From: Bacteroidales bacterium
GTDB taxonomy: Bacteria > Bacteroidota > Bacteroidia > Bacteroidales > JAAYJT01
Length of the DNA: 64,000 bases
Assembly: GCA_014860575.1 (NCBI GenBank)
Contig: JACZJK010000020.1
Span: 62,001 to 126,000 of the forward strand
Reading direction: 5' to 3'
Shown: positions 1 to 64,000 of the stretch, one piece after another
Layout: every line of letters begins with the position of its first letter
How positions within the stretch are numbered: position 1 is the stretch's first letter
Program-made: the position numbers and the translations under genes
The notes under the pieces: generated by a model
Databases searched by the model: none
Told to the model about the DNA's origin: nothing
Seen by the model: only the letters and a program-made list of their open reading frames with translations

Positions 1-1
1 T

Positions 2-97
2 TTTGCTGGCGAAGTCGTTGACCTTGACGGAACCACAGGGGGATTTAATTTGCAGTTGGCGTTTTCCACGGGTTGGCTGGCGGCGGAACTAAGTTGA
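2..97 (+). CDS. C-terminal fragment of an unknown protein
   Basis: An open frame enters from the left edge and ends at TGA (95-97), giving 31 residues that end GWLAAELS. The fragment is too short to assign. The alternating hydrophobic pattern around GGFNLQLAF would suit the last strand of an outer-membrane barrel, but this is only a guess. It faces the P-type ATPase gene, with the hairpin at 112-136 between the two stops. Confidence 0.3.
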
Positions 98-111
98 AGA
101 AGGATGTTGCC

Positions 112-136
112 GGTGCCTGAGCTTGTCGAAGGCACC
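112..136. repeat. Palindromic REP-like element between convergent genes
   Basis: Perfect outer arms GGTGCC and GGCACC flank TGAGCTTGTCGAA. The core TGAGCTTGTCGAAGG is a word commonly dispersed in intergenic palindromes of Bacteroidota and other genomes. Its position between two convergent stops would let it act as a bidirectional terminator or mRNA end, although no T-tract follows on either side. Confidence 0.6.
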
Positions 137-147
137 ACTTGGAATTA

Positions 148-2850
148 TTACCTGCTGCTATCTTTTGTTATCTTCCCAATCACCCACTTCTCAATCTCAA
201 CCAATACAAACACTGCAAGCCCTGCTCCAAGTGGATAAAGCCAGTAAGCGGCGCCAATGGGGGAGGTGTTGAAGAAAGTGTTCATAAAAGGAGCATACAC
301 AAACAGCATTTGCAGGAGGATGAGCGCGCCTGTGGCGATGAATGCATATCTGTTGTTGAAGAAATCCTTCCCCAGGCTGGGCGATTTGATGGACCGGCAA
401 TTGAAAAGGTAAAACAACTGTCCGGCTACAAGAGTGTTCACAGCGATAGTTCGTGCAGCAACATCGTCGAGGCCGCTGTTGCGCATCAGGTTGAAAACGA
501 CCAGGGTCAGACCGCCAATTAGTATTGAAACAAAGGAGATCCGCCAAATAAACAATTTGCCGAGGATCGGCTCATCTGATTTTCGTGGATGTCGTTCCAT
601 TACCTTGTCTTCCATAGGTTCGAAGGAAAGCGCAAGGGCAAGCGTAATGGCAGTCACCATATTTACCCACAAAATTTGGGCAGGGGTAATAGGCATGATG
701 ATGCCAAGCACGATAGCCGACATCAGAACCAGCGCTTCAGCGCCATTGGTTGGCAGGATGAATAAAAGCGCTTTGCGGATATTATCATACACAGTCCGGC
801 CTTCTTCGATAGCGTTTACAATGGAAGCGAAATTATCATCGGCCAGTACCATTTCTGAAGCATCTTTCGTAACTTCTGTTCCTTTTATGCCCATGGCAAT
901 GCCAATGTTTGCCTTTTTCAGTGCCGGGGCGTCGTTCACGCCATCGCCGGTCATGGCAACGAGTTTGCCATTTTCCTGTAGGGCTGTTACAAGCCGCAGT
1001 TTATGTTCGGGACTGGTTCGTGCATACACATCATATTCTTTCACAACCTCCCTGAGTTGGTCATCGCTTTTTTCTTCCAGTTCCTTGCCGGTAATTACTT
1101 TGTCACCGTCGCCTATGCCAATTTCCTTGCCGATGGCTTTGGCCGTGATAGCATGATCGCCAGTGATCATTTTAACTTCCACCCCTGCTGCTTTACATTC
1201 TTTGATCGCTTCAATGGCTTCTTCGCGGGGAGGGTCAATGATACCTATCAAACCAAGAAAAACCTTATTGCTCTCAAGGTCATCCTTTTCCAGCTCTTTC
1301 CTGTTTTTGTCCGTTACATTGAAAGCCGCTGCCAGAAGCCGCTGTCCTTTTGCTGCCACTTCTACCATCTTTTTCTCCCAGTAGTCGTTGTCAATATCTT
1401 GTTCGCCATCAGCAGTATATTGTTTGCTGCACATTTCAAGCAGCCGTTCCGGGGCGCCGGTCATGAAAATGATCACATCATCATCTACCTTGTTTAGTGT
1501 GGCCATATATTTATGATCCGATTCAAACGGAATGCTGTCAATGCGTTCGGGCTTGAAATCTTTCAAACCGGCTTTATAACTCATTGTAAGCGTAGCGCCC
1601 TCAGTGGGTGTACCGGTCAGCTTCCATTTGCCTTCATCATCCTTGCCGATCTCAGAATTATTACTGGTTCGAACGGTTCTCAACAATTGCCATAAAACCT
1701 TTTCCTCTTCCGGACCAACTTCCTTGTTGTTGTGCATGAATTTGCCTTCGGGTTCATAACCCGTGCCTTCCACATGGTATTCCTTTTCGGCAGTAATAAT
1801 GGTTCGGGCCATCATCTCGTTGCGTGTAAGGGTTCCTGTTTTGTCAGAGCAGATTACGTTCACCGCACCCAGGGTTTCAACCGATGGCAAGCGCCTGATA
1901 ATGGCATTGCGTTTGGCCATGCGCTGCACACCCATGGCGAGGGTGATGGTCATAATAGCCGGCAAACCTTCCGGGATTGAGGCTACTATCAGGCCGATGG
2001 CGGCAAGGAAGAGGTTGTTTAAGCTGTAATCGCGGAAAAAATACCCGAATGCAAAGAATGCCGCTGTAACCCCCAGGATTATTATCGACAGCCATTTGCC
2101 AAATTTTTCAATCTGCTGTAACAAAGGGGTGGTTATTTTTTCAACACCCGAAATCATTTCATTTATTTTACCGATTTCAGTATTTGACCCGGTTGCGGTT
2201 ACTACACCTGAGGCTTTACCATAAGTTACTACAGTTCCTGAAAATGCCATCGAAGTTCTATCGCTAGGAATGGCATTTTCATCTACCGGTTCAGATGTTT
2301 TTTCAACAGCGGATGATTCGCCGGTCAGTGGGGATTCCTCTACCCTGAAATCCCTTGATTGCACGATCCGGATATCGGCAGGGATTTTATCCCCTGATTT
2401 AAGCCTTACCATGTCGCCGGGAACCAGATTTTCAGCTTCAATGGTTTTGTTTTCCCCATCCCTTATTACAATTGCTTCTAGGGAAAGCATTTCGCGGATG
2501 CTTTCCAGAGCTTTCTCGGCCTTTCCTTCCTGTACGAACCCAATAAGGGCATTGATGATGACTACTGCCAATATCACCCACATATCAATCCAATGTTCCA
2601 TCAACGCTGTAATGATTGCAGCGGCAATTAAAACATAGATGAGTATATTGTGAAATTGCATCAGCAGGCGAAACCACCAGCTACGTTTTTTTCCTTTGGG
2701 GATTTCATTTTTCCCATATTTCTCAAGGCGTTCTTTTGCTTCGTTATCATTCAACCCTTTTTCCTGGTCGGATTGTAGTTTTTGGAGCGCATCGCCGGCT
2801 TCTATTGCATGCCAGCTTTGTTTATTCTGCGTGGCATTTTCCATATCCAT
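148..2850 (-). CDS. P-type cation-transporting ATPase (P2, Ca2+/Na+-like)
   Basis: This is a full-length 900-residue P2-type ATPase. An N-terminal cation_ATPase_N region is followed by two membrane segments (about 65-110), the actuator domain with TGES near 175, and a PEGLPA metal-binding helix. The phosphorylated Asp336 lies in DKTGTLT. The nucleotide-binding domain and TGDGVNDAPAL hinge follow, then six C-terminal membrane segments. PEGLPA and the overall layout fit PacL/PMA-type pumps for Ca2+ or a monovalent cation; the ion cannot be fixed from the sequence. The ATG at 2850 is preferred, with a second in-frame ATG two codons later. PPK2 lies 34 bases upstream on the same strand, so the two may be co-transcribed. 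Confidence 0.93.
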   Translation of the reverse strand: MDMENATQNKQSWHAIEAGDALQKLQSDQEKGLNDNEAKERLEKYGKNEIPKGKKRSWWFRLLMQFHNILIYVLIAAAIITALMEHWIDMWVILAVVIINALIGFVQEGKAEKALESIREMLSLEAIVIRDGENKTIEAENLVPGDMVRLKSGDKIPADIRIVQSRDFRVEESPLTGESSAVEKTSEPVDENAIPSDRTSMAFSGTVVTYGKASGVVTATGSNTEIGKINEMISGVEKITTPLLQQIEKFGKWLSIIILGVTAAFFAFGYFFRDYSLNNLFLAAIGLIVASIPEGLPAIMTITLAMGVQRMAKRNAIIRRLPSVETLGAVNVICSDKTGTLTRNEMMARTIITAEKEYHVEGTGYEPEGKFMHNNKEVGPEEEKVLWQLLRTVRTSNNSEIGKDDEGKWKLTGTPTEGATLTMSYKAGLKDFKPERIDSIPFESDHKYMATLNKVDDDVIIFMTGAPERLLEMCSKQYTADGEQDIDNDYWEKKMVEVAAKGQRLLAAAFNVTDKNRKELEKDDLESNKVFLGLIGIIDPPREEAIEAIKECKAAGVEVKMITGDHAITAKAIGKEIGIGDGDKVITGKELEEKSDDQLREVVKEYDVYARTSPEHKLRLVTALQENGKLVAMTGDGVNDAPALKKANIGIAMGIKGTEVTKDASEMVLADDNFASIVNAIEEGRTVYDNIRKALLFILPTNGAEALVLMSAIVLGIIMPITPAQILWVNMVTAITLALALSFEPMEDKVMERHPRKSDEPILGKLFIWRISFVSILIGGLTLVVFNLMRNSGLDDVAARTIAVNTLVAGQLFYLFNCRSIKSPSLGKDFFNNRYAFIATGALILLQMLFVYAPFMNTFFNTSPIGAAYWLYPLGAGLAVFVLVEIEKWVIGKITKDSSR

Positions 2851-2884
2851 GATTGAAATAGTATAGATTTAGAATAAATTTTAG

Positions 2885-3769
2885 TTAAAGAACATTGCTG
2901 GCCAGCTTTGCTTTGTACATCTCAATATTTTCAAGAATGTTGCTATCCAGCTGTGGTTCAGTAATATCAGTGTGTTGAGCCATTTTTTCATAAATAACTT
3001 TTGCCACCAGGTATCTTGCTAATTTCTTATCGTCGGCAGGGATAATATGCCAGGGTGCATGCGGCAATGATGTTTTGTTGATTGCTTCCTCGTTATACTT
3101 GATATATTCATCCCACAATTTTCTTTCCGTTAAATCGCTGGGTTCGAACTTCCAGTTTTTATTTTCTTTCTCAAGTCTTCTCAACAATCTCTGCCTTTGC
3201 TCTTCTTTACTTAAATGCAGAAAAAATTTAAAGACAATAATTCCATTTTGTGTAATGTGCTGTTCAAAATTCCTGATCTGGTTATATCGTTTTTCCCAAA
3301 AATCGGCAGGTACATCCTTTACCTTTTCTATTCCGGGAATATTCTCGAAAAGTAAGTACTTCGGGTTTACCCTTGTTACAAGCACGTTTTCATAATGGCT
3401 GCGGTTGAAGATTGCATACTTTCCTTTTTCAGGCAAGGCAATATAGTGCCTCCATAAATAATCGTGTTGAAGCTCATTCCGGGAAGGCGTCTTAAAGCTG
3501 TGAACTACTACTCCACGAGGATTGCACTTGCTGAACACTTCCCTGATCAGGCTGTCTTTGCCGGATGTATCCATACCCTGTATGCAAACCAGCACACCAT
3601 AACGGTTGTGGGCATACATCGTATCCTGAAGCTCACTGAGCTTTTTAGCAATTTTTTTTAGCGACTTTTTCTTTTCCTTCTTCGAATAGGCAGTTTCTAT
3701 ATTGGTGGGTATTTCGGTTAAGGTTACCGGCTTGCTCACTATTAATTCCCGGGCTGCTATATTTTCCAT
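2885..3769 (-). CDS. ppk2: Polyphosphate kinase 2 family phosphotransferase
   Basis: PPK2 enzymes move phosphate between polyphosphate and nucleotides in the cytoplasm. The 294-residue protein has a Walker A-like GMDTSGKDSLI loop. It also has the family motifs NRSHYENVLVTRV and FEQHITQNG, and a Lys/Arg-rich lid region with LLRRLEKENKNWKF. Length matches single-domain PPK2 proteins. The ATG at 3769 is chosen over a TTG at 3802, because the extra 11 residues are not part of the fold. Whether it makes ADP, ATP or both (class I-III) cannot be settled by eye. It lies downstream of treZ and the treY remnant, and may have taken over the end of that operon after treY was lost. Confidence 0.93.
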   Translation of the reverse strand: MENIAARELIVSKPVTLTEIPTNIETAYSKKEKKKSLKKIAKKLSELQDTMYAHNRYGVLVCIQGMDTSGKDSLIREVFSKCNPRGVVVHSFKTPSRNELQHDYLWRHYIALPEKGKYAIFNRSHYENVLVTRVNPKYLLFENIPGIEKVKDVPADFWEKRYNQIRNFEQHITQNGIIVFKFFLHLSKEEQRQRLLRRLEKENKNWKFEPSDLTERKLWDEYIKYNEEAINKTSLPHAPWHIIPADDKKLARYLVAKVIYEKMAQHTDITEPQLDSNILENIEMYKAKLASNVL

Positions 3770-3829
3770 AAAAATTTGTTTTATAAGGTTACTTTCTGAC
3801 AAAAATGAATAATGCCTTCATTTTAAACT

Positions 3830-4003
3830 TTATTTGCTGAAAAATAATCCAACGCCAAAGTTGACGAAAATTTCTAACGCGTTGATTGAAGCATAAATGG
3901 TTCCAACCCCAAGCAAAGCCAGGTATTTAATTTGTTTCTCAAGGTCTTTCAGGCCATAGTCCTTGTGGAATTGTATACGGTAGGTAGAGATTAGATTGTA
4001 CAT
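3830..4003 (-). pseudogene. treY: Decayed treY (maltooligosyl trehalose synthase) 5' remnant
   Basis: A 57-codon frame begins with ATG 10 bases after the treZ stop, exactly where treY would follow. Residues 4-38 (ISTYRIQFHKDYGLKDLEKQ, then IKYLALLGVGTIYAS) match the well-known start of TreY, STYRxQFxKDFxxxDLxxxxxYLxxLGxxxIYAS. After IYAS the expected PIFxAxPGSTHGYD is replaced by an unrelated hydrophobic tail ending in GLFFSK and a stop. TreY is normally about 700-900 residues, so over 90% is gone. It could still be expressed as a short peptide, but the TreY reaction cannot be supported. The clean frame suggests a fairly recent internal deletion. Confidence 0.75.
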
Positions 4004-4013
4004 GTTTTTGAAA

Positions 4014-5870
4014 TTAAGTTAGGCGGATTAAAATGAAGGATTTTCCTGTAACATTGGCCGTAAATGCCTGCCCTGTTTTAGTTAATGGGGTCGTATAATT
4101 ATTGACCTTGCCACCCCACATCTCATGAGCCGAGCAGATCAGTACCTGGGCGCTGTCAGACTTGAATACAGGAATCTCAATCGTTACTTCATGAATATTG
4201 AAGTTCATCAGTGCAATAAGGCGCTCGTTGTTGTTTTCACGCACAAGCATTATGACTTGCTTATCAGGAACCTCTGTGGCAAGTATGCGATCGCGGTTTC
4301 CGGGTCGCAATAAGGGCTCTTCTTTACGCAACGCAATGAGTTTCTTATAATAAGCCAGTATTTTTCGTTTTGACTCATCCTCCTGAAAATCCCATTTTAG
4401 TTTCGAGCGCTCAAAGGTTTCTACTGCAGCCGGATCTGGCGGTTCGGCATCATTCATAAATTCCCGGAATTCTTCTTTTCGGCTTTCCCACACAAGCGCT
4501 AACAACTCCTTATCTTCATGGCTGATAAAATACTGAAAGGGGCTATCCTCGGCATATTCTTCGCCCATAAAAAGCATGGGAACAAACGGACTCGCAAACA
4601 TGGCTCCGGCGGCCAGCTTCAGGCTCTCAAAGTCAAGAAGTGTACTGAACCTTTCGCCTTTCATGCGGTTCCCAACGTGATCATGATTTTGGATAAAGAT
4701 CACGAAACGATGACCGGGTTGGCCGGACGTAGATGTTCCAAACCTTTTTTTGTGATGAGGAGAAAACTTGCCATCATACACCCAGCCATGGTTGAAAGCC
4801 TTAACAACTTGCTCTAAACTGCCAAAATCGGCATAATAGCCCTGGCGCTCACCCGTCATCAGGGCGTGGATTGCATGATGCCATTCATCGCACCACTGGG
4901 CATCCAGGCCATAACCGCCCTGACTAAGTGAATCAATGAAACGGATATCGTTAAGATCACTCTCGGCAATGAGGAAGTGCTGTGTATCGGCTTTTTCGTT
5001 TAGTTTCAACACTTCTTCGCTTAATTCCTGCAAGAAATGTTTTGGGCTAAAATCCTTTATGGCATGAACAGCGTCAAGACGCAGTCCATCAACGTGAAAA
5101 TCACGCAGCCATATCAAAGCGTTTTCAAGAAAGTAATGCCTGACCCCATCGCAGCAGGCATCGTCAAAGTTAACGGCTGTACCCCAGGGTGTTTTGTACC
5201 TATCAGTAAAATAAGGGCCGAATGCTTTCAAATAATTGCCTTCGGGGCCAAGATGGTTGTATACCACATCCAGTATAACGGCAATTTCTTTCTGATGGCA
5301 GGCCTTGATCAAGTTTGCAAACTCGATGGCGCCGCCATAAGATTTCTGCACAGCGAAAGGGAAAACGCCATCATAGCCCCAGTTGCGCGAACCGGGAAAA
5401 GCTGCCACCGGCATAATTTCGATGGCATTGATGCCCAAATCTGCTAAATAGTCAAGCTTTTGCTGAAGGGCCATAAAAGTTCCTTCAGGCGTAAAGGTGC
5501 CTACATGTAATTCATAAATTATCAGATCCTGAAGAGGTATTCCTGTCCATTGTTCATCCCGGATTTTTCTGATCTCGTTCAGATCCATGCATTCAGAAGG
5601 CTCATGCACACCATCAGGCTGCGACAGGGAGGCCGGATTAGGGAAAGTATTTTCGTCGTTGACATTGATCAGGTAACGATCGCCAGGTTTTACACCCGGA
5701 CAACTTGCCTGCCAGTAACCATATTCTTCCTGGTGAAGCGGAATATTGTTTTTCCCCACAACCTGCAATGAAATTTTCTCTGCCTTCGGAGCCCAAACCC
5801 GTATGGTGGGTTCCTGACCAGGCCAGAAGTTGACACCCAGGCTGCGTTGCTCAAAAATTGTGGATTTCAT
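4014..5870 (-). CDS. treZ: Malto-oligosyltrehalose trehalohydrolase
   Basis: TreZ releases trehalose from maltooligosyl-trehalose, the second step of the TreY/TreZ pathway. The 618-residue protein has an N-terminal CBM48/E-set domain (about 10-95) followed by a GH13 barrel. Conserved regions are visible: DVVYNHLGP, GLRLDAVHAI (nucleophile Asp), FLIAESD (general acid Glu) and NHDHVGN. A C-terminal beta domain follows. The start at 5870 (MKSTIFEQ) is chosen because the family fold begins directly after it; in-frame ATGs at 5891 and 5927 would add 7 or 19 residues. The gene looks intact, but its partner treY is only a remnant just downstream, so function needs a treY elsewhere. Confidence 0.93.
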   Translation of the reverse strand: MKSTIFEQRSLGVNFWPGQEPTIRVWAPKAEKISLQVVGKNNIPLHQEEYGYWQASCPGVKPGDRYLINVNDENTFPNPASLSQPDGVHEPSECMDLNEIRKIRDEQWTGIPLQDLIIYELHVGTFTPEGTFMALQQKLDYLADLGINAIEIMPVAAFPGSRNWGYDGVFPFAVQKSYGGAIEFANLIKACHQKEIAVILDVVYNHLGPEGNYLKAFGPYFTDRYKTPWGTAVNFDDACCDGVRHYFLENALIWLRDFHVDGLRLDAVHAIKDFSPKHFLQELSEEVLKLNEKADTQHFLIAESDLNDIRFIDSLSQGGYGLDAQWCDEWHHAIHALMTGERQGYYADFGSLEQVVKAFNHGWVYDGKFSPHHKKRFGTSTSGQPGHRFVIFIQNHDHVGNRMKGERFSTLLDFESLKLAAGAMFASPFVPMLFMGEEYAEDSPFQYFISHEDKELLALVWESRKEEFREFMNDAEPPDPAAVETFERSKLKWDFQEDESKRKILAYYKKLIALRKEEPLLRPGNRDRILATEVPDKQVIMLVRENNNERLIALMNFNIHEVTIEIPVFKSDSAQVLICSAHEMWGGKVNNYTTPLTKTGQAFTANVTGKSFILIRLT

Positions 5871-5927
5871 AATCAATTGTTTGCTGCCCATACTGATAGG
5901 GCAGCTTTGCAGCGAAGTTGTGCCCAT

Positions 5928-6372
5928 CCATCTTTACTGGTTTCAAAATACCTGCTGTTTTCGGTAAGAGTGATTTAAGGTGAGGTAATTTCCATAGTGC
6001 GATCCTTCTTTTCCCTTGCTGAAAGCTACAGCCACAGTACCTGGATTATCTTTATAACAAGCTGTTCTGCTCAATGTTCGGATGATTTCTGTGCAGAATC
6101 AAAGATAAATCAAAAACCGGCTTGATTTCCAAACCGGTTCTAAAACTATTGCCTTAAACAATCCAGGTAGTTTTCGAATAATTCTTGTTTTGAACATAAT
6201 AGTTCAGTCAGAAGCATTTATAATCTGACAATCATTAGCTATAAGATAGCAGTACCTACTAAACAAGGTAAACGTTATGCTTGTTCTTATGTAAGCTGAC
6301 TAGCTGAATAACATGCTTATTTGGCAAAATTTTGTTTATGAACTGAATACAATCATCCCAGGCAATACATTT
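5928..6372. other. Divergent intergenic region treZ/mscS with a weak dyad
   Basis: About 445 bases separate the divergent treZ and mscS genes. No convincing small gene was seen. A dyad with arms AACCGG (6115-6120) and CCGGTT (6134-6139) lies in the middle and might be an operator. An upstream in-frame ATG at 6313 would extend mscS by 20 residues, but these do not look like family sequence. The A+T-rich stretch 6170-6310 probably holds the mscS promoter; no convincing TAnnTTTG word was assigned. Confidence 0.4.
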
Positions 6373-7191
6373 ATGCAGACGTTTTTCAATGACATACGCG
6401 AGGAATTATTTCAGTATTACGACAAATTGGTTGTGATAACCCCCAGACTATTGCTGGCTTTGCTGGTGCTGATCCTGGCATGGTTCGTATCACGGAAGAT
6501 TCGCAGCATCTCAGACAGGAAACTTAAAAGGCAGATGGAAGATCCTTTGCTGGCTGATTTCCTGGCTACCATGATCAGGTTTGTGATTATATTAATTGGC
6601 ATACTGTTCTCATTAAAGATTATTGGATTGGGAGGGGTAATTGCCGGTATTCTTGCCGGCGCCGGCCTTACTGCATTTATTATTGGTTTTACCTTACGCG
6701 ATATTGGCGAAAACTTTTTGGCAGGTATCATCATGGCCTTCAAACGTCCTTTCAGGATAGGCGACTTTGTTGAATCGGGAGTCATAAAAGGCAAAGTAGT
6801 TACCTTAAACATGCGCGATACTCAGCTTAAAACACTTGATGGCAAAGATGTTTTTGTTCCAAATGCCTTAATCCTGAAAACCCCGCTGATCAACTACACC
6901 ATTGACGGCTTTTTACGATATGATTTTATGGTGGGATTGCCTGATGGATCAGATTATAATAAATCCATTAAGATGATTGAGGGAGCAGTGAACACTGTAG
7001 AGGGCGTTATAAGGCGAAGGCGAAAGACCACAGCAAATATTTCCGGAATTTCGCCTGGCTGCCTTGATGTTACCGTGAGCTTCTGGATTGATACTTTCAG
7101 GGTGAATGATACCCCGGAAAAAATCCGCTCAGAGGTTTTTATGGCGGTTCAGAAAGTGCTGGAGCAACAGACAAAGGAGTTTGAGAAATAA
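6373..7191 (+). CDS. MscS-family small-conductance mechanosensitive channel
   Basis: MscS channels in the cytoplasmic membrane open under turgor stress to release small solutes. The 272-residue protein has three membrane helices at about 20-40, 60-85 and 88-120. The third is the Gly/Ala-rich pore helix (AGILAGAGLTAFIIGFTLRD). It is followed by the beta domain with RPFRIGDFVE and the vestibule region with VFVPNALILKTPLINYT. Length is typical of short MscS proteins. The ATG at 6373 starts the family-like sequence. Its neighbour across the divergent region is treZ, which also belongs to osmotic stress physiology; the link is suggestive only. Confidence 0.92.
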   Translation: MQTFFNDIREELFQYYDKLVVITPRLLLALLVLILAWFVSRKIRSISDRKLKRQMEDPLLADFLATMIRFVIILIGILFSLKIIGLGGVIAGILAGAGLTAFIIGFTLRDIGENFLAGIIMAFKRPFRIGDFVESGVIKGKVVTLNMRDTQLKTLDGKDVFVPNALILKTPLINYTIDGFLRYDFMVGLPDGSDYNKSIKMIEGAVNTVEGVIRRRRKTTANISGISPGCLDVTVSFWIDTFRVNDTPEKIRSEVFMAVQKVLEQQTKEFEK

Positions 7192-7239
7192 AACGGTACT
7201 ATTTTAAAACAGCCCGCTTTACCGAATTCCGGGAATACA

Positions 7240-7269
7240 AACCGAAAATTTAATATGAATATTTCGGTT
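7240..7269. terminator. Dyad between convergent mscS and PLP enzyme genes
   Basis: Arms AACCGAAA (7240-7247) and TTTCGGTT (7262-7269) can form an 8-bp stem with an A+T-rich loop. A third copy, AAACCGAAG, follows at once. The place between two convergent genes fits a bidirectional transcription end, but there is no strong T-tract, so the function is inferred. Confidence 0.4.
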
Positions 7270-7386
7270 CAAACCGAAGAATACGTATTTAGAGAATTTT
7301 GCTGTCTGTCATTATGAAAGCTTTTCAGGAAATTGAATCGCCTTATTGAAAAGATGGATATGCTTAGAAGTGATTATTCGGGTCGC

Positions 7387-8532
7387 TCAGGCAAAACGCG
7401 CCAAATGTTTCTCAAGATCGCTGATCAGGTCTTCCACATCTTCAATGCCAACCGAGAACCTTACCAAGCCGTCGCTGAGGCCGTTTTTTTCTCTCTCTTC
7501 TTTTGAGATGGAGGCATGGGTCATGCTGGCAGGGTGATCTACCAAAGATTCAACACCGCCAAGGCTTTCGGCCAGTGAGAAGTAGTTAAACGATGAGATA
7601 AGTTGTATGGTTTGCTCAATGCTGAGCTTGAATTCAACAGAAACTATCCCGCTGAAACCGCTCATTTGCCTGCGGGCAATGTCATGATACGGATGGGTTT
7701 CGAGGCCGGGATAATACACCCGGGCTACCAACTGATGGTTCTGAAAAAACTCAGCTACCTGCATGGCGTTATGTGCGTGGCGTTCCATGCGTACACCCAG
7801 CGTTTTCAAGCCTTTACTTGTGAGCCATGCATCAAAAGGGCTGGGGTTCAAACCAATGGCTTTGCGGGCAAAATCCAGTTTGGTTTTCATTTCCTTGTTG
7901 TTGGTGATTGCCACGCCACCAACAACATCCGAATGGCCGCCAATGTATTTGGTGGTGCTGTGCATCACTATGTCAGCGCCCAGGTTCAGCGGGTTCTGAA
8001 AATATGGGGTCGCAAAGGTGTTGTCAACAACTGTAAGAACGCCGTGCTTTTTTGCCATTTCAGCAATGGCGGCAATATCAGATATTCTGAGCAATGGATT
8101 GCTGGGCGATTCCAGGAAAATCATTTTGGGAGATTTTTTCAGCACTTCTTCCACCTGGTTCAGATCCTGTGTATTGACTGTGATAAGGTTCACACCAAAC
8201 TGCCTGAAAACCTGGTTGAAGAGGCGGAAAGTTCCGCCATAAAGATCGCTGCCCGCTGCTACAACATCACCCTGTTGCAGGGTTGAGAGAATAGCGGTTG
8301 TTGCGCCGATCCCGGATGAAAAAACAGTGGCATATTTCCCGTTTTCAAGCGCGGCAAGGGTTTGCTCAAGGTTCGTAAAATTGGGATTGCCGGCGCGGGT
8401 GTAATCGTAGCCTTTGTGTTTGTCGGGCGCTTCCTGCACATAGGTTGAGGTAAGGTAAACAGGTGGGATAATAGCCCCGGTAGAAGGATCGGGCTTTTGC
8501 CCTACATGGATTGCTTTGGTTGAGAATTTCAT
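7387..8532 (-). CDS. Trans-sulfuration PLP enzyme (cystathionine gamma-lyase/synthase family)
   Basis: This 381-residue enzyme belongs to the Cys/Met-metabolism PLP family. It shows the family start YTRAGNPN, the PLP-phosphate contact SSGIGATTAIL, VVDNTFATPYFQNPL, and the Schiff-base Lys in MHSTTKYIGGHSDVVGG. The C-terminal region has SLGGVESLVDHPASMTH. Family members include cystathionine gamma-lyase, cystathionine gamma-synthase and cystathionine beta-lyase, which are hard to separate by eye. The upstream gene is cystathionine beta-synthase-like, so a gamma-lyase role in reverse transsulfuration (homocysteine to cysteine) is the most coherent reading. A repeat element lies in the 199-base gap between them. 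Confidence 0.92.
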   Translation of the reverse strand: MKFSTKAIHVGQKPDPSTGAIIPPVYLTSTYVQEAPDKHKGYDYTRAGNPNFTNLEQTLAALENGKYATVFSSGIGATTAILSTLQQGDVVAAGSDLYGGTFRLFNQVFRQFGVNLITVNTQDLNQVEEVLKKSPKMIFLESPSNPLLRISDIAAIAEMAKKHGVLTVVDNTFATPYFQNPLNLGADIVMHSTTKYIGGHSDVVGGVAITNNKEMKTKLDFARKAIGLNPSPFDAWLTSKGLKTLGVRMERHAHNAMQVAEFFQNHQLVARVYYPGLETHPYHDIARRQMSGFSGIVSVEFKLSIEQTIQLISSFNYFSLAESLGGVESLVDHPASMTHASISKEEREKNGLSDGLVRFSVGIEDVEDLISDLEKHLARFA

Positions 8533-8603
8533 TTTAAAATGCTTTATTATTTGTGCACTAAAAGGATAAGGTTGATGGAGGCTATTTCAAAAGGTTAAAT
8601 CTT

Positions 8604-8671
8604 GTCATCCTGAACGGAGTGAAGGAACTCTCTATAGTTGAAAAGCAGATTCTTCGCTGCGCTCAGAATGA
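8604..8671. repeat. Dispersed inverted-repeat (MITE/REP-like) element
   Basis: The left arm reads GTCATCCTGAACGGAGTGAA and continues with GGAACTC. The right arm, AGATTCTTCGCTGCGCTC followed by AGAATGA, is nearly its reverse complement, with about five mismatches over 25 positions. About 18 bases separate the arms. The TCATxCTGAxCGxAGxGAAGxA consensus is a widely dispersed intergenic element in Bacteroidota and other phyla. It lies between two transsulfuration genes on the same strand and could form a long mRNA hairpin there. Confidence 0.7.
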
Positions 8672-8731
8672 AAAAAAAACTAGTAACTCACAAGTTTTGA
8701 ACGCCTTATTTTATACTATCATTATTGTTAT

Positions 8732-9712
8732 TTAATCCAGTTTGTAGCCGTTTTTGTGCATCCACTCATTGTTGTAAAACTTGGATAAATATTTCGCACC
8801 GCTGTCGGGGATCATGGTGACGATTACGGCAGGCTCTTTCAATGTGGCGGCATGTTTTAAGGCAGCCCACACATTAGCGCCGCCAGTGCCGCTGCCGAAA
8901 ATGCCTTCTTCGTGGGCTAGTTTGCGGGCCGTTGAAAACGCAACCTGATCGGTGAACTGATACATTTCATCTACCAGTGAAAAATCCATGGCTTCGGCCA
9001 GGTGATCTTCGCCCACGCCTTCAACCTGGTAAGTGCAACTGCCATCGGTATTGATTTTGCCTGTCTTGAAATACTCATAATAAATTGAACCAACAGGATC
9101 GGGCATAATTACTTTCACCTGAGGATTTTTCTCTTTCAGGAATTTGCCTACCCCGCTAATTGTGCCGCCTGTGCTGCCGCCACTCACAAAATGCGTAACC
9201 CTGCCGCCGGTTTGTTCCCAGATTTCGGGGCCGGTAGTTTGGTAATGAGCTTCCGGATTTTTTTGGTTATCATATTGGTTGACCCGGAAACTGTTGGGCG
9301 TTTCGGCTGCAATACGTTTTGCCGTGTTCACATAATGATCGGGAGAATTGGGCGGCGCGGATGTTGGGGTCACAATAATCTCTGCACCGAACGCTTTCAG
9401 AGCATCCTGTTTTTCTTTGCTTACTTTGTCGGGCATGGTAAGAATTGCTTTGTAACCTTTGATGGCGGCAATCATGGCCACTGCTGCCCCGGTATTCCCG
9501 GAAGTATTTTCGACAATGGTTCCGCCTGGCTTTAGCAAACCCCTGGCTTCAGCATCTTCAATAATATGCCTTACGATCCTGTCCTTGATGCTGCCTCCGG
9601 GATTGAAAAATTCAAGTTTAACGTAAATCTCAATATGAGAAAAAGGGTTGATTTTCTGTAGCTTTACCAAAGGCGTATTGCCAATGGATTCAAGCAGGTG
9701 ATATGATTTCAT
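8732..9712 (-). CDS. Cystathionine beta-synthase-like / cysteine synthase family PLP enzyme
   Basis: This 326-residue fold-type II PLP enzyme shows SIGNTPLVKL, the Schiff-base Lys in NPGGSIKDR (about 42), the substrate loop TSGNTG (about 70) and the phosphate loop GGSTGGTISG (about 180). It has the catalytic core only, with no CBS domain pair. The DPVGSIYYEYFKTG insertion and the VEGVGEDH segment are typical of cystathionine beta-synthase-type rather than CysK proteins. The start follows the REC-cyclase stop by 3 bases, so it ends a long signalling operon. With the downstream gamma-lyase-like gene it would convert homocysteine and serine to cysteine. Confidence 0.88.
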   Translation of the reverse strand: MKSYHLLESIGNTPLVKLQKINPFSHIEIYVKLEFFNPGGSIKDRIVRHIIEDAEARGLLKPGGTIVENTSGNTGAAVAMIAAIKGYKAILTMPDKVSKEKQDALKAFGAEIIVTPTSAPPNSPDHYVNTAKRIAAETPNSFRVNQYDNQKNPEAHYQTTGPEIWEQTGGRVTHFVSGGSTGGTISGVGKFLKEKNPQVKVIMPDPVGSIYYEYFKTGKINTDGSCTYQVEGVGEDHLAEAMDFSLVDEMYQFTDQVAFSTARKLAHEEGIFGSGTGGANVWAALKHAATLKEPAVIVTMIPDSGAKYLSKFYNNEWMHKNGYKLD

Positions 9713-9715
9713 TTT

Positions 9716-10753
9716 TTAACTGATTACTTCATAAATGGTTATGGGTGCCGACTTGTTTTTCATGTTCACCTCACCGATTTTCCGGCAATTGAAGAACTGA
9801 TTGATCTGCTCATAACTTTTTTCGCTGATGACGATTTGCCCGGGTTCGGCTTTGGATTGCAAGCGCTGCGCGGTGTTCACCGTGTCGCCAATCACGGTAT
9901 AATCGAGGCGGCGAAGCGTGGCAGAGCCGATGTTGCCGCTTACCATCTCACCACTGTTTAACCCTATCGAAACCTTAGGCACAAATTGATTACTGCCAGC
10001 TGCTGGCAGTTCATTAATTTTATCGCGAACCGAAATGCAGGCATCCAGGGCGCGGTCGAGGTGGTGGTCGCCACGAAAAACAGCCAAAACACAATCGCCG
10101 ATGAATTTATCAATTGCACCGTTTTGTGCAATGATTTCCTTGGTGATCAGATCGAAATAGCTATTAAGAAGTTTAACTACAGTGTCGGGTGTTTCCTGTT
10201 CGCTGATCCTTGTAAACCCGCAAATATCAATGAATGCCACGGTGGCTTCAACAGTTTCGTTGTTCATGAGCCGGGCTTCGATTTCACCGCCGCCCATAAA
10301 ATTCAGCACATCTTCGGCCACGTACATTTTCAAAATATTGTTTTCCCTGATGGCCTTCAAAGTATCTTTCATTTGCCTGACATGCAGGAGGGTTTTTTCG
10401 ATGGTCAGTTCCAGATCCGTAAAATTTACAGGTTTGGTAACGAAGTCAAAAGCCCCGCGGTTCATGGCCGTGCGTATATTTTCCATATCTCCGTATGCTG
10501 AAACCACCACCGATTTCAGCAGCAGCTTTTTTTCATTGAGCTTTCCCAACAGGGTAAGACCGTCCATTTCGGGCATGTTTATGTCGCTCAGCACCAGTTC
10601 AACATCCTTGTGCAGCTCAAGTTGCTCCAGCGCATGCCGGCCATTGGTTGCAAAAAGGAATTCGTATTGCTGTTCACGGATTTTCTGACGGAATTTCTGT
10701 TTGATCAACACTTCCAAGTCCACCTCATCATCTACTACAAGAATCTTAGCCAT
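9716..10753 (-). CDS. Response regulator with adenylate cyclase output (REC-CHD)
   Basis: This 345-residue cytoplasmic protein has a REC domain (about 3-120; phosphoacceptor Asp57, Lys107 in TKP). A short coiled linker precedes a class III nucleotide cyclase domain (about 165-340). Metal-binding Asp176 (FIDICGF) and Asp220 (FIGDCVL) are present. Lys216 and the Asp of LDYTVIGD match the adenine-specifying pair, and NTAQR supplies the transition-state Asn and Arg, so an active adenylate cyclase is predicted. Its ATG overlaps the stop of the upstream CheY-like gene by one base (TAATG). It is the only enzymatic output in an operon with five histidine kinases, so it is probably controlled by phosphorylation from them. 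Confidence 0.92.
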   Translation of the reverse strand: MAKILVVDDEVDLEVLIKQKFRQKIREQQYEFLFATNGRHALEQLELHKDVELVLSDINMPEMDGLTLLGKLNEKKLLLKSVVVSAYGDMENIRTAMNRGAFDFVTKPVNFTDLELTIEKTLLHVRQMKDTLKAIRENNILKMYVAEDVLNFMGGGEIEARLMNNETVEATVAFIDICGFTRISEQETPDTVVKLLNSYFDLITKEIIAQNGAIDKFIGDCVLAVFRGDHHLDRALDACISVRDKINELPAAGSNQFVPKVSIGLNSGEMVSGNIGSATLRRLDYTVIGDTVNTAQRLQSKAEPGQIVISEKSYEQINQFFNCRKIGEVNMKNKSAPITIYEVIS

Positions 10754-11127
10754 TACTGCATTTGTTTAAACTTCTCCTTTAATAAACCAAAATCAAGAGG
10801 CTTTGTTAGAAAATCATCTGCACCCAGCGAGTTGGCGGTGTTATGATTTTCTGCATCGCCATAGGCCGTGATCATCATAACCACCGGTGGTGGCTGGGAA
10901 TATTTAGCCTTAATTTTTTTCAGCAAGTCGAGGCCGCTCATGCCGGGCATGTTTATATCAGAAAGGATCAGAACGAATTCATGATTGAGGTTGTTCATGT
11001 GTTCGAGCGCTTCTTCGCCTGAAAAAGCAAACACAAATTCTATTTCCTGGTTTCTTATTTCTTTTCTGAACCGCTGTTCAAAGAGCATTTGTATGTCTTT
11101 TTCGTCGTCAACAACAAGTATTTTCAT
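10753..11127 (-). CDS. CheY-like single-domain response regulator
   Basis: This 124-residue protein is a single REC domain with the acidic pocket Asp7/Asp8, phosphoacceptor Asp57 (LSDINMPGMSG), switch Thr in MITAYGD and Lys in LTKPLD. It has no output domain. It lies 8 bases after the last kinase gene and overlaps the REC-cyclase start by one base. Its REC sequence closely resembles that of the cyclase (both have VVDDExD and LSDINMP), which suggests duplication. It may act as a phosphate sink or competitor for the shared kinases; this is inference. Confidence 0.92.
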   Translation of the reverse strand: MKILVVDDEKDIQMLFEQRFRKEIRNQEIEFVFAFSGEEALEHMNNLNHEFVLILSDINMPGMSGLDLLKKIKAKYSQPPPVVMMITAYGDAENHNTANSLGADDFLTKPLDFGLLKEKFKQMQ

Positions 11128-11135
11128 TTGATTGG

Positions 11136-14100
11136 TTATTTTGGTAAAACAATTAAAAATTCAGTGCCTTCGCCCATTTTGGATGCTACTTTCAATTTCC
11201 CGCCGTGGGCTTTGATAATATCATGACTTAATGACAACCCCAGGCCTGTTCCTTCACCTGTAGGTTTGGTTGTGAAAAATGGCTGGAATATCTTATTTTT
11301 TATTTCTTCCGGAATGCCGTTGCCGTTGTCTTTTATTCGGACCTCAATATTATTTTCAAGGTTTTTGGTGGAAACAATAACCGTGGGTTTGTAATCCAAA
11401 CCCGACAGGGTTTTTGAATCCGTCAGTGTTTCACCTCGGCTTCGCTCAGCACAAGCGTAAAACGCATTATTGATCAAATTCAGCAACACCCTTCCCATAT
11501 CCTGGGGCACCACATTCACCCTTGGCAAACTTTCATCAGCATCAAGCCTGAAGTTTGCATTAAATGATTTGTCCCTCACACGGAGGCCGTGATATGAGAG
11601 CCGTAAAAATTCGTCGGCCAGTGCATTGATATCAACAGGGCGTTTTTCGCCTTTGCTGGTGCGGGAATGTTCGAGCATGCCCTTGACAATGCTGCTTGCT
11701 CTTTTGCCATGTTGTGAAATGATCTCAAGGTTTTGGATCAGATCAGCAGTGATCTCTTTTACTTCATCTGTATTGCCCTTTTCAATTTCCTCATTCATTT
11801 CCCTTAATAGATCGGCGCTCACTTCTGAGAAGTTATTGACGAAGTTCAGCGGATTTTGTATTTCATGGGCAATACCGGCAGCCAGTTCTCCCAACGAAGC
11901 CATTCTTTCGGACTGAATAAGCTGGGCCTGCGCTATTTTCAGTTCATGAAACGATTTTTCAATTTCCTTTGCTTGTTCCAGTTCGCGTTGCATTGCCCTT
12001 TGTCTTTCCATCGCAATCACCCGGCGGCGCTGAATCCGGTCTGCCAGGTATAATATAAAAAACAGCAGTAAGCTGTAAAAGAGGTAAGCAGGCCAGGAGA
12101 GGTACCAGGGCGGCAAGACTTTAAAATTGTAAGCAACCGGCTCGCTCCACACACCATCAGGACTTTGTGCCTTGACCAAAAACGTATATTCACCGGCAGA
12201 AAGATTTCCATATTCGGCTGTGGATTTGGTGTCAGGAGGACTCCAGTCCTTGTCATAACCTTCCAATTTGTATTGGTATCGAACTAAAAACGGCCTGCGG
12301 GTTTCCACGCCCACGAAATCGAAACCAATGTGATTAAACGCGTAAGGCAAAGTCAGATGCAGGGGAACTGCATAAAAAGGTGAAATACTGTCGAACCGCA
12401 GCGACCGGAATTTTCTGGAAAGTGAATCACGAGCGCTGGTGCTTAAGATTTTTCCAAATACAAGCAGTTCGTCATTTTGATCGGGGGAAACAAAATTGTC
12501 GGAGCTTGCTGTCTGTTCTGTTTTCTTCCGATCTTTTTGCAGCATGTGCCAACTGATGTACTCGTTATTGACCTTAACATTCCGGATCAAGATCCAGGAG
12601 GCTTCCTGGCTTGTATGTACCTTGTTGTAATCAAACCTAACCAGTTTATCGCCTGTTCCTCCCCAAAGTATTCCACGGCTATCCAAAAACATGCTGTTGT
12701 TATTGCTGATATCCTTGATGGGAAACCCTGCTTTCTGATTGTAATTTTCAAGGCCGTTGTTTGCGAGAGTTTTTCCCGAAGTATCCAGTCCGCCTTTCAA
12801 CACAGTTATACCTTCATTCGATCCGATGAATATATTGCCGGTGCTGTCCTCCAGGATATTATACACTACATTGTTGGAGATGCCATTGTTGGTCGAATAA
12901 TTTTCAAAAAACGCTGTACCCGGTTCCATTGAATTTTGAGTGATAAGAGATTCTGCGATTTCTTTCCGGATAACTGCAATGCCGCTGCCCCATGTCCCGA
13001 TAAGGATATTTCCATGACGATCTTCAATTACAGATGAGAGCTTGTTGTCGGGCAGTCCCTGCCCGGTGGTAAAATTGATAAAGCTTTCCCCTGTAAATAT
13101 ACTTAAGCCGCCACGGGTAGCAAACCAGATATTTCCAGCCTGGTCTTCCATGATTGCCCAAACTGTGTTGTGGATCAAACCCTCATCGGTGGTATAATTT
13201 GTGAACGATTTGCCATCAAACTTGCTTGCACCTCCCTGGTAGGTTCCAATCCAAAGATGGCCGTGGCGGTTTTCAGCAAAACACACTGTATGATCAGTTT
13301 TCAGCCCCTGTGCGCTTGTGTAGGTGTAAACTGTGTGACCGTCGAATTTGTACATGCCCGTTGTTGAACCCAGCCAAAGAACGCCATTGCGGTCGGCTAT
13401 CATAGCAAGTATATAATTGTTGGGCAAGCCTTGTACGGATTTATAATTTGAAAAAAATGAATTTTTCGCGAACTCATTAGGTGGTGTATATTTTGTGATC
13501 CCGGCGTCGTTTGATCCAAGCCAAAGATTTCCCTGGTGGTCTTCAGCTACGGCATAGATCACCGTTCCGGGCAAACCTTGCTTAACGGTATAGCTCATGA
13601 TGCTCTGGCCATCATAACGACAAAGTCCACCTCCCAGGGTACCGAACCACAGGCTGCCGGCTTCGTCTTCAATAATGCTGCAAACAATGTTATTTGACAA
13701 TCCCTGCGCGGTTGTAAGGTTAATGAATGAGCCGTCTTTCTTGTTGTAACCCGAAACGCCCCCGAAGGTGCCGAACCAGATGTTTCCAAACATATCCACC
13801 AGGCTGCTCCGGATGTTATTGTTCACCAGTCCATCATCAACTGAAAAGGTCACTGGCTCTGATTTTCCCGAAGGGTCAAACCTGATGATGCCCTCCTCTG
13901 TCCCGAACCACAAAATAGCATCATGATCTTCGACCAGGGTCGTAACCGCTCGTTCTTTTAATCCGGCTATTTCGAGCACATTGACAAAAGTTTTGGTTTT
14001 ATCGGGATCATATTTGTACACTCCCTTTTTTGCGGCAAACCACAAACTGCCGTTTTTATCCTGATGGATGTCAAATACAGCATCGCCTTCCAGGCCGTCC

Positions 14101-14765
14101 TCCTGATTAAAGTTGATAAAATTATTGTGCACTTCAACATTTTCCGAAACTTGCAGCAGGCTCAGTCCGTTTTGTGTTCCCATCCAGATGTTACCATCCC
14201 GGTCTTCCATTATTTTATTGATATCGTTATCGGGAAGTCCCTGTTGTGTTGTATAATTGGTAAATGACCTGCCATCGTAAACGCTGACCCCTCCTAAGGT
14301 TCCGAACCAGATATTGCCATAACTATCCTCGGTAATGCAGTTGATCAGGTTGTGTATCAATCCGTTTGATGAGTTAAAGCTTGTGAAGGTTTTCCCATCG
14401 TACCTACTCACACCATTACCGGAAGTTCCGAACCAGAATAAGCCGTTTTGATCCTTAAATCCGCAAAGTACACTGCTCATGGCCAATCCATCTTCCGTAT
14501 CAAAGTTTTTCATGTGTATGAAAAAGTTTGCCGGATTATTAACCGCGGGCCTGGATTCTGCCATCGAGGTTTTCTTTGGTGAAGGAAGGCTTTCAAGATA
14601 ATGCTTTTCCGGTTTACCTGCTTTAACCACAACCGGCGCCAACACCGAATCACGGTGAATGACAGTCTCCTCCCTGTCTTCCCCGGGATTGGACTTGCAG
14701 CCCATAAAGCTCAGGAGCATGGTCACAGTTATCAATATGGCTGATATGATCCGGTTCATTGACAT
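11136..14765 (-). CDS. Reg_prop/Y_Y_Y sensor histidine kinase (lipoprotein-type N-terminus)
   Basis: This 1209-residue membrane kinase starts with MNRIISAILITVTMLLSFMG followed by Cys, a lipoprotein-like signal. About a dozen Reg_prop propeller repeats follow (IWFGTxGG, SxYDGxSFTNYTTxxGLP). A Y_Y_Y domain precedes a membrane helix near 890-912. The DHp domain has His967 in [12 protein letters not shown], and the HATPase domain has DNGNGIPEE and GTGLGLSL. Unlike classic hybrid two-component systems it has no fused REC or AraC domain. The ATG at 14765 is chosen because the upstream kinase gene stops at 14767; a second ATG is at 14759. A palindrome at 11398-11413 encodes part of a variable loop. 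Confidence 0.92.
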   Translation of the reverse strand: MSMNRIISAILITVTMLLSFMGCKSNPGEDREETVIHRDSVLAPVVVKAGKPEKHYLESLPSPKKTSMAESRPAVNNPANFFIHMKNFDTEDGLAMSSVLCGFKDQNGLFWFGTSGNGVSRYDGKTFTSFNSSNGLIHNLINCITEDSYGNIWFGTLGGVSVYDGRSFTNYTTQQGLPDNDINKIMEDRDGNIWMGTQNGLSLLQVSENVEVHNNFINFNQEDGLEGDAVFDIHQDKNGSLWFAAKKGVYKYDPDKTKTFVNVLEIAGLKERAVTTLVEDHDAILWFGTEEGIIRFDPSGKSEPVTFSVDDGLVNNNIRSSLVDMFGNIWFGTFGGVSGYNKKDGSFINLTTAQGLSNNIVCSIIEDEAGSLWFGTLGGGLCRYDGQSIMSYTVKQGLPGTVIYAVAEDHQGNLWLGSNDAGITKYTPPNEFAKNSFFSNYKSVQGLPNNYILAMIADRNGVLWLGSTTGMYKFDGHTVYTYTSAQGLKTDHTVCFAENRHGHLWIGTYQGGASKFDGKSFTNYTTDEGLIHNTVWAIMEDQAGNIWFATRGGLSIFTGESFINFTTGQGLPDNKLSSVIEDRHGNILIGTWGSGIAVIRKEIAESLITQNSMEPGTAFFENYSTNNGISNNVVYNILEDSTGNIFIGSNEGITVLKGGLDTSGKTLANNGLENYNQKAGFPIKDISNNNSMFLDSRGILWGGTGDKLVRFDYNKVHTSQEASWILIRNVKVNNEYISWHMLQKDRKKTEQTASSDNFVSPDQNDELLVFGKILSTSARDSLSRKFRSLRFDSISPFYAVPLHLTLPYAFNHIGFDFVGVETRRPFLVRYQYKLEGYDKDWSPPDTKSTAEYGNLSAGEYTFLVKAQSPDGVWSEPVAYNFKVLPPWYLSWPAYLFYSLLLFFILYLADRIQRRRVIAMERQRAMQRELEQAKEIEKSFHELKIAQAQLIQSERMASLGELAAGIAHEIQNPLNFVNNFSEVSADLLREMNEEIEKGNTDEVKEITADLIQNLEIISQHGKRASSIVKGMLEHSRTSKGEKRPVDINALADEFLRLSYHGLRVRDKSFNANFRLDADESLPRVNVVPQDMGRVLLNLINNAFYACAERSRGETLTDSKTLSGLDYKPTVIVSTKNLENNIEVRIKDNGNGIPEEIKNKIFQPFFTTKPTGEGTGLGLSLSHDIIKAHGGKLKVASKMGEGTEFLIVLPK
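11398..11413. repeat. Coding palindrome in the HATPase variable loop (kinase 967H)
   Basis: AAACCCGACAGGGTTT has arms AAACCC and GGGTTT around GACA. On the coding strand it is read in frame as part of KTLSGLD, between the N-box NNAFYAC and the next beta strand. The same site holds related palindromes in two paralogous kinase genes of this operon. Confidence 0.6.
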
Positions 14766-14766
14766 T

Positions 14767-17166
14767 TCAAATTTTTTTAATTGGCAGTAAAATGATAAAC
14801 TCAGCTCCCTCTCCGGCTTTTCCTGCCTCGCAGGCAGGCGGGGATTCAACCTTTAAATCACCGCCATGCCCCTTTGTGATGATGTCGTAACACATGCTTA
14901 ATCCCAGGCCTGTTCCTTGTCCGGTTGGTTTTGTAGTGAAGAAGGGCTGGAAGATCTTGTCTTTGATTTCTTCCGGAATACCACCACCATTGTCTTTTAC
15001 GGAAATTCTGAACTGATCACCTTGGCTTTTAGTGGAAACGGTGATGGTGGGTTTATATTCCAAACCCGTCGGGTTTTCGCCTCGACCCTGTTCAGCACAA
15101 GCGTAAAAGGCGTTATTGATCAGATTCAGCAGCACCCTGCCGATGTCCTGTGTAATAACATTAACTTTCGGCAGATTAGAATCAAAATCGGTTTTAAAAC
15201 TTGCGTTGAAAGATTTGTCTTTTGCGCGCAAGCCATGATAGCTTAACCGCAGATATTCATCAGCCAGGGAGTTGATATCTGTCAATTCTTTCTGTCCTGT
15301 GCTGGCTCTGCTGTGCTGCAACATACCTTTCACGATGGCATCGGCTCGTCTGCCATGGTGATTTATTTTTTCGAGGTTTTGTTTGATTTCCTTTGACAAA
15401 TCAACTGCCGACTGCTTATTACCAACTGCCAACTCTTGATTCATTTCGTCAATCATCTCACTACTTACTTCCGCAAAATTGTTCACAAAATTCAAGGGGT
15501 TCTGTATCTCATGGGCAATACCGGCGGTAAGTTCTCCGAGGGAAGCCATTTTTTCAGCGTGGATGAGCTGGGCCTGGGTTGCCCTCAGGTTGCTCAGAGT
15601 TTCATTCAATTTTCTACTTAATTTTTTCTTTTCAATAAATCTGATGAAGGTGATGACAACCAGCACTACAGCTAGTAACATCCCGGCCAGGAAAATGTTG
15701 CGTGTAAAACGTTCGCGGTTGACCTCCGCCTGCTTAAGAGCCATCATTTTTTCATTGCTTTCTTTCTTCAGCGCCATTTCATTTTCAAATTCCAGTATAT
15801 TGGTTAGCCGGGTGATTTTTTCGAGGTTTTCGGCGGCGCTCACCGAATCTTTTACCGCCGAATAGATCTTGCTGTTTAGATAGGCATTTTTATAGTCTCC
15901 AAGCTTATAATAGGTTTCTGAAATTTCTTTGTAAAGCTCTTTCCTGTATTGCAGGTTTGATTCCGGAGCCGTTTTTTCCGCTGACTTTAGCATTGTAATG
16001 GCACCACCGACTTCATTTCTGGCTAATCTAATTTTGGCTAATCCCATGGCAGCTCTTGACTGGCCTGTTGGATCGCCGATTTCCCGGCTCAATTGCAGCG
16101 CAATGTTGAAATTAGCGAGCGACTTTTCCTCATCAGGCAGCAAAAGACAATATTTTCCGAGTCTCAGGTGCGCGTCCACTAAAGTAATCTTATACCCAGC
16201 TTCATTTCCGTATGGAATGGCGTTTTCATAATATTCAATGGCTTTTGAAATATTTCCTTTGTCTGCGAAAATGTCGCCAATGTAGGCGTAACTTGCAAAG
16301 GTATTGTACGAGTCGTTTGATTTGAGCCTGATTTCCAGTGCTGCCTCGTGATGTACCAGCGCGGAATCCTGTTCCCCGGCCAGGTTGTAAGTTACTCCCA
16401 TATCGTTGTGGATCCTAGCGATGCCCCACGGGTTATTCGCCTGTTGGTATATTGCCAGCGCTTCCCGCTGACACCTGAGGGCATCGTCCCATTGTTCGAC
16501 AAAAGCATACACAAACCCCATGGCAAGCAATGACTCAACAATGGCGCCGCTATCATTGAGCTGTCGTCCGATTTTCAGCGATTCCATCAAGTATTCCAAC
16601 GATTCGCCATAGTTGCCTGACATCCTTAATACAAGTCCTATGTTGATCAGTTGATCCAAATAATTGGTTGTGTCGCCTGACTTCTGATATAATTCCAATG
16701 CCTGATGAAAGTATTGTAAAGCTTTATCATTCTGTCCTTTGCGGTCGTAAATACTACCCATCCCCGAATAAATGGAAGCTTGTTCAAGAACAAAGCCGTT
16801 TTCTCCGACTAAATTGAGTGCTGCTTCCAGCGAATCCTCTGCAGCCTGAAAATCAATTCCTATTGTTGCCCAAGCATAAGCCACGTAACTTTGTACTTTC
16901 AATGCTTTAATTCTGTTGAAGAGATGTTCATCGGATTCAACGCCATTCAAATTGAGCAGATGATGAGATAGCTCCAAAGCATGCGTTGCATAATACAAAC
17001 TGCTATCGTATTCAAAATCTTCGTAATGATGGTGGGAAAGCTCAATAGCGTGTTTGACCCGGACTGTATCGGCAAGGTTGTATGCATACTGGTCAGAGCC
17101 CTGAACCGGCAACCCCAAAATCAGTCCTGATAAAATAAATATGATTAAAAAAAACTTTTTTGCCAT
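14767..17166 (-). CDS. TPR-domain sensor histidine kinase
   Basis: This 799-residue kinase has a signal peptide ([19 protein letters not shown]) and a periplasmic array of tetratricopeptide repeats (about 60-430; examples [17 protein letters not shown] and [17 protein letters not shown]). A coiled segment and a membrane helix near 482-505 lead to a DHp domain with His552 ([12 protein letters not shown]) and an HATPase domain ([17 protein letters not shown]). The C-terminus has an extra [10 protein letters not shown] before [11 protein letters not shown], coded by the palindrome at 14822-14838. The gene lies 5 bases after the upstream kinase stop and one base before the next start region, so translation is probably coupled. 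Confidence 0.92.
14822..14838. repeat. Palindrome inserted in frame in a kinase 3' end
   Basis: CCTGCCTCGCAGGCAGG has arms CCTGCC and GGCAGG. It encodes much of the extra [10 protein letters not shown] segment that the four paralogous kinases lack just before their last strand. Palindromes of this type are common between genes; here one lies within a reading frame without breaking it. Confidence 0.6.
15062..15076. repeat. Coding palindrome in the HATPase variable loop (kinase 552H)
   Basis: AAACCCGTCGGGTTT is a perfect palindrome with a one-base centre. It is read in frame as part of NPTGLE, at the same loop as in two sister kinases. Confidence 0.6.
15403..15440. repeat. CAACTGC word repeat coding the DHp hairpin tip
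   Basis: Degenerate copies of CAACTGC (CAACTGCCGACTGC, then CCAACTGCCAACTC) are translated on the minus strand as part of [13 protein letters not shown], between the two DHp helices. Confidence 0.5.
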
Positions 17167-17171
17167 TTTGT

Positions 17172-20100
17172 CTACATCATTGGTAATAGAATCATAAACT
17201 CTGTTTCTTCGCCTGCTTTTGACTCCACCAGCAGTTCCCCGCCATGCGCCTTCACAATATCGTAGCTCAAACTTAATCCGAGCCCCGTTCCCTGCCCGGA
17301 TGGTTTTGTTGTGAAGAAGGGTTGGAAGATTTTATCTAAAACATCTTTTGGAATTCCATTTCCATTGTCTCTTACCCTGATTTCGATTTTATCGTTCAGG
17401 TTTTTTGTGCTTACTTCAACTTCTGGATTGTAACCGTTTTCATTTTGCTTTCCCCGTTCAGAAACTGCGTAAAAGGCATTGTTTATAATGTTATGCAAAA
17501 CCCGGCCGATGTCCTGTGGAATAACTTCAGCTTTTGGTAAAGTGGGATCAAAATCTGTTTTAAAATCTGCGTTAAATGATTTGTCTTTTGCTCGCAAACC
17601 ATGATAGGAAAGACGCAGGTATTCATCAGCCAGGGCATTGATATCGGTGGGTTCTTTTGCGCCATTACTGCTACGGCTGTGTTGCAGCATTCCTTTCACA
17701 ATGGCGTCAGCGCGCTTGCCGTGGTGGTTTATTTTTTCCAGGTTTTGTTTGATGTTCTCTGCAATTTCTTTCACCAATTCCAATTTCTCTTCCCCTGATT
17801 GCCTGCTGCCAACTGCCAACTGCTTACTCCCCTCCTCCAACTCCTCTTTCATCTCGTCAATCATCTCACCACTCACTTCTGCAAAGTTGTTCACAAAGTT
17901 CAGTGGATTTTGAATTTCATGCGCAATACCGGCAGTAAGCTCCCCCAGGGAGGCCATTTTCTCGGATTGGATGAGCTGAGCCTGGGTGGATTTGAGTTCG
18001 GTGTAGGCTTTCTCTATCTCCCTGGCTTGTTCGAGCTCTTTTTCCCGCGCTTCCTCTCTCTCTTTCTGAATCAGTCGCTTTCTTTGATACCGGTCAATAG
18101 CATGAATTCCTGCAACGAACAGGATTAAGTAAAACCCATACGCCCACCAGGTTTTCCAAAAGGGTGGTCGTATCCGTATTGCCATTGTTGCATTGACCTT
18201 GCTCACGATGCCTTCCGCATTCACTGCGCGAACATGAAAAGTATATTTACCTGGGGGTAGATTGGTATAGTTTGCAAAACGGCGGGTGCCGGCCGATATC
18301 CACCCGTCGTCATATCCCTGAAGAGTATATTCATACACAGTAAGTTCCGGAGAACGGAAATTGATTGCGGTAAATTCAAATCCCACAGAATTTTCATACC
18401 AATTAAGTTCTGTTTCCCCGATTTCCTGCAACGGTTCTTTCAACGCAAACGGGCTGTTATTCACCCCAAAATTGGTAAGGTGAACAACAGGTTCCTTTGA
18501 ATTTTCAAAGATTTCGGAGGGATTAAAATAATTTGCGCCAGCAACCCCGCCGAAAATCAGTTCCCCCTCTTTGGTCTTGAAATATGAAAAATCATTGAAG
18601 CGGTTTGCCTGCACCCCATCGCTTTTGTCGTAGTTGCGAAAGACTTTTGTTTCAGGGTTAAACCGGGATAAGCCTTTTAATGTGCTCAGCCAAATAGTTC
18701 CCTCATTATCAAACAGCAAACCGATCACAATCGGGTCCGGCAACCCGTCTTTCACATGATAATGTTCAAAGGTTTCATCATTTACATTAAAGCGGTTGAG
18801 TCCATTGTTCGTACCAATCCAAAGCATGCCATTTTCGTCTTCTCCGATTGAATTAACTGCATCATTACTGAGGCTGGTTATTTTTTTCGGATCATGTCGG
18901 TATGTGGTGAAGGATTCACCGGCCGGGTCAAATCTAATCAGGCCATCTGAACGGGTAGGTTTTGGGTCGTAAATATGCTCTCTGGTTCCAAGCCAAATGA
19001 TGCCGCGGCTATCTTCAAAAATCGTATTCAGATTGTTGCTGCCAATTTCACTGTTATGCGTAGTCCATCTAGTAAAGGTATCATCAGCACGGTTATACCT
19101 GTTCAAACCATCGGTGGTAGTTATCCAGACCGTATTCATTCGATCCACCAATATACCGGTAACAAAATTACCGCTTAAGGCACCTGAATTATCTGCATTC
19201 GAAACATATCTTACGCTTCGTTTTGTATGCAGATTGGCACGGGCAACACCATTAACGCCGTGTCCAATCCAGATTTCTCCGGAATGATCTTTCTTGATAA
19301 TATGTGCTGCGCCTGCCGAAATGTCCAATTCAGCACCTTCAGAAAATGGATTAAGCGGACTAAAATGTGTTTTTTCTCCCGTATTCCGGTTCCATTCGAT
19401 GATTCCTGTCACATCCAGACCAATCCAAAACACACCGTCATATATTTCTTCGATTCCATAATAATTGTCCAGCAAGAGATTAGGTGCGTCTGGCCTGAAA
19501 CTGAAGGTTTCCATTTGCCATTTATCCAGATCTGCTTTATTTAGGCCTCTGGATGTTCCCACCCACAAATTACTAAAACGGTCTTCATACACCGCTGTGG
19601 AATATGCCCATGATAAACTTGAAGGATTTTGGGGGTCAAATGAGTGCTTGGTGAATAGTTCCGTTTGCCTGTCAAAACGATGAAGGCCGCAAAGAGAATT
19701 ATTTAAATAGGTTGAAACCCAAAGGGTGCCGTCGCGTGTTTCATGAATATCTGACACCTTGTTCCATAATCCGGGCTGGGCTACCGGATCATACCTGAAT
19801 AATGTGAAGTTATTTGTTTCCGTGTTTAACCTCCCTAATCCATCAATTACGGCAACCGTTGTGTTACCAATGGTGATTTCCTGAATGTCGTTTGACAAAA
19901 ACCCGATCCAGATATTACCAAATGAATCTGCCAGTACTTTCGAAATATTGGATGATGGAAACGAAACACCTGGGATGGGTTCCTGATCGAAAAAACGGAT
20001 GTTTTGCTCTGCCGGACTGTAAGTTATCAGACCTTTGTTGCCGCAACCGATCCAAAGTGTCCCATAAGCATCCTCGGTTATTGATACGACTTCAACTCCC

Positions 20101-20642
20101 CGCAGGTCAACACGTTCGCCGTTTTTATTCCATTGACTTACAAAAGAGTGGTTTTTACGGTCATAAAGTGCAAGCCCGTTGTTCGTACCCAGCCATAAAT
20201 CGCCGCTTTTTGATTCAAATATTTCGTGAATTACATTGCCAGGCAGAGAGGAATCGTTTCCGGGTTCGTGGAATATTCTTTCAAATGAATCCCCAACAGG
20301 GTTGTAGAGATTCAACCCCGAGTTTGTACCAACCCAGATCTTTCCATATTTATCCGCATAAACTACATTTGAGAAATTATCGCTGATTGTGGTTAATACG
20401 CCAGGAATGTTGCGATATACCCTAAAGTCATAACCGTCGTAACGGCTAACTCCGGATTCGGTAGCCACCCAGATGTAGCCTAAGTGGTCTTGTGCAATGT
20501 CGCGGATGCGGTCAGATGAAAGCCCCTGCTCAATGGTGAACCGCTCAAAGCGAAGGTTTTTCTGCTGCTGTGCCTCAACCGGGTCAGCAAGGAAATAAAA
20601 CAGACTGAAAAGCCAAAGCCAATAATTGTAATTCGTTTTCAA
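17172..20642 (-). CDS. Reg_prop/Y_Y_Y sensor histidine kinase
   Basis: This 1156-residue kinase has a signal peptide (WLWLFSLFYFLADPVEA, then QQ) and a long propeller of Reg_prop repeats (IWVATESGVSRYDGYDF, LWIGTNNGLNRFN). A Y_Y_Y domain, a membrane helix near 832-850 and a coiled linker precede DHp His908 and an HATPase domain ending FMILLPMM. The start codon is TTG at 20642; no ATG is close, and the signal peptide begins just there. The DHp tip holds the repeat-derived GSKQLAVGSRQS. It lacks the HATPase-loop palindrome seen in its sisters. It lies 46 bases after the upstream TPR kinase. The ligand is unknown; propeller sensors in this phylum often see glycans, but no polysaccharide locus is nearby. 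Confidence 0.9.
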   Translation of the reverse strand: MKTNYNYWLWLFSLFYFLADPVEAQQQKNLRFERFTIEQGLSSDRIRDIAQDHLGYIWVATESGVSRYDGYDFRVYRNIPGVLTTISDNFSNVVYADKYGKIWVGTNSGLNLYNPVGDSFERIFHEPGNDSSLPGNVIHEIFESKSGDLWLGTNNGLALYDRKNHSFVSQWNKNGERVDLRGVEVVSITEDAYGTLWIGCGNKGLITYSPAEQNIRFFDQEPIPGVSFPSSNISKVLADSFGNIWIGFLSNDIQEITIGNTTVAVIDGLGRLNTETNNFTLFRYDPVAQPGLWNKVSDIHETRDGTLWVSTYLNNSLCGLHRFDRQTELFTKHSFDPQNPSSLSWAYSTAVYEDRFSNLWVGTSRGLNKADLDKWQMETFSFRPDAPNLLLDNYYGIEEIYDGVFWIGLDVTGIIEWNRNTGEKTHFSPLNPFSEGAELDISAGAAHIIKKDHSGEIWIGHGVNGVARANLHTKRSVRYVSNADNSGALSGNFVTGILVDRMNTVWITTTDGLNRYNRADDTFTRWTTHNSEIGSNNLNTIFEDSRGIIWLGTREHIYDPKPTRSDGLIRFDPAGESFTTYRHDPKKITSLSNDAVNSIGEDENGMLWIGTNNGLNRFNVNDETFEHYHVKDGLPDPIVIGLLFDNEGTIWLSTLKGLSRFNPETKVFRNYDKSDGVQANRFNDFSYFKTKEGELIFGGVAGANYFNPSEIFENSKEPVVHLTNFGVNNSPFALKEPLQEIGETELNWYENSVGFEFTAINFRSPELTVYEYTLQGYDDGWISAGTRRFANYTNLPPGKYTFHVRAVNAEGIVSKVNATMAIRIRPPFWKTWWAYGFYLILFVAGIHAIDRYQRKRLIQKEREEAREKELEQAREIEKAYTELKSTQAQLIQSEKMASLGELTAGIAHEIQNPLNFVNNFAEVSGEMIDEMKEELEEGSKQLAVGSRQSGEEKLELVKEIAENIKQNLEKINHHGKRADAIVKGMLQHSRSSNGAKEPTDINALADEYLRLSYHGLRAKDKSFNADFKTDFDPTLPKAEVIPQDIGRVLHNIINNAFYAVSERGKQNENGYNPEVEVSTKNLNDKIEIRVRDNGNGIPKDVLDKIFQPFFTTKPSGQGTGLGLSLSYDIVKAHGGELLVESKAGEETEFMILLPMM
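17800..17845. repeat. CAACTGC word repeat coding the DHp hairpin tip
   Basis: CTGCTGCCAACTGCCAACTG is followed by CTTACTCCCCTCCTCCAACTCC. The minus strand reads GSKQLAVGSRQSG, the longest such insert among the five kinases, and it sits exactly between the DHp helices. Confidence 0.55.
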
Positions 20643-20688
20643 TACCTTAACCTTTTTATAGTTTATACTTATGAATGGAGTCCTGGCG

Positions 20689-22692
20689 CTATTTGTTCAA
20701 CAGGATTTTAAAAATGGTACCGCCAGGCGATGTACTGAAATTAAGTACCCCACCATGCGCCTTTACAATATCATAACTCAGGCTTAAGCCCAGCCCGGTT
20801 CCCTGCCCGGTGGGCTTTGTTGTAAAAAACGGCTGGAAGATTTTGTTTTTGATTTCTTCAGGAATGCCGTTTCCATTATCTTTTACCGAGATTTCAATCT
20901 GATCGCCGAGATTTTTGGTGGAGATGGTTACGGCGGGTTTGTAATTTTCTTCCAAACCTGACAGGTTTTTCTCCGAAACAGCATAAAAAGCGTTGTTAAT
21001 CAAATTCAGCAAAACTCGTCCAATATTCTGCTGGATGACGCTGATTTTAGGAAGGGTTTCATCAAAGTCAGTTTTAAAATCTGCGTTAAATGATTTGTCT
21101 CTTGCCCGTAAACCGTGATAACTCAACCGCAAATATTCATCGGCCAATGCATTGATATCGGTTGGTTCTTTTACGCCATTACTGGTTCGTGAATGTTGTA
21201 ACATTCCTTTTACAATGGCATCGGCACGTTTGCCGTGATGGTTGATTTTTTCGAGGTTTTGCCGGATGTCTGTCAGGATTTCTTTTGCGAACTGCCCATT
21301 GCCAACTGCCAACTCCTGGTTAGCCTCATCAATCATTTCACTACTCACTTCCGCAAAATTGTTCACAAAGTTCAACGGATTCTGAATCTCATGGGCAATC
21401 CCTGCGGTGAGTTCACCGAGGCTGGCCATCTTTTCAGATTGGATGAGTTGGGCCTGGGTGGACTTGAGATCAGACAATGTTTTGTGCAATACAACATTGG
21501 CTTTCTTTTTGGATTGGAACCGATAATAAGCATTTCCGGCAATAATGACCATCAGCGCAAGACCAATGAACAAACCGTATTGCTGATTCCTTTTAGCTTT
21601 TAGTTCGGCTTGTTGTTGGGCGATTTGTGCGTTTTTTAGCTCCGCCGCCCTGGCATTGGACACGCTATCGGCCACTGCTTGTTTTTCATAAGCGTATTGA
21701 TACTCCTGCCGGATGACCTCTTTCACGTTTTCTTCGCTCAGGATGCTATCGCGCATCTGTATATACAGCTCATACATCTCCAAACCTTGTTTGTAATTGC
21801 CTGAATTTTTTTGTATTTCCCAAAGTGATTTTGCAGCATCGCGGGTTTGAGATACTGCGCCTACTTCCTTTGCCATGTTTAGAGCACGCCGGCTAAACAA
21901 AAGAGCGCTGTTGTAATTGCTTTGCTCCAGATAAAGAAAACCGATATTATTCAATGAATTTGCCATGCCTTGTTTGTCTCCGAATTCCTCTTTTATTTCT
22001 AAACTGCGGGTAAAGGCATCCAAAGCTTTGGTCAGGTCACCTTGTTTTTGATAAACAAGTCCGAGGTTGTTCAGAGATTCTGAGATTCCTTTGTTATCGC
22101 CGATTTTTTCTTTGAGATTTAAGCTGCGTGTATGGTAATCAATGGCTTTGATGAAATCATTTTGGTTGTAGAAACTGTTGCCAATATTGTTCAGCGCATT
22201 GGCCATACCTTTCATATTGCCAATCTCTTCCTGAATGTCCAGGCTCTGCATATAATTGTCAATGGCCCTTGTGTAATCTCCCAGATCTTCATAGATAATT
22301 CCAATGTTGTTCAACAAATTGGCCACTCCCATCTGATCTTCAATTTCCTCCTTTATTTTCAAACTTCTGATAAAATAATCAATGGCCCTTTCGGAATTGC
22401 CCCTTATGGCGAATGAAATACCTTGTGTATTGAGGGCGTCGGCCATATGTATTTTCAAGCCCCTGGATTTGGCATATTCGAATTCCAATTGTGCGTAGTA
22501 AAATGCGCTGTCGGGTTGGGTAAAGAGGTATTTCCTCCAGATGAAAGTATCCAGCGCTTTCAGTCTTATGGAGTCTGATTGCGTTTCATCCTGCCATACC
22601 TGCCAGAGGGAGTCAGCTGTTTGCGATGGCAGGTTAGACTGAGCGTTGGCTATCAGCGGCAAAAAGAGCCATACATAAAAGAGATTTTTCAT
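20689..22692 (-). CDS. TPR-domain sensor histidine kinase
   Basis: This 667-residue kinase has a signal peptide (MKNLFYVWLFLPLIANAQ) and about six regular TPRs (65-300; AIDYFIRSLKIKEEIEDQMG and close copies). A coiled coil and a membrane helix near 370-390 lead to a DHp domain with His434 and an HATPase domain (DNGNGIPEE, GTGLGLSLSYDIVKAHGG). Its DHp segment [11 protein letters not shown] is almost identical to that of the kinase encoded at 22854-26690, which suggests recent duplication or gene conversion. A palindrome at 20954-20968 is read within the HATPase loop. A 43-codon small ORF ends 3 bases before its ATG. Confidence 0.92.
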   Translation of the reverse strand: MKNLFYVWLFLPLIANAQSNLPSQTADSLWQVWQDETQSDSIRLKALDTFIWRKYLFTQPDSAFYYAQLEFEYAKSRGLKIHMADALNTQGISFAIRGNSERAIDYFIRSLKIKEEIEDQMGVANLLNNIGIIYEDLGDYTRAIDNYMQSLDIQEEIGNMKGMANALNNIGNSFYNQNDFIKAIDYHTRSLNLKEKIGDNKGISESLNNLGLVYQKQGDLTKALDAFTRSLEIKEEFGDKQGMANSLNNIGFLYLEQSNYNSALLFSRRALNMAKEVGAVSQTRDAAKSLWEIQKNSGNYKQGLEMYELYIQMRDSILSEENVKEVIRQEYQYAYEKQAVADSVSNARAAELKNAQIAQQQAELKAKRNQQYGLFIGLALMVIIAGNAYYRFQSKKKANVVLHKTLSDLKSTQAQLIQSEKMASLGELTAGIAHEIQNPLNFVNNFAEVSSEMIDEANQELAVGNGQFAKEILTDIRQNLEKINHHGKRADAIVKGMLQHSRTSNGVKEPTDINALADEYLRLSYHGLRARDKSFNADFKTDFDETLPKISVIQQNIGRVLLNLINNAFYAVSEKNLSGLEENYKPAVTISTKNLGDQIEISVKDNGNGIPEEIKNKIFQPFFTTKPTGQGTGLGLSLSYDIVKAHGGVLNFSTSPGGTIFKILLNK
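20954..20968. repeat. Coding palindrome in the HATPase variable loop (kinase 434H)
   Basis: AAACCTGACAGGTTT is a perfect palindrome with a one-base centre, read in frame as part of KNLSGLEE at the same loop as in two sister kinases. Confidence 0.6.
21288..21320. repeat. CAACTGC word repeat coding the DHp hairpin tip
   Basis: The words AACTGCCCATT and GCCAACTGCCAACTCC encode [10 protein letters not shown] on the minus strand, between the DHp helices. Confidence 0.5.
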
Positions 22693-22695
22693 GAC

Positions 22696-22827
22696 TTATG
22701 TATTTTGGCGATGTTCTTCAATGGGGCGGGTAGATGAAAAAGTCTCCAGTCCTCCTTTAAGGTAACTTACCCAAAAGGTTTCAAATACCTTGGGGGCTTC
22801 TTCTATGTTCTGGTTTTTATCCGGCAT
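22696..22827 (-). CDS. Small 43-residue protein between kinase genes
   Basis: An ATG at 22827 opens a 43-codon frame that fills most of the 161-base gap between two kinase genes. It starts 26 bases after the upstream kinase stop and ends 3 bases before the next kinase ATG (TAA, GTC, ATG). The product starts MPDKNQNIEEAPKVFETFWV and ends IEEHRQNT. It is hydrophilic with one aromatic amphipathic stretch (VFETFWVSYLKGG) and has no signal peptide or Cys. No known family was recognised. The tight spacing supports translation, but a chance frame is possible. Confidence 0.5.
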   Translation of the reverse strand: MPDKNQNIEEAPKVFETFWVSYLKGGLETFSSTRPIEEHRQNT

Positions 22828-22853
22828 TTTGCGAAAATTGAGTGTGTATATAA

Positions 22854-25800
22854 TTATACCGGTAAGACTATTATAAAAGTTGACCCTTCGCCCTGGTTCG
22901 TCTCAACCTTCAATTCCCCGCCATGCGTCTTCACAATATCATAACTCAATGACAATCCCAATCCTGTTCCCTGCCCGGTGGGTTTCGTAGTAAAAAATGG
23001 CTGGAAGATTTTGTTTTTGATTTCTTCAGGAATGCCATTGCCATTGTCTTTTACTGAGATTTCAATCTGATCACCAAGGTTTTTAGTTGAAACGGTTACG
23101 GTGGGTTTATATACGTTTAGAGACCCAATGCTTTGCGTCTCTGCCGGAATGGATTTCGATTTTTCAATCACCGCATAAAAAGCGTTATTGATCAAATTCA
23201 GCAGCACCCTGCCAATATCCTGCGTAATAACCTCAACTTTTGGAAGGTTCGGATCGAAGTTGGATATAAAACTTGCATTGAATGATTTGTCTTTGGCTCG
23301 TAAACCGTGATAACTCAGTCGCAAATATTCATCAGCCTGGGCATTGATATCAGTACTTTCTTTTTTGCCGTTGCCGCTTCTGCTATGCTGCAACATGCCT
23401 TTTACGATTGCATCAGCACGTTTGCCGTGGTGATTTATCTTTTCGAGGTTTTGCCGGATGTCTGTCAGGATTTCTTTTGCCAACTGCCCATTGCCAACTG
23501 CCAACTCCTGATTAGCCTCATCAATTAACTCACCACTCACTTCCGCAAAATTGTTGACAAAGTTGAGCGGATTCTGAATTTCATGGGCAATACCGGCGGT
23601 AAGTTCTCCAAGTGAGGCCATCTTTTCTGATTGAATGAGTTGCGCCTGGGTTGCCTTAAGTTCGGTGTAAGCTTTTTCGATTTCCCTGGCTTGTACCAGT
23701 TCTTTTTCTCTTGCCCGCTCGCGTTCCCTGGCAACAGCCCGCTGGCGTTGAATCCGGTTAGTGAAATAAATGAGCGCTACCAATAAAATGGTGTATAGAA
23801 TGTAAGCTGCCGTGGTTTGCCACCAGGGCGGGGCAATAGTAAAATGAAATACTGCTTCTTCGGAGAAAACATTGCCCGGGCTAATACCTTTCAGGCGGAA
23901 CGTGTAATTGCCTGCAGGCAGGTTTCTGTACTCCATGAAGTTGATTTTTGTGGGTCGGCTCCAATCCTGATCATAACCTTCGAGGAGGTATGTGAATTGT
24001 ACGTTTTCCGGATTTGTAAAATTGAGGGTCGCAAAGTGGAATTCAATGTTGTTTTGGTTCGCTTCGAGCTTTACCGTTTGCCCTTCGAAAAAACGCTCGT
24101 CACCTACCCATACCGAAGATAATCGAACCGGGTATTGCATGGTATCCAGTTTAGTCACTGAGATACCCAGTCCCTGGTACAGGATAAGCATGTTTTGATG
24201 TTTATCGCGGGCAATGGCCCGGGGACTTCCATCTTTAACGGCATTGTCTCTGATATAAATGAACTCCTTGCCGTTAAATATTACACCTCCGTTTGGGACG
24301 GTGAAAAGCACATCGCCGTTGCGGTCAATATTGGGATAGAGCAATTGCAGGCTAGGCAATCCGTTACGGCGGTCGAGATAAGTAAGGCTGGTCTCATCCA
24401 ATATTACCAGGCCTCTTTCGCGCAAGCGGATATATAGATGCTCCTTACCTTGAATATCGAACTTCATGTTAAAGGTCATTACCTGCTGAAGTATTCTGAA
24501 ATCAACACCAGGTGCAATACTGTCAGAGAGATCAACAAATCTTTTGAGGTCAAAATCAAATTTGTAATATCCCCCGTTCACAATATAATAAATACCATTG
24601 CTGAGTTCTCCAACATAGAACAAACGGGTATCAGGCACCTGCCACTCTTCGGTAGGGTCAAACCACGAGTCATCTTCAAGTACCCTGATAATTGTTGCTG
24701 CCGAAGCAAGTTCATTGTCTGAGCCTGCAAATCGTGCATATATCCACAGCCGATTATCCCTGTCGGCGAACATTTCAAATGCCTGAAAAGGCAATTTTAG
24801 CACACTGTCAGGAAAGGGTGGGGCAAATGGTTCAATAAACCGGCCATTAAACCGACCAAAGAATTGTTTGAAACCTGGCTGCTCAGCGGTTCCGGGATTA
24901 ACGTAAGTCTGGTAAAAGAATATTTCGCCGCTGGTTTTTTCAACAGCATCAGATACACGGAAAGCTTCTTTGGTTTCGGTAAAAAAATTGCTAATCCTGT
25001 AATTCCCAGCTTCCTTTGTTAAGCGATTTACTCCATTATCAGATGGGAACCATAGCGAACCGTCAGTAGACTGAATAGGATCAAAAACCGCATTGGAACT
25101 AAGACCATCATCGGTAGTAAAGCTATGTAGCCGTTCACCATCCCACATGTTCAGGCCTGCTGAGTTCCAGGTTTTGGTTGAAACATCCCAGCGGTTGCCG
25201 TAGGTAATCCAAACATTTCCTTCATCATCGGTGAATAGCTGACCTCCTTCGGTTGGTAATTTCGTCAAGCCGTCGGATTGGCTGAGCAATCTTGAAAAAG
25301 GCGGAATATAAATTCCAACATTATCCGGCTCCTGCTGTGCGGTGAAGTATGTATTCTCCTCTGGGTTCATGATAAGTATGCCAGGCAAGGTATCCATCCA
25401 CTTCCATTCACCTCCCTCTTTTACGAACACAACGCTGAACCACCGCCCGGTTGGCAGGTCAACAATCAGTAAACTTGCCGTCAGTTTATCGTTGGCAAGC
25501 GTGTTCATAAAAAACTGAATTGGCAAAATCTTATCGGTATCATATTCATCTTCAAGCATGCTTATCAGTGTTTCAGGCTCCACTACAACTTCCTGCTGCC
25601 ATTTACCATTGCGCAAAACCATCAGTATATCATTGATTTGATTGACGGGAAAACCTTCATTCCTGGTAAATGCAACATACAGTTCATCCCGGCTTTTATC
25701 ATAAAATTGCTCAAATATCCGGATGCCATTTTCCTGTTGGCTGTTGACCTCCTGAACCGGCTCAAATGCATCGTTCCTGAACACAAATAATCCGTGTTTA

Positions 25801-26690
25801 TCAAAACTCCGGTTTGTAGTATTGGTTCTTCCGGTACAATGAAACCAAAGGTTCCCTTGTTTGTCTTCAACAATTGCCGGTGTCAAACCTTTTGGTTGCT
25901 TAAAAGTCAGGTTAACATTCATACAAGGGCATAAAGTGTCAAAAACCTGAAACGAATTGTCTTTGTACTGTGCTAACCATGCGTAATTATTGTTAAACCC
26001 ATTGGCATGATATCCATAGGATGTGAACCACAACGAGCCGTCAGAAGCCTCCTTGATTCCGGCCACATTATGCAGCGGAAGCATCTCTTTTGATATGGTT
26101 TTGAACTCTCCATCTTCAAAAAGTACCAAACCACCGTTATTGGGTGTGTTGAGCTGGGGTGTTAACGAACCTATCCACAAGCGGTTCCGGCTGTCGCTGA
26201 GCATTGCAATTGCTTCCTTACGTGCCCCGCCTGGCATTATAAATCCATCTCTTGCATCGTAGCGAACTATTTCCTGGTGGTCATATTTTATAAGGGATTC
26301 AGCATCAGTGAACCATAACGTATTTTGTTTGCGATCGTAATGAAGTTGCCGCATCAATGGTATTCCGTATTCCGAACCAAAGTCTTCAATTTCATTTCCG
26401 CTCATTCTAACAATTCCTGATGTTGTACTTAGCCAGATGTAGCCATCTTCAGTAACAATTGCATTTGAAAAATTGGCACCAGGAATGCCGTCTTCAGCCG
26501 AAAAAGCGTGGATGGTAGCGCCGGCCTTGGTGGTGAGGGTGCGCTGTGCTTTTAGCTGGCCTGACTGAATCATTGCCAGCAACAAGAAGAAAAACACCCA
26601 CATTTTTGAGTAGAGAAAAAACTCTCCAACCAGTCTTATGGGTAAAACCCCGCTGATTGATTTTTGCGGGACTGCAATCGTATAATTCAT
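22854..26690 (-). CDS. Reg_prop/Y_Y_Y sensor histidine kinase, first gene of the signalling operon
   Basis: This 1278-residue kinase opens the operon. An N-terminal hydrophobic signal (MWVFFFLLLAMIQSGQLKAQ) begins at residue 30; the true start could be that ATG at 26603 rather than 26690. A divergent Reg_prop propeller (IWLSTTSGIVRMSGNEI, LWFPSDNGVNRLT) spans about 50-850. A Y_Y_Y domain, a membrane helix near 958-978, a coiled coil, DHp His1036 and an HATPase domain follow. The DHp tip contains the LAVGNGQ insert, and the HATPase loop contains a different palindrome at 23119-23142. The sensor half is less repetitive than in its two propeller sisters. Confidence 0.9.
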   Translation of the reverse strand: MNYTIAVPQKSISGVLPIRLVGEFFLYSKMWVFFFLLLAMIQSGQLKAQRTLTTKAGATIHAFSAEDGIPGANFSNAIVTEDGYIWLSTTSGIVRMSGNEIEDFGSEYGIPLMRQLHYDRKQNTLWFTDAESLIKYDHQEIVRYDARDGFIMPGGARKEAIAMLSDSRNRLWIGSLTPQLNTPNNGGLVLFEDGEFKTISKEMLPLHNVAGIKEASDGSLWFTSYGYHANGFNNNYAWLAQYKDNSFQVFDTLCPCMNVNLTFKQPKGLTPAIVEDKQGNLWFHCTGRTNTTNRSFDKHGLFVFRNDAFEPVQEVNSQQENGIRIFEQFYDKSRDELYVAFTRNEGFPVNQINDILMVLRNGKWQQEVVVEPETLISMLEDEYDTDKILPIQFFMNTLANDKLTASLLIVDLPTGRWFSVVFVKEGGEWKWMDTLPGILIMNPEENTYFTAQQEPDNVGIYIPPFSRLLSQSDGLTKLPTEGGQLFTDDEGNVWITYGNRWDVSTKTWNSAGLNMWDGERLHSFTTDDGLSSNAVFDPIQSTDGSLWFPSDNGVNRLTKEAGNYRISNFFTETKEAFRVSDAVEKTSGEIFFYQTYVNPGTAEQPGFKQFFGRFNGRFIEPFAPPFPDSVLKLPFQAFEMFADRDNRLWIYARFAGSDNELASAATIIRVLEDDSWFDPTEEWQVPDTRLFYVGELSNGIYYIVNGGYYKFDFDLKRFVDLSDSIAPGVDFRILQQVMTFNMKFDIQGKEHLYIRLRERGLVILDETSLTYLDRRNGLPSLQLLYPNIDRNGDVLFTVPNGGVIFNGKEFIYIRDNAVKDGSPRAIARDKHQNMLILYQGLGISVTKLDTMQYPVRLSSVWVGDERFFEGQTVKLEANQNNIEFHFATLNFTNPENVQFTYLLEGYDQDWSRPTKINFMEYRNLPAGNYTFRLKGISPGNVFSEEAVFHFTIAPPWWQTTAAYILYTILLVALIYFTNRIQRQRAVARERERAREKELVQAREIEKAYTELKATQAQLIQSEKMASLGELTAGIAHEIQNPLNFVNNFAEVSGELIDEANQELAVGNGQLAKEILTDIRQNLEKINHHGKRADAIVKGMLQHSRSGNGKKESTDINAQADEYLRLSYHGLRAKDKSFNASFISNFDPNLPKVEVITQDIGRVLLNLINNAFYAVIEKSKSIPAETQSIGSLNVYKPTVTVSTKNLGDQIEISVKDNGNGIPEEIKNKIFQPFFTTKPTGQGTGLGLSLSYDIVKTHGGELKVETNQGEGSTFIIVLPV
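23119..23142. repeat. Coding palindrome of a second family in the HATPase loop (kinase 1036H)
   Basis: Arms AGAGACCCAA and TTGCGTCTCT pair with one mismatch around TGCT. The minus strand reads ETQSIGSLN. AGAGACGCAA-type palindromes form a family distinct from the AAACC(C/T)G palindromes that occupy this loop in three sister genes. Confidence 0.55.
23478..23510. repeat. CAACTGC word repeat coding the DHp hairpin tip
   Basis: CCAACTGCCCATTGCCAACT followed by GCCAACTCC is translated on the minus strand as QELAVGNGQLAK, between the two DHp helices. Confidence 0.5.
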
Positions 26691-26734
26691 TGTTTTGGTT
26701 TTTCTGGTTCATTTGAAGTAGTGCCGATAATATT

Positions 26735-26754
26735 GCTTATTTATAATTATAAGC
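26735..26754. promoter_or_regulatory. A+T-rich dyad upstream of the signalling operon
   Basis: GCTTATTTATAATTATAAGC contains the perfect palindrome TTATAATTATAA. It lies 45 bases upstream of the first kinase ATG, in the 279-base divergent gap with the acyl-CoA dehydrogenase gene. It could be an operator or promoter element; nothing else recognisable was seen in this gap. Confidence 0.3.
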
Positions 26755-26969
26755 ATATTGGCTAAATACAAGCTACTTAACATACCGGAAACGATTTGGT
26801 TTACACAAATAGTTTTTCTGATATGCCAGGGTGCTGTCAGGAATTTGATCCGGAAAGTTTCTGAAGCTTATTATGAAAAGATGACAGGCAACAATATGCA
26901 GCTACAAATGTTTAATAAATGATAAAAACCCATCAAGAATAAGCTTTTACGCACTCGTGCTGCATAAAA

Positions 26970-28496
26970 ATGAATCTAAGAACACCAATGAACACAACGA
27001 ATATACAGGACATACCTTTTGAAAAATTTTTATGCGATATAAAAGAGCGCATGAAGAATGTGTTCCATGTAAGGGCCAGCATTGACCAGATAGCGCTCAA
27101 ACGTGGAATGCCCCCTTTTGTACTGCGTGAGATCATGAGTCTGAATCCTCTATCGGTGGCAATTCCTGTAGCGTACGGTGGCCGGGGAAGCAAAATGGAA
27201 GAAACCATTGCACTGCTTGAAGCCACTGCATATGAATCGCTTGCATTATCGCTTACGTTGGGTATCAACATGGCCTTATTCCTTCAACCTGTTGGCAAAT
27301 ACGGTCAGGAAGAAATCAAGCAACCCATCTTTGACAGGTTCCTGAACCACCAGAACATGGGTGGCTTAATGATTACCGAACCAGGGTTCGGAAGTGATGC
27401 TCTGAATATGCAAACACATTTTACTGAAGTGAATGGCAAGTATAAGCTCAGGGGTCTGAAACACTGGGCCGGGTTGACAGGCTGGGCAGAATACTGGCTG
27501 CTCACAGCTCGTGAACGCCTGCCTTCGGGCGAGCTTAAAAGAGATATTGATTTCTTTATCTGCGATGAAACAAGCCCGGGACAACAAATCATTGTTGAAG
27601 AAGTGTTTTCGAACCTCGGACTCTATCAGATTCCTTACGGACGAAACCGCATTGATGTAACACTACCCAAAACCCATAAACTGATCCCTGAAACCACCGG
27701 CCTGAAAATGATGCTCGATCTCTTGCACCGCAGCAGGCTGCATATTCCTGGCATGGCTATCGGATTCGTAAAACGAATGCTTGATGAAAGCATGGCTCAT
27801 GTGAAACAGCGATACATTGGCGGAAAATCGCTTTTCAGCCATGATCAGGTTCAGCAGCGGCTCGCCAAGCTTCAGTCATATTATACAATATGTGCAGCCA
27901 TGTGTGCCCACAGCTGTAAAACGGCCGATATCAATAACGATCTTTCAATGATTGGGTTCGAATCCAATTCAGTGAAATGCGTGGTCACCGATATCATGCA
28001 GGAATCTGCTCAATCGGCCACACAGTTGTTTGGCGCCAGCGCCTTTAAACTCGATCACATTGCCGGAAGAGGTATCATTGACAGCCGCCCCTTCCAGATC
28101 TTTGAGGGCCCTAATGATATATTGTACACACAAATTACGGGCAGCCTTCTAAAAATGATGAAAAAAGCTAAGGAAAGTAACCTTTACCACTTCCTGAAAG
28201 ACTTTGACCTAACTGCGAAATCGGCTGCTTTCTTTAAAAAGCTCCTTGATTTTGATCTGGATACCAATCTCCCGCAACGCAAAATGGTGGAACTTGGCCA
28301 GGTGCTGGGGCGGATTGTCTCTTCTGAAATGGTTATTAACCTTGGCGATTCCGGCTACCGCAAGGATTTGATCAACAATGGGCTCGAAATGCTTAACCAG
28401 GAAATAACCTCACTGATAAGCGGTTTCAACGTTAAAAATACAACAGCGGTTGTTGAAGATTACAATGAAAACAGTTCGTGGCGGGGTTTCCGGTGA
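26970..28496 (+). CDS. Acyl-CoA dehydrogenase family protein
   Basis: This 508-residue protein has the acyl-CoA dehydrogenase fold: an N-terminal helical domain, a middle beta domain with MITEPGFGSDALNMQT and KHWAGLTGWAEYW, and a C-terminal helical domain ending in an extra segment. The catalytic base Glu is expected in FQIFEGPNDILYTQ, matching the family YEGTxxIQ region. It is longer than the usual 380 residues because of a C-terminal extension (about 410-508). The substrate is unknown. An alternative ATG lies at 26988. It is divergent from the kinase operon, and pdxJ follows 200 bases downstream. An FAD-dependent oxidation of an acyl thioester is the expected reaction. Confidence 0.88.
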   Translation: MNLRTPMNTTNIQDIPFEKFLCDIKERMKNVFHVRASIDQIALKRGMPPFVLREIMSLNPLSVAIPVAYGGRGSKMEETIALLEATAYESLALSLTLGINMALFLQPVGKYGQEEIKQPIFDRFLNHQNMGGLMITEPGFGSDALNMQTHFTEVNGKYKLRGLKHWAGLTGWAEYWLLTARERLPSGELKRDIDFFICDETSPGQQIIVEEVFSNLGLYQIPYGRNRIDVTLPKTHKLIPETTGLKMMLDLLHRSRLHIPGMAIGFVKRMLDESMAHVKQRYIGGKSLFSHDQVQQRLAKLQSYYTICAAMCAHSCKTADINNDLSMIGFESNSVKCVVTDIMQESAQSATQLFGASAFKLDHIAGRGIIDSRPFQIFEGPNDILYTQITGSLLKMMKKAKESNLYHFLKDFDLTAKSAAFFKKLLDFDLDTNLPQRKMVELGQVLGRIVSSEMVINLGDSGYRKDLINNGLEMLNQEITSLISGFNVKNTTAVVEDYNENSSWRGFR

Positions 28497-28675
28497 ATGG
28501 TTCGGTGGTTGTAGCAGTGAAAGATTTTTTGGCAACTTCTTTAATCCGAGCTTGGTAGAAAGTTTTTTTACAACTGGAAAATACATCTTTGATCTTTTAA
28601 CTCTCACAGCGATTAATTTATTTTCTGCCATACGGTTCTTCCATTCTCAACCAGCAACAGCGCCCAACAAATTCC

Positions 28676-28683
28676 TACCTTTG
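28676..28683 (+). promoter_or_regulatory. TAnnTTTG promoter -7 element for pdxJ
   Basis: TACCTTTG matches the Bacteroidota -7 consensus TAnnTTTG and lies 13 bases before the pdxJ ATG, which would give a very short leader. No clear -33 TTTG partner was found, so the call is tentative. Confidence 0.35.
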
Positions 28684-28696
28684 CAAGAAAAAACGA

Positions 28697-29413
28697 ATGA
28701 CCCGTTTGAGTGTAAACATCAATAAAATTGCTACTTTGCGCAATGCGCGGGGTGGCAATGTACCGGATGTAATTGAAACTGCAAAAAACATTGAACGATT
28801 TGGCGCGCAGGGAATCACCGTACATCCCCGGCCCGATGAGCGCCATATCCGCCGCAGCGATGTATATGAACTGAAAAAAGTAGTAACCACCGAGTTCAAC
28901 ATCGAGGGCTATCCGTCAGAAGATTTTATCAAAATGGTGCTAGTGGTTAAACCGCATCAGGTTACCCTGGTTCCCGATCCGCCGGAAGCGCTGACTTCAA
29001 GTGCAGGCTGGGATACCATTAAGCACGAAGCGTTTTTGAAAGAAGTGGTTAAAAGGTTTCATGATGCCGGAATACGCACCTCGCTGTTTATTGAAACTGA
29101 TACGGAAATGATTTTCCGGGCGGCAAAAACAGGCACCGATCGCGTGGAACTTTATACCGAGCCTTATGCAGCCAATTATGAAAAAGACAGGGAAGCAGCC
29201 ATCAAACCATTCATTGAAGCCGCTAAAGCGGCTGCCGAAGCCGGACTTGGCCTCAATGCCGGACACGACCTTAACCTCAACAACCTACGATATTTTAAAG
29301 ACAATATAACCGGCTTGATGGAGGTTTCCATCGGCCACGCCCTCATTTCCGACGCTCTCTACCTCGGGTTGGAAAACACGGTGCAACTGTATCTTGAAAG
29401 GTTGAAGTATTGA
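28697..29413 (+). CDS. pdxJ: Pyridoxine 5'-phosphate synthase
   Basis: PdxJ condenses 3-amino-2-oxopropyl phosphate with deoxyxylulose 5-phosphate to give pyridoxine 5'-phosphate, the last step of DXP-dependent vitamin B6 synthesis. The 238-residue protein begins with [16 protein letters not shown]. It contains [59 protein letters not shown] and a C-terminal [14 protein letters not shown]. These are the conserved phosphate- and substrate-binding stretches of the TIM barrel. Length is typical. Two PLP enzymes lie about 17 kb away; no direct coupling is implied. Confidence 0.97.
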
Positions 29414-29575
29414 AGTTCGAAGTTTGGCGTTCGATGTTCCGGGTTTGATGTTCCGCGTAGGGCTTGTTGCGATCAGTTTTAAGATCGTTGTAACACTTCA
29501 AAATTCTATGATTCAAATGTTCTTTGTTCTAATGTTCTATTGTTCTACTGTTCAAACTCATAAATCTCCATAATT
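29414..29575. repeat. Low-complexity spacer of repeated 7-9 base words
   Basis: The gap between pdxJ and the hydrolase gene is largely made of near-copies of short words. GTTCGAAG, GTTTGGCGTTCGATGTTC and GGGTTTGATGTTCCG come first. AAATGTTC, TTTGTTC, TAATGTTC, TATTGTTC and TACTGTTC then run to 29553. No gene is seen. It belongs to the same style of spacer as 38231-38373 and 56191-56358. Confidence 0.5.
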
Positions 29576-30358
29576 TTGAAACTCTTCTTCAGAAAATTTG
29601 GATCTGGCGAGCCGGTCATCATCCTCCACGGTTTGTTTGGCATTTCCGATAATTGGGTCACACATGCCAAACGATTGGCCGAAAAATATGAGGTATATGT
29701 TCCCGATCTGCGTAATCACGGTCATTCGCCTCACAGTTCCACCTTTAACTATTACGCTATGGTGGACGATCTCAGGGAATTCATGAATGAACACGGGCTT
29801 GAAAAAGCCATGATCATCGGCCACAGTATGGGGGGCAAGGTGGCTATGAATTTTGCCATCGAGCATCCTTACATGGTTCAGAAGCTTGTGATTGTTGATA
29901 TTAGTCCGAGGGCGTATTCCACCCGCAGCATTCATGAAGATATTATTTCAGCCATGGAATCGGTGAATTTTGATGAGGTGGATTACAGGAAGGATGTGGA
30001 AGAGAAACTAAAATCACATATCGCAAGCGAACGTATCCGTTGGTTCATTCTTAAAAACCTGCATCGTTTGAACCGCGGGCGCCTGGCATGGCGCATCAAT
30101 ATCAGTGATATTGCCGCCAACATGGATCAGATCGCCAAGGGAATTGTTTTCAATGGCGCTTATCCCGGCCCAACCATGTTTGTGCGAGGTTCAGAATCGG
30201 ATTATATAACAGAAAAGGATGAACACCTGATCTTTGAATATTTCCCCAATGCCACCATTGAAACCATTGAAGGCGCCGCCCACTGGGTGCATGCTGATGC
30301 GCCGGAGGAGCTTTGCGATTTGCTAAGCAGCTTTTTCGGAAAAGAGTGCAAACTGTAG
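29576..30358 (+). CDS. Alpha/beta hydrolase (YbfF-type esterase family)
   Basis: This 260-residue alpha/beta hydrolase shows the oxyanion region ILHGLFGISDNW, VPDLRNHGHSPHS, and the nucleophile elbow GHSMGGKVAMNFA (Ser about 83). An acidic residue near 220 and the catalytic His in AAHWVHADAPEEL complete the triad. No signal peptide is present, so it is cytoplasmic. The closest recognised type is the YbfF/EntH-like thioesterase-esterase group; the substrate is unknown. The start is taken as TTG at 29576, because the conserved KLFFRKFGSGEPV begins there; it overlaps a TAATTTTG word at 29571-29578. Confidence 0.88.
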   Translation: MKLFFRKFGSGEPVIILHGLFGISDNWVTHAKRLAEKYEVYVPDLRNHGHSPHSSTFNYYAMVDDLREFMNEHGLEKAMIIGHSMGGKVAMNFAIEHPYMVQKLVIVDISPRAYSTRSIHEDIISAMESVNFDEVDYRKDVEEKLKSHIASERIRWFILKNLHRLNRGRLAWRINISDIAANMDQIAKGIVFNGAYPGPTMFVRGSESDYITEKDEHLIFEYFPNATIETIEGAAHWVHADAPEELCDLLSSFFGKECKL

Positions 30359-30368
30359 ATCCAACTTC

Positions 30369-30460
30369 ACGATAGTATCCGCCGCGACGGATGCTATCGT
30401 TAGCCGATAACTATTGTCGGGATCTATTACCGATACTATCGCTGGAAGCGATAGCATCGG
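30369..30460. repeat. Cluster of three related hairpins between convergent genes
   Basis: Hairpin 1 pairs ACGATAGTATCCG (30369-30381) with CGGATGCTATCGT (30388-30400), with one mismatch. A smaller one pairs CCGATA with TGTCGG (30403-30419). Hairpin 3 pairs CCGATACTATCGCT (30430-30443) with AGCGATAGCATCGG (30447-30460). All reuse a GATA(G/C)TATC core. They sit between the hydrolase and pssA stops and could terminate both strands, though T-tracts are missing; a small dispersed-repeat nest is equally likely. Confidence 0.6.
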
Positions 30461-30508
30461 AACCCACCTTGCGCCTTCGCGGTAAAAACAACCCAGTCTG
30501 GTTCAAAG

Positions 30509-31252
30509 CTATTCATCCTCTTCAGCTTCAAATTTCATATGGTAATATTCCGCAACCGATAGAAAAATGTAAAGCAACAGTATAAAGGGCGCAGCCGAAA
30601 AGCCAACCAAAATGCCCATAATTACCGAAAGGATCAGAAAAATGTATTTATAATGGTTTTCCTTCCAGCTTACTGATTTGAGTTTTAAACCCATCAGCGG
30701 CAGGTTTGAAACCAGGAGAAAGCTCAGTAATAAAGTCAAGCCAAGGAGCACATAATAACTATCAAACCAACTGCCAAGCATTGCATGAAAACTGCCTTTT
30801 GATATGGCATGTAAATGTATAAAAGGCAATGCGCTGATGAATAAGGCATTGGCCGGTGTTGGTAGTCCGCGAAATGAATAGGTTTGCGAAGCGTCAATAT
30901 TAAATTTCGCCAGGCGCAGGGCTGAAAACAGCGCAATAAAGAAAGCCGGAACTGCGTTTAAATTCACGTATCCCCCAACAGCATATCCCATTGTGTTCAC
31001 CATTAAAGCATACATGATACTTGCCGGTGCCACTCCAAAAGATACCATATCCGCCAGCGAATCGAGTTGCTTGCCAAGCTCACTGCGGGCATTAAGCAAG
31101 CGTGCAGCGGTTCCATCAAGGAAATCAAAAACCGCGGCTATCACTATCAGCCATGATGCATGCGTGTAGGCCCCGTTAAATACAAGTACGATGGCAATAC
31201 AACCACTAAATAGATTCAGCAATGTTAAAATATTTGGAATGCTCTTGACCAT
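30509..31252 (-). CDS. pssA: CDP-diacylglycerol-serine O-phosphatidyltransferase
   Basis: PssA makes phosphatidylserine, precursor of phosphatidylethanolamine, in the cytoplasmic membrane. The 247-residue protein carries the CDP-alcohol phosphotransferase signature DFLDGTAARLLN, continuing as SELGKQLDSLADMVSFG, with the three metal-binding Asp residues. Six or seven hydrophobic segments span the sequence, beginning with SIPNILTLLNLFSGCIAIVL. The acidic C-terminus EAEEDE is cytoplasmic. It is divergent from the PorU-like gene and convergent with the hydrolase. Confidence 0.95.
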   Translation of the reverse strand: MVKSIPNILTLLNLFSGCIAIVLVFNGAYTHASWLIVIAAVFDFLDGTAARLLNARSELGKQLDSLADMVSFGVAPASIMYALMVNTMGYAVGGYVNLNAVPAFFIALFSALRLAKFNIDASQTYSFRGLPTPANALFISALPFIHLHAISKGSFHAMLGSWFDSYYVLLGLTLLLSFLLVSNLPLMGLKLKSVSWKENHYKYIFLILSVIMGILVGFSAAPFILLLYIFLSVAEYYHMKFEAEEDE

Positions 31253-31445
31253 TGTGTTCCGGGTGTTATTTCAGTAACAAAACTAAACCATTCTTTTAAC
31301 AGATGGAAATAAATGATAAATTTGTCCACTGTAAACCTCAGGGTTAATGCTCAGATTTTTTTTTAAAATCCTCTGCAATCAGTCATCGTAAAAGCCTACA
31401 GCGTTAATTTTTATTGTTCTTACCATTAACAAAATACTTAATGTC

Positions 31446-34406
31446 ATGAAAAAGTTCCTCGTCACAGTCACAGCATTATTTTTCACTTTGCTGGCCTACA
31501 CACAGAGCCCTTCATTGCTTTCAGAAGGCGATTGGTACCAGATCAAAACTGTTGAGCCGGGTATTTACAGGCTCACATTCTCACATCTTAATTCACTAGG
31601 CATTAACATGTCAACTCTGAACCCCGTTAATATTAAAATGTATGGAAATGGGGGAGGAATGTTACCACATGCTGCTTCTGCCCCTTTGGCACAGGATTTC
31701 GAAGAAATAGCCATATATGTTAACGGGCAGCAGAATGGTGTATTCAACTTCTTCGATTACATTTTATTTTATGGTGGCAGCACAACTACCCTTAAGTATG
31801 ATGAAACCTCACAACTTTACGAACACCAACTTAATCATTTTGCCGATACAACCATTTATTATTTCACTATTGCCGATTCGCCTGGAAAACGAATTGACAC
31901 GATAAACCAATCATCACTTACCCCTACCGACAAAATCCTTACCTATCCTGACTATGTTTTTCATGAAGCTGAAATTGTGAACCCGTTGAACTCGGGCCGA
32001 CAGTGGTTGGGAGAAGAATTTACTGATGCCAATCCCCAACAATTCAATTTCAGCCTTATTAATGTTAACCCACTAACACCGCTTACTATCAAGTGGCAGG
32101 TCGCTGCACTTTCAGATGATTTATCCACTTTTAATTTAATGCTCAACGATCTGTGGATTGATTCGCTCAACCTGGCTGCTTCATTACCTTTGGGCCACAT
32201 AAGATCTGCAAGCAAGACCATTACTTCTGATGATCTCAGTCCTGACCTGCTATTCTCCGTTGATTATGAATCTACTGCACCGGAATCAAAAGGCTGGCTG
32301 GATTATATCAGCATCAATTTTCGCCGGGAAATGAAAATGGCAGGTGAGCAGTTCCATTTCCGTGATCCCCTGGTTGTTGGTTCAGGGCTTATTGGAGAGT
32401 ATACTATTGCCGATGCCACTGATGATCTTATGGTTTGGGACATCACCGACCATAACAACGCATCCAGGGTTGATGCAACTTTTTCTCCCGAAACCAGATC
32501 ATTGTCTTTTGTGATCCCAGTTGAAGAACTTTATGAATTTGTTGCAACCAGCCCGCGTGAATTTATGGCCCCGGTTGAAATGATCGCTATCCCAAATCAG
32601 AATATTCGAGGGCTTCCTGCCGCTGATATGCTTATCATTTCACATCCTTCGCTGCTGACTGAAGCACAGCAATTAGCAACTTTTCACATTACTCATTCAG
32701 GCCTTACGGTTCACGCCATTGATGTAAAAATGATCTACAATGAGTTTTCATCGGGAAAGCAGGATGTAACAGCAATCCGTGATATGATCCGGTTCTTTTA
32801 TGATAAAGCTGCTGAAAAAAATGAAAGCCTGCAGTATGTGCTCATGTTCGGGATGGGGTCGTATGATTACAGGAACCGTATTACACCCAATAGTAACCTT
32901 GTGCCGGTGTACCAATCACTTAATTCACTCGATCCGATTTTAAGCTATAACACCGACGACTTCTTTGCCACCTTGCAGGATGGCAATGGCGATTGGGATA
33001 TGAACATGAATTCCGAACCGCTTGATGTGGCCATAGGCCGGCTTCCGGCAACCAATGCAGTAGAAGCGAAAGCAATGGTTGACAAGATTATTCATTACTC
33101 CACCAATGATCAAAAATACGGGCAGTGGCGAAATGTTTATACCCTGGTGGCAGATGATGGCGATACCGGCCTGCACATGAATGCAACTGAAGCAGTTGGC
33201 GAAACTGTGGAGCAATCCAACCCGGTTTTTAATCAAAAAAAGATTTATCTTGATCAGTTTGAGCTACAGCAGACCCCTGATGGACCTCGCTATCCCGAAG
33301 CGAACGAAGCAATCAAACAAGCTCTGAACCAGGGCACGCTGGTATTTAATTATATTGGCCACTCAGGCCCCGAAGGATTAGCTGCCGAAAGGGTTCTGAC
33401 CGCCGAGGATATTTCCGCGCTGGATAACCATGACAAACTTCCGCTGTTTATTGTGATGGGTTCAAAGTATGTGAATATTTCTGATCCGGGAATACTTTAT
33501 CAGGGCAACGATCTTATGTTACGGGAAGAACAGGGAGCCATTGCGGTTATTGCACCCACTGCCCCTGTTTATGCAAGCCCAAATCTTTCATTCAATAATG
33601 CTCTCACCAACTTCATTCATACCAATTCGGGTCCTGCAAGAGTCGGCAATGTTATGAAGCAGGCTAAGAATGAAATGTCGCATGTGCAAAACCGCCGTCA
33701 TGCCTTGCTTGGCGATCCGGCAACCCAACTTTCGCTTCCCGAACAAATTACGGTAATTGATTCTGTTATTGGGATCGCTTATCAGATTTTTGCTGACACA
33801 TTGGCTCCAGCCCAGGGAGTTGTAATCAAAGGATCGGTCATAGACCATGATGGAAATGTAATTTCAGGATTTGGAGGAACCATAAATCTCACGCTTTATG
33901 AAAGGGCTTATCCTGACACAACGTTGGGCAACCAGGGTGACCCGTTCATTTTAATGCGACGTGATGATGTGATCCTTACTGTTGATGGTGCGGTTTCCGA
34001 CGGTAAATTCGAAGCGCAATTCCAGCTTCCCGGCGAACTTGACCGTGAGTATGGCGATTTGAAGCTAAGTTGGTATGCATTGGGAACCAATGCAGATGCT
34101 GCCGGAGCCCAATTCCTGATGGCTGGTGGCGGACCTTTTGGAATTGACGATGACATATTTGCCGAAAGCCTTGTGAACATCTACCCGACAATAACCCGCG
34201 ACCTGGTTTTTGTAGATTTTCTAAAACAGAATCATGGCTTTACAAATCTCAGTATTATAAACCTCGCTGGGAACGAAGTAAGCAGGCAAAACATTGCCGG
34301 TAAAATGAGGGTGCAGCTAAGCCTGGGCAATCTGCCGTCCGGAATTTACATTGCCGTAATACAAGGAAATGAATACAGTGTGCGACGCAAGTTGATGGTA
34401 CAGTAA
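31446..34406 (+). CDS. PorU-like C25-family protein with type IX sorting domain, catalytic Cys replaced
   Basis: This 986-residue exported protein (signal peptide FLVTVTALFFTLLAYTQ) begins with GIYRLTFSHLNSLGI and MYGNGGGMLP, as in the type IX sortase PorU. A gingipain-like C25 domain covers about 395-770: DMLIISHPSL, FGMGSYDYRN, DVAIGRLPA, NYIGHSGPEG with His639, and LPLFIVMGSKY. In active members the last stretch reads LPLFxTATCEF, so the nucleophile Cys aligns with Ser673 here. The C-terminus (VNIYPTITRD to RRKLMVQ) is a type IX sorting domain. It is shorter than typical PorU (about 1150 residues) and is probably an inactive or altered paralog; a sequencing error cannot be excluded. Confidence 0.85.
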   Translation: MKKFLVTVTALFFTLLAYTQSPSLLSEGDWYQIKTVEPGIYRLTFSHLNSLGINMSTLNPVNIKMYGNGGGMLPHAASAPLAQDFEEIAIYVNGQQNGVFNFFDYILFYGGSTTTLKYDETSQLYEHQLNHFADTTIYYFTIADSPGKRIDTINQSSLTPTDKILTYPDYVFHEAEIVNPLNSGRQWLGEEFTDANPQQFNFSLINVNPLTPLTIKWQVAALSDDLSTFNLMLNDLWIDSLNLAASLPLGHIRSASKTITSDDLSPDLLFSVDYESTAPESKGWLDYISINFRREMKMAGEQFHFRDPLVVGSGLIGEYTIADATDDLMVWDITDHNNASRVDATFSPETRSLSFVIPVEELYEFVATSPREFMAPVEMIAIPNQNIRGLPAADMLIISHPSLLTEAQQLATFHITHSGLTVHAIDVKMIYNEFSSGKQDVTAIRDMIRFFYDKAAEKNESLQYVLMFGMGSYDYRNRITPNSNLVPVYQSLNSLDPILSYNTDDFFATLQDGNGDWDMNMNSEPLDVAIGRLPATNAVEAKAMVDKIIHYSTNDQKYGQWRNVYTLVADDGDTGLHMNATEAVGETVEQSNPVFNQKKIYLDQFELQQTPDGPRYPEANEAIKQALNQGTLVFNYIGHSGPEGLAAERVLTAEDISALDNHDKLPLFIVMGSKYVNISDPGILYQGNDLMLREEQGAIAVIAPTAPVYASPNLSFNNALTNFIHTNSGPARVGNVMKQAKNEMSHVQNRRHALLGDPATQLSLPEQITVIDSVIGIAYQIFADTLAPAQGVVIKGSVIDHDGNVISGFGGTINLTLYERAYPDTTLGNQGDPFILMRRDDVILTVDGAVSDGKFEAQFQLPGELDREYGDLKLSWYALGTNADAAGAQFLMAGGGPFGIDDDIFAESLVNIYPTITRDLVFVDFLKQNHGFTNLSIINLAGNEVSRQNIAGKMRVQLSLGNLPSGIYIAVIQGNEYSVRRKLMVQ

Positions 34407-34428
34407 GTTTTGTTGAACATGGAATTAG

Positions 34429-34480
34429 ACCTCCGGGTAGCTTCCAGGAATGGAGTAGCCCGGAGGTTCTTTTATTTTTC
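34429..34480 (+). terminator. Rho-independent terminator after the PorU-like gene
   Basis: Arms ACCTCCGGG (34429-34437) and CCCGGAGGT (34459-34467) form a perfect 9-bp stem, extended by TAGC/GTAG bases, and are followed by TTCTTTTATTTTT. It separates the PorU-like gene from the sulfur island. Confidence 0.85.
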
Positions 34481-34505
34481 GGTTCTCAGTATTTTAATGG
34501 CATTA

Positions 34506-34572
34506 TTGATCAGCTATGATCAACTTTTTTGCATTAGTTTTAACATCAATGCAATTTAGATGCATTCTAAAT
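34506..34572. promoter_or_regulatory. Three adjacent palindromes upstream of the octaheme cytochrome operon
   Basis: Within 67 bases lie TTGATCAGCTATGATCAA (34506-34523; arms TTGATCA/TGATCAA), TTGCATT paired with AATGCAA (34529-34535 and 34548-34554), and ATTTAGATGCATTCTAAAT (34554-34572; arms ATTTAGA/TCTAAAT). TTGAT/ATCAA half-sites are of Crp/Fnr type, but the spacing (8) differs from the classic 4. The 365-base gap to the cytochrome ATG holds no other gene. A TATTTTTG word at 34672-34679 may be the -7 element. Confidence 0.5.
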
Positions 34573-34771
34573 AATGAAACCCATATAATTAATTCTTATC
34601 CAGTGAATTGAGCGGCACTTATACCATTCTGAATTTTTACACTTTATACAGGACATGTAGATTCTTATGTATATTTTTGCATACGAATTGACAAGGTATA
34701 AATCTTGTCTTTTCAACAGGCCAAAATAGATATTATTGCCTATTTTTATCGCACCATACATTAACAAGGCC

Positions 34772-36364
34772 ATGCAGAATTTTCGAACCATTATCACTTT
34801 CCTTCTTGCCGTAATTGCACCGCTCATCATCATCACTGTGGTGTTGCGCGAAGCCAATACTGACAATTCAAAATTGGAATCGTTACGTGAAGAATACTCC
34901 GCGATACTACAACCGGGCGTGGATCATGGAAAGCATGAGATCTTACAGCAAGAATTTACCAATCCGCATCTGATAACTGCTGCCTGCCTTAGCTGCCACA
35001 CCGAGCGTGGAAAAGAAGTGTTGGGCAATGCCCACTGGAAGTGGGAACGCGAGGCATTTATTCCGGGTAAAGGCGTTACTTACCTAGGTAAAAAGTCATT
35101 GATCAACAATTTTTGCACTGGCATTGCCTCCAATGAAGGTTCCTGCAACCGCTGTCATATCGGCTATGGCTGGAAAGATAAAAGCTTCGATTTCACCAAC
35201 GAATTCAATATTGACTGCCTTGTTTGTCACGACAATACCGGCACTTACGAGAAAGCAAAGGGTGGAGCCGGTTACCCGGTGATGGGACCTGATGGCCCAG
35301 ATTTCAAGAATATTTTAGCCAATGTGGGTAAGCCTTCCCGAACCAATTGTGGTTATTGTCATTTTCATGGCGGGGGAGGCAACAATGTTAAGCACGGCGA
35401 TCTTGAAATGGCGCTGCTCACTGCGGATCGAACTATTGATGTGCACATGGGCGTAGATGGAATGAACATGCAATGCGTAGCCTGTCATCCAGCTGAGAAC
35501 CATCAGATGCTGGGCAGGTATTACGGCGTTTCCTCTTCGAACACGCAGCGAGCCACCTGCGAGCAGTGCCATACCGCCGTTCCACACACAAGTAGTAAAC
35601 TTAACGAACACACGGTAAAGGTAGCTTGCCAAACCTGCCATATCCCGGTTTACGCAAAAGTAAATGCCACCAAAATGTCATGGGATTGGTCAACAGCCAC
35701 ACGAAGGAAAGAAGGTTTGCCTTACCAGGAGCTTGACTCACTGGGCAACGAACTTTTTACATCTATCAAAGGCGATTTCACCTGGCAGCGTATGGTCGAG
35801 CCTGAATACGTCTGGCATAACGGAACTGCTGATCATCACCTTTGTATGGAGAAAATTGATTTAAACGATCTGCCTTTGAAGATCAATACGCTCTTTGGCG
35901 AATACCGCGATCGTAATAGTAAGATTTATCCCACCAAAGTTCACAGGGGAACACAACCTTATGATACCGAGAACCTAACCATCATCCAACCAAAACTATG
36001 GGATGCAGAACCCGGCAAGGGAGCCTTATGGATTGACCTTGACTGGGAAGAATCATTGAAAAGAGGAATGGAATATGCTGAATTACCTTACAGCGGAAAA
36101 CATGATTTTATTCCAACCGAAATGTTTTTACCTGTGAACCACATGGTTTCACTTGCTTCTGAATCCCTGCAATGCAAAGACTGCCATACGCGCTATGATG
36201 GAAGGCTGAAAAATCTTACCGATTTTTATATGCCCGGACGCGATTACAACGCCGGCATTGAAACTTTCGGGCAATTGCTGATAATTCTTTCACTTCTTGG
36301 AGTTATCATGCATGGCTCAGTACGATTTATCACTCACAAGAGAAAAGAAGATAAAGTAAAATAG
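34772..36364 (+). CDS. Octaheme c-type cytochrome, tetrathionate reductase (Otr) family
   Basis: This 530-residue protein has an N-terminal membrane anchor (about 4-25), eight CxxCH haem sites and a C-terminal membrane helix near 500-522. The sites in order are CLSCH, CNRCH, CLVCH, CGYCH, CVACH, CEQCH, CQTCH and CKDCH. The haem pattern and the stretches GNAHWKWEREAF and NNFCTGIASNEGSC fit the octaheme tetrathionate reductase family known from Shewanella, which acts in vitro on tetrathionate, nitrite and hydroxylamine. The physiological direction here is open; an S-S or sulfane substrate is likely from the neighbours. The ATG at 34772 is preferred over an upstream TTG at 34736. The cytochrome b gene follows. 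Confidence 0.92.
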   Translation: MQNFRTIITFLLAVIAPLIIITVVLREANTDNSKLESLREEYSAILQPGVDHGKHEILQQEFTNPHLITAACLSCHTERGKEVLGNAHWKWEREAFIPGKGVTYLGKKSLINNFCTGIASNEGSCNRCHIGYGWKDKSFDFTNEFNIDCLVCHDNTGTYEKAKGGAGYPVMGPDGPDFKNILANVGKPSRTNCGYCHFHGGGGNNVKHGDLEMALLTADRTIDVHMGVDGMNMQCVACHPAENHQMLGRYYGVSSSNTQRATCEQCHTAVPHTSSKLNEHTVKVACQTCHIPVYAKVNATKMSWDWSTATRRKEGLPYQELDSLGNELFTSIKGDFTWQRMVEPEYVWHNGTADHHLCMEKIDLNDLPLKINTLFGEYRDRNSKIYPTKVHRGTQPYDTENLTIIQPKLWDAEPGKGALWIDLDWEESLKRGMEYAELPYSGKHDFIPTEMFLPVNHMVSLASESLQCKDCHTRYDGRLKNLTDFYMPGRDYNAGIETFGQLLIILSLLGVIMHGSVRFITHKRKEDKVK

Positions 36365-36439
36365 ACCACTAATTCTGTTTTTACAGCAACACTACAACAC
36401 TGTATAACTGCATCACTGTAACACGGCATCACAAAAAAA

Positions 36440-37087
36440 ATGGAAAACACAAAAAGAGCTTACGTTTACAAAGGTTTTGAACGCTTCTGGCACTGGACGC
36501 AATCGTTCCTGATCATGTTTCTGGCCCTCACCGGTTTCGAAATTCACAGCAGCTATACACTGTTTGGTTTTGATTCCGCTGTTGATTTGCACAACAAAGC
36601 TGCCTGGGCATTTATCGTGCTCATCATTTTTGCAATTTTCTGGCACATCACCACCGGCGAATGGAAGCAATACCTTCCAACCACAAAAAATCTGAGAGCA
36701 CAGTTGGAATATTACATAACCGGAATATTCCGTAATGCGCCGCACCCAACCAAAAAAACGGTTCTGAGTAAGTTGAACCCATTGCAAAGACTGGTTTACC
36801 TGGGGCTTAAGATTTTGATAATCCCGGTGATGGTTGTTTCCGGGCTACTATTTATGTTTTATCGCTATCCACAATCGGGTATGATAAAATCTTCCAATAT
36901 AGAAAGCCTTGAAATTATTGCCTTGCTGCATACTTTAGGCGCCTTTCTGCTCATTGCTTTCCTGGTTGTTCATTTGTATCTGATCACCACTGGGCATACG
37001 GTAACTTCGAACCTGAAAGCCATGATTACAGGATGGGAGGAGTTGGAAGATGAGGCTGAGGCTGAGGTAAAGGAGGAGTTGGTGTGA
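36440..37087 (+). CDS. Di-haem cytochrome b (b561/thiosulfate reductase type)
   Basis: This 215-residue membrane protein has about four to five helices. It starts with FERFWHWTQSFLIMFLALTG, followed by HNKAAWAFIVL and FAIFWHITTGEW, and ends with HTLGAFLLIAFLVVHLYL. His residues in the helices are placed as haem b ligands in the cytochrome b561/FdnI-like family. It should pass electrons between the quinone pool and the periplasmic octaheme cytochrome encoded 75 bases upstream. The spacer between them (36385-36430) is made of repeated ACACTG/CATCAC words. Confidence 0.9.
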   Translation: MENTKRAYVYKGFERFWHWTQSFLIMFLALTGFEIHSSYTLFGFDSAVDLHNKAAWAFIVLIIFAIFWHITTGEWKQYLPTTKNLRAQLEYYITGIFRNAPHPTKKTVLSKLNPLQRLVYLGLKILIIPVMVVSGLLFMFYRYPQSGMIKSSNIESLEIIALLHTLGAFLLIAFLVVHLYLITTGHTVTSNLKAMITGWEELEDEAEAEVKEELV

Positions 37088-37142
37088 AAATGATATATTG
37101 CAATCTTTAAGGGAATGATTATTTGCATAGACAATTAACAAT

Positions 37143-38222
37143 ATGAAACTGAAGATTCTAACAACATTATTTGGGATTGCGTTCATTGCGGGGATGTTTT
37201 TTTCCTGCGGCAGCAATGATAATGCAGCCAGTGAGCCAATTGCATCAACCGAAAAGACCAGGCTTCTGCTCGAATGGTTCGAAAAAAACGGCAACTACAT
37301 CAACAGCCCCGAAATCCCCTCCATCACGGATGCGCAGAATGTGTGGGCTATGCGTGAGGAAAACATTCAAATCATTGACCTGCGCACGCCTGAAGAATTC
37401 AGCGAAGGCCATATAGAGCATGCGGTGAATGTTCAGGCTGGAAACATCCTGGATTATTTTACCCACAGTATTAATCCCAAGGCCTTCAAAAGCATCTTTT
37501 TGGTTTGCAACGACCTGAATATCTCCGGGTATGTTTGTGGTGTACTGCGTATACTGGGTTACGATAATGTTTCAGCAATCCGGTTTGGAATGAGTGGTTG
37601 GGATCGCGGTATATCAGAAAAATTCTGGCTTGCTAACATCAGCAGCCACCTGGTTGGGAAACTCGAAACCACTTCCAATCCTAAAAACAAAGCAGGAGAT
37701 TATCCAGGTATTCTATCTTCAGGAACCTCTGGCTTTGAAGTTGCTTTGGAGCGTGCGGCTGAGGTCTTAAAACACGATCCCAAAGATTATAATATTTCAT
37801 TGAAAGAACTTTCGGCAAATCCGGGTGATTATTATACAGTCTGCTACTGGCCCGAAGATAAATACACCAGCAACGGCCATCTTCAGGGTGCAATCCAATA
37901 TGAACCCAAGAAATCCCTCAGCCGCGATACACAACTGAATACGCTTCCGTTGGATAAACAAATTGTTGTTTACTGTTACTCAGGACAGCACAGCACCTAT
38001 GTTGCCGCTTACCTGCGCATGTTGGGTTACGATGCCCGATCCCTCTCCTATGGCGCCAACGGGTTTATCCATGAAGTTATGGCCCGAACCGAACCAAGAC
38101 CAACGCGCACATTTACTGAAAAGCTAATCCAGGAATTGCCGATAGTGAAGCAAGGCTTGCCAGCACCAGGACAGCAAAAAGCAAAAGAGTTTGAAACGGT
38201 AACTGTTCAAGGGGGATGCTGA
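37143..38222 (+). CDS. Double-rhodanese lipoprotein with C-terminal GGC tail
   Basis: This 359-residue protein has a lipoprotein signal (FIAGMFFSC). Two rhodanese domains follow at about 55-160 and 200-310. Both keep a Cys in the active loop: IFLVCNDLN and VVYCYSGQHST. Rhodaneses carry sulfane sulfur as a Cys persulfide. The C-terminus is a flexible linker (PAPGQQKAKEFETVTV) ending QGGC, with Cys as the last residue. The same ending occurs on four other rhodanese proteins in this island. It lies between the cytochrome pair and the YedE-like transporters, so a sulfur donor or acceptor role at the outside face of the membrane is likely. Confidence 0.9.
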   Translation: MKLKILTTLFGIAFIAGMFFSCGSNDNAASEPIASTEKTRLLLEWFEKNGNYINSPEIPSITDAQNVWAMREENIQIIDLRTPEEFSEGHIEHAVNVQAGNILDYFTHSINPKAFKSIFLVCNDLNISGYVCGVLRILGYDNVSAIRFGMSGWDRGISEKFWLANISSHLVGKLETTSNPKNKAGDYPGILSSGTSGFEVALERAAEVLKHDPKDYNISLKELSANPGDYYTVCYWPEDKYTSNGHLQGAIQYEPKKSLSRDTQLNTLPLDKQIVVYCYSGQHSTYVAAYLRMLGYDARSLSYGANGFIHEVMARTEPRPTRTFTEKLIQELPIVKQGLPAPGQQKAKEFETVTVQGGC

Positions 38223-38230
38223 AGTAAGTT

Positions 38231-38373
38231 ACAAGACCCAAGACCCAAGTTCCAAGACCTAAGACCAAAATTCAAAGAACAAACGAATAAACAATTGACC
38301 ATTCAACCAATTAACCAATTAACCAATATCCGCTCCATTACAGTATCACTGCATCACTGAAACACTGCAACAC
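38231..38373. repeat. Low-complexity spacer of repeated 7-9 base words
   Basis: Three word families follow each other. AAGACCCAAGACCCAAGTTC and variants run from 38231 to 38279. Copies of CAACCAATTAACCAATTAAC lie at 38304-38328. TATCACTGCATCACTGAAAC and ACTGCAACAC close the spacer. Similar words recur at 56191-56358 and 36385-36430. No gene or hairpin is seen; the next ATG follows at 38384. Confidence 0.5.
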
Positions 38374-38383
38374 AAAACAAGAT

Positions 38384-38905
38384 ATGGAAACCAAACCTAA
38401 ACCCTACATGAACCCTTACCTGGCTGGATTTCTGCTGGGATTGGTTCTATTGGCGGCATTCTTTGTAACCGGGCGTGGCCTGGGGGCAAGCGGCGCAGCA
38501 AAAAGCGTGGTTATTCAAACCGTGGCCACTGCTTCACCCGAATATGCTGCCGAGCATCCCTTCTATGCCGAATATTTTCGCGAAGGGCCAGGTCCAATGA
38601 AAAACTGGCTGGTTTACCTCACCCTTGGTGTTCTGGCCGGCGCATTCTTTTCTGGCTCCATGGCCGGAAGATTGGGATTTAAAGTAGAAAAAGGCCCCAA
38701 GATCAGTTCAGGAACAAGATTGATTTTTGCTACTCTTGGTGGATTGTTGTTTGGGCTAGGAGCCCAGTTCGGACGCGGATGTACAAGTGGCGCAGCACTT
38801 ACAGGGATGACAATATTGTCCACCGCAGGGTTCGTAACCATGATGGCCATTTTCGGGTCAGGATATGTGTTTGCATATTTTTTCCGTAAACTTTGGCTTA
38901 AATAG
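38384..38905 (+). CDS. YeeE/YedE-family transporter, N-terminal half protein
   Basis: This 173-residue protein is one half of a YeeE/YedE (TsuA-like) transporter. Membrane helices lie at about 12-30, 75-95, 110-135 and 145-168. The conserved Cys motif is FGRGCTSGAALTG. Full-length family members move thiosulfate or other sulfur compounds across the membrane through a path lined by conserved Cys residues. A periplasmic loop (about 32-70) separates the first two helices. The second half is encoded 14 bases downstream, and the two proteins probably form a heterodimer. Confidence 0.9.
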   Translation: METKPKPYMNPYLAGFLLGLVLLAAFFVTGRGLGASGAAKSVVIQTVATASPEYAAEHPFYAEYFREGPGPMKNWLVYLTLGVLAGAFFSGSMAGRLGFKVEKGPKISSGTRLIFATLGGLLFGLGAQFGRGCTSGAALTGMTILSTAGFVTMMAIFGSGYVFAYFFRKLWLK

Positions 38906-38919
38906 AAAGGAATAATATT

Positions 38920-40146
38920 ATGGGACCACTCATTCCTCAAGGATTCGTCAACCCTGATTTAAACCTCTTCTTCGCTTTCGTAATCGGGCTTGGGTTTGGT
39001 TATGTGCTCGAACAGGCAGGATTTTCATCATCGCGGAAACTGGCCGGTGTGTTTTATGGCTACGACTTTGTTGTGTTACGTGTGTTTTTTACCGCAGCCA
39101 CTACCGCCATGACCGGCCTCTTGCTTTTTAATTACATCGGATGGATTGATTATAGCATGCTTTACATCAACCCAATGTTTGTTTGGTCTGCAATTATTGG
39201 CGGTGTGATCATGGGCCTTGGTTTTATCCTGGGCGGATTTTGTCCGGGAACCAGTCTTACAGCCGCCGTTATCGGGAAAATTGACGCCATGTTCTTTATT
39301 GGCGGTATGTTTATTGGAATTTTTATTTTCGGGCAATTTTACGACACATTCGAGGCAATTTATCTCGGTAATAACCTGGGTGGAATCTTTGTTTACGAAT
39401 CATTGGGCATGAGCCGCGAATGGTTCGCAATGATACTGATCCTGGTGGCTTTGCTCGCTTTTGTGATCACGCAAAAAATTGAAGACAGTGTAAATGATAC
39501 GCCCAGGGTTTTGCGTGAAGCTAGACCCTCGCATATGATGCCGGCAATGCTTATGATTTTAGCCGGTTTTGTGCTGCTTATACTGCCGTCGCAGCCACGA
39601 AGCAACTGGAAAGAAACAGGCGCTGATAAAATCCTTGCAGAAATGGCTTCAAAACAACATTTTACGTGCCCCGATGAGATTGCATTCAGCATTATGCAAG
39701 GTGATAAATATCCCGTTTTGCTTGTGGATGTAAGGGATCCTACAGAATTTGAAAGATTTACGCTTCCGGGCGCTATCAATATCCCGCTCGCCGAAATCCT
39801 GCAACGCAAGTGGGAAACTGTATTTGAAAATCCTGATCTCAAAATTGCTTTGTTTTCTTTTTCTGATACACATGCTGAAGAAGCCTGGTTAATTGCAAGA
39901 CGGGCAGGTTATGAAAACATAAAAGTGCTTGAAGGCGGACTGAACAACTTTCTTTACAGTGTATTCATCGAGGAAGTAGTTCCTGAAAGACAACGGCCTG
40001 ATTGCCTTGAGTTGCATACTGTGCGGTTCAGAGAAAATGCAAAGAATTACTTTCAGTCTGGCCAGGCGATCAAAATGGAAGATAAATCACCGGTTCCGGT
40101 TATTAAAGTTGTGGAAATTGAAATGCCCGCAAGTGGAGGATGTTAA
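38920..40146 (+). CDS. YeeE/YedE half-transporter fused to a Cys-less rhodanese with GGC tail
   Basis: This 408-residue fusion has YedE-like membrane helices (about 10-180, with GFILGGFCPGTSLTA), a further helix near 205-225, a rhodanese domain (about 245-350) and a tail ending PASGGC. The rhodanese keeps the fold motifs VLLVDVRDPTEFERF and PGAINIP, but its active loop reads IALFSFSDTH, with no Cys. The terminal Cys408 is therefore a candidate sulfur carrier. An AAAGGA sequence precedes the ATG. Together with the 38384 product it completes a split YedE channel with an attached soluble domain. Confidence 0.9.
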   Translation: MGPLIPQGFVNPDLNLFFAFVIGLGFGYVLEQAGFSSSRKLAGVFYGYDFVVLRVFFTAATTAMTGLLLFNYIGWIDYSMLYINPMFVWSAIIGGVIMGLGFILGGFCPGTSLTAAVIGKIDAMFFIGGMFIGIFIFGQFYDTFEAIYLGNNLGGIFVYESLGMSREWFAMILILVALLAFVITQKIEDSVNDTPRVLREARPSHMMPAMLMILAGFVLLILPSQPRSNWKETGADKILAEMASKQHFTCPDEIAFSIMQGDKYPVLLVDVRDPTEFERFTLPGAINIPLAEILQRKWETVFENPDLKIALFSFSDTHAEEAWLIARRAGYENIKVLEGGLNNFLYSVFIEEVVPERQRPDCLELHTVRFRENAKNYFQSGQAIKMEDKSPVPVIKVVEIEMPASGGC

Positions 40147-40164
40147 AAATTAAAATCAACGATT

Positions 40165-40776
40165 ATGAACGATTCAGATCATAAAATGCTAAATACCGGC
40201 GCACTGATTTTTGTTGGCGTAACACTATTGGTGATGTTTTTGCAATATATTGCCGGACCGGGCTACAAAGCCAGCAACACCGAAGTGCTTGCAAATGCAG
40301 GCGGTTCTGAAAGATGGATGTTGCCTCACCAGTTTCGCAGCATCATAGAAAACGATCAGTTACAAAATTACCTGCTCGTTGACCTTCGCCCAAGGGAAGA
40401 ATTTAACCAGGGAAGTCTGCCTGGTGCTGTGAATATTCCTTTTGAGAATTTACTTGAAACAAAATCAATGAAATCATTGAAAACCAATCAACCGGTTTTA
40501 CTTTTCTCAGGTAGGGAGGCACAATCGTCTGTTGCCGGCTTATTATTATATGGCGAAGGCTTCAGCAATGTATTTGTTTTGGCCAACAATTATAGCTACA
40601 TAAAGGATAATGTGCTTGGCAAATTTGAACCATCAACTGCGTTTACGCACGAGGAAAAAGCGCGCTACGATTATCACAGGTTTTTCAAAGCAACACCAAA
40701 ACCATCTTCACAGCCTGCTGCCTCACAACCCAAAATTATCGAAACGCAGGTAGTTAGTGTTGAGGGAGGGTGCTGA
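40165..40776 (+). CDS. Membrane-anchored Cys-less rhodanese with GGC tail
   Basis: This 203-residue protein has an N-terminal membrane helix (ALIFVGVTLLVMFLQYIAG), one rhodanese domain (about 55-155) and a Pro/Ser/Gln-rich linker ending VEGGC. The domain has LLVDLRPREEFNQG and PGAVNIPF, but the active loop reads VLLFSGREAQSS, with no Cys. Its only Cys is therefore the last residue of the tail. It ends the plus-strand sulfur operon, 18 bases after the YedE-rhodanese fusion. A role as a tethered sulfur-binding tail rather than an enzyme is inferred. Confidence 0.88.
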   Translation: MNDSDHKMLNTGALIFVGVTLLVMFLQYIAGPGYKASNTEVLANAGGSERWMLPHQFRSIIENDQLQNYLLVDLRPREEFNQGSLPGAVNIPFENLLETKSMKSLKTNQPVLLFSGREAQSSVAGLLLYGEGFSNVFVLANNYSYIKDNVLGKFEPSTAFTHEEKARYDYHRFFKATPKPSSQPAASQPKIIETQVVSVEGGC

Positions 40777-41108
40777 TCTGTTAATTTGTAGAACTACTAG
40801 TAAGCCATAAAGCTTCGTGTTAGTAATTTTGCTTGCGAATACATCTAGAAAATGTAAACACAGAATAGAAATAACAAAGCCGAATAAGACTAAGTTTTAC
40901 TCAATAACTGACTTGCAATATTACTGATTGCACACTGGAGCATGTTCACAAGCCAATCCCTTTTAGAGTTACACTTATTCGAACGAATAAATATTTTGAG
41001 GTACATATTTTCAAAGAGAAACATTTATACATTGGCTATTGGGTTTCAAAATAAAGCCTGGCAAAGTACTTACCAGGCTTCACAAAAAACATGAAAATGC
41101 AAGCGGTG
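40777..41108. other. Intergenic region between the two convergent sulfur operons
   Basis: No gene is seen in these 332 bases. A palindrome TTATTCGAACGAATAA lies at 40975-40990. The terminator of the minus operon lies at 41054-41080. The rest is A+T-rich, without clear repeats. Confidence 0.5.
41054..41080 (-). terminator. Terminator of the minus-strand sulfur operon
   Basis: Arms AAGCCTGG (41054-41061) and CCAGGCTT (41073-41080) form a perfect 8-bp stem; on the minus strand it is followed by TATTTTG. It lies 28 bases after the qmoC stop and may also stop transcripts from the plus operon. Confidence 0.7.
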
Positions 41109-42176
41109 TCATTTTTTAACCACTGTTTTTTCTATTTGTAGGATTTTCTCAAAATACATCGCAAATGAGCGATATAGAAAATGCGTCCACTTTCCAAACG
41201 GTACAATGAGTAATGCCCACTGCACGAGGATGATCATATGAAGTATATAAACCCAGAAATTATTTTCAAGCAGGTTGAGGTCAATAAAAAACCTGACAGT
41301 GAATGCTGTAAATCCAAGTAAAAACAGCCAGGTCACAAATAACCAGTCAGAAGGCTGTGAGAACCTGTTAACTTCTTTATTTTTCAATACACGGCTTTTC
41401 ATAAAGATGAAGGTCAATACGAATACTGTTGCACTGACAAGATACCCGAAAACGATTAACAGGATGTTCTCGGCATGAAACCAATCAAGTACTACTGTTG
41501 TGAACAGCAGTGTGAGATAACCGATAACAAGGATGAGATGTTCGAGCCAGCGTGTTTTGCTGTCATCGCATCCGAGGGTTCTCTTTTGTGTGAACATGTG
41601 CACGATCAATTCACCAAAACTCTTGAAATAAGTTGAAAGGGAGACTTTTCGTCCTGGTTTGATAATCAGAAAATACCACATCCGGATCAGATTGGGAACC
41701 AGAATTACCAGAAAAACAGAGAGAATGGCAAAGAATTCAAACTGATGGCCGATAGGCATGATGCGTTCTGCATCAAAATTCAGATTGTATGCAAACCCGA
41801 TTACTGCAAGTGCAGTGATAACAAATGCCAGGATGGTAAGGGGCAGGTATTTGTAAAGCAATCCAGACAAACCTGTCCAATCATATTTCGCAGTCAGCCA
41901 TCTTCTGAGTGCCATCATAAGTTCGCCTGGATTGGCTTCTCTTGGACAATGTGTGGTACACTCACCGCAGTAATAGCATAACCAGGGATCCAGGGAACTT
42001 GTAATCTTGTCTTCGAGGCCTACTACACTTGATCTTACCATCATTCGGGGAAATGATTCCTCGGGTGTTGATAATGAACAAATAGCTGTACAATTACCGC
42101 AGTTGTAACAGGCACTGAAGTCAACTCCTCCGAATTTTTTTAGTTCCGCTAAAAAGTTGGGATTAACTTTTGTCAT
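41109..42176 (-). CDS. qmoC: QmoC-like subunit (HdrC-HdrE fusion)
   Basis: This 355-residue protein has two [4Fe-4S] motifs of HdrC type near the N-terminus (CYNCGNCTAIC and CYYCGECTTHCP). About six membrane helices follow from residue 110, with His residues placed as haem b ligands as in HdrE, DsrM and NarI. This is the layout of QmoC, which links the Qmo flavoprotein subunits to the menaquinone pool. In sulfate reducers Qmo serves APS reductase; no aprBA is in this window. Its start overlaps the end of the small winged-helix gene by 14 bases, so the two are translationally linked. Confidence 0.88.
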   Translation of the reverse strand: MTKVNPNFLAELKKFGGVDFSACYNCGNCTAICSLSTPEESFPRMMVRSSVVGLEDKITSSLDPWLCYYCGECTTHCPREANPGELMMALRRWLTAKYDWTGLSGLLYKYLPLTILAFVITALAVIGFAYNLNFDAERIMPIGHQFEFFAILSVFLVILVPNLIRMWYFLIIKPGRKVSLSTYFKSFGELIVHMFTQKRTLGCDDSKTRWLEHLILVIGYLTLLFTTVVLDWFHAENILLIVFGYLVSATVFVLTFIFMKSRVLKNKEVNRFSQPSDWLFVTWLFLLGFTAFTVRFFIDLNLLENNFWVYILHMIILVQWALLIVPFGKWTHFLYRSFAMYFEKILQIEKTVVKK

Positions 42177-42465
42177 TATGTGTTTGCTTTTTTGTCAGTT
42201 CGTAATAAAAATATTCGTCATCATCGTCAACCTGCCCGACCGTAACTTCGCCATATTTTCGCATTGTCATCAGATAGTAAGTTAAATCACCAACCTGAAG
42301 GCCTGTGGCAGCAGCAAGTTCGGGTATTGTTTTAGGCTCGTCTTCGAGAGCGGTACGAATCGTTTTCCTCATATCTGCAAAAGCCTTACGACGTTGTTTT
42401 GCTAACTCAGGCACTTGCCTTTGTTGTTTGATTACATCAATCGTTCTTGTTTTTTCAGCACTCAT
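42163..42465 (-). CDS. Small winged-helix protein within the qmo operon
   Basis: This 100-residue protein has a basic N-terminal helix (IDVIKQQRQVPELAKQRRKA) and a winged-helix-like core (TIPELAAATGLQVGDLTYYL, MRKYGEVTVGQV). An acidic loop DDDDEYFYYELTKK follows. No Cys or metal motif is seen. The core resembles DNA-binding winged helices, but the role is unknown. It sits between qmoB and qmoC and overlaps qmoC by 14 bases, so it may be a complex-associated regulator or assembly factor rather than a free regulator. Confidence 0.75.
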   Translation of the reverse strand: MSAEKTRTIDVIKQQRQVPELAKQRRKAFADMRKTIRTALEDEPKTIPELAAATGLQVGDLTYYLMTMRKYGEVTVGQVDDDDEYFYYELTKKQTHNDKS

Positions 42466-42497
42466 GATTTTAATGTTTTAGAGCTTTAAGTAATTGA

Positions 42498-44423
42498 TTA
42501 TTCGATTAAAGCATCAATCATGCTTTCAATTTCACGGTTGGTATAGCCTATCAGGTCAATTGCATCAACAGGGCATACGGGTAAACAAATACCACAACCT
42601 TTGCAGCTTGAAACATTGATTTCGGCAACCTCTTTGCCATTCAAACTGACTTTTTGAATTGCATCAAACGGGCACACTTCTGCGCATTTACCGCACCAAA
42701 CGCAATCGTTTTTATGAACCATTGCGAGGGTAGGTTCAAGCTCAATTTCCCCTTTACTGATCAGTGAATTAGCCTTTGAAGCTGCAGCAAGTGATGATTT
42801 TAGAGATTCTGTTATATTTTTTGGCGATTGGCTTGCCCCAGCAATAAGAACACCATCAATCACGGTTTCCACAGGGCGTAGTTTAGGATGGATTTCATTA
42901 AAGAATTTATCCCGGCCAATAGGTATTTTAAGAATATCTGCGATTGAATTGTTCTTACGGGGAACCATACCTGTTACGAGCACAACGAGGTCAACAGGTA
43001 TCTCAAGCTCTTCCTTTGCGGTAAGCAGATCAATCACATTGAGGATTGTTACATTGCCGTTTTTGCTGATAACCGGTTCTTTTTTTGGGTCGAATTCTAT
43101 GTAAACATCGCCGTTTAAAGATGATTGAGTATAAAGTATTTCCTGCTTGCCGTAAGTTCGGATGCCACGGTTCAGATGATAGGACTTGATCTTAAACTTC
43201 TCGAAAACTTTCAGAGAACTATGAATGGCTGAGGTACAACAATAACGGGAGCAATACTTATTTTCTCCCTTTATTTGCATACTACCCACGCAATATATAA
43301 AGCCTATGGTCTTTATCTCCTGATTATTATAAATGAGTTTTTTATCATTCAGTTCCATCAATCGCTTGAATTGCTGAAGGGTGATAACTGCATCAATGGT
43401 TTTGTAGCTAAATTCACCTTCGGCGGGTTCGTAAGGATCAAAACCTGTGCTCACCAAAACAGAGCCAACCGTAATCTGTTGAATTTCTTCTTTCTGGTTT
43501 AGATCTATGTTATCGCACAATTCCTGGCACTTGCCGCATCGGGTACAACTTACCATATCAATAGCAGGCAGTTGCGGAAATTCGGACTTATAGTTCTTAT
43601 AAATGGCTTTTCTCTTGTTCAAGCCAAAATTAAACTCATCGTCAACCTCAACCGGGCATGCTTCAATAGCTTTATCAAAAGCATTAGGTGTACAAGGTTT
43701 GGTAACATATCGTGGTGTAATTCTTATCTGAAGGTTGTAATTTCCAACGCTGCCTGACTTTGAGATGATCTCAGCACCTGTGAACAGCCTTATTTTTTGG
43801 TGGTTTACTACGTCTTTAAAAAGATTTTTTACTATTTCTTCGCCTGTTTGTTCAGACGTAAAAAGTTCACCCCACTGTGAGGTTCTTCCTCCTACAAAAT
43901 GTTCACGTTCAATCAGGTAAACTTCTGTCCCCATATCAGAAAGTTCAATGGCAGCTCTTAATCCTGAAACTCCGGCTCCTACAACTGCTACCTTATTTAA
44001 TGCTTTTATTTTGAGAGGTGTTAGCTCGCTTGATTCTGCAACGCGCGCAATTCCTGCTTTTGTAAGATGGATTGCTTTTTCAGTAGCAGCGGCTGGTGTG
44101 TCGCTATGAGCCCACGATCCCTGCTCACGGATATTTACCTGAACGTAATTGTATTGGTTCAACCCACCTCGCATTGCAACATTTCTGAAGGTTTGCAAAT
44201 GCAATTTGGGTGAGCATGAAGCTACAACAATAGCGTCGAGCTGGTTGGTTCTGATGTCGTTTTCAATTTCTTTCTGAGCCGAGTCGGAGCATGCAAACAT
44301 GGTGGTGCGAACCAATGCAACACCCGGATGATCTTCAACGCCTTTTTTGACTTTTTCAACATCAATATAGTCAGAAATGTTAGCTCCGCAATGACAGATA
44401 TAAACACCTACTTTTTGTTTCAT
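42498..44423 (-). CDS. qmoB: QmoB/HdrA-like flavoprotein without the MvhD domain
   Basis: This 641-residue HdrA-family protein has an N-terminal HdrA domain (VGVYICHCGANISDYIDV), FAD-binding VVGAGVSGLRAAIEL (about 148-165), an inserted ferredoxin motif CTRCGKCQELCD, and two C-terminal [4Fe-4S] motifs (CVWCGKCAEVCP and CKGCGICLPVCP). Canonical QmoB is about 750 residues and ends in an MvhD-like domain; that domain is absent here and appears as a separate gene at 45756-46157. A strong GAGGAGG Shine-Dalgarno sequence precedes the ATG, inside the end of qmoA, and the two genes overlap by 4 bases. Confidence 0.86.
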   Translation of the reverse strand: MKQKVGVYICHCGANISDYIDVEKVKKGVEDHPGVALVRTTMFACSDSAQKEIENDIRTNQLDAIVVASCSPKLHLQTFRNVAMRGGLNQYNYVQVNIREQGSWAHSDTPAAATEKAIHLTKAGIARVAESSELTPLKIKALNKVAVVGAGVSGLRAAIELSDMGTEVYLIEREHFVGGRTSQWGELFTSEQTGEEIVKNLFKDVVNHQKIRLFTGAEIISKSGSVGNYNLQIRITPRYVTKPCTPNAFDKAIEACPVEVDDEFNFGLNKRKAIYKNYKSEFPQLPAIDMVSCTRCGKCQELCDNIDLNQKEEIQQITVGSVLVSTGFDPYEPAEGEFSYKTIDAVITLQQFKRLMELNDKKLIYNNQEIKTIGFIYCVGSMQIKGENKYCSRYCCTSAIHSSLKVFEKFKIKSYHLNRGIRTYGKQEILYTQSSLNGDVYIEFDPKKEPVISKNGNVTILNVIDLLTAKEELEIPVDLVVLVTGMVPRKNNSIADILKIPIGRDKFFNEIHPKLRPVETVIDGVLIAGASQSPKNITESLKSSLAAASKANSLISKGEIELEPTLAMVHKNDCVWCGKCAEVCPFDAIQKVSLNGKEVAEINVSSCKGCGICLPVCPVDAIDLIGYTNREIESMIDALIE

Positions 44424-45724
44424 GGTAACCTCCTCATATAGCTTGCTGTTTCGGATGATGCAGCTCCTGCTGAAAGAATAGAATCGGGGATATCCATTGG
44501 ACCGGAAACTGCCCCTGCAACAAAGACCCCAGGTATGCTGGTTCTGCTTGGATTTCGCAGCTCATCAATTTGCTTGATATAGTGATAAGGATCGGTATCA
44601 AGATTCAGATCAGGAAACATCCCAGTGATTCCCTGATTTGCCATGATACCCGTTGACAGAACCACCATATCGTGTTCGCTCTCTTTCACTTTACCTTTGT
44701 AAACATCTTCGTAGCGGATAATCAGGTTGCCATTTTCCTTCTCAGAGATTTTAGCAATTTTCCCTTTAACAAAATCCACACCCATACCACGAGCCTGCAT
44801 ATAAAATTCATTGAATCCTTTGCCGAAAGCCCGGATATGCAGATAGTAGATTGTAACATCGGCCATTGGCAAGGCACCCATCAGCAATTGCGCCTGCTTG
44901 ATAGAATACATACAGCATATCTGAGAGCATATTGGGTTCCCCACTGTAGCATCGCGCGAACCGGCACACAGCACGTAAGCAATATTTGAAGGCATTTTAC
45001 CATCTCCCGGCCTAAGTACGGCATTGAATGGTCGGGTGGGTACAAGCTGCCTTTCCATCTGCATGGCAGTTACAACATTTTTATACTTGTTGAACCCGTA
45101 ATTAGGTAATTTTTGCGCATCAAAAAGATCGTAACCGGTGGCAAGAATCACAGATTTTACCTCTACAGGAATAACTTCAGGCTTTTGAGTAAAATCAATG
45201 GCTTCGGCGAGGCATGCTTTTTCGCATGCTCCACACAATATACAATTGTCTATGTCAATGGTTGCAATTCGCGGGTTCGCAATGCTGAATGGAATATAAG
45301 CTGCCTTTCGACCAACAAGATCATATTGATACTGATCCTCAACAATTACGGGGCAAACTTTCTCGCAGGCTTCACAACCGGTACATTCCTCCTCTATTAC
45401 ATATCGGGGTTTTCTGATGATATTTACTGAAAAGCGATTATTGGAAACTTTCTTGATGTCTTTGGCTTCGCTGTAAGTGTAGATTTTAATGTTGGAATGT
45501 CGTGCAGTCTCTGAAACTTTTGGAGTTGTGATACAGGCTGAGCAGTCGAGGGTTGGGAAAACTTTACTTAGGTGTATCATTTTGCCACCCAGCGAAAGAT
45601 CTTTTTCGACAAGCACCACATAAAAGCCCATGTTGGCTAAATTAAGTGCTGCTTCTTCGCCTGCAATACCCCCTCCGATAACAAGTGCATCATACTGACT
45701 TGCAGGAACGGTATTTTCTGGCAT
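44420..45724 (-). CDS. qmoA: QmoA/HdrA-like FAD iron-sulfur protein
   Basis: This 434-residue protein has an FAD-binding GGGIAGEEAALNLA, the HdrA/QmoA motif GGKMIHLSKVFPTLDCSACI, and two ferredoxin motifs (CTGCEACEKVCP and CILCGACEKACL). A C-terminal VFVAGAVSGPMDIPDSI closes the FAD domain. It fits QmoA, the smaller flavoprotein of quinone-interacting membrane-bound oxidoreductases, and is cytoplasmic. The ATG at 45724 is preferred to a TTG at 45739. It overlaps qmoB by 4 bases (ATGA). Electron bifurcation or reverse electron flow with menaquinone is possible for the complex but cannot be read from the sequence. Confidence 0.86.
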   Translation of the reverse strand: MPENTVPASQYDALVIGGGIAGEEAALNLANMGFYVVLVEKDLSLGGKMIHLSKVFPTLDCSACITTPKVSETARHSNIKIYTYSEAKDIKKVSNNRFSVNIIRKPRYVIEEECTGCEACEKVCPVIVEDQYQYDLVGRKAAYIPFSIANPRIATIDIDNCILCGACEKACLAEAIDFTQKPEVIPVEVKSVILATGYDLFDAQKLPNYGFNKYKNVVTAMQMERQLVPTRPFNAVLRPGDGKMPSNIAYVLCAGSRDATVGNPICSQICCMYSIKQAQLLMGALPMADVTIYYLHIRAFGKGFNEFYMQARGMGVDFVKGKIAKISEKENGNLIIRYEDVYKGKVKESEHDMVVLSTGIMANQGITGMFPDLNLDTDPYHYIKQIDELRNPSRTSIPGVFVAGAVSGPMDIPDSILSAGAASSETASYMRRLP

Positions 45725-45755
45725 GTTATTAATTTTCAATGATTAGGTAAATAAA

Positions 45756-46157
45756 TCAGTTTTTTGACAACTCTTCCACAAAATTGTTCATGTGTTTTGC
45801 AAATGGTTCGGCACATACAGAACATATAGCAGCCATTTTCAACCTTGCTGTACCTATTCCTTTCTCTTTCATGAGCTTATGCGTTTGTGCTATTATATCT
45901 GAGGTGCGCTCAGTACAGGTTTCACTAAAAGGACAATCACTGCCGTCGGCAGCAATAAACACTCCGTCATATCCTTTTTCGAAAGCATGTATAATCCATT
46001 TAGGTTTTACTGCACTTGAACAAGGCAGCGTTATTACATACACCGTGGGAGGGTAATGTAATTTCAGAAGCCCCGCCAGGTCAATGGCGGGGTCTGAAAT
46101 TTTTTCGGTGGAAAATACCAGAACTTTTGGTGGAGTTTTGGTTGTTGACTCTGGCAT
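45756..46157 (-). CDS. Stand-alone MvhD-like protein
   Basis: This 133-residue protein matches the MvhD (methyl-viologen hydrogenase delta) fold: VYVITLPCSSAVKPKWIIHA, FEKGYDGVFIA, DCPFSETCTERT and MAAICSVCAEPF. Paired Cys residues could hold a [2Fe-2S] cluster as in MvhD. In canonical QmoB this domain is fused at the C-terminus; here it stands alone just before qmoA and would complete the shortened QmoB. The ATG at 46157 starts 2 bases after the tusA stop; an alternative ATG at 46166 would overlap it. Confidence 0.82.
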   Translation of the reverse strand: MPESTTKTPPKVLVFSTEKISDPAIDLAGLLKLHYPPTVYVITLPCSSAVKPKWIIHAFEKGYDGVFIAADGSDCPFSETCTERTSDIIAQTHKLMKEKGIGTARLKMAAICSVCAEPFAKHMNNFVEELSKN

Positions 46158-46159
46158 CT

Positions 46160-46411
46160 TTAGCATTTTTTCAGGTAAATCCTAAAATAGCCATCTTCTT
46201 CCATATCACCGAGGTACTCATAGCCTTTCTTATCGGCCCATTTGGGGATATCTCTCTTTGTTCCGGCATCAGCCGAAAGTATTTCCATGATATCACCATC
46301 TTCAATTTCACCAATTGCTTTTTTTGCGGCAAGTAGTGGTCCCGGGCATGCTGTACCTCTTGCATCTACTGATTTTGCAATATTGAGGTTTTTTAATTCT
46401 TCGTAAGTCAT
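46160..46411 (-). CDS. tusA: TusA-family sulfur carrier (second copy)
   Basis: This 83-residue TusA-like protein has the persulfide-carrying motif ARGTACPGPLLAAKKAI, in which the CPGP Cys receives sulfane sulfur. SADAGTKRDIPKWADKKGYE is the usual second half. It ends IYLKKC, with an extra terminal Cys that the first tusA product of the operon lacks. The start at 46411 is fixed by AGGAGA seven to eight bases upstream; a longer frame to 46486 has no support. It lies between dsrE and the MvhD-like gene and should carry sulfur in the cytoplasm to the Qmo-type complex or its partners. Confidence 0.92.
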   Translation of the reverse strand: MTYEELKNLNIAKSVDARGTACPGPLLAAKKAIGEIEDGDIMEILSADAGTKRDIPKWADKKGYEYLGDMEEDGYFRIYLKKC

Positions 46412-46445
46412 TGTTAAATCTCCTTTTAGTTTTGATTTATTATTT

Positions 46446-46859
46446 TTAAATAAGAAAATGAATATCAGCACTTTTCGCTGCATCAATATATTCTCCGATG
46501 CCTATGATTCCATCCACGATATCAATGAAATCTTCATCTTTTGAACCACCCCAGATTTTTCCGGCCAGGCTGCATACATATACTTTCACATTGGTCATTT
46601 CTTTAGCCATGTGAAAATATTCGAGCCATTCAGGGCTGTTTACACTCTTTAGTGCTTTTACAAAATCAGCTTTATTTGATGGATTTTCGCTTAGGTAGGT
46701 TTCGCGTCCTTCATTGCCTTTAACAAACCATTGTGCAGCCTGAAGGTGTACAAAAACTTCCACATCCATATCATCAGCAGCAGCCCCGCTGAGTACCACT
46801 CCGGCATAGATGAGTCTGTCAAGGCCTCCGGAGAATAATCCAATACACATTTTTGACAT
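46446..46859 (-). CDS. dsrE: DsrE-family sulfurtransferase
   Basis: This 137-residue protein has the DsrE/F fold: MCIGLFSGGLDRLIYAGVVL, DVEVFVHLQAA, MAKEMTNVKVYVCSLAGKI. The Cys in KVYVCSLAG is at the active position used for persulfide transfer in DsrE-type proteins. No signal peptide is seen, so it is cytoplasmic. A second acidic helical segment SKDEDFIDIVDGIIGIGEY precedes the C-terminus. Its neighbours are a GGCGD-tailed rhodanese and tusA; a DsrE-TusA pair passing sulfane sulfur is a known pattern. Confidence 0.9.
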   Translation of the reverse strand: MSKMCIGLFSGGLDRLIYAGVVLSGAAADDMDVEVFVHLQAAQWFVKGNEGRETYLSENPSNKADFVKALKSVNSPEWLEYFHMAKEMTNVKVYVCSLAGKIWGGSKDEDFIDIVDGIIGIGEYIDAAKSADIHFLI

Positions 46860-46894
46860 AATGCTTTACTTTATTGGTAATGAATATAATTTTC

Positions 46895-47404
46895 TTAATC
46901 CCCACATCCGCCTGATGAAGCTTTTTTGGCAGGGGCATCAGTCTGAGCAGCGCCACCGCCTTCTTCAATCTTTTCCGGGAAAGCATTTTTCCATGCGTCC
47001 AGACCGCCTTCAAGCAAACATACTCGACCAAACTTGAGCAATTCAAGATTTCGGACAGCTAGGGTTGAGCGGTTGTGTAGATCGCTGTATAAATAGATTT
47101 TTTCCCGGCGGTTGGTAAGCTGGCTTGAGAATTCAAGTATTCCGCGTGGAATGTTAATGGCTCCGGGAATGTGACCCGTAACATATTCTTCAGGTTCGCG
47201 AACATCAATTATCTTAAGCCCTGGAGTTGATGTAGCGATCAATTCCTCCAACTGTTCGGCTGAAACGTAGCTTACATCTACTTTCTTTTCGGCAACCATT
47301 TTATCAATTGAGCCATACACAGTGTTATCAATATGCTGACAGCTAACCAGAAGCAGTGGAAGAATCAAAATCGCATGTAACCAATTTAAACGTTTCATAA
47401 TCAT
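46895..47404 (-). CDS. Cys-less rhodanese lipoprotein with GGCGD tail
   Basis: This 169-residue protein has a lipoprotein signal (AILILPLLLVSC, Cys22) and one rhodanese domain (about 45-140) with IIDVREPEEYVTGHIPGAIN. Its active loop reads IYLYSDLHNRST: the catalytic Cys is replaced by Ser107, while the Arg-Ser of the loop is kept. A Gly/Ala/Lys-rich linker (EEGGGAAQTDAPAKKAS) leads to the tail SGGCGD. The tail Cys167 may replace the lost active Cys. It lies between dsrE and a two-domain sulfurtransferase gene. Start at 47404 or 47398. Confidence 0.9.
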   Translation of the reverse strand: MIMKRLNWLHAILILPLLLVSCQHIDNTVYGSIDKMVAEKKVDVSYVSAEQLEELIATSTPGLKIIDVREPEEYVTGHIPGAINIPRGILEFSSQLTNRREKIYLYSDLHNRSTLAVRNLELLKFGRVCLLEGGLDAWKNAFPEKIEEGGGAAQTDAPAKKASSGGCGD

Positions 47405-47420
47405 CGTTTTATATTTATGA

Positions 47421-48239
47421 TTAATTGGTTTTGTATTCGTTGTATCCCCCTTCGTAAATCTTCATATTTTTGTAACCCAGTCCTTTCATTGCCAGATACA
47501 CAGTTCCGGTACGGGCACTTGAAGCGCAATACAGAATTATTTCTTTGTTCTTGTCAATTTTGTGATCAGCAAGTACCTTTTCAATTGCTTCTTTCGAATT
47601 CAGGGTTGATGATTCTTCGTTGAAAAACAGTTTATTTTCCATGCTGATAGCTCCCGGAATATGTCCTTCGCCGAACTCTTTTTCGCTCGAAACATCCACG
47701 ATCATTGTCCCTGCATTATTCAATTTGCCTTTCACATAGTTGTAGTCGCAAAAAATCCCGGTTCTCAGTTTTGGGGTCACAGTAATTGCTGATTTACTGG
47801 AAGGTGTTTTTGTTACCGGACCACGTGCAGCTCGCCAGCCTGTCATATGGCCATCGAGAACTTTAACATTTGTGTAACCCAGGTAATCGAGAATCCAGTA
47901 CATGTAAGTAGCATATACGTATTTACCATTGTCATAAATAATTATGGTTTTTGACGGGTCAACACCGTTCTGGCCAAATATCTTAGCCATTTCTGCAGCG
48001 CTTTTTAAGAGTCCTTCAATCGGTCCTTCAACATAGAGTGATTTCATTTCCAGATTAATTGCATTCTGGAGGTGTACCTTTGCATAATCTTCAGCCTTAC
48101 GGGTTGAAATGATGATCACATTATTGTCGTCAACCAGTTTAACGGCATCTTTTGCTGAAATAATATCAAATTGGGCTGTGGCACCGGAAGCCATCAGCAT
48201 CAGCAACAATAGTCCTATATATTTGCCTATTCTTTTCAT
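47421..48239 (-). CDS. Exported two-domain sulfurtransferase (SseA/TST-like)
   Basis: This 272-residue protein has a signal peptide (IGLLLLMLMASGATAQ) and two rhodanese domains. The first (about 25-130) has an inactive loop, IIIYDNGKYVY. The second (about 150-270) has the active Cys in EIILYCASSARTG. This inactive-active pair is the layout of thiosulfate or mercaptopyruvate sulfurtransferases. It ends YNEYKTN, without a GGC tail. It should act in the periplasm, passing sulfane sulfur from substrate to acceptor. Its neighbours are a tailed rhodanese and the porin. Confidence 0.9.
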   Translation of the reverse strand: MKRIGKYIGLLLLMLMASGATAQFDIISAKDAVKLVDDNNVIIISTRKAEDYAKVHLQNAINLEMKSLYVEGPIEGLLKSAAEMAKIFGQNGVDPSKTIIIYDNGKYVYATYMYWILDYLGYTNVKVLDGHMTGWRAARGPVTKTPSSKSAITVTPKLRTGIFCDYNYVKGKLNNAGTMIVDVSSEKEFGEGHIPGAISMENKLFFNEESSTLNSKEAIEKVLADHKIDKNKEIILYCASSARTGTVYLAMKGLGYKNMKIYEGGYNEYKTN

Positions 48240-48255
48240 TGTCTATAAATTTTAG

Positions 48256-49275
48256 TTAAAATTTGGCCTGAATTTGAACAACAAAACGGTCGTTCTTTAA
48301 TTCAGTTGGATCTTCGGTACGATAAATATAGTTGGCCTGCAGTCTTGTCCAATCATTCAGGTAATAATTAAAGCCAAAGGTCAGATTGGTCTCTTTATAT
48401 TCCTGGGCATTGCCGGAGTCGAAAAAGTCGAATTTGAAAACCGGCTCAACGTCCCATTTTGTCTTATAGGCCAGTGCAGCCCAACCGCCACTTCTTTGAT
48501 CACCCAGGTTGAGCAGTTCTCCACCGCAGCCACCGCCCAGATCGCGGTTATAATCGCCTTCATCCATCATATACTCGCCCATAAGTGTGAAATTTTTATA
48601 ATTAGCCTTTATCTCTCCACCATAAGTGGTTCGCGAATCTTCATTGTTATTATATGAAGGGTATCCGTAACGAAAATTCCCACCAATCTGAACGAATTCT
48701 ACCGGACGGAACAACACCCTTGCAACGATGTCTTTCTTTTTGTTCTTATCAAAAGTTTTCAAACCGCTGCCATTCATAATACCCAATTGATACTGGATTT
48801 TGGTTTTCTGATCACCACCCATAATTACCATCCCCATATCACGGAATGGTGCAACCATCTGCAATGAAGCAGTTGAACGGTAAATTGTGATCAAACCATT
48901 ACATGGAGTATTGATTTCCAATCCCAAAGGAGTTTTGAATGAACCTACCGAAACACGCGCCCATTTAATGCGGTCATAGGTTATAAAAGCATCGAGCAAA
49001 TATGGATTTGCTGAGATGAAGGGGCTGTATTCAACCACAAAATAGTAGGAAAAATCGTATGGGATCAAACCCTGAACCCCAATACGAGCTCTTTCGAAAG
49101 TGAAACTGTTTTTCGTTTCATCTTCGAACTTCATTTCATATTGTCCCTGCAGGAAACCAAATACCTGGACTCCCTCATCTGAAGGGGCATCGCCACAACC
49201 TTGGGCAGCAAGTTTTCCAGCTGCCAGTATGAGCAGCATGGAAAGTGTTAAAGCAATTTTTTTCATAGTCTTCAA
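48256..49275 (-). CDS. Outer-membrane porin (OprO/P-like) carrying GCGD and GGGCGG motifs
   Basis: This 339-residue outer-membrane protein has a signal peptide (MLLILAAGKLAAQ) and a 16-18-strand type barrel of the phosphate-selective porin O/P family (FERARIGVQGLIPYDFSYYF, VGSFKTPLGLE, ending RFVVQIQAKF). Two Cys-containing motifs are unusual for a porin: GCGD right after the signal peptide (Cys27) and GGGCGG (Cys250). Both echo the GGCGD/GGCGE tails of the rhodanese proteins encoded beside it. It probably lets a sulfur oxyanion enter, or docks the tailed proteins; the latter is speculative. Confidence 0.88.
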   Translation of the reverse strand: MKTMKKIALTLSMLLILAAGKLAAQGCGDAPSDEGVQVFGFLQGQYEMKFEDETKNSFTFERARIGVQGLIPYDFSYYFVVEYSPFISANPYLLDAFITYDRIKWARVSVGSFKTPLGLEINTPCNGLITIYRSTASLQMVAPFRDMGMVIMGGDQKTKIQYQLGIMNGSGLKTFDKNKKKDIVARVLFRPVEFVQIGGNFRYGYPSYNNNEDSRTTYGGEIKANYKNFTLMGEYMMDEGDYNRDLGGGCGGELLNLGDQRSGGWAALAYKTKWDVEPVFKFDFFDSGNAQEYKETNLTFGFNYYLNDWTRLQANYIYRTEDPTELKNDRFVVQIQAKF

Positions 49276-49284
49276 TGGTTTTGC

Positions 49285-50262
49285 TTAGTTACCGGTAACG
49301 TAAGGCAATTCTTTCGGATTGTCAGTTACACCCCATTGATTAGCCGTCCATACACTGCTTGAATGGTAGAGTTTATTCATGCCGAATACCATGCTGTAAG
49401 CATCGTATCCAATCACTCTTAAATACGATGTGATAGCAGCCGAAGTCTGACCAGTGTAGCAATAAGTTACAACTTTTTTAGAGGAATCGTTGTTGGTAAC
49501 CTTTTCATTGTCTCCACCACCAACGAGCATTGGATTAATTCTGTAAGCTCCGTCAATATGGCCAAATCCCGTGAAATGAGCTTCCGAAAAATAATTATTA
49601 ATGAAGAAACTATTGGGATTAGTCAGTACATCATCGGGAGTTACCGTTTTGAATCCCTCTGAAACTACCTGCGCTATTCTTGCCTGGAGAATTTCAGCTG
49701 GATCGGTACTGGTGGAGGTAAATGTAGGGCTTTCGAAAGTAAGATTGGTTGGGGCCGAATCTGTGGTCCAGTTTGCATTACCCACCGCAATGTCTCCGGT
49801 TTTACCATTCCAACCCTTAGCATTATTTGCAAAAACAGGATTCCATCCGCTCATTCCCCATTTAAGGGCTTTGGCAGTGTCATAACCAGATAACCTGAGT
49901 AATGTTCCGGCATAGGTAGCTGTTTGACCAGTATAGCAAACTACTACAATTGGTTTGGTTGCGTTAGCTGCTTCAATTAGGATGTCTGTAAAAGGAACAT
50001 TCACTGCACCAGTAATATGCCCAAGAGCAAAGTCTTCGGTCGAGCGGATATCAATCAAATGGTAATCGCTCATGTTTCCATCGGCAGGAGCGCCAATTAC
50101 AAACCCATCCAGCATTTTGTTAATGTCAAGTTGTTGGCTTACCAGGTAGTCTGTCAAAGCTTTTTGTGCATTGAATGGATCATCATCATCTTTCTTACAT
50201 CCTGTGGATAGCAAAGCTGTGGCTAGCATCAAGGTCAAAAAATAAATCGCAAGTTTTTTCAT
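49285..50262 (-). CDS. Double-rhodanese lipoprotein, both active Cys present
   Basis: This 325-residue protein has a lipoprotein signal (TLMLATALLSTGC) and an Asp-rich stretch KKDDDD after the lipid Cys. Two rhodanese domains follow, at about 60-155 and 205-315. The active loops read VVVCYTGQTATYAG and VTYCYTGQTSAAIT. It resembles the 37143 product in layout (GMSGW after the first domain), but it lacks the GGC tail and ends PYVTGN. The two may be duplicates split between the operons. It should act at the periplasmic side, next to the porin. Confidence 0.9.
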   Translation of the reverse strand: MKKLAIYFLTLMLATALLSTGCKKDDDDPFNAQKALTDYLVSQQLDINKMLDGFVIGAPADGNMSDYHLIDIRSTEDFALGHITGAVNVPFTDILIEAANATKPIVVVCYTGQTATYAGTLLRLSGYDTAKALKWGMSGWNPVFANNAKGWNGKTGDIAVGNANWTTDSAPTNLTFESPTFTSTSTDPAEILQARIAQVVSEGFKTVTPDDVLTNPNSFFINNYFSEAHFTGFGHIDGAYRINPMLVGGGDNEKVTNNDSSKKVVTYCYTGQTSAAITSYLRVIGYDAYSMVFGMNKLYHSSSVWTANQWGVTDNPKELPYVTGN

Positions 50263-50316
50263 TGTTATCAGAGTTTAATTGATTAATAATTATTTAGCGT
50301 CAATAAAGTCATTTTA

Positions 50317-50802
50317 CTATTCGCCGCAGCCACCACCCCCGGCTGTTTTAGGTGTGTTATTGTCAATATTGGGATCCCAATTCAGGATTCCACCATGAAG
50401 GTTTTTCACATTGGTAAAACCAAGCTGTTGTAATGCAAAAGCAGACAATGCACCACGATAGCCCAGTTTACAGTACAAAATGATCTCAGCATCATTCTCT
50501 GGAGTATAGAGGAATTCTTCTTCCCAGAATTCATCATCACGAATTCTTATTTCAAGAGCTCCTCTTGGAATGTTCAATGCGCCCGGAATTGCACCATTCT
50601 TGTAATCGTTTGATTGACGCACATCAATCAGTAAAAAGTCCTCCCCGTTTTCAATCCTGGTTCTCAGTTCATCTGCTGAAATTTCAGCGATGTTGTTTTG
50701 TATGGAAGCTGCCAATTCTTCTCCATTTTCATAAATAGCACTGCACGAGGTAAAAGTAATAGCCACAAACAGCATCAAATAGTTTATAAAAGTTCTTTTC
50801 AT
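50317..50802 (-). CDS. Rhodanese lipoprotein with GGCGE tail
   Basis: This 161-residue protein has a lipoprotein signal (MLFVAITFTSC) and one rhodanese domain (about 35-145) with FLLIDVRQSNDYKNGAIPGA. The active Cys is in IILYCKLGYRGALS. The tail TAGGGGCGE places Cys159 two residues from the end. It is the close relative of the 169-residue protein at 46895-47404, which has Ser at the active position, so the operon encodes one active and one inactive tailed version. It follows yedE by 13 bases. Confidence 0.9.
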   Translation of the reverse strand: MKRTFINYLMLFVAITFTSCSAIYENGEELAASIQNNIAEISADELRTRIENGEDFLLIDVRQSNDYKNGAIPGALNIPRGALEIRIRDDEFWEEEFLYTPENDAEIILYCKLGYRGALSAFALQQLGFTNVKNLHGGILNWDPNIDNNTPKTAGGGGCGE

Positions 50803-50815
50803 AAATGCAAGGATT

Positions 50816-52030
50816 TTAATAAGCGGTAAACTTTCCTGTTTTCTCGTTCCATTTTACGAACCAATACCAAAGCAGTATAATTCCGATGACAAGTGCTACA
50901 GCTCCGGGATAACCAATATAATCGGGCAGGAATGACCTGTATCGAAGTTCCTGTGGAAAAAGGTCGTTTACTGTAGGTACTATATAGCGGTTTGATAGCG
51001 GAGAAAGCAGAACAAATCCTAATGCTGCAAGCCATAATTTCACCTGGCCTTCGCCGACTCTCCATAAAGTACCAACTGCACAGCCCCCGGCAACAGTCAT
51101 TCCCAGGCCAAAAATGAAACCTCCCAATAATGCCCGGCCCCAGAAATGTGGAAACACCCACGCCATTTCGCGGGCACGCAATTCTGCACCGCTGATTCCG
51201 ATGCCAAAATATTTGATGGCGGTAAAACCAATCAAGGTGATGATCAATCCGGCCATAACTCCAACCGATCCATCTGATTCCCCTGTCATGAAAGGATCTC
51301 TGAATGCTTTTACGATACAAAAGCGTGAGCGTTGGCAGATCAACCCCATAAATAAACCAATAATTACGAACCAGGTCATTATCGGATTAAATGATGAGTA
51401 CCACCATGCTAGTAGTAATACTGCAGCAAATAATATCCAGCCTATGTAAACCTGCCAGGAACCTTTACCGGGTTTTACGGCAAATAAAGTATAGCTTTTT
51501 CCGGAACTGAACTGCGGGTAATGTTCCATTTCCCACATGAGGTACTTTAGTGCAAGAATAACTCCAACAAAGAGACCGATGGTAAAGATCAGGGCTCCAC
51601 CAGATAGCGCAGGTACACCGCTGAAGAAAGATCCTATAGTACAACCCAGGCCAATGGTGGCTCCTAATGCCATAAGCCCACCGCCAATGAATCCTTTTAC
51701 CATTTCTCCTTTTGGTGGAATTCTAAAAGCAAACTCTTTTGAGAATAAGGCTCCGAGAAATGAACCTAATACAAGCATGATACAAAGCATTCCGAATAAA
51801 CTGGTCCCGGTTGAAGCTGCTTCTGAATAAGCAGAAAATCCCAATACCTTATAAATATTTTCTCCCCAATTATTGATTCCACCACTTGCGCCCCAGGGAC
51901 TGTGAACTGAAAATAGTATAATGTTAAGTAGTCCAAGGGTAATTCCGCCAACCCATACTGGCCAATGTTTTGAAAAAAATGTGCCGAAAAGCTGGCCAAA
52001 AATGCCCGTTTCTTTTGACGTATCAGACAT
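50816..52030 (-). CDS. yedE: Full-length YeeE/YedE-family sulfur transporter
   Basis: This 404-residue protein has about ten membrane helices in two repeats. The conserved Cys motifs are ATIGLGCTIGSFFSGVPALS, LICQRSRFCIVKAFRDPFMT and MTVAGGCAVGTLWRVGEGQ. These match YedE, whose relatives carry thiosulfate or selenium/sulfur compounds. It lies 8 bases after tusA, the usual YedE-TusA pairing, and has a strong TAGGAGG Shine-Dalgarno sequence, unusual for this phylum. It differs from the split YedE of the plus operon in being one chain without a rhodanese fusion. Confidence 0.94.
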   Translation of the reverse strand: MSDTSKETGIFGQLFGTFFSKHWPVWVGGITLGLLNIILFSVHSPWGASGGINNWGENIYKVLGFSAYSEAASTGTSLFGMLCIMLVLGSFLGALFSKEFAFRIPPKGEMVKGFIGGGLMALGATIGLGCTIGSFFSGVPALSGGALIFTIGLFVGVILALKYLMWEMEHYPQFSSGKSYTLFAVKPGKGSWQVYIGWILFAAVLLLAWWYSSFNPIMTWFVIIGLFMGLICQRSRFCIVKAFRDPFMTGESDGSVGVMAGLIITLIGFTAIKYFGIGISGAELRAREMAWVFPHFWGRALLGGFIFGLGMTVAGGCAVGTLWRVGEGQVKLWLAALGFVLLSPLSNRYIVPTVNDLFPQELRYRSFLPDYIGYPGAVALVIGIILLWYWFVKWNEKTGKFTAY

Positions 52031-52038
52031 TTTGCCTC

Positions 52039-52275
52039 CTAATTCTTTTTAATTAAATATCTGAATACTCCTCCATCCAGCATTTCTTCTTGCAGCATGA
52101 TGTTGCCTGATTTCTCACACCATTTTGGCAAATCGGATTTGGTTCCTGGGTCAGTTCCTAACATTTCAAGGACCTGACCTGACTTTAATTCCTTCATGGT
52201 CTTTGCAAGTTTCATCATAGGCATAGGGCAGCTAAGTCCCTTGCAGTCCAGTGTTAGATCAAATTTTGTTTCCAT
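52039..52275 (-). CDS. tusA: TusA-family sulfur carrier (first gene of the minus operon)
   Basis: This 78-residue protein has the TusA motif LDCKGLSCPMPMMKLAKTM, with the sulfur-carrying Cys of CPMP, and MLGTDPGTKSDLPKWCEKSG. The ATG at 52275 is preferred; an upstream frame to 52335 would run through the palindrome at 52291-52312. It ends YLIKKN. It should accept sulfane sulfur at the inner face of YedE, encoded 8 bases downstream, and pass it on in the cytoplasm. Confidence 0.93.
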   Translation of the reverse strand: METKFDLTLDCKGLSCPMPMMKLAKTMKELKSGQVLEMLGTDPGTKSDLPKWCEKSGNIMLQEEMLDGGVFRYLIKKN

Positions 52276-52290
52276 ATTTTCAATAAGTTT

Positions 52291-52312
52291 TATTGTTAAT
52301 GAATTAACAATA
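52291..52312. promoter_or_regulatory. Perfect palindrome in the tusA leader
   Basis: Arms TATTGTTAAT (52291-52300) and ATTAACAATA (52303-52312) pair perfectly around GA, 15 bases upstream of the tusA ATG. It may be an operator or a leader hairpin that affects translation of the sulfur operon. Confidence 0.6.
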
Positions 52313-52389
52313 CAAAAGTCATTAGTTAATTCCATATAACAATATCAGAATAATTGTTTTAACACCATAGAAATGAATGATCTAACACA

Positions 52390-52397
52390 AAAATAAA
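52390..52397 (-). promoter_or_regulatory. Possible TAnnTTTG element for the minus sulfur operon
   Basis: The minus strand reads TATTTTTG, matching the Bacteroidota -7 consensus, four bases from the FNR-like palindrome. No clear -33 element was found; if used, the palindrome would overlap the region between the two promoter elements. Confidence 0.35.
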
Positions 52398-52400
52398 GTT

Positions 52401-52414
52401 GATCTACATCAATT
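52401..52414. promoter_or_regulatory. FNR/CRP-type palindrome TTGAT-N4-ATCAA
   Basis: TTGATCTACATCAA is a perfect match to the classical FNR box. It lies between the divergent tusA operon and the Crp/Fnr-family gene, 126 bases from the tusA ATG and 130 from the regulator ATG. It is the obvious candidate operator for that regulator; the assignment is inference. Confidence 0.7.
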
Positions 52415-52543
52415 ATGAAAATGATTGAACTCAAACCCATTTTTCTTTAAGCATGTTATTAGCTCAGAAATTACTACTTTTACCATCTCATTTGATAGTG
52501 TCAAAATGATGAAATAGCGATTAATTATAAATAACTAAGGAAG

Positions 52544-53239
52544 ATGACTGAGCCCCTTTTTATGAATAGTTGTACTATTGCCAGTCGTAGTTGTTTATGT
52601 TTTGAAAAGCTTACATCAGATGAAATAGAATTGATTGAAAAGAACAAAGTAGAGCTTTCCTACAAAAAAAATGAAATTATTTGTAAGCAGGGTTCTCTAT
52701 CCCCTCATGTTATTTTCCTGAAGCAAGGACTCGTAAAAGCGTATATTGAAGGTTGCAATGACATTCTTGTCCTTAAGATCATTTCCGGGGGAAAATTTGT
52801 GGCTCTTTCTTCAGTGATGGACGGAAACAACATATTTATCTACTCAGCCCAAACCTATGTTGATAGTACGGTTCAATTAATTGATATCAACATTTTTAAA
52901 AGAATTATGCGTACAAATGCTGAGTTTGCAAACGAGGTATTTAACGTTCAGAGCGCTCATGCTGCTCAAATTTACGGGCGTTTTTATTGTTTGACTCAAA
53001 AACAGTCTTATGGTAGATTGGCTGATATTTTGCTATGCTTATCGGATAATGTTTTTGGGAAAAATGCTTTTGAACTCAATCTAAGTCGGAGGGAAATAGC
53101 CGAACTTTCGGGTATGACTGAAGAAAGTGCTGTGCGAATCCTCAAAAAGTTTAAAGAGAATAAGCTGATAGCAACAGTTGGTAAAACAATAGAAATTCTT
53201 GACTACGAAAGACTTCAACAAATCAGCATCAAAGGCTGA
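52544..53239 (+). CDS. Crp/Fnr-family transcription regulator with N-terminal Cys cluster
   Basis: This 231-residue regulator has a cyclic-nucleotide-binding-type beta roll (about 20-130; EIICKQGSLSPHVIFLKQGL), a dimer helix and a helix-turn-helix (about 170-215; LSRREIAELSGMTEESAVRI, LKKF). The effector pocket lacks the GE and RS/RT residues needed for cAMP. Cys10, Cys17 and Cys19 near the N-terminus (NSCTIASRSCLCF) could hold an iron-sulfur cluster or sense persulfides, though the spacing differs from E. coli FNR. It is divergent from the 14-gene minus sulfur operon and probably controls it. Confidence 0.9.
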   Translation: MTEPLFMNSCTIASRSCLCFEKLTSDEIELIEKNKVELSYKKNEIICKQGSLSPHVIFLKQGLVKAYIEGCNDILVLKIISGGKFVALSSVMDGNNIFIYSAQTYVDSTVQLIDINIFKRIMRTNAEFANEVFNVQSAHAAQIYGRFYCLTQKQSYGRLADILLCLSDNVFGKNAFELNLSRREIAELSGMTEESAVRILKKFKENKLIATVGKTIEILDYERLQQISIKG

Positions 53240-53358
53240 TCAGATTCGCCTAGTTGAAAAAAATCCGGTTTAGGCTGAAGAAATTTTATCAGGTTTTAGG
53301 TTTACTAAACACTATTCCGTTCTGCTTGTTATAGTTCAGAACATTTATTACAAGTTGT

Positions 53359-54081
53359 ATGAGCGAGAAAATCCAATCAATCGGTACCTTATGGAAAAAA
53401 GAAAAACTGGCATCTCTTGAGTGGGAAGTGAGTTTCGCCGAATTATTGCTCGAGGACAAAGACCCTCTTCCAGGTTACTATGATCATTTTGAAATCCCTT
53501 CGCAGGAAAAGGACTTGCTCCCGCGCTGGATTTTTGCCATGTTGCGCAACAATTTATTAAGCGATCAGGATAATATTATCCGGATCACAATGGAGGTTAG
53601 AGAACACTTTAATCAACACTTTGATACAGTTCCTGGTAAGCTTACTCTATCTAATGAGGTGGCACCTTGCCTGCGCATACAAATAGACGACTATAGCCAC
53701 CTGCCTGAATTACTGAGGCTTTATACCAAATTTGGATTGGAGTTTGTTCCACATCGCAAAGTGTTGACTTACGATAGCCTTATCAAGATCACCAAATTTT
53801 TTGATCTCACAAAAATTGATGATAACATTTATCAGGATGATGACCTTTCAGATACCTATTATGTCGTCATCCCGAAAGGTATTGGCTGGGATACATTTGA
53901 GAAGATTTCAGAATCGGTTAAAAATAATTCCGACCACAAAGTGTATGATGCTGCACTTGCTTCAGCGTACCACAAAAGTGGAGTGGTTGACATGGTAAGA
54001 ATTTACGATAAAAAAACCAACCTCGACATTCTGAATCATACCCGAAACAAATACCGCAAGGAAGTTGAGCGTATGGCTTGA
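53359..54081 (+). CDS. Unknown 240-residue protein
   Basis: No family was recognised. The 240-residue product is soluble and acidic, without a signal peptide or membrane segment. It has PRWIFAMLRNNLLS (about 55), a mixed alpha/beta C-terminal half (YYVVIPKGIGWDTFEKISES, YDAALASAYHKSGVVDMVRI) and a basic end NKYRKEVERMA. It is followed 38 bases downstream by another unknown gene and then by queA. It lies just beyond the Crp/Fnr regulator, but a link to sulfur metabolism cannot be shown. Confidence 0.75.
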   Translation: MSEKIQSIGTLWKKEKLASLEWEVSFAELLLEDKDPLPGYYDHFEIPSQEKDLLPRWIFAMLRNNLLSDQDNIIRITMEVREHFNQHFDTVPGKLTLSNEVAPCLRIQIDDYSHLPELLRLYTKFGLEFVPHRKVLTYDSLIKITKFFDLTKIDDNIYQDDDLSDTYYVVIPKGIGWDTFEKISESVKNNSDHKVYDAALASAYHKSGVVDMVRIYDKKTNLDILNHTRNKYRKEVERMA

Positions 54082-54119
54082 TAGCAACTTGTTAATCAGG
54101 CTTTTCAAAAATACTGACT

Positions 54120-54383
54120 ATGATCACCAAAGAGGAATTCTACGACTTATCGTTGATGGAAAGGGCTGCAGCAGTGTTGGAACACGGTAAGGAACTCATC
54201 AGCCGGATTTATATTTACTATGTGGTAAAGCTTTACTGCATGGGTGATTTTTATGTAGAACTATGGTACCAGCAGAACGGTAAAAAAATTGATAAGCTTG
54301 AAATAGTTGACCTCAAAGATGTGATCCACCATTACGAAAAGGAAATTGATCTTGGTGATGTGTATAAGTGTGGTGGTCACTAG
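54120..54383 (+). CDS. Unknown 87-residue protein
   Basis: The 87-residue product begins MITKEEFYDLSLMERAAAVL and contains YIYYVVKLYCMGDFYVELWY and a charged helix KLEIVDLKDVIHHYEKEIDL. It ends VYKCGGH. The pattern of a helix, a two-stranded hairpin rich in Tyr, and a helix suggests a small compact cytoplasmic protein. No known family was recognised. It stands between the 240-residue unknown gene and queA, same strand, short gaps. Confidence 0.7.
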   Translation: MITKEEFYDLSLMERAAAVLEHGKELISRIYIYYVVKLYCMGDFYVELWYQQNGKKIDKLEIVDLKDVIHHYEKEIDLGDVYKCGGH

Positions 54384-54401
54384 TGAAACGTTGAAATTAT
54401 A

Positions 54402-54409
54402 TACTTTTG
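54402..54409 (+). promoter_or_regulatory. TAnnTTTG promoter-like element for queA
   Basis: TACTTTTG matches the Bacteroidota -7 consensus and lies 16 bases before the queA ATG. No clear -33 element was seen. Confidence 0.35.
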
Positions 54410-54425
54410 GCGTTCATAAAAACCA

Positions 54426-55649
54426 ATGATGAACGATCCCAGAAGTCTTCAAATTCAGGAATATGATTATGATCTTCCGCTTGAACAGATAGCACAATAT
54501 CCGCTTGAAACAAGGGATTCCTCACGCTTACTGATCTGCAATAAGAACTCCATCTCCGAATCATCATTTCTTGACTTACCTTCACTATTACCAAAAAACA
54601 CACTACTCGTATTTAATAATACACGGGTCATCAGGGCACGTTTTGAGTTTCATAAAACCTCCGGGGCGCGTATTGAAATATTTTGCCTCGAACCAAGCGC
54701 TCCTACCATTGATTTGCAGCAAGCTTTCGCAGCTATCAGTGAAAGTCACTGGAAATGCTATGTTGGCAACCTGAAAAAATGGAAGGAAGATATTTTACAG
54801 CTCGAAGTGCCTACGCCAGCAAAACCTTTAAAAATATGGGCAAAAAAAACTGCTTCCGAAAAAGATACTGTGAATGTGCAATTCACCTGGAATGATCCTT
54901 CCATGTCTTTTTCTGAGGTAATGGAAGCTGCCGGCCATATTCCACTTCCACCTTATATTAACAGGGCTGATGAAGATGTAGACGCATTGCGCTATCAGAC
55001 CATTTTCGCGCGCGAACAAGGTTCCGTGGCTGCACCAACTGCCGGGCTACATTTCACAGAAAACATAATGAAATCGTTAAAAGCAAATAAAGTTTCATTT
55101 GAATGGGTGACGCTGCATGTAGGTGCTGGTACGTTCAAACCGGTGAGTGCTCTAAACATTGGTGGCCACGAAATGCATCATGAACATTATGCTGTTAACC
55201 GTGATTTGATTTTGCAACTGATCAGGCACCAGAACAATCCTGTAATTCCTGTTGGTACAACTTCAATGCGAACACTTGAAAGCCTTTATTGGCTCGGAGC
55301 CAGGATAAGCAGGCAAAGTGCGCAGACCCGTCTCGTTACAGAACAATGGGAACCTTATGATGGGACTGATCACAACTGCAGCGTTGAAATTGCACTCAAA
55401 GCACTGCTCAATTTTATGGACGAATCAGTCACCAATATTTTGCAGGCATCAACAGGATTGCTGATCGCACCGGGTTATCAATTCAGAATCTGTAAGGGTC
55501 TGATCACAAATTTTCATTTACCAAAAAGCACCCTGCTGCTGCTGGTGGCAGCATTGATTGGACCGGAATGGAAGAATGCTTATCAATTCGCATTACAACA
55601 AGGATTCAGGTTTTTAAGCTACGGCGACAGTTGCATATTTATTCCATGA
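54426..55649 (+). CDS. queA: S-adenosylmethionine:tRNA ribosyltransferase-isomerase
   Basis: QueA transfers the ribosyl part of S-adenosylmethionine to preQ1 in tRNA to make epoxyqueuosine. The 407-residue protein shows EYDYDLPLEQIAQYPLETRD, SSRLL, FNNTRVIRARF, VMEAAGHIPLPPYINR, TIFAREQGSVAAPTAGLHFT and LHVGAGTFKPV. The C-terminal part has ITNFHLPKSTLLLLVAALIG. It is longer than the E. coli enzyme (about 356) because of an insertion in the middle, which is common in Bacteroidota. Its stop overlaps the next gene's start (ATGA). Confidence 0.96.
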   Translation: MMNDPRSLQIQEYDYDLPLEQIAQYPLETRDSSRLLICNKNSISESSFLDLPSLLPKNTLLVFNNTRVIRARFEFHKTSGARIEIFCLEPSAPTIDLQQAFAAISESHWKCYVGNLKKWKEDILQLEVPTPAKPLKIWAKKTASEKDTVNVQFTWNDPSMSFSEVMEAAGHIPLPPYINRADEDVDALRYQTIFAREQGSVAAPTAGLHFTENIMKSLKANKVSFEWVTLHVGAGTFKPVSALNIGGHEMHHEHYAVNRDLILQLIRHQNNPVIPVGTTSMRTLESLYWLGARISRQSAQTRLVTEQWEPYDGTDHNCSVEIALKALLNFMDESVTNILQASTGLLIAPGYQFRICKGLITNFHLPKSTLLLLVAALIGPEWKNAYQFALQQGFRFLSYGDSCIFIP

Positions 55650-56191
55650 TCCAAATGAAAACATCTATTTGCTTTATAACAGGCGATCAGGGTGTTGGCA
55701 AAACTACTTTTGTCAAAAAGCTTGCAGCCCTTTTGATCACATCAGGATATGAATGTGGAGGATTCTATGCTGAAGGATACTGGAAGAATGGAATCCGGGA
55801 TGGCTTTGATATAGTTGAGATAAACGGATTGAAAAGAGAACGCCTTTGCAATACGGTTTCAGAAGTAAATGATGAGCAGTTCCATCGTTTCTTCTTTAAA
55901 CAAAAAGGCATGGAGCTTGGCTATCAAATCCTTAAAACTTCCGAAGGTAAACAAGCTATAGTGTTTATTGACGAAGTTGGAGGGTTTGAACTCAATGGTA
56001 AAGGTTGGGCCGAAGCAATTTTCCGGTTATTACACAACCCACCTTCTATCATGATCTTGGCTGTAAGAACAAGTTTTGAGCAGGCAGTTACTGAGAAATT
56101 CGAAGCCGATCCGATCAATTGCTGGGATGTGAACCAAGTAAGCCCTGAACTGGCATTTCAACAATTATTAAGCACGCTGAACAAGACTTAA
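55646..56191 (+). CDS. P-loop NTPase of the THEP1-like family
   Basis: This 181-residue NTPase has a Walker A loop FITGDQGVGKTTFVKKLAAL and a Walker B-like AIVFIDEVGGFEL, typical of the small THEP1 nucleoside-triphosphatases. GFYAEGYWKNGIRDGFDIV matches the family region after the P-loop. The start ATG at 55646 overlaps the queA stop by 4 bases, so translation is coupled. Cellular role is unknown; members hydrolyse NTPs slowly in vitro. It resembles in style the partial P-loop gene at the right window edge, but is not closely alike. Confidence 0.85.
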   Translation: MIQMKTSICFITGDQGVGKTTFVKKLAALLITSGYECGGFYAEGYWKNGIRDGFDIVEINGLKRERLCNTVSEVNDEQFHRFFFKQKGMELGYQILKTSEGKQAIVFIDEVGGFELNGKGWAEAIFRLLHNPPSIMILAVRTSFEQAVTEKFEADPINCWDVNQVSPELAFQQLLSTLNKT

Positions 56192-56358
56192 GATCAAAGA
56201 CCCAAGTTCCAAATCCCAAGACCCAAATTCCAAAATTTCAAATTCAAAAAAGCTGTCGTTTGTTGATTTACGAATCTTAAATCTTGAATTTTGAATTAAT
56301 AATTACATTACTCCATTACTCCAACTCCAACCAATTAACCAGTTAACACTCCATCACT
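56191..56358. repeat. Low-complexity spacer of repeated 7-9 base words
   Basis: Words of the types AGACCCAAGTTCC, AATCCCAAGACCCAAATTCC, ATTACTCCATTACTCC, CCAATTAACCAGTTAAC and ACTCCATCACTCC follow each other. The first and fourth kinds recur at 38231-38330. The remaining bases up to the mrp ATG at 56475 hold no gene. Confidence 0.5.
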
Positions 56359-56474
56359 CCTTTACTCCATGCTTTCCTTACCCCACGCAAAACCACTAAT
56401 TTTTTAGAGAGACCGGCTGAGTGTTAAAAAAATGTTATTTTTACCAATTCTAAATTAATACAACATTACTCAAT

Positions 56475-57575
56475 ATGAGCTATACTGAACAAGACATTTT
56501 AAAGGCGCTAAGTCATGTGGAAGATCCTGATTTGAAGAAGGACCTGGTTACCTTGAAAATGATTGAGGACATCGTAATCGAAGACAAGAAAGTAGCTTTT
56601 AAACTCGTGCTTACAACTCCGGCCTGCCCAATGAAACATCGCATGCAACGCGACTGTGTGGATGCCATTCACGAATATATTGATCCGGAGGCCGAAGTAG
56701 ATGTTGAGTTAACCTCACGGGTTACAAGTCGCAGAAACAAGGCCGATGAAATGCTGAAAGGTGTTAAGAACATTATTGCAGTAGCATCAGGCAAAGGTGG
56801 GGTAGGTAAATCTACCATTGCCGTGAACCTGGCTGTAGCCCTGGCAAAAAGCGGATCGAAAGTAGGCCTTGTTGATGCTGATATTTACGGCCCGTCTATC
56901 CCGCTGATGTTTGATTTAGTGAATGTGAAGCCTGTGGCTATGGAGGTTGATGGCAAGTCGAAAGTAATACCGCTCAACAAATATGGAATTTCATTGTTGT
57001 CAATCGGTTTTTTTGTCGAGTCAGAAAAAGCTCTGATTTGGCGTGGCCCTATGGCTTCAAGTGCTTTAACCCAGCTTTTTACCGAAGCCGACTGGGGAAA
57101 TCTGGATTATATGATCATTGACCTGCCTCCGGGTACCGGCGATATTCACCTGACCCTTGTTCAACAATTGCCTGTTACCGGCGCTGTTATCGTTACAACA
57201 CCACAGGAAATCGCCCTGGCCGATGCCCGTAAAGCAATTGGCATGTTCCAGCAGGAAAATATACACGTTCCCATTTTAGGGCTCGTTGAGAACATGGCGT
57301 GGTTCACACCCGCTGAACTGCCTGATAACAAGTATTTCATTTTTGGTAAGGATGGCGGAGCAAAACTGGCCAGAGAACTTGGTGTACCACTGCTTGGCTC
57401 AATTCCGTTGGTGCAGGGTGTCAGGGAATCTGGTGATTTCGGCAGTCCAATCGTTCTTGATGAAAGTTCTTCTGCATCAAAAGCATTCATGGCAATGGCT
57501 GAGGCGACCGCCCAGCAGATCGCTATCCGTAATGCAACCTTGCCTCCAACTAAGCTGGTTCAAATGAATCGTTAG
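56475..57575 (+). CDS. mrp: Mrp/ApbC-type iron-sulfur carrier ATPase
   Basis: This 366-residue protein has an N-terminal MIP18/DUF59 domain (about 5-85; LKALSHVEDPDLKKDLVTL, TTPACPMK) and a Mrp/NBP35 ATPase domain with the deviant Walker A AVASGKGGVGKSTIAVNLA and a DxxxGPSxP switch (DADIYGPSIPLMF). DLPPGTGDIHLTL is the family signature. It lacks the usual CxxC pair, reading LGLVENMAWF where many members have ENMSYFxCPxC. It should deliver Fe-S clusters in the cytoplasm; the Nfu-like gene follows directly. Confidence 0.94.
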   Translation: MSYTEQDILKALSHVEDPDLKKDLVTLKMIEDIVIEDKKVAFKLVLTTPACPMKHRMQRDCVDAIHEYIDPEAEVDVELTSRVTSRRNKADEMLKGVKNIIAVASGKGGVGKSTIAVNLAVALAKSGSKVGLVDADIYGPSIPLMFDLVNVKPVAMEVDGKSKVIPLNKYGISLLSIGFFVESEKALIWRGPMASSALTQLFTEADWGNLDYMIIDLPPGTGDIHLTLVQQLPVTGAVIVTTPQEIALADARKAIGMFQQENIHVPILGLVENMAWFTPAELPDNKYFIFGKDGGAKLARELGVPLLGSIPLVQGVRESGDFGSPIVLDESSSASKAFMAMAEATAQQIAIRNATLPPTKLVQMNR

Positions 57576-57660
57576 AACAAACCTCTCGGGTTCAAAACTC
57601 TTGGCTTACAGAATATTGGAACTATTTAATAAACAGAAAACAACTAAAACAACAGTTATT

Positions 57661-57900
57661 ATGAACACAAATGTGGATCTGATTAACAAGGTGCAAAATG
57701 TAATTGAACAGGTAAGGCCTTATCTTCAGGCGGATGGTGGTGATATTCATTTTGTGGAATTAACTTCCGACAATATCGTAAAGGTTGAGCTTCAGGGCGC
57801 TTGTGGTTCATGCCCTTACAGCCGTATGACCCTTAAGAGTGGCGTTGAAGAAGCCATGAAACGTTCAGTTCCGGAGATTAAAGCTGTCGAAGAAGCCTGA
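57661..57900 (+). CDS. NifU-like (Nfu) iron-sulfur scaffold domain protein
   Basis: This 79-residue protein is a single Nfu domain: VRPYLQADGGDIHFVEL, VKVELQGACGSCPYSRMTLK with the cluster-binding CxxC, and GVEEAMKRSVPEIKAV. It passes Fe-S clusters to apo-proteins. The ATG at 57661 is preferred; the upstream frame to 57601 is A+C-rich spacer. It lies 85 bases after mrp, so both probably form one Fe-S assembly unit, useful for a genome rich in ferredoxin-type proteins. Confidence 0.94.
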   Translation: MNTNVDLINKVQNVIEQVRPYLQADGGDIHFVELTSDNIVKVELQGACGSCPYSRMTLKSGVEEAMKRSVPEIKAVEEA

Positions 57901-57943
57901 TCCCCTTATCTGACTGAAGGCTAGGTTTGGCCAAAATGTAAAT

Positions 57944-59587
57944 TCAGCTTTTAGCCAGGTATTTAGCTGCAATAGGCATGCGTCTTCCAAAACCAAAAGC
58001 TTTGGGCGAAACCCTTAGTATGGGTGGTGCCTGATGCCTTTTCCATTCGCTGCTATTTACAAGGTTCAACACCTTGCCTACCACATTTGGTTCGAACCCG
58101 GATTGAATAATTTCCTCCGGGCCTTTGAATTCTTCGATATAGGCAAACAGAATTTTATCCAGCAATTCATACGGTGGCAATGAATCCGAATCTTTCTGAT
58201 CGGGGCGTAATTCTGCTGACGGGGGTTTGTTTATAATATTTACTGGAATTATTTCTTCATGCCGGTTGATGAAGCGGGCAAGTTCATACACCTCTGTTTT
58301 ATACACATCGCCCAACACTGAAATTCCCCCGCACATATCGCCGTAAAGGGTTCCGTAACCAACGGCTGCTTCACTTTTGTTGGAGGTGTTCAAGAGAATA
58401 TACCCAAACTTATTGGCGAAAGCCATCAATAAAACTGCCCTGATTCGTGCCTGGATGTTTTCTTCGGCAACATCGAATGGTTTGGCCTTGAAAAATGGCT
58501 TCAGATCAGTTAACAGCATTTGAAAAGTATTCTCAATCTGTATTAATTCGTATGGCGTTTGAAGCTTGTGTGCAAGAGCAACCGCATCATTCACTGAATG
58601 ATCGGATGAGAAACCCGATGGCATCAGCAACGACATTACATTCTCTTTTCCCAGCGCCCTGGCAGCCAGCACAAGTACGAGCGCTGAATCAATGCCACCT
58701 GAAAGCCCAATGATAGCTTTTGTTAACCCCAATTTTGCGAAATAATCACGGATGCCCAGGATAAGGGCATCATGGATCAATTCCATTTTTTCACGTTTTG
58801 GAATTGTGAACTCTTCATCTGAACCTGAAGGATCTTTGGTATCAAAAACACGGAAGTCTTCTGAGAAATATGCAAGTTGACCAACTTTTTCACCCTTTTG
58901 GTCAATGGCCATCGAACCACCGTCAAAAATCAACTCGGTTTGGGCGCCTACCTGGTTCACATAATATACCGGAAGCTTGTATTTAAGTGCATTGCGCTTC
59001 AGCGTTTCTGTGCGATCCACTGCCTGGTTATAATGGAATGGTGAAGCTGCTATGTTAATTACAATTTCCGGTTGCATAGAAATGAGTTCTTCCATCGGCG
59101 ATCTCACGTATAAGGGATAATCGCTGACGTTCCATAAATCTTCACAGATCGTAAGTGCCATTTTCCCGAATGGAAGGTTCACAATATTGAAAACCCGGTT
59201 GGGTTCGAAGTAGCGGTATTCGTCGAACACATCGTAAGTAGGCAATAAGGTTTTGTGAACCTGGGCAAAGATTTTGCCATTGAAAAGCACTGCGGCGGTG
59301 TTAAGCAGGTTTTTTCCTTTGCTGTCAGTATTTCGCTCAGGATAGCCTACGATAGCTGCAATTCCCTGGCAAACCTGCGCTATTTCAAGAACAGCAAGCC
59401 TGCATTTTTCAATGAAATCGTCAAAGCCGAGAAAATCCTGGGGGGGATAACCAGCAACCGAGAGTTCAGAAAACACGATAAGATGCGCACCAAGTAGCCT
59501 GGCCTTCTCAATATGAACCTTTATTTTGTTGATGTTGTAATCAAAATCGCCAATCCTGAAGTTGAGCTGAGCCAGTGCTATTTTCAT
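57944..59587 (-). CDS. nadE: Glutamine-hydrolysing NAD+ synthetase
   Basis: NadE amidates nicotinic acid adenine dinucleotide, the last step of NAD+ synthesis. The 547-residue protein has an N-terminal nitrilase-type glutaminase domain (about 1-250), with Glu in FSELSVAGYPPQD, Lys in QVHKTLLPTYDVFDE and Cys in ALTICEDLWN. The synthetase domain (about 270-547) has the ATP loop IIGLSGGIDSALVLVLAA and NTSNKSEAAVGYGTLYGDMC. Length fits the shorter glutamine-dependent class. It is convergent with the Nfu gene. Confidence 0.95.
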   Translation of the reverse strand: MKIALAQLNFRIGDFDYNINKIKVHIEKARLLGAHLIVFSELSVAGYPPQDFLGFDDFIEKCRLAVLEIAQVCQGIAAIVGYPERNTDSKGKNLLNTAAVLFNGKIFAQVHKTLLPTYDVFDEYRYFEPNRVFNIVNLPFGKMALTICEDLWNVSDYPLYVRSPMEELISMQPEIVINIAASPFHYNQAVDRTETLKRNALKYKLPVYYVNQVGAQTELIFDGGSMAIDQKGEKVGQLAYFSEDFRVFDTKDPSGSDEEFTIPKREKMELIHDALILGIRDYFAKLGLTKAIIGLSGGIDSALVLVLAARALGKENVMSLLMPSGFSSDHSVNDAVALAHKLQTPYELIQIENTFQMLLTDLKPFFKAKPFDVAEENIQARIRAVLLMAFANKFGYILLNTSNKSEAAVGYGTLYGDMCGGISVLGDVYKTEVYELARFINRHEEIIPVNIINKPPSAELRPDQKDSDSLPPYELLDKILFAYIEEFKGPEEIIQSGFEPNVVGKVLNLVNSSEWKRHQAPPILRVSPKAFGFGRRMPIAAKYLAKS

Positions 59588-59779
59588 CCCATAGGAGGTA
59601 TTGTGTAATTGATTCTAACCTGTTTTATCAATAAATCTTCGCGTCAAACCTCTTAGGCCTCAAGAATAAGTCACTTAATTGAAAAAGAGATAATGATGTT
59701 TGTTGCAATCAACGTTCTCTTATTCTTTTTTAAATCAAATCTTAGCGTCGTTGCGTCTTGGTGGTGTGAATTATTCAGG
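59588..59779. other. Spacer with TTGCGTC/CTTCGCG word remnants
   Basis: This gap between two minus-strand genes holds CTTCGCGTCAAACCTCTTAG (59638-59657) and TTAGCGTCGTTGCGTCTTGG followed by TGGTG. These recall the words TTGCGCCTTCGCGGTAAAAA near 30470. No gene, terminator or promoter was recognised. Confidence 0.35.
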
Positions 59780-60496
59780 CTAAAACAATAATCCGATGTT
59801 TAGCTCAATAAAATTTGCAAATGCTTTGTGGCTCACACTGCTATCAACAAGATTCGATCCCTTGAGAATATCCGAGAATCCATTGTTAAGCGCAAGTCCG
59901 CCGATGGCTTTTAATGATGGGCCAAGTGGATATTCAACACCAAGCCCGAAAAGAAGTGCGGTTCTGAACAACCTGATTTCTTCTGATATTTTTTCTTTAT
60001 CGAATTCTGAAGTTCCACCCGAATATGTGAATACATCGGTGCCTCTGGCATCAAGCAGCACACCAAGGCCCAGACCAATTTGTCCGTAGAAAATCGGTCC
60101 GCCCCGGTCGGTCGTGCGCAATTTCAGCATCATGGGCAACTCCAGGTATTTAAGATTATATTTTCTTGCGAGGCTGCCATCGCCTAAACCTTGAATCTGA
60201 TGAGGGTATTTTAATTTCCCGCCATTAAAAAGAATATTAAAGCCCGTTGCAAAACTATAATTCTCAGCTGCCGGAAATTCAGCAATAAAACCCCATGAAA
60301 AGCCAACCGTAGCGCCATCGTTTTCATAACTTGCTTCATCTCCCCTGATCCAGCCAACATTTGGTGCCATCCTGAACCCAAAAACCGGCTTAAGTTCACG
60401 GGTTTGATTAGTAGTGTTCTGCGACTGCACTTGCTGCAGGTTTGTGAATGAGACGATAAAAAGGATTAATGCTATTGGTTTCATGGATGTGTTCAT
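59780..60496 (-). CDS. Small outer-membrane beta-barrel protein (PorT-like)
   Basis: This 238-residue protein has a signal peptide (IALILFIVSFTNLQQVQS) and the outer-membrane barrel pattern of the PorT/OmpW-like group: FGFRMAPNVGWIRGDE, VGFSWGFIAEFP, YSFATGFNIL, LKYLELPMMLKLRT, FYGQIGLGLGVLLDARG, and a terminal Phe (ELNIGLLF). Eight strands are likely. Function is unknown; PorT itself belongs to the type IX secretion system, but this protein is not clearly its ortholog. It is divergent from a second small barrel gene. An internal ATG at 60484 is possible. Confidence 0.85.
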   Translation of the reverse strand: MNTSMKPIALILFIVSFTNLQQVQSQNTTNQTRELKPVFGFRMAPNVGWIRGDEASYENDGATVGFSWGFIAEFPAAENYSFATGFNILFNGGKLKYPHQIQGLGDGSLARKYNLKYLELPMMLKLRTTDRGGPIFYGQIGLGLGVLLDARGTDVFTYSGGTSEFDKEKISEEIRLFRTALLFGLGVEYPLGPSLKAIGGLALNNGFSDILKGSNLVDSSVSHKAFANFIELNIGLLF

Positions 60497-60684
60497 ACTT
60501 TTTGAGTTTAAATGTGGTTCCGGCGTTAAAAGTACAAATATATTCCATGTTTTGGCAAGATGCTTGCTAAGAATAACAATCTTCAGAAAAAATCGTTATT
60601 AAGCCGGAATTGTCATAAAGCTTGCTTTTAGTAAATATTAATATTTGTATATTGCGTCGCTTTTTTTCACATAATTACTTCAAT

Positions 60685-61272
60685 ATGAAAAAAATTGCTG
60701 TTCTTATCATCGCACTGTTATCTGTAAGCTTGCTCAATGCACAATCATTCTTCAGCCTTGGCCCCAAAGTCGGGTTCACAACAACCACGCTTACAACTGA
60801 TAAATATCAAATTAAGGAAGCATTTGCAGCCAATATACATGGCGGGATATTTTTACGGCTGGGCAACAAAGTATTCATTCAGCCTGAAGCTAATTTTACA
60901 ACAAAGGGTGGTATTTTCAGCCAGAATGATTTCTTTCATACCAGGGAAATTGAATTGTCAACAGTTGAGATACCTTTTTTAATTGGCTCTAAGGTGCTTG
61001 ACCTGAAAGCTGCAAATCTCAGAATTATGATTGGCCCTTCCATGTCCTTTATTTTAGATAAGGATATTGTTATGCGCGATAGTTTTGAACGCCTCGATCC
61101 TGAGAAAATCAAAGATGCCATGTGGGGCATACAAAGTGGCATTGGGCTGGATGTACTCATGGTTACCCTCGATGTGCGATATGAAATTGGACTTAGCAAT
61201 ATTTCAGCTATTGAGGGTATTGAGTTGAGAAACTCATTGTTCAATGTGAGCCTTGGCTGGAAAATATTCTAA
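60685..61272 (+). CDS. Small outer-membrane beta-barrel protein
   Basis: This 195-residue protein has a signal peptide (KKIAVLIIALLSVSLLNAQ) and a barrel with FFSLGPKVGFTTTTL, IHGGIFLRLGNKVFIQPEAN, VEIPFLIGSKVLDLKAANLR and a terminal Phe (NVSLGWKIF). It belongs to the outer_membrane_beta-barrel group common in Bacteroidota. The ATG at 60685 fits the signal peptide; an upstream frame from 60622 has no support. GldB follows 50 bases downstream of its stop if the later gldB start is used. Confidence 0.87.
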   Translation: MKKIAVLIIALLSVSLLNAQSFFSLGPKVGFTTTTLTTDKYQIKEAFAANIHGGIFLRLGNKVFIQPEANFTTKGGIFSQNDFFHTREIELSTVEIPFLIGSKVLDLKAANLRIMIGPSMSFILDKDIVMRDSFERLDPEKIKDAMWGIQSGIGLDVLMVTLDVRYEIGLSNISAIEGIELRNSLFNVSLGWKIF

Positions 61273-61322
61273 ACAGCACCCCCTGTTTTTGCATGAACTT
61301 TAATTTTGATCGTTACCGTGAA

Positions 61323-62348
61323 ATGAGGCACTCCAATTATATTAGTCTGCTTTTTGCTATCCTTTTCATTGCTATTTTATTCGGTTCTACTGCTTGTTCC
61401 CGCAAAGGAAAAGTCAATAAAGAAGCAATAAAAGTTGAAATGCTCGAAGTAACAATAAATCGCTACGAAAAAGCTCTGTTTTCAATTGATACCAATAATA
61501 CCGGGGCCGAACTCATACGGCTTCAGCCTTCTTTTCTTCCTTTTCTTAATGCCGATCTTTCAGATGCTGATGCGATACTTCAGATACAAGAGTTTGTTAC
61601 GGATACCGCTATCAGGCAAATCTATGCGGAAACGATGAGCGCCTTCCCTGAGCTTGGGTTTCTGGAAGATGATCTGACACTGGCATTTAAGCATATCCGC
61701 TATTATTTCCCTGAGTGGCAACCTCCAATGGTGTATTCTTATGTTTCCGGTTTGTTCTATGAAATGCCCGTGAAGTATACCGGCACAGAATTGATTATTG
61801 CTATTGATATGTATTTGGGAGAATCGTATGAGATGTACCGTATGGTTGGCATCCCGCAATACAAAATCAGGCAGATGCAAATAGATTATCTGCTGGCCGA
61901 TTGTATTGAAATGATCATCCGTAATGTTTTTATAAAACCGGCATTTTCCGAAAACATGCTTGACAAAATGATCGATGAAGGTAAGATCCTTTATTTCCTT
62001 GATACTTTTTTGCCCTGGATTGCCGACGAATACAAGATGGGCTACACAGTTGAAGATATTAAGTGGTGCAAAAAAAATGAAAGCAATATGTGGGCTTATT
62101 TTATAGAAAACGAGTTGCTATTTTCATCCGATCCTCTTGTAATTAACCGCTTTATTAACGATGGACCTTTCACCACAGCGTTTCATAATGATTCACCCGC
62201 CCGGGCAGCATTATGGGTTGGATGGCAGATAGTAAAGGCCTATGCGGATAACAGCCCAGACGATGTCCACAGCAAGCTTTTATCAGCGCCTGATTCCAGG
62301 GAAATTTTAAAGGCCTCAGGCTATAAACCCAGCCGCTTTGTGTTCTGA
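61323..62348 (+). CDS. gldB: GldB-family gliding motility lipoprotein
   Basis: This 341-residue protein has a lipoprotein signal (ISLLFAILFIAILFGSTAC, then SRKGKV) and GldB-family sequence: ITRYE-like INRYEKALFSIDT, FLPFLNADL, FKHIRYYFPEWQPP, ELIIAIDMYLGE, YKMGYTVEDIKWCKKNESNM and WVGWQIVKAY. GldB is needed for gliding in flavobacteria and is linked to type IX secretion; in non-gliding relatives its role is unclear. The ATG at 61323 is preferred; one at 61293 adds ten residues. Its neighbours are a barrel protein and a coiled-coil lipoprotein. Confidence 0.87.
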   Translation: MRHSNYISLLFAILFIAILFGSTACSRKGKVNKEAIKVEMLEVTINRYEKALFSIDTNNTGAELIRLQPSFLPFLNADLSDADAILQIQEFVTDTAIRQIYAETMSAFPELGFLEDDLTLAFKHIRYYFPEWQPPMVYSYVSGLFYEMPVKYTGTELIIAIDMYLGESYEMYRMVGIPQYKIRQMQIDYLLADCIEMIIRNVFIKPAFSENMLDKMIDEGKILYFLDTFLPWIADEYKMGYTVEDIKWCKKNESNMWAYFIENELLFSSDPLVINRFINDGPFTTAFHNDSPARAALWVGWQIVKAYADNSPDDVHSKLLSAPDSREILKASGYKPSRFVF

Positions 62349-62428
62349 TCTTTAATTCTCTAAAAAGCTGGTTGCTACGAGGATTATTTCCCCATCTTGA
62401 GGTTTTATTTCTATATTTACAAACTTTC

Positions 62429-62456
62429 AGGAGGTAAAATGATGTTTCGATGGTAA
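62429..62456 (+). other. Strong Shine-Dalgarno followed by a five-codon frame
   Basis: AGGAGG (62429-62434) is followed after four bases by ATG ATG TTT CGA TGG TAA (MMFRW, stop). A canonical Shine-Dalgarno sequence is rare in this window. It lies in the 264-base gap before the coiled-coil lipoprotein gene, 157 bases upstream of its ATG. It may be a leader peptide or a chance match. Confidence 0.3.
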
Positions 62457-62612
62457 TATTGGTTCGTTGTCTGGCGTTGGTTAATAACTTAAACTTCCTG
62501 CAATTAGGACCTTGCATGATTATTCTGGCATGGTATTTAATGCCAATGTCATTCCATATACATATCCAGTATTAATCAAGGGGGTTTTAATAATTAACAA
62601 AACAAAAGAAAA

Positions 62613-63479
62613 ATGAAAAAGTTCCTAATTTTATCACTAGCTGTGCTACCACTGTTTTTTAGTTGCGAAAACAAAAAACAAACGGCACACATTCAAAGCT
62701 TGCAGGCTGACAGCTTGCGCCTTACTCAGTTAGCTCAGGAAAAAGAAACAGCTATCAATGCCCTTTTTCAAACACTCAATGAAATTGAAGAAAATCTTGC
62801 AACAGTCAGAGCAAAGGAGTCATTGATTGCTGATCAAACCGGCGATTCACAGGAAATGAAAGCCGATGTAAAAGACCGCATCAACCAAAGTATTGCTGAA
62901 ATCAACCAGTTAATGGACAAAAACAAGGAACTTGTGAACCGCCTGAATGTGCAGGTGAAAAATTCCAGCCTGAAGGTTACGGATCTCAACAAAACTGTTG
63001 AACGGATGAATGAAACTGTTGCTACCAAGGAACAGGAAATTGCTCAGCTTAAAGATAACCTGGGCAGACTGAATATAGAGATTGAAAACCTGAACGTAAG
63101 GGTTGCTGATCTTGAGACTGAAAGTACGGGAAAAACAGCAATGATTGATCAAAAGATAGTTGACATGAATAAGGTATGGTACGTTGTGGGTGAGAGAAGC
63201 GAATTGGATGATAAAGGTATCATTGACCGCCAGGGTGGCTTTATGGGAATTGGAAAGACTACTATTCCGGCTGAGAACTTCATTAAAAATGAGTTTACAG
63301 AAGCTGATATGCGTCAAATTACTGAAATTATAACCAATGCCAGCAAGGTGGAAGTTGTAACTGCACATCCTGCCGGTAGCTACGAGTTAGTAGGTGAGAA
63401 TCCTATCGAAAAGCTTGTCATCAAAGATCCGGAGCAATTCTGGAAAGCCTCAAAATATCTTGTAGTAAGCACCAGATGA
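62613..63479 (+). CDS. Coiled-coil lipoprotein of unknown function
   Basis: This 288-residue protein has a lipoprotein signal (FLILSLAVLPLFFSC). A long coiled coil covers about 20-185, with heptads such as LQADSLRLTQLAQEKETAI and VATKEQEIAQLKDNLGRLNI. A globular C-terminal region follows (VWYVVGERSELDDKGIIDRQ, GGFMGIGKTT, KLVIKDPEQFWKASKYL). The architecture is common in Bacteroidota, but no function was recognised. It is probably periplasmic and inner- or outer-membrane tethered. A good terminator follows 17 bases after the stop. Confidence 0.82.
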   Translation: MKKFLILSLAVLPLFFSCENKKQTAHIQSLQADSLRLTQLAQEKETAINALFQTLNEIEENLATVRAKESLIADQTGDSQEMKADVKDRINQSIAEINQLMDKNKELVNRLNVQVKNSSLKVTDLNKTVERMNETVATKEQEIAQLKDNLGRLNIEIENLNVRVADLETESTGKTAMIDQKIVDMNKVWYVVGERSELDDKGIIDRQGGFMGIGKTTIPAENFIKNEFTEADMRQITEIITNASKVEVVTAHPAGSYELVGENPIEKLVIKDPEQFWKASKYLVVSTR

Positions 63480-63496
63480 GTGCGCAGATAATCTTG

Positions 63497-63530
63497 AACC
63501 CGGATCCAAACAGGTCCGGGTTTTTTATTT
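63497..63530 (+). terminator. Rho-independent terminator after the coiled-coil lipoprotein gene
   Basis: Arms AACCCGGA (63497-63504) and TCCGGGTT (63515-63522) form a perfect 8-bp stem followed by TTTTATTT. Confidence 0.85.
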
Positions 63531-63568
63531 ATGTGCAATCCGGTTATAGTAAATAATAACCAGACGAT

Positions 63569-63576
63569 TAATTTTG
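63569..63576 (+). promoter_or_regulatory. TAnnTTTG promoter-like element for the last gene
   Basis: TAATTTTG matches the Bacteroidota -7 consensus and lies 23 bases before the ATG at 63600. A dyad GGTTAT/ATAACC (63543-63562) is just upstream and may be an operator. Confidence 0.4.
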
Positions 63577-63599
63577 CAGTTTTTTCAAACCTGGCCACT

Positions 63600-64000
63600 A
63601 TGCTAAAAATAAACAATTTACTGCTGGTTGGAGGCAACTCCCGCCATATTGGTAAAACTACATTGCTATGTGAGATTATCAGTGCTGCTGCATCTGTTGA
63701 ACCGGTTATCTCATTAAAAGTCACAAGCATTTATCAAAATAACGAAGGGTATCATGGCGAACATGAATTGCTCAGCGCAGGGTATTTTACGATTGATGAA
63801 GAGATGGGTAGCGGCCGACCCAAAGACACATTAAAAATGCTTGAAGCCGGGGCAACCCGATCGTTTTACATTCAGGTCAGGGATCATGCAGTAGAGGCGG
63901 CATGGAATGCATTCTTAAAGATGGTTCCGGCGGACCACTTGATTGTTTGCGAATCAAGAAGTTTACGGCGCTTTATTGAACCAGGGCTTTTCATTTATCT
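63600..64000 (+). CDS. P-loop NTPase, N-terminal part (cut by the window end)
   Basis: The frame starts at ATG 63600 and runs off the right edge after 133 codons. The protein begins LKINNLLLVGGNSRHIGKTT, a Walker A loop of the MobB-like type, followed by PVISLKVTSIYQ and later DHLIVCESRSLRRFIEPGLF. MobB-like proteins bind GTP in molybdopterin cofactor work, but the resemblance is limited to the P-loop region, so the role is open. The right end is missing because of the window, not decay. Confidence 0.8.
   Translation, partial: MLKINNLLLVGGNSRHIGKTTLLCEIISAAASVEPVISLKVTSIYQNNEGYHGEHELLSAGYFTIDEEMGSGRPKDTLKMLEAGATRSFYIQVRDHAVEAAWNAFLKMVPADHLIVCESRSLRRFIEPGLFIY

Follow-up and report, generated by a model that had tools for sequence, protein, structure and literature searches.

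In the textbook view, porins are passive sieves, and reactive cysteines are, to our knowledge, almost absent from outer-membrane barrels; we know of no description of a porin with conserved reactive cysteines and a selenocysteine (Sec) form. The known porins of the Porin_O_P fold that are of relevance here are OprP and OprO, 16-strand barrels with an anion-type pore and an eyelet formed by loop L3, and Ser125 of OprP is one of the residues that make up the central phosphate sites (PMC5877670). In Geobacter, the extHIJKLMNOPQS cluster encodes a porin, ExtI, adjoining the rhodanese ExtH, and extI has been implicated in the reduction of selenite and tellurite (PMC5877670). A different kind of reactive cysteine is found in SoxY, which carries sulfur on the Cys of a C-terminal GGCGG swinging arm (PMC6067878). 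In Acidithiobacillus, a thiol-dependent activation of elemental sulfur at the outer membrane has been proposed, and the responsible proteins are unconfirmed; the activation and import of insoluble or extracellular sulfane sulfur is thus an acknowledged gap (PMC10045233).

The window, that is, the whole stretch of 64,000 nucleotides of Bacteroidales DNA analyzed here, contains a porin gene that shares features with each of these systems. Its minus-strand ORF, counted from a TTG, codes for 339 amino acids and includes a signal peptide. The ATG at codon 4 (49266) is the likelier start, because the orthologs start with MKK. The protein matches Porin_O_P (PF07396) in Pfam with 46.6 bits, above the gathering score of 20.9, and ExtI (NF040900) in NCBIfam with 45 bits, below the curated cut-off of 150. 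Its fold makes it a Porin_O_P protein, although it scores too low for ExtI and its eyelet differs from that which defines OprP. It contains three cysteines in total, Cys27 (LAAQGCGD), Cys125 (NTPCNGL), and Cys250 (DLGGGCGG), which are Cys3, Cys101, and Cys226 of the mature protein. A preliminary description had placed Cys27 in a GCGD and Cys250 in a GGGCGG motif, and both are found at these positions in the ORF; Cys125 in the pore eyelet and the Sec variants of the porin described below go beyond that account. The features of the gene are as follows.

48256..49275, minus strand: three-cysteine OprP/ExtI-like porin (Pfam Porin_O_P, AF2 model, VIA-align to OprO)
49204..49275, minus strand: signal peptide of the signal peptidase I type, ending in AA before QGC (Q before GC in orthologs)
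49195..49197, minus strand: codon of Cys27 (mature Cys3), periplasmic N-terminus by prediction (invariant, 64/64 orthologs)
48844..48933, minus strand: loop L3 (mature 91-120), which constricts the pore (DSSP of the model)
48901..48903, minus strand: codon of Cys125 (mature Cys101), gap-free alignment to OprP Ser125 (HMM alignment to 2o4v; 64/64)
48499..48555, minus strand: loop L6 (mature 217-235), clade-specific, Gly-rich, pLDDT 43 (model and remote-homolog alignment)
48526..48528, minus strand: codon TGC of Cys250 (mature Cys226) in GGGCGG, TGA in two orthologs (ortholog codons)

Cys27 is unlikely to be lipidated: the residue before GC is Q in essentially all orthologs, whereas the adjacent lipoproteins have S/T-G/S-C.

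The AlphaFold2 model of the porin, built from 33 sequences, has a pLDDT of 85 and 16 strands. Among solved structures, it is most similar to OprO and OprP (2o4v/4rjw/4rjx), with Z values of 28.5-28.9 (28.9 to OprO with VIA-align) and an rmsd of 2.6 Å over about 290 residues, well above the Z values of other porins in the structure comparison. The loop lengths alternate between short and long, with 30 residues for L3 and 19 residues for L6, and because of this alternation we assign Cys101 to L3, Cys3 to an N-terminus on the periplasmic side, and Cys226 to L6, a flexible loop that would be extracellular and that is the part of the model with the lowest confidence. The profile alignment with OprP is gap-free from E120 to R133 and matches Cys101 to Ser125, R109 to R133, and R38 to R60; Arg38, Arg40, and Arg109 are near-invariant across the orthologs. 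Since Cys101 aligns with the phosphate-site serine, one thiol is placed in the anion-binding eyelet. The porin therefore resembles OprP/OprO in its barrel, its L3 eyelet, the arginines at the R60 and R133 positions, and its anion-type pore. However, it has Cys in place of Ser125, an extra Gly-rich L6 with Cys or Sec, and an N-terminal QGC, and it adjoins rhodanese genes and not phosphate genes. The OprP eyelet set S124/S125/K121/R133 is not matched, as R133 is kept, S125 is Cys, and the position of K121 is not Lys.

We compared 64 distinct porin orthologs from related genomes and genome contigs. Cys27, Cys125, and Cys250 are all kept in 64/64, the two TGA codons being counted as Sec; the N-terminal Cys of L053 and L054 was trimmed in this alignment and was seen in a separate comparison. 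Cys3, Cys101, and Cys226 are also invariant in the alignment of 33 mature sequences. In contrast, none of 39 remote Porin_O_P relatives outside such loci has a Cys at any of the three columns, most of them lack the L6 insertion, and those examined adjoin other genes than the rhodanese-linked porins do. On plasmids only distant porins were found, with 23-26% identity. The likeness between the porin cysteines and the rhodanese tails, on which the preliminary description was based, holds for one of the two sites. The loop motif is found in every ortholog from this gene neighborhood, contrary to the absence that would have refuted the preliminary account, and it has the form (G)GGC followed by G, S, or D in 63/64 orthologs. 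At the N-terminus, the residues after QGC are variable and GD occurs there in only 4/64 orthologs, so that this part of the match is coincidental; GCGD is therefore ruled out as a shared motif, and only QGC is conserved.

An invariant cysteine triad could also bind a metal or a haem-like group at the outer membrane, with the tails of the rhodaneses as further ligands, and several of the loci do encode multihaem cytochromes. We consider this extremely unlikely: there is no invariant His in the conserved porin columns, the predicted topology would put the cysteines on opposite sides of the barrel, and, a few active sites apart, metals are seldom bound by Sec.

Two orthologs, from genomes G607 (L090/L116) and G492 (L100/L117), each carry one in-frame TGA, at the codon of the L6 cysteine.

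L116:8462-9631, minus strand: porin with in-frame TGA at the L6 cysteine
L117:9137-10213, plus strand: porin with in-frame TGA at the L6 cysteine

The TGA contexts are DGG-U-DG and GGG-U-GG, and the frames stay open for 94 and 99 codons until the next stop. When L100 was compared with four close relatives, the part downstream of the TGA had a dN of 0.13-0.18 and a dS of >1.3 or saturated, and the upstream part was alike. SelB above the cut-off together with a tRNA-SeC(UCA) was found in exactly 5 of the 15 porin genomes tested, namely the window's own genome, both TGA genomes, G658, and G590. In the window's genome, where the porin codon is TGC, contig C18 (L118, L138) carries the tRNA-SeC(UCA) and two SelB-like proteins above the cut-off. 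Reassignment of TGA to Trp is ruled out, as TGA terminates other genes in both loci. Because the TGA falls on the L6 cysteine codon and is otherwise a stop, the downstream part is under purifying selection, and the genomes encode SelB and tRNA-Sec, we suggest that these proteins are candidate selenoprotein porins. A paper on a porin selenoprotein was not found in the literature under the terms tried. L116 has a convincing SECIS-like hairpin of 6 bp with the loop AGGU, 20 nt past the TGA (z −2.3), whereas that of L117 is weak and lacks the loop G (z −0.8), and Rfam detected no SECIS in the two TGA loci. These hairpins are taken as supporting evidence only, because by the same rule hairpins of ≤−3 kcal/mol occur at 16% and of ≤−6 at 4% of the background codon positions in these genes. 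In the tree, the two TGA porins stand apart among Cys porins; L100 is 0.30 substitutions per site from neighboring Cys porins and 1.18 from L090.

It is very unlikely that the TGA codons arose by mistakes in sequencing or assembly, or by mutations that turn the genes into pseudogenes, and that the cysteine conservation is an ordinary one. Although they are the only two cases among the orthologs found and the SECIS support is weak in one of them, they strike the same codon of about 340 in two unrelated assemblies, and this codon is one of only three for conserved cysteines. Moreover, purifying selection downstream equals that upstream, and both genomes decode Sec.

The thiol/selenol channel has as its main rival a structural disulfide that joins L3 to L6. 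A Cys101-Cys226 bond (or one with Cys3) would pin L6 or the N-terminus, and the porin would be a passive anion pore for thiosulfate-like ions. Extracytoplasmic Cys pairs are usually disulfides, and the alternation of loop lengths would put both L6 and L3 on the extracellular side. However, one of three invariant cysteines would stay unpaired, and the link to the rhodaneses would be left unexplained. Most Cys-to-Sec conversions fall on redox-active Cys, and an independent Cys-to-Sec replacement with purifying selection downstream is typical of such residues (PMC1794560). We therefore regard a purely structural disulfide as unlikely. The two independent replacements at the loop residue favor direct sulfur or redox chemistry at the outer membrane, which supports the preliminary description in part, and the L6 residue is very probably redox-active or nucleophilic. 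The porin would then probably perform sulfur chemistry itself and not act as a passive hole.

The gene neighborhood links the porin to rhodaneses. At the conserved core, the porin comes after a double-rhodanese lipoprotein and is itself followed, in nearly all loci, by a second double rhodanese. The porin was found in 37 of the 295 genomes of the order. A count from gene coordinates puts the first double rhodanese immediately upstream of the porin, with both genes on one contig, in 34 of these 37; in the other three genomes, two porins are at or near the contig start and one has the rhodanese on another contig. The genes around the porin in the window are as follows.

49285..50262, minus strand: double rhodanese lipoprotein with both active-site Cys and CKKDDDD after the lipobox
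47421..48239, minus strand: ExtH-like (48 bits) periplasmic double rhodanese without the active Cys in its first domain
46895..47404, minus strand: single-domain rhodanese lipoprotein that has lost its active-site Cys (YSDLHNRS) and has the tail SGGCGD
50317..50802, minus strand: single-domain rhodanese lipoprotein, active-site Cys present, tail GGGGCGE
50816..52030, minus strand: YedE/TsuA-like sulfur transporter (PF04143, 170 bits)
52039..52335, minus strand: TusA-like sulfur carrier, with which the minus-strand operon begins (CPMP motif; homologs in matching loci)
46160..46486, minus strand: TusA sulfur carrier (PF01206)
46446..46859, minus strand: DsrE-family protein (PF02635)
41109..46166, minus strand: QmoABC/HdrA-like electron-transfer module (QmoC-like, two HdrA-like, MvhD/FlpD)
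34736..40776, plus strand: octaheme tetrathionate-reductase-family cytochrome, cytochrome b, and three rhodanese-containing proteins
52544..53239, plus strand: divergent Crp-family regulator, kept beside the module in many loci

The octaheme cytochrome matches TIGR04315 with 544.7 bits (cut-off 375), and the QmoC-like protein scores 151 bits, under its cut-off of 300. The YedE/TsuA, TusA, DsrE, QmoABC/HdrA-like, octaheme cytochrome, and cytochrome b genes are additions of the larger locus versions, the window included. Several porin loci are without TusA, DsrE, and Qmo genes within the flanks examined, and the flavobacterial and saprospiral loci encode multihaem cytochromes, of which that of L047 is ExtM-like, along with reductases of the PhsA/NrfD type. 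Flavobacterium alvei (L043) is one of the flavobacteria with the module. The same porin-rhodanese-DsrE-TusA-Hdr order was also seen in L034, on a contig labelled Krumholzibacteriota, by horizontal transfer or misbinning.

This arrangement resembles the Geobacter ext cluster in that the porin adjoins an ExtH-like rhodanese; rhodanese neighbors, a trait of that cluster, are always present in the porin loci, and multihaem cytochromes occur in L047 and others. The porin could be a Bacteroidota ExtI, in a module that reduces or imports selenite or tellurite, with Se bound by Cys or Sec. The NCBIfam scores point in this direction, with 45 bits for ExtI, 48 for ExtH, and 193 for ExtM, but they are far under the curated cut-offs of 150, 200, and 800. 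Unlike Geobacter ExtI, which has a single Cys (PMC5877670), the present porins have three, with Sec in the porin itself in two cases, and they are flanked by double rhodaneses on both sides. Their further neighbors are sulfur genes, namely TsuA, TusA and DsrE, the octaheme tetrathionate reductase family, and PhsA/NrfD. A role in Se or Te oxyanion handling thus appears quite improbable. On the basis of the same neighborhood genes, sulfane sulfur is the probable substrate, and we hold this with fair confidence.

The single-domain rhodaneses of the porin loci end in C-terminal Cys tails of the type GGC, GGCG[DEG], or DEGC, and in the window the genes at 46895-47404 and 50317-50802 end in SSGGCGD and GGGGCGE, as had been reported for them. 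Over all loci, such tails occur in 20/23 ORFs of the tail classes and in 0/656 other ORFs, the remainder including transporter halves without a rhodanese domain. Several tail rhodaneses have lost the catalytic loop Cys and are left with few or no cysteines besides that of the tail. The Gly-Gly-Cys-Gly motif of the SoxY arm is common to these tails and to the porin L6, and we liken the tails to that arm by function and not by homology. Unlike SoxY, the arms are carried by rhodaneses and, internally, by a barrel loop, and Pfam gives Rhodanese only. A search of the window's own genome for SoxY (PF13501) returned no match, and the control was also silent. Sec versions of the tails (pattern GGUG(D/E/G)-stop) were not found in the five Sec-decoding genomes.

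Three rhodanese-containing proteins of the plus-strand cluster in the window (37143-38222, 38920-40146, and 40165-40776) also have GGC ends. They are a double rhodanese (QGGC tail), a TsuA-like transporter that is split and fused to a rhodanese (SGGC), and a rhodanese (EGGC). The products of 38920-40146 and 40165-40776 lack the active-site Cys, as if the reactive Cys had shifted to the tail. Short C-terminal Cys tails were also seen on multihaem c-type cytochromes of about 600 amino acids (L042:4173-5969, L038, and the ExtM-like protein of L047) and, read from ORF ends alone, on ORFs of about 600 amino acids in L031, L033, L043, L044, and L046; the tails of these large ORFs in the porin loci are ECVIP, SECVLPVW, and RCAVPVW. 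In L117:7242-9125, and also in G493, G590, and G607, the upstream double rhodanese is duplicated to a four-domain protein of about 630 amino acids.

The two double rhodaneses appear to differ in location. In Bacteroidetes, surface lipoproteins carry an export signal (LES) with the optimum C-X-K-(D/E)2 (PMC5080379). The CKKDDDD of the upstream double rhodanese (325 amino acids) has the acidic residues after the lipobox Cys that characterize the LES, with a mean of 2.75 acidic residues among six positions in 32 orthologs; the means at the same positions of the tail rhodaneses are 0.7 and 1.2. This suggests that the upstream protein is a surface-exposed lipoprotein. The downstream double rhodanese has a leader of the signal-peptidase-I type.

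Based on the above, we favor, with moderate confidence, the interpretation that the porin is a thiol/selenol channel of a Bacteroidota envelope sulfur-acquisition module, capturing or cleaving external sulfane sulfur and passing it to rhodaneses. The module would comprise, in order, the surface lipoprotein double rhodanese, the porin, and the periplasmic double rhodanese, so that one rhodanese outside and one inside flank a pore with thiols at its surface loop, eyelet, and periplasmic end. The porin would be an anion-selective OprP-fold channel with its pore arginines kept and a thiol at the position of the phosphate-binding serine. The L6 thiol or selenol would most likely attack external sulfane sulfur (polysulfide, S8, tetrathionate, or thiosulfate) or, alternatively, receive it from the surface rhodanese. 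The sulfur may then cross the porin as an anion or as a Cys-bound persulfide via Cys125 and Cys27, be accepted by periplasmic rhodaneses with SoxY-like Cys tails, and pass onward to TsuA/YedE, TusA, DsrE, and respiratory complexes. The exact substrate and a stepwise relay through the pore are speculative; a complete persulfide relay, from the surface rhodanese to the loop Cys/Sec, the eyelet Cys, the N-terminal Cys, and the periplasmic rhodanese, is an attractive but tentative proposal. Sulfur hand-over between porin and rhodaneses, as put forward in the preliminary description, would fit the data, whereas a shared modification of their cysteines, offered there as well, is unsupported, as no modifying enzyme was identified.

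An invariant eyelet thiol and a surface-loop thiol or selenol in a porin family suggest catalysis at the outer membrane. The chemistry would be like that proposed for Acidithiobacillus, in that reactive outer-membrane thiols open extracellular sulfur, and here there is a defined and testable Bacteroidota candidate for the activation of extracellular sulfane sulfur. The porins would also be a new candidate selenoprotein family, accompanied by rhodaneses in which the reactive Cys has apparently shifted to SoxY-like C-terminal arms. If the relay is true, then, as far as we know, neither a selenoprotein among porins nor a covalent relay across one would have a precedent.

Elsewhere in the window, two neighboring sensor-like proteins, encoded at 20689-22692 and 22854-26690, have a near-identical C-terminal histidine kinase stretch in common.
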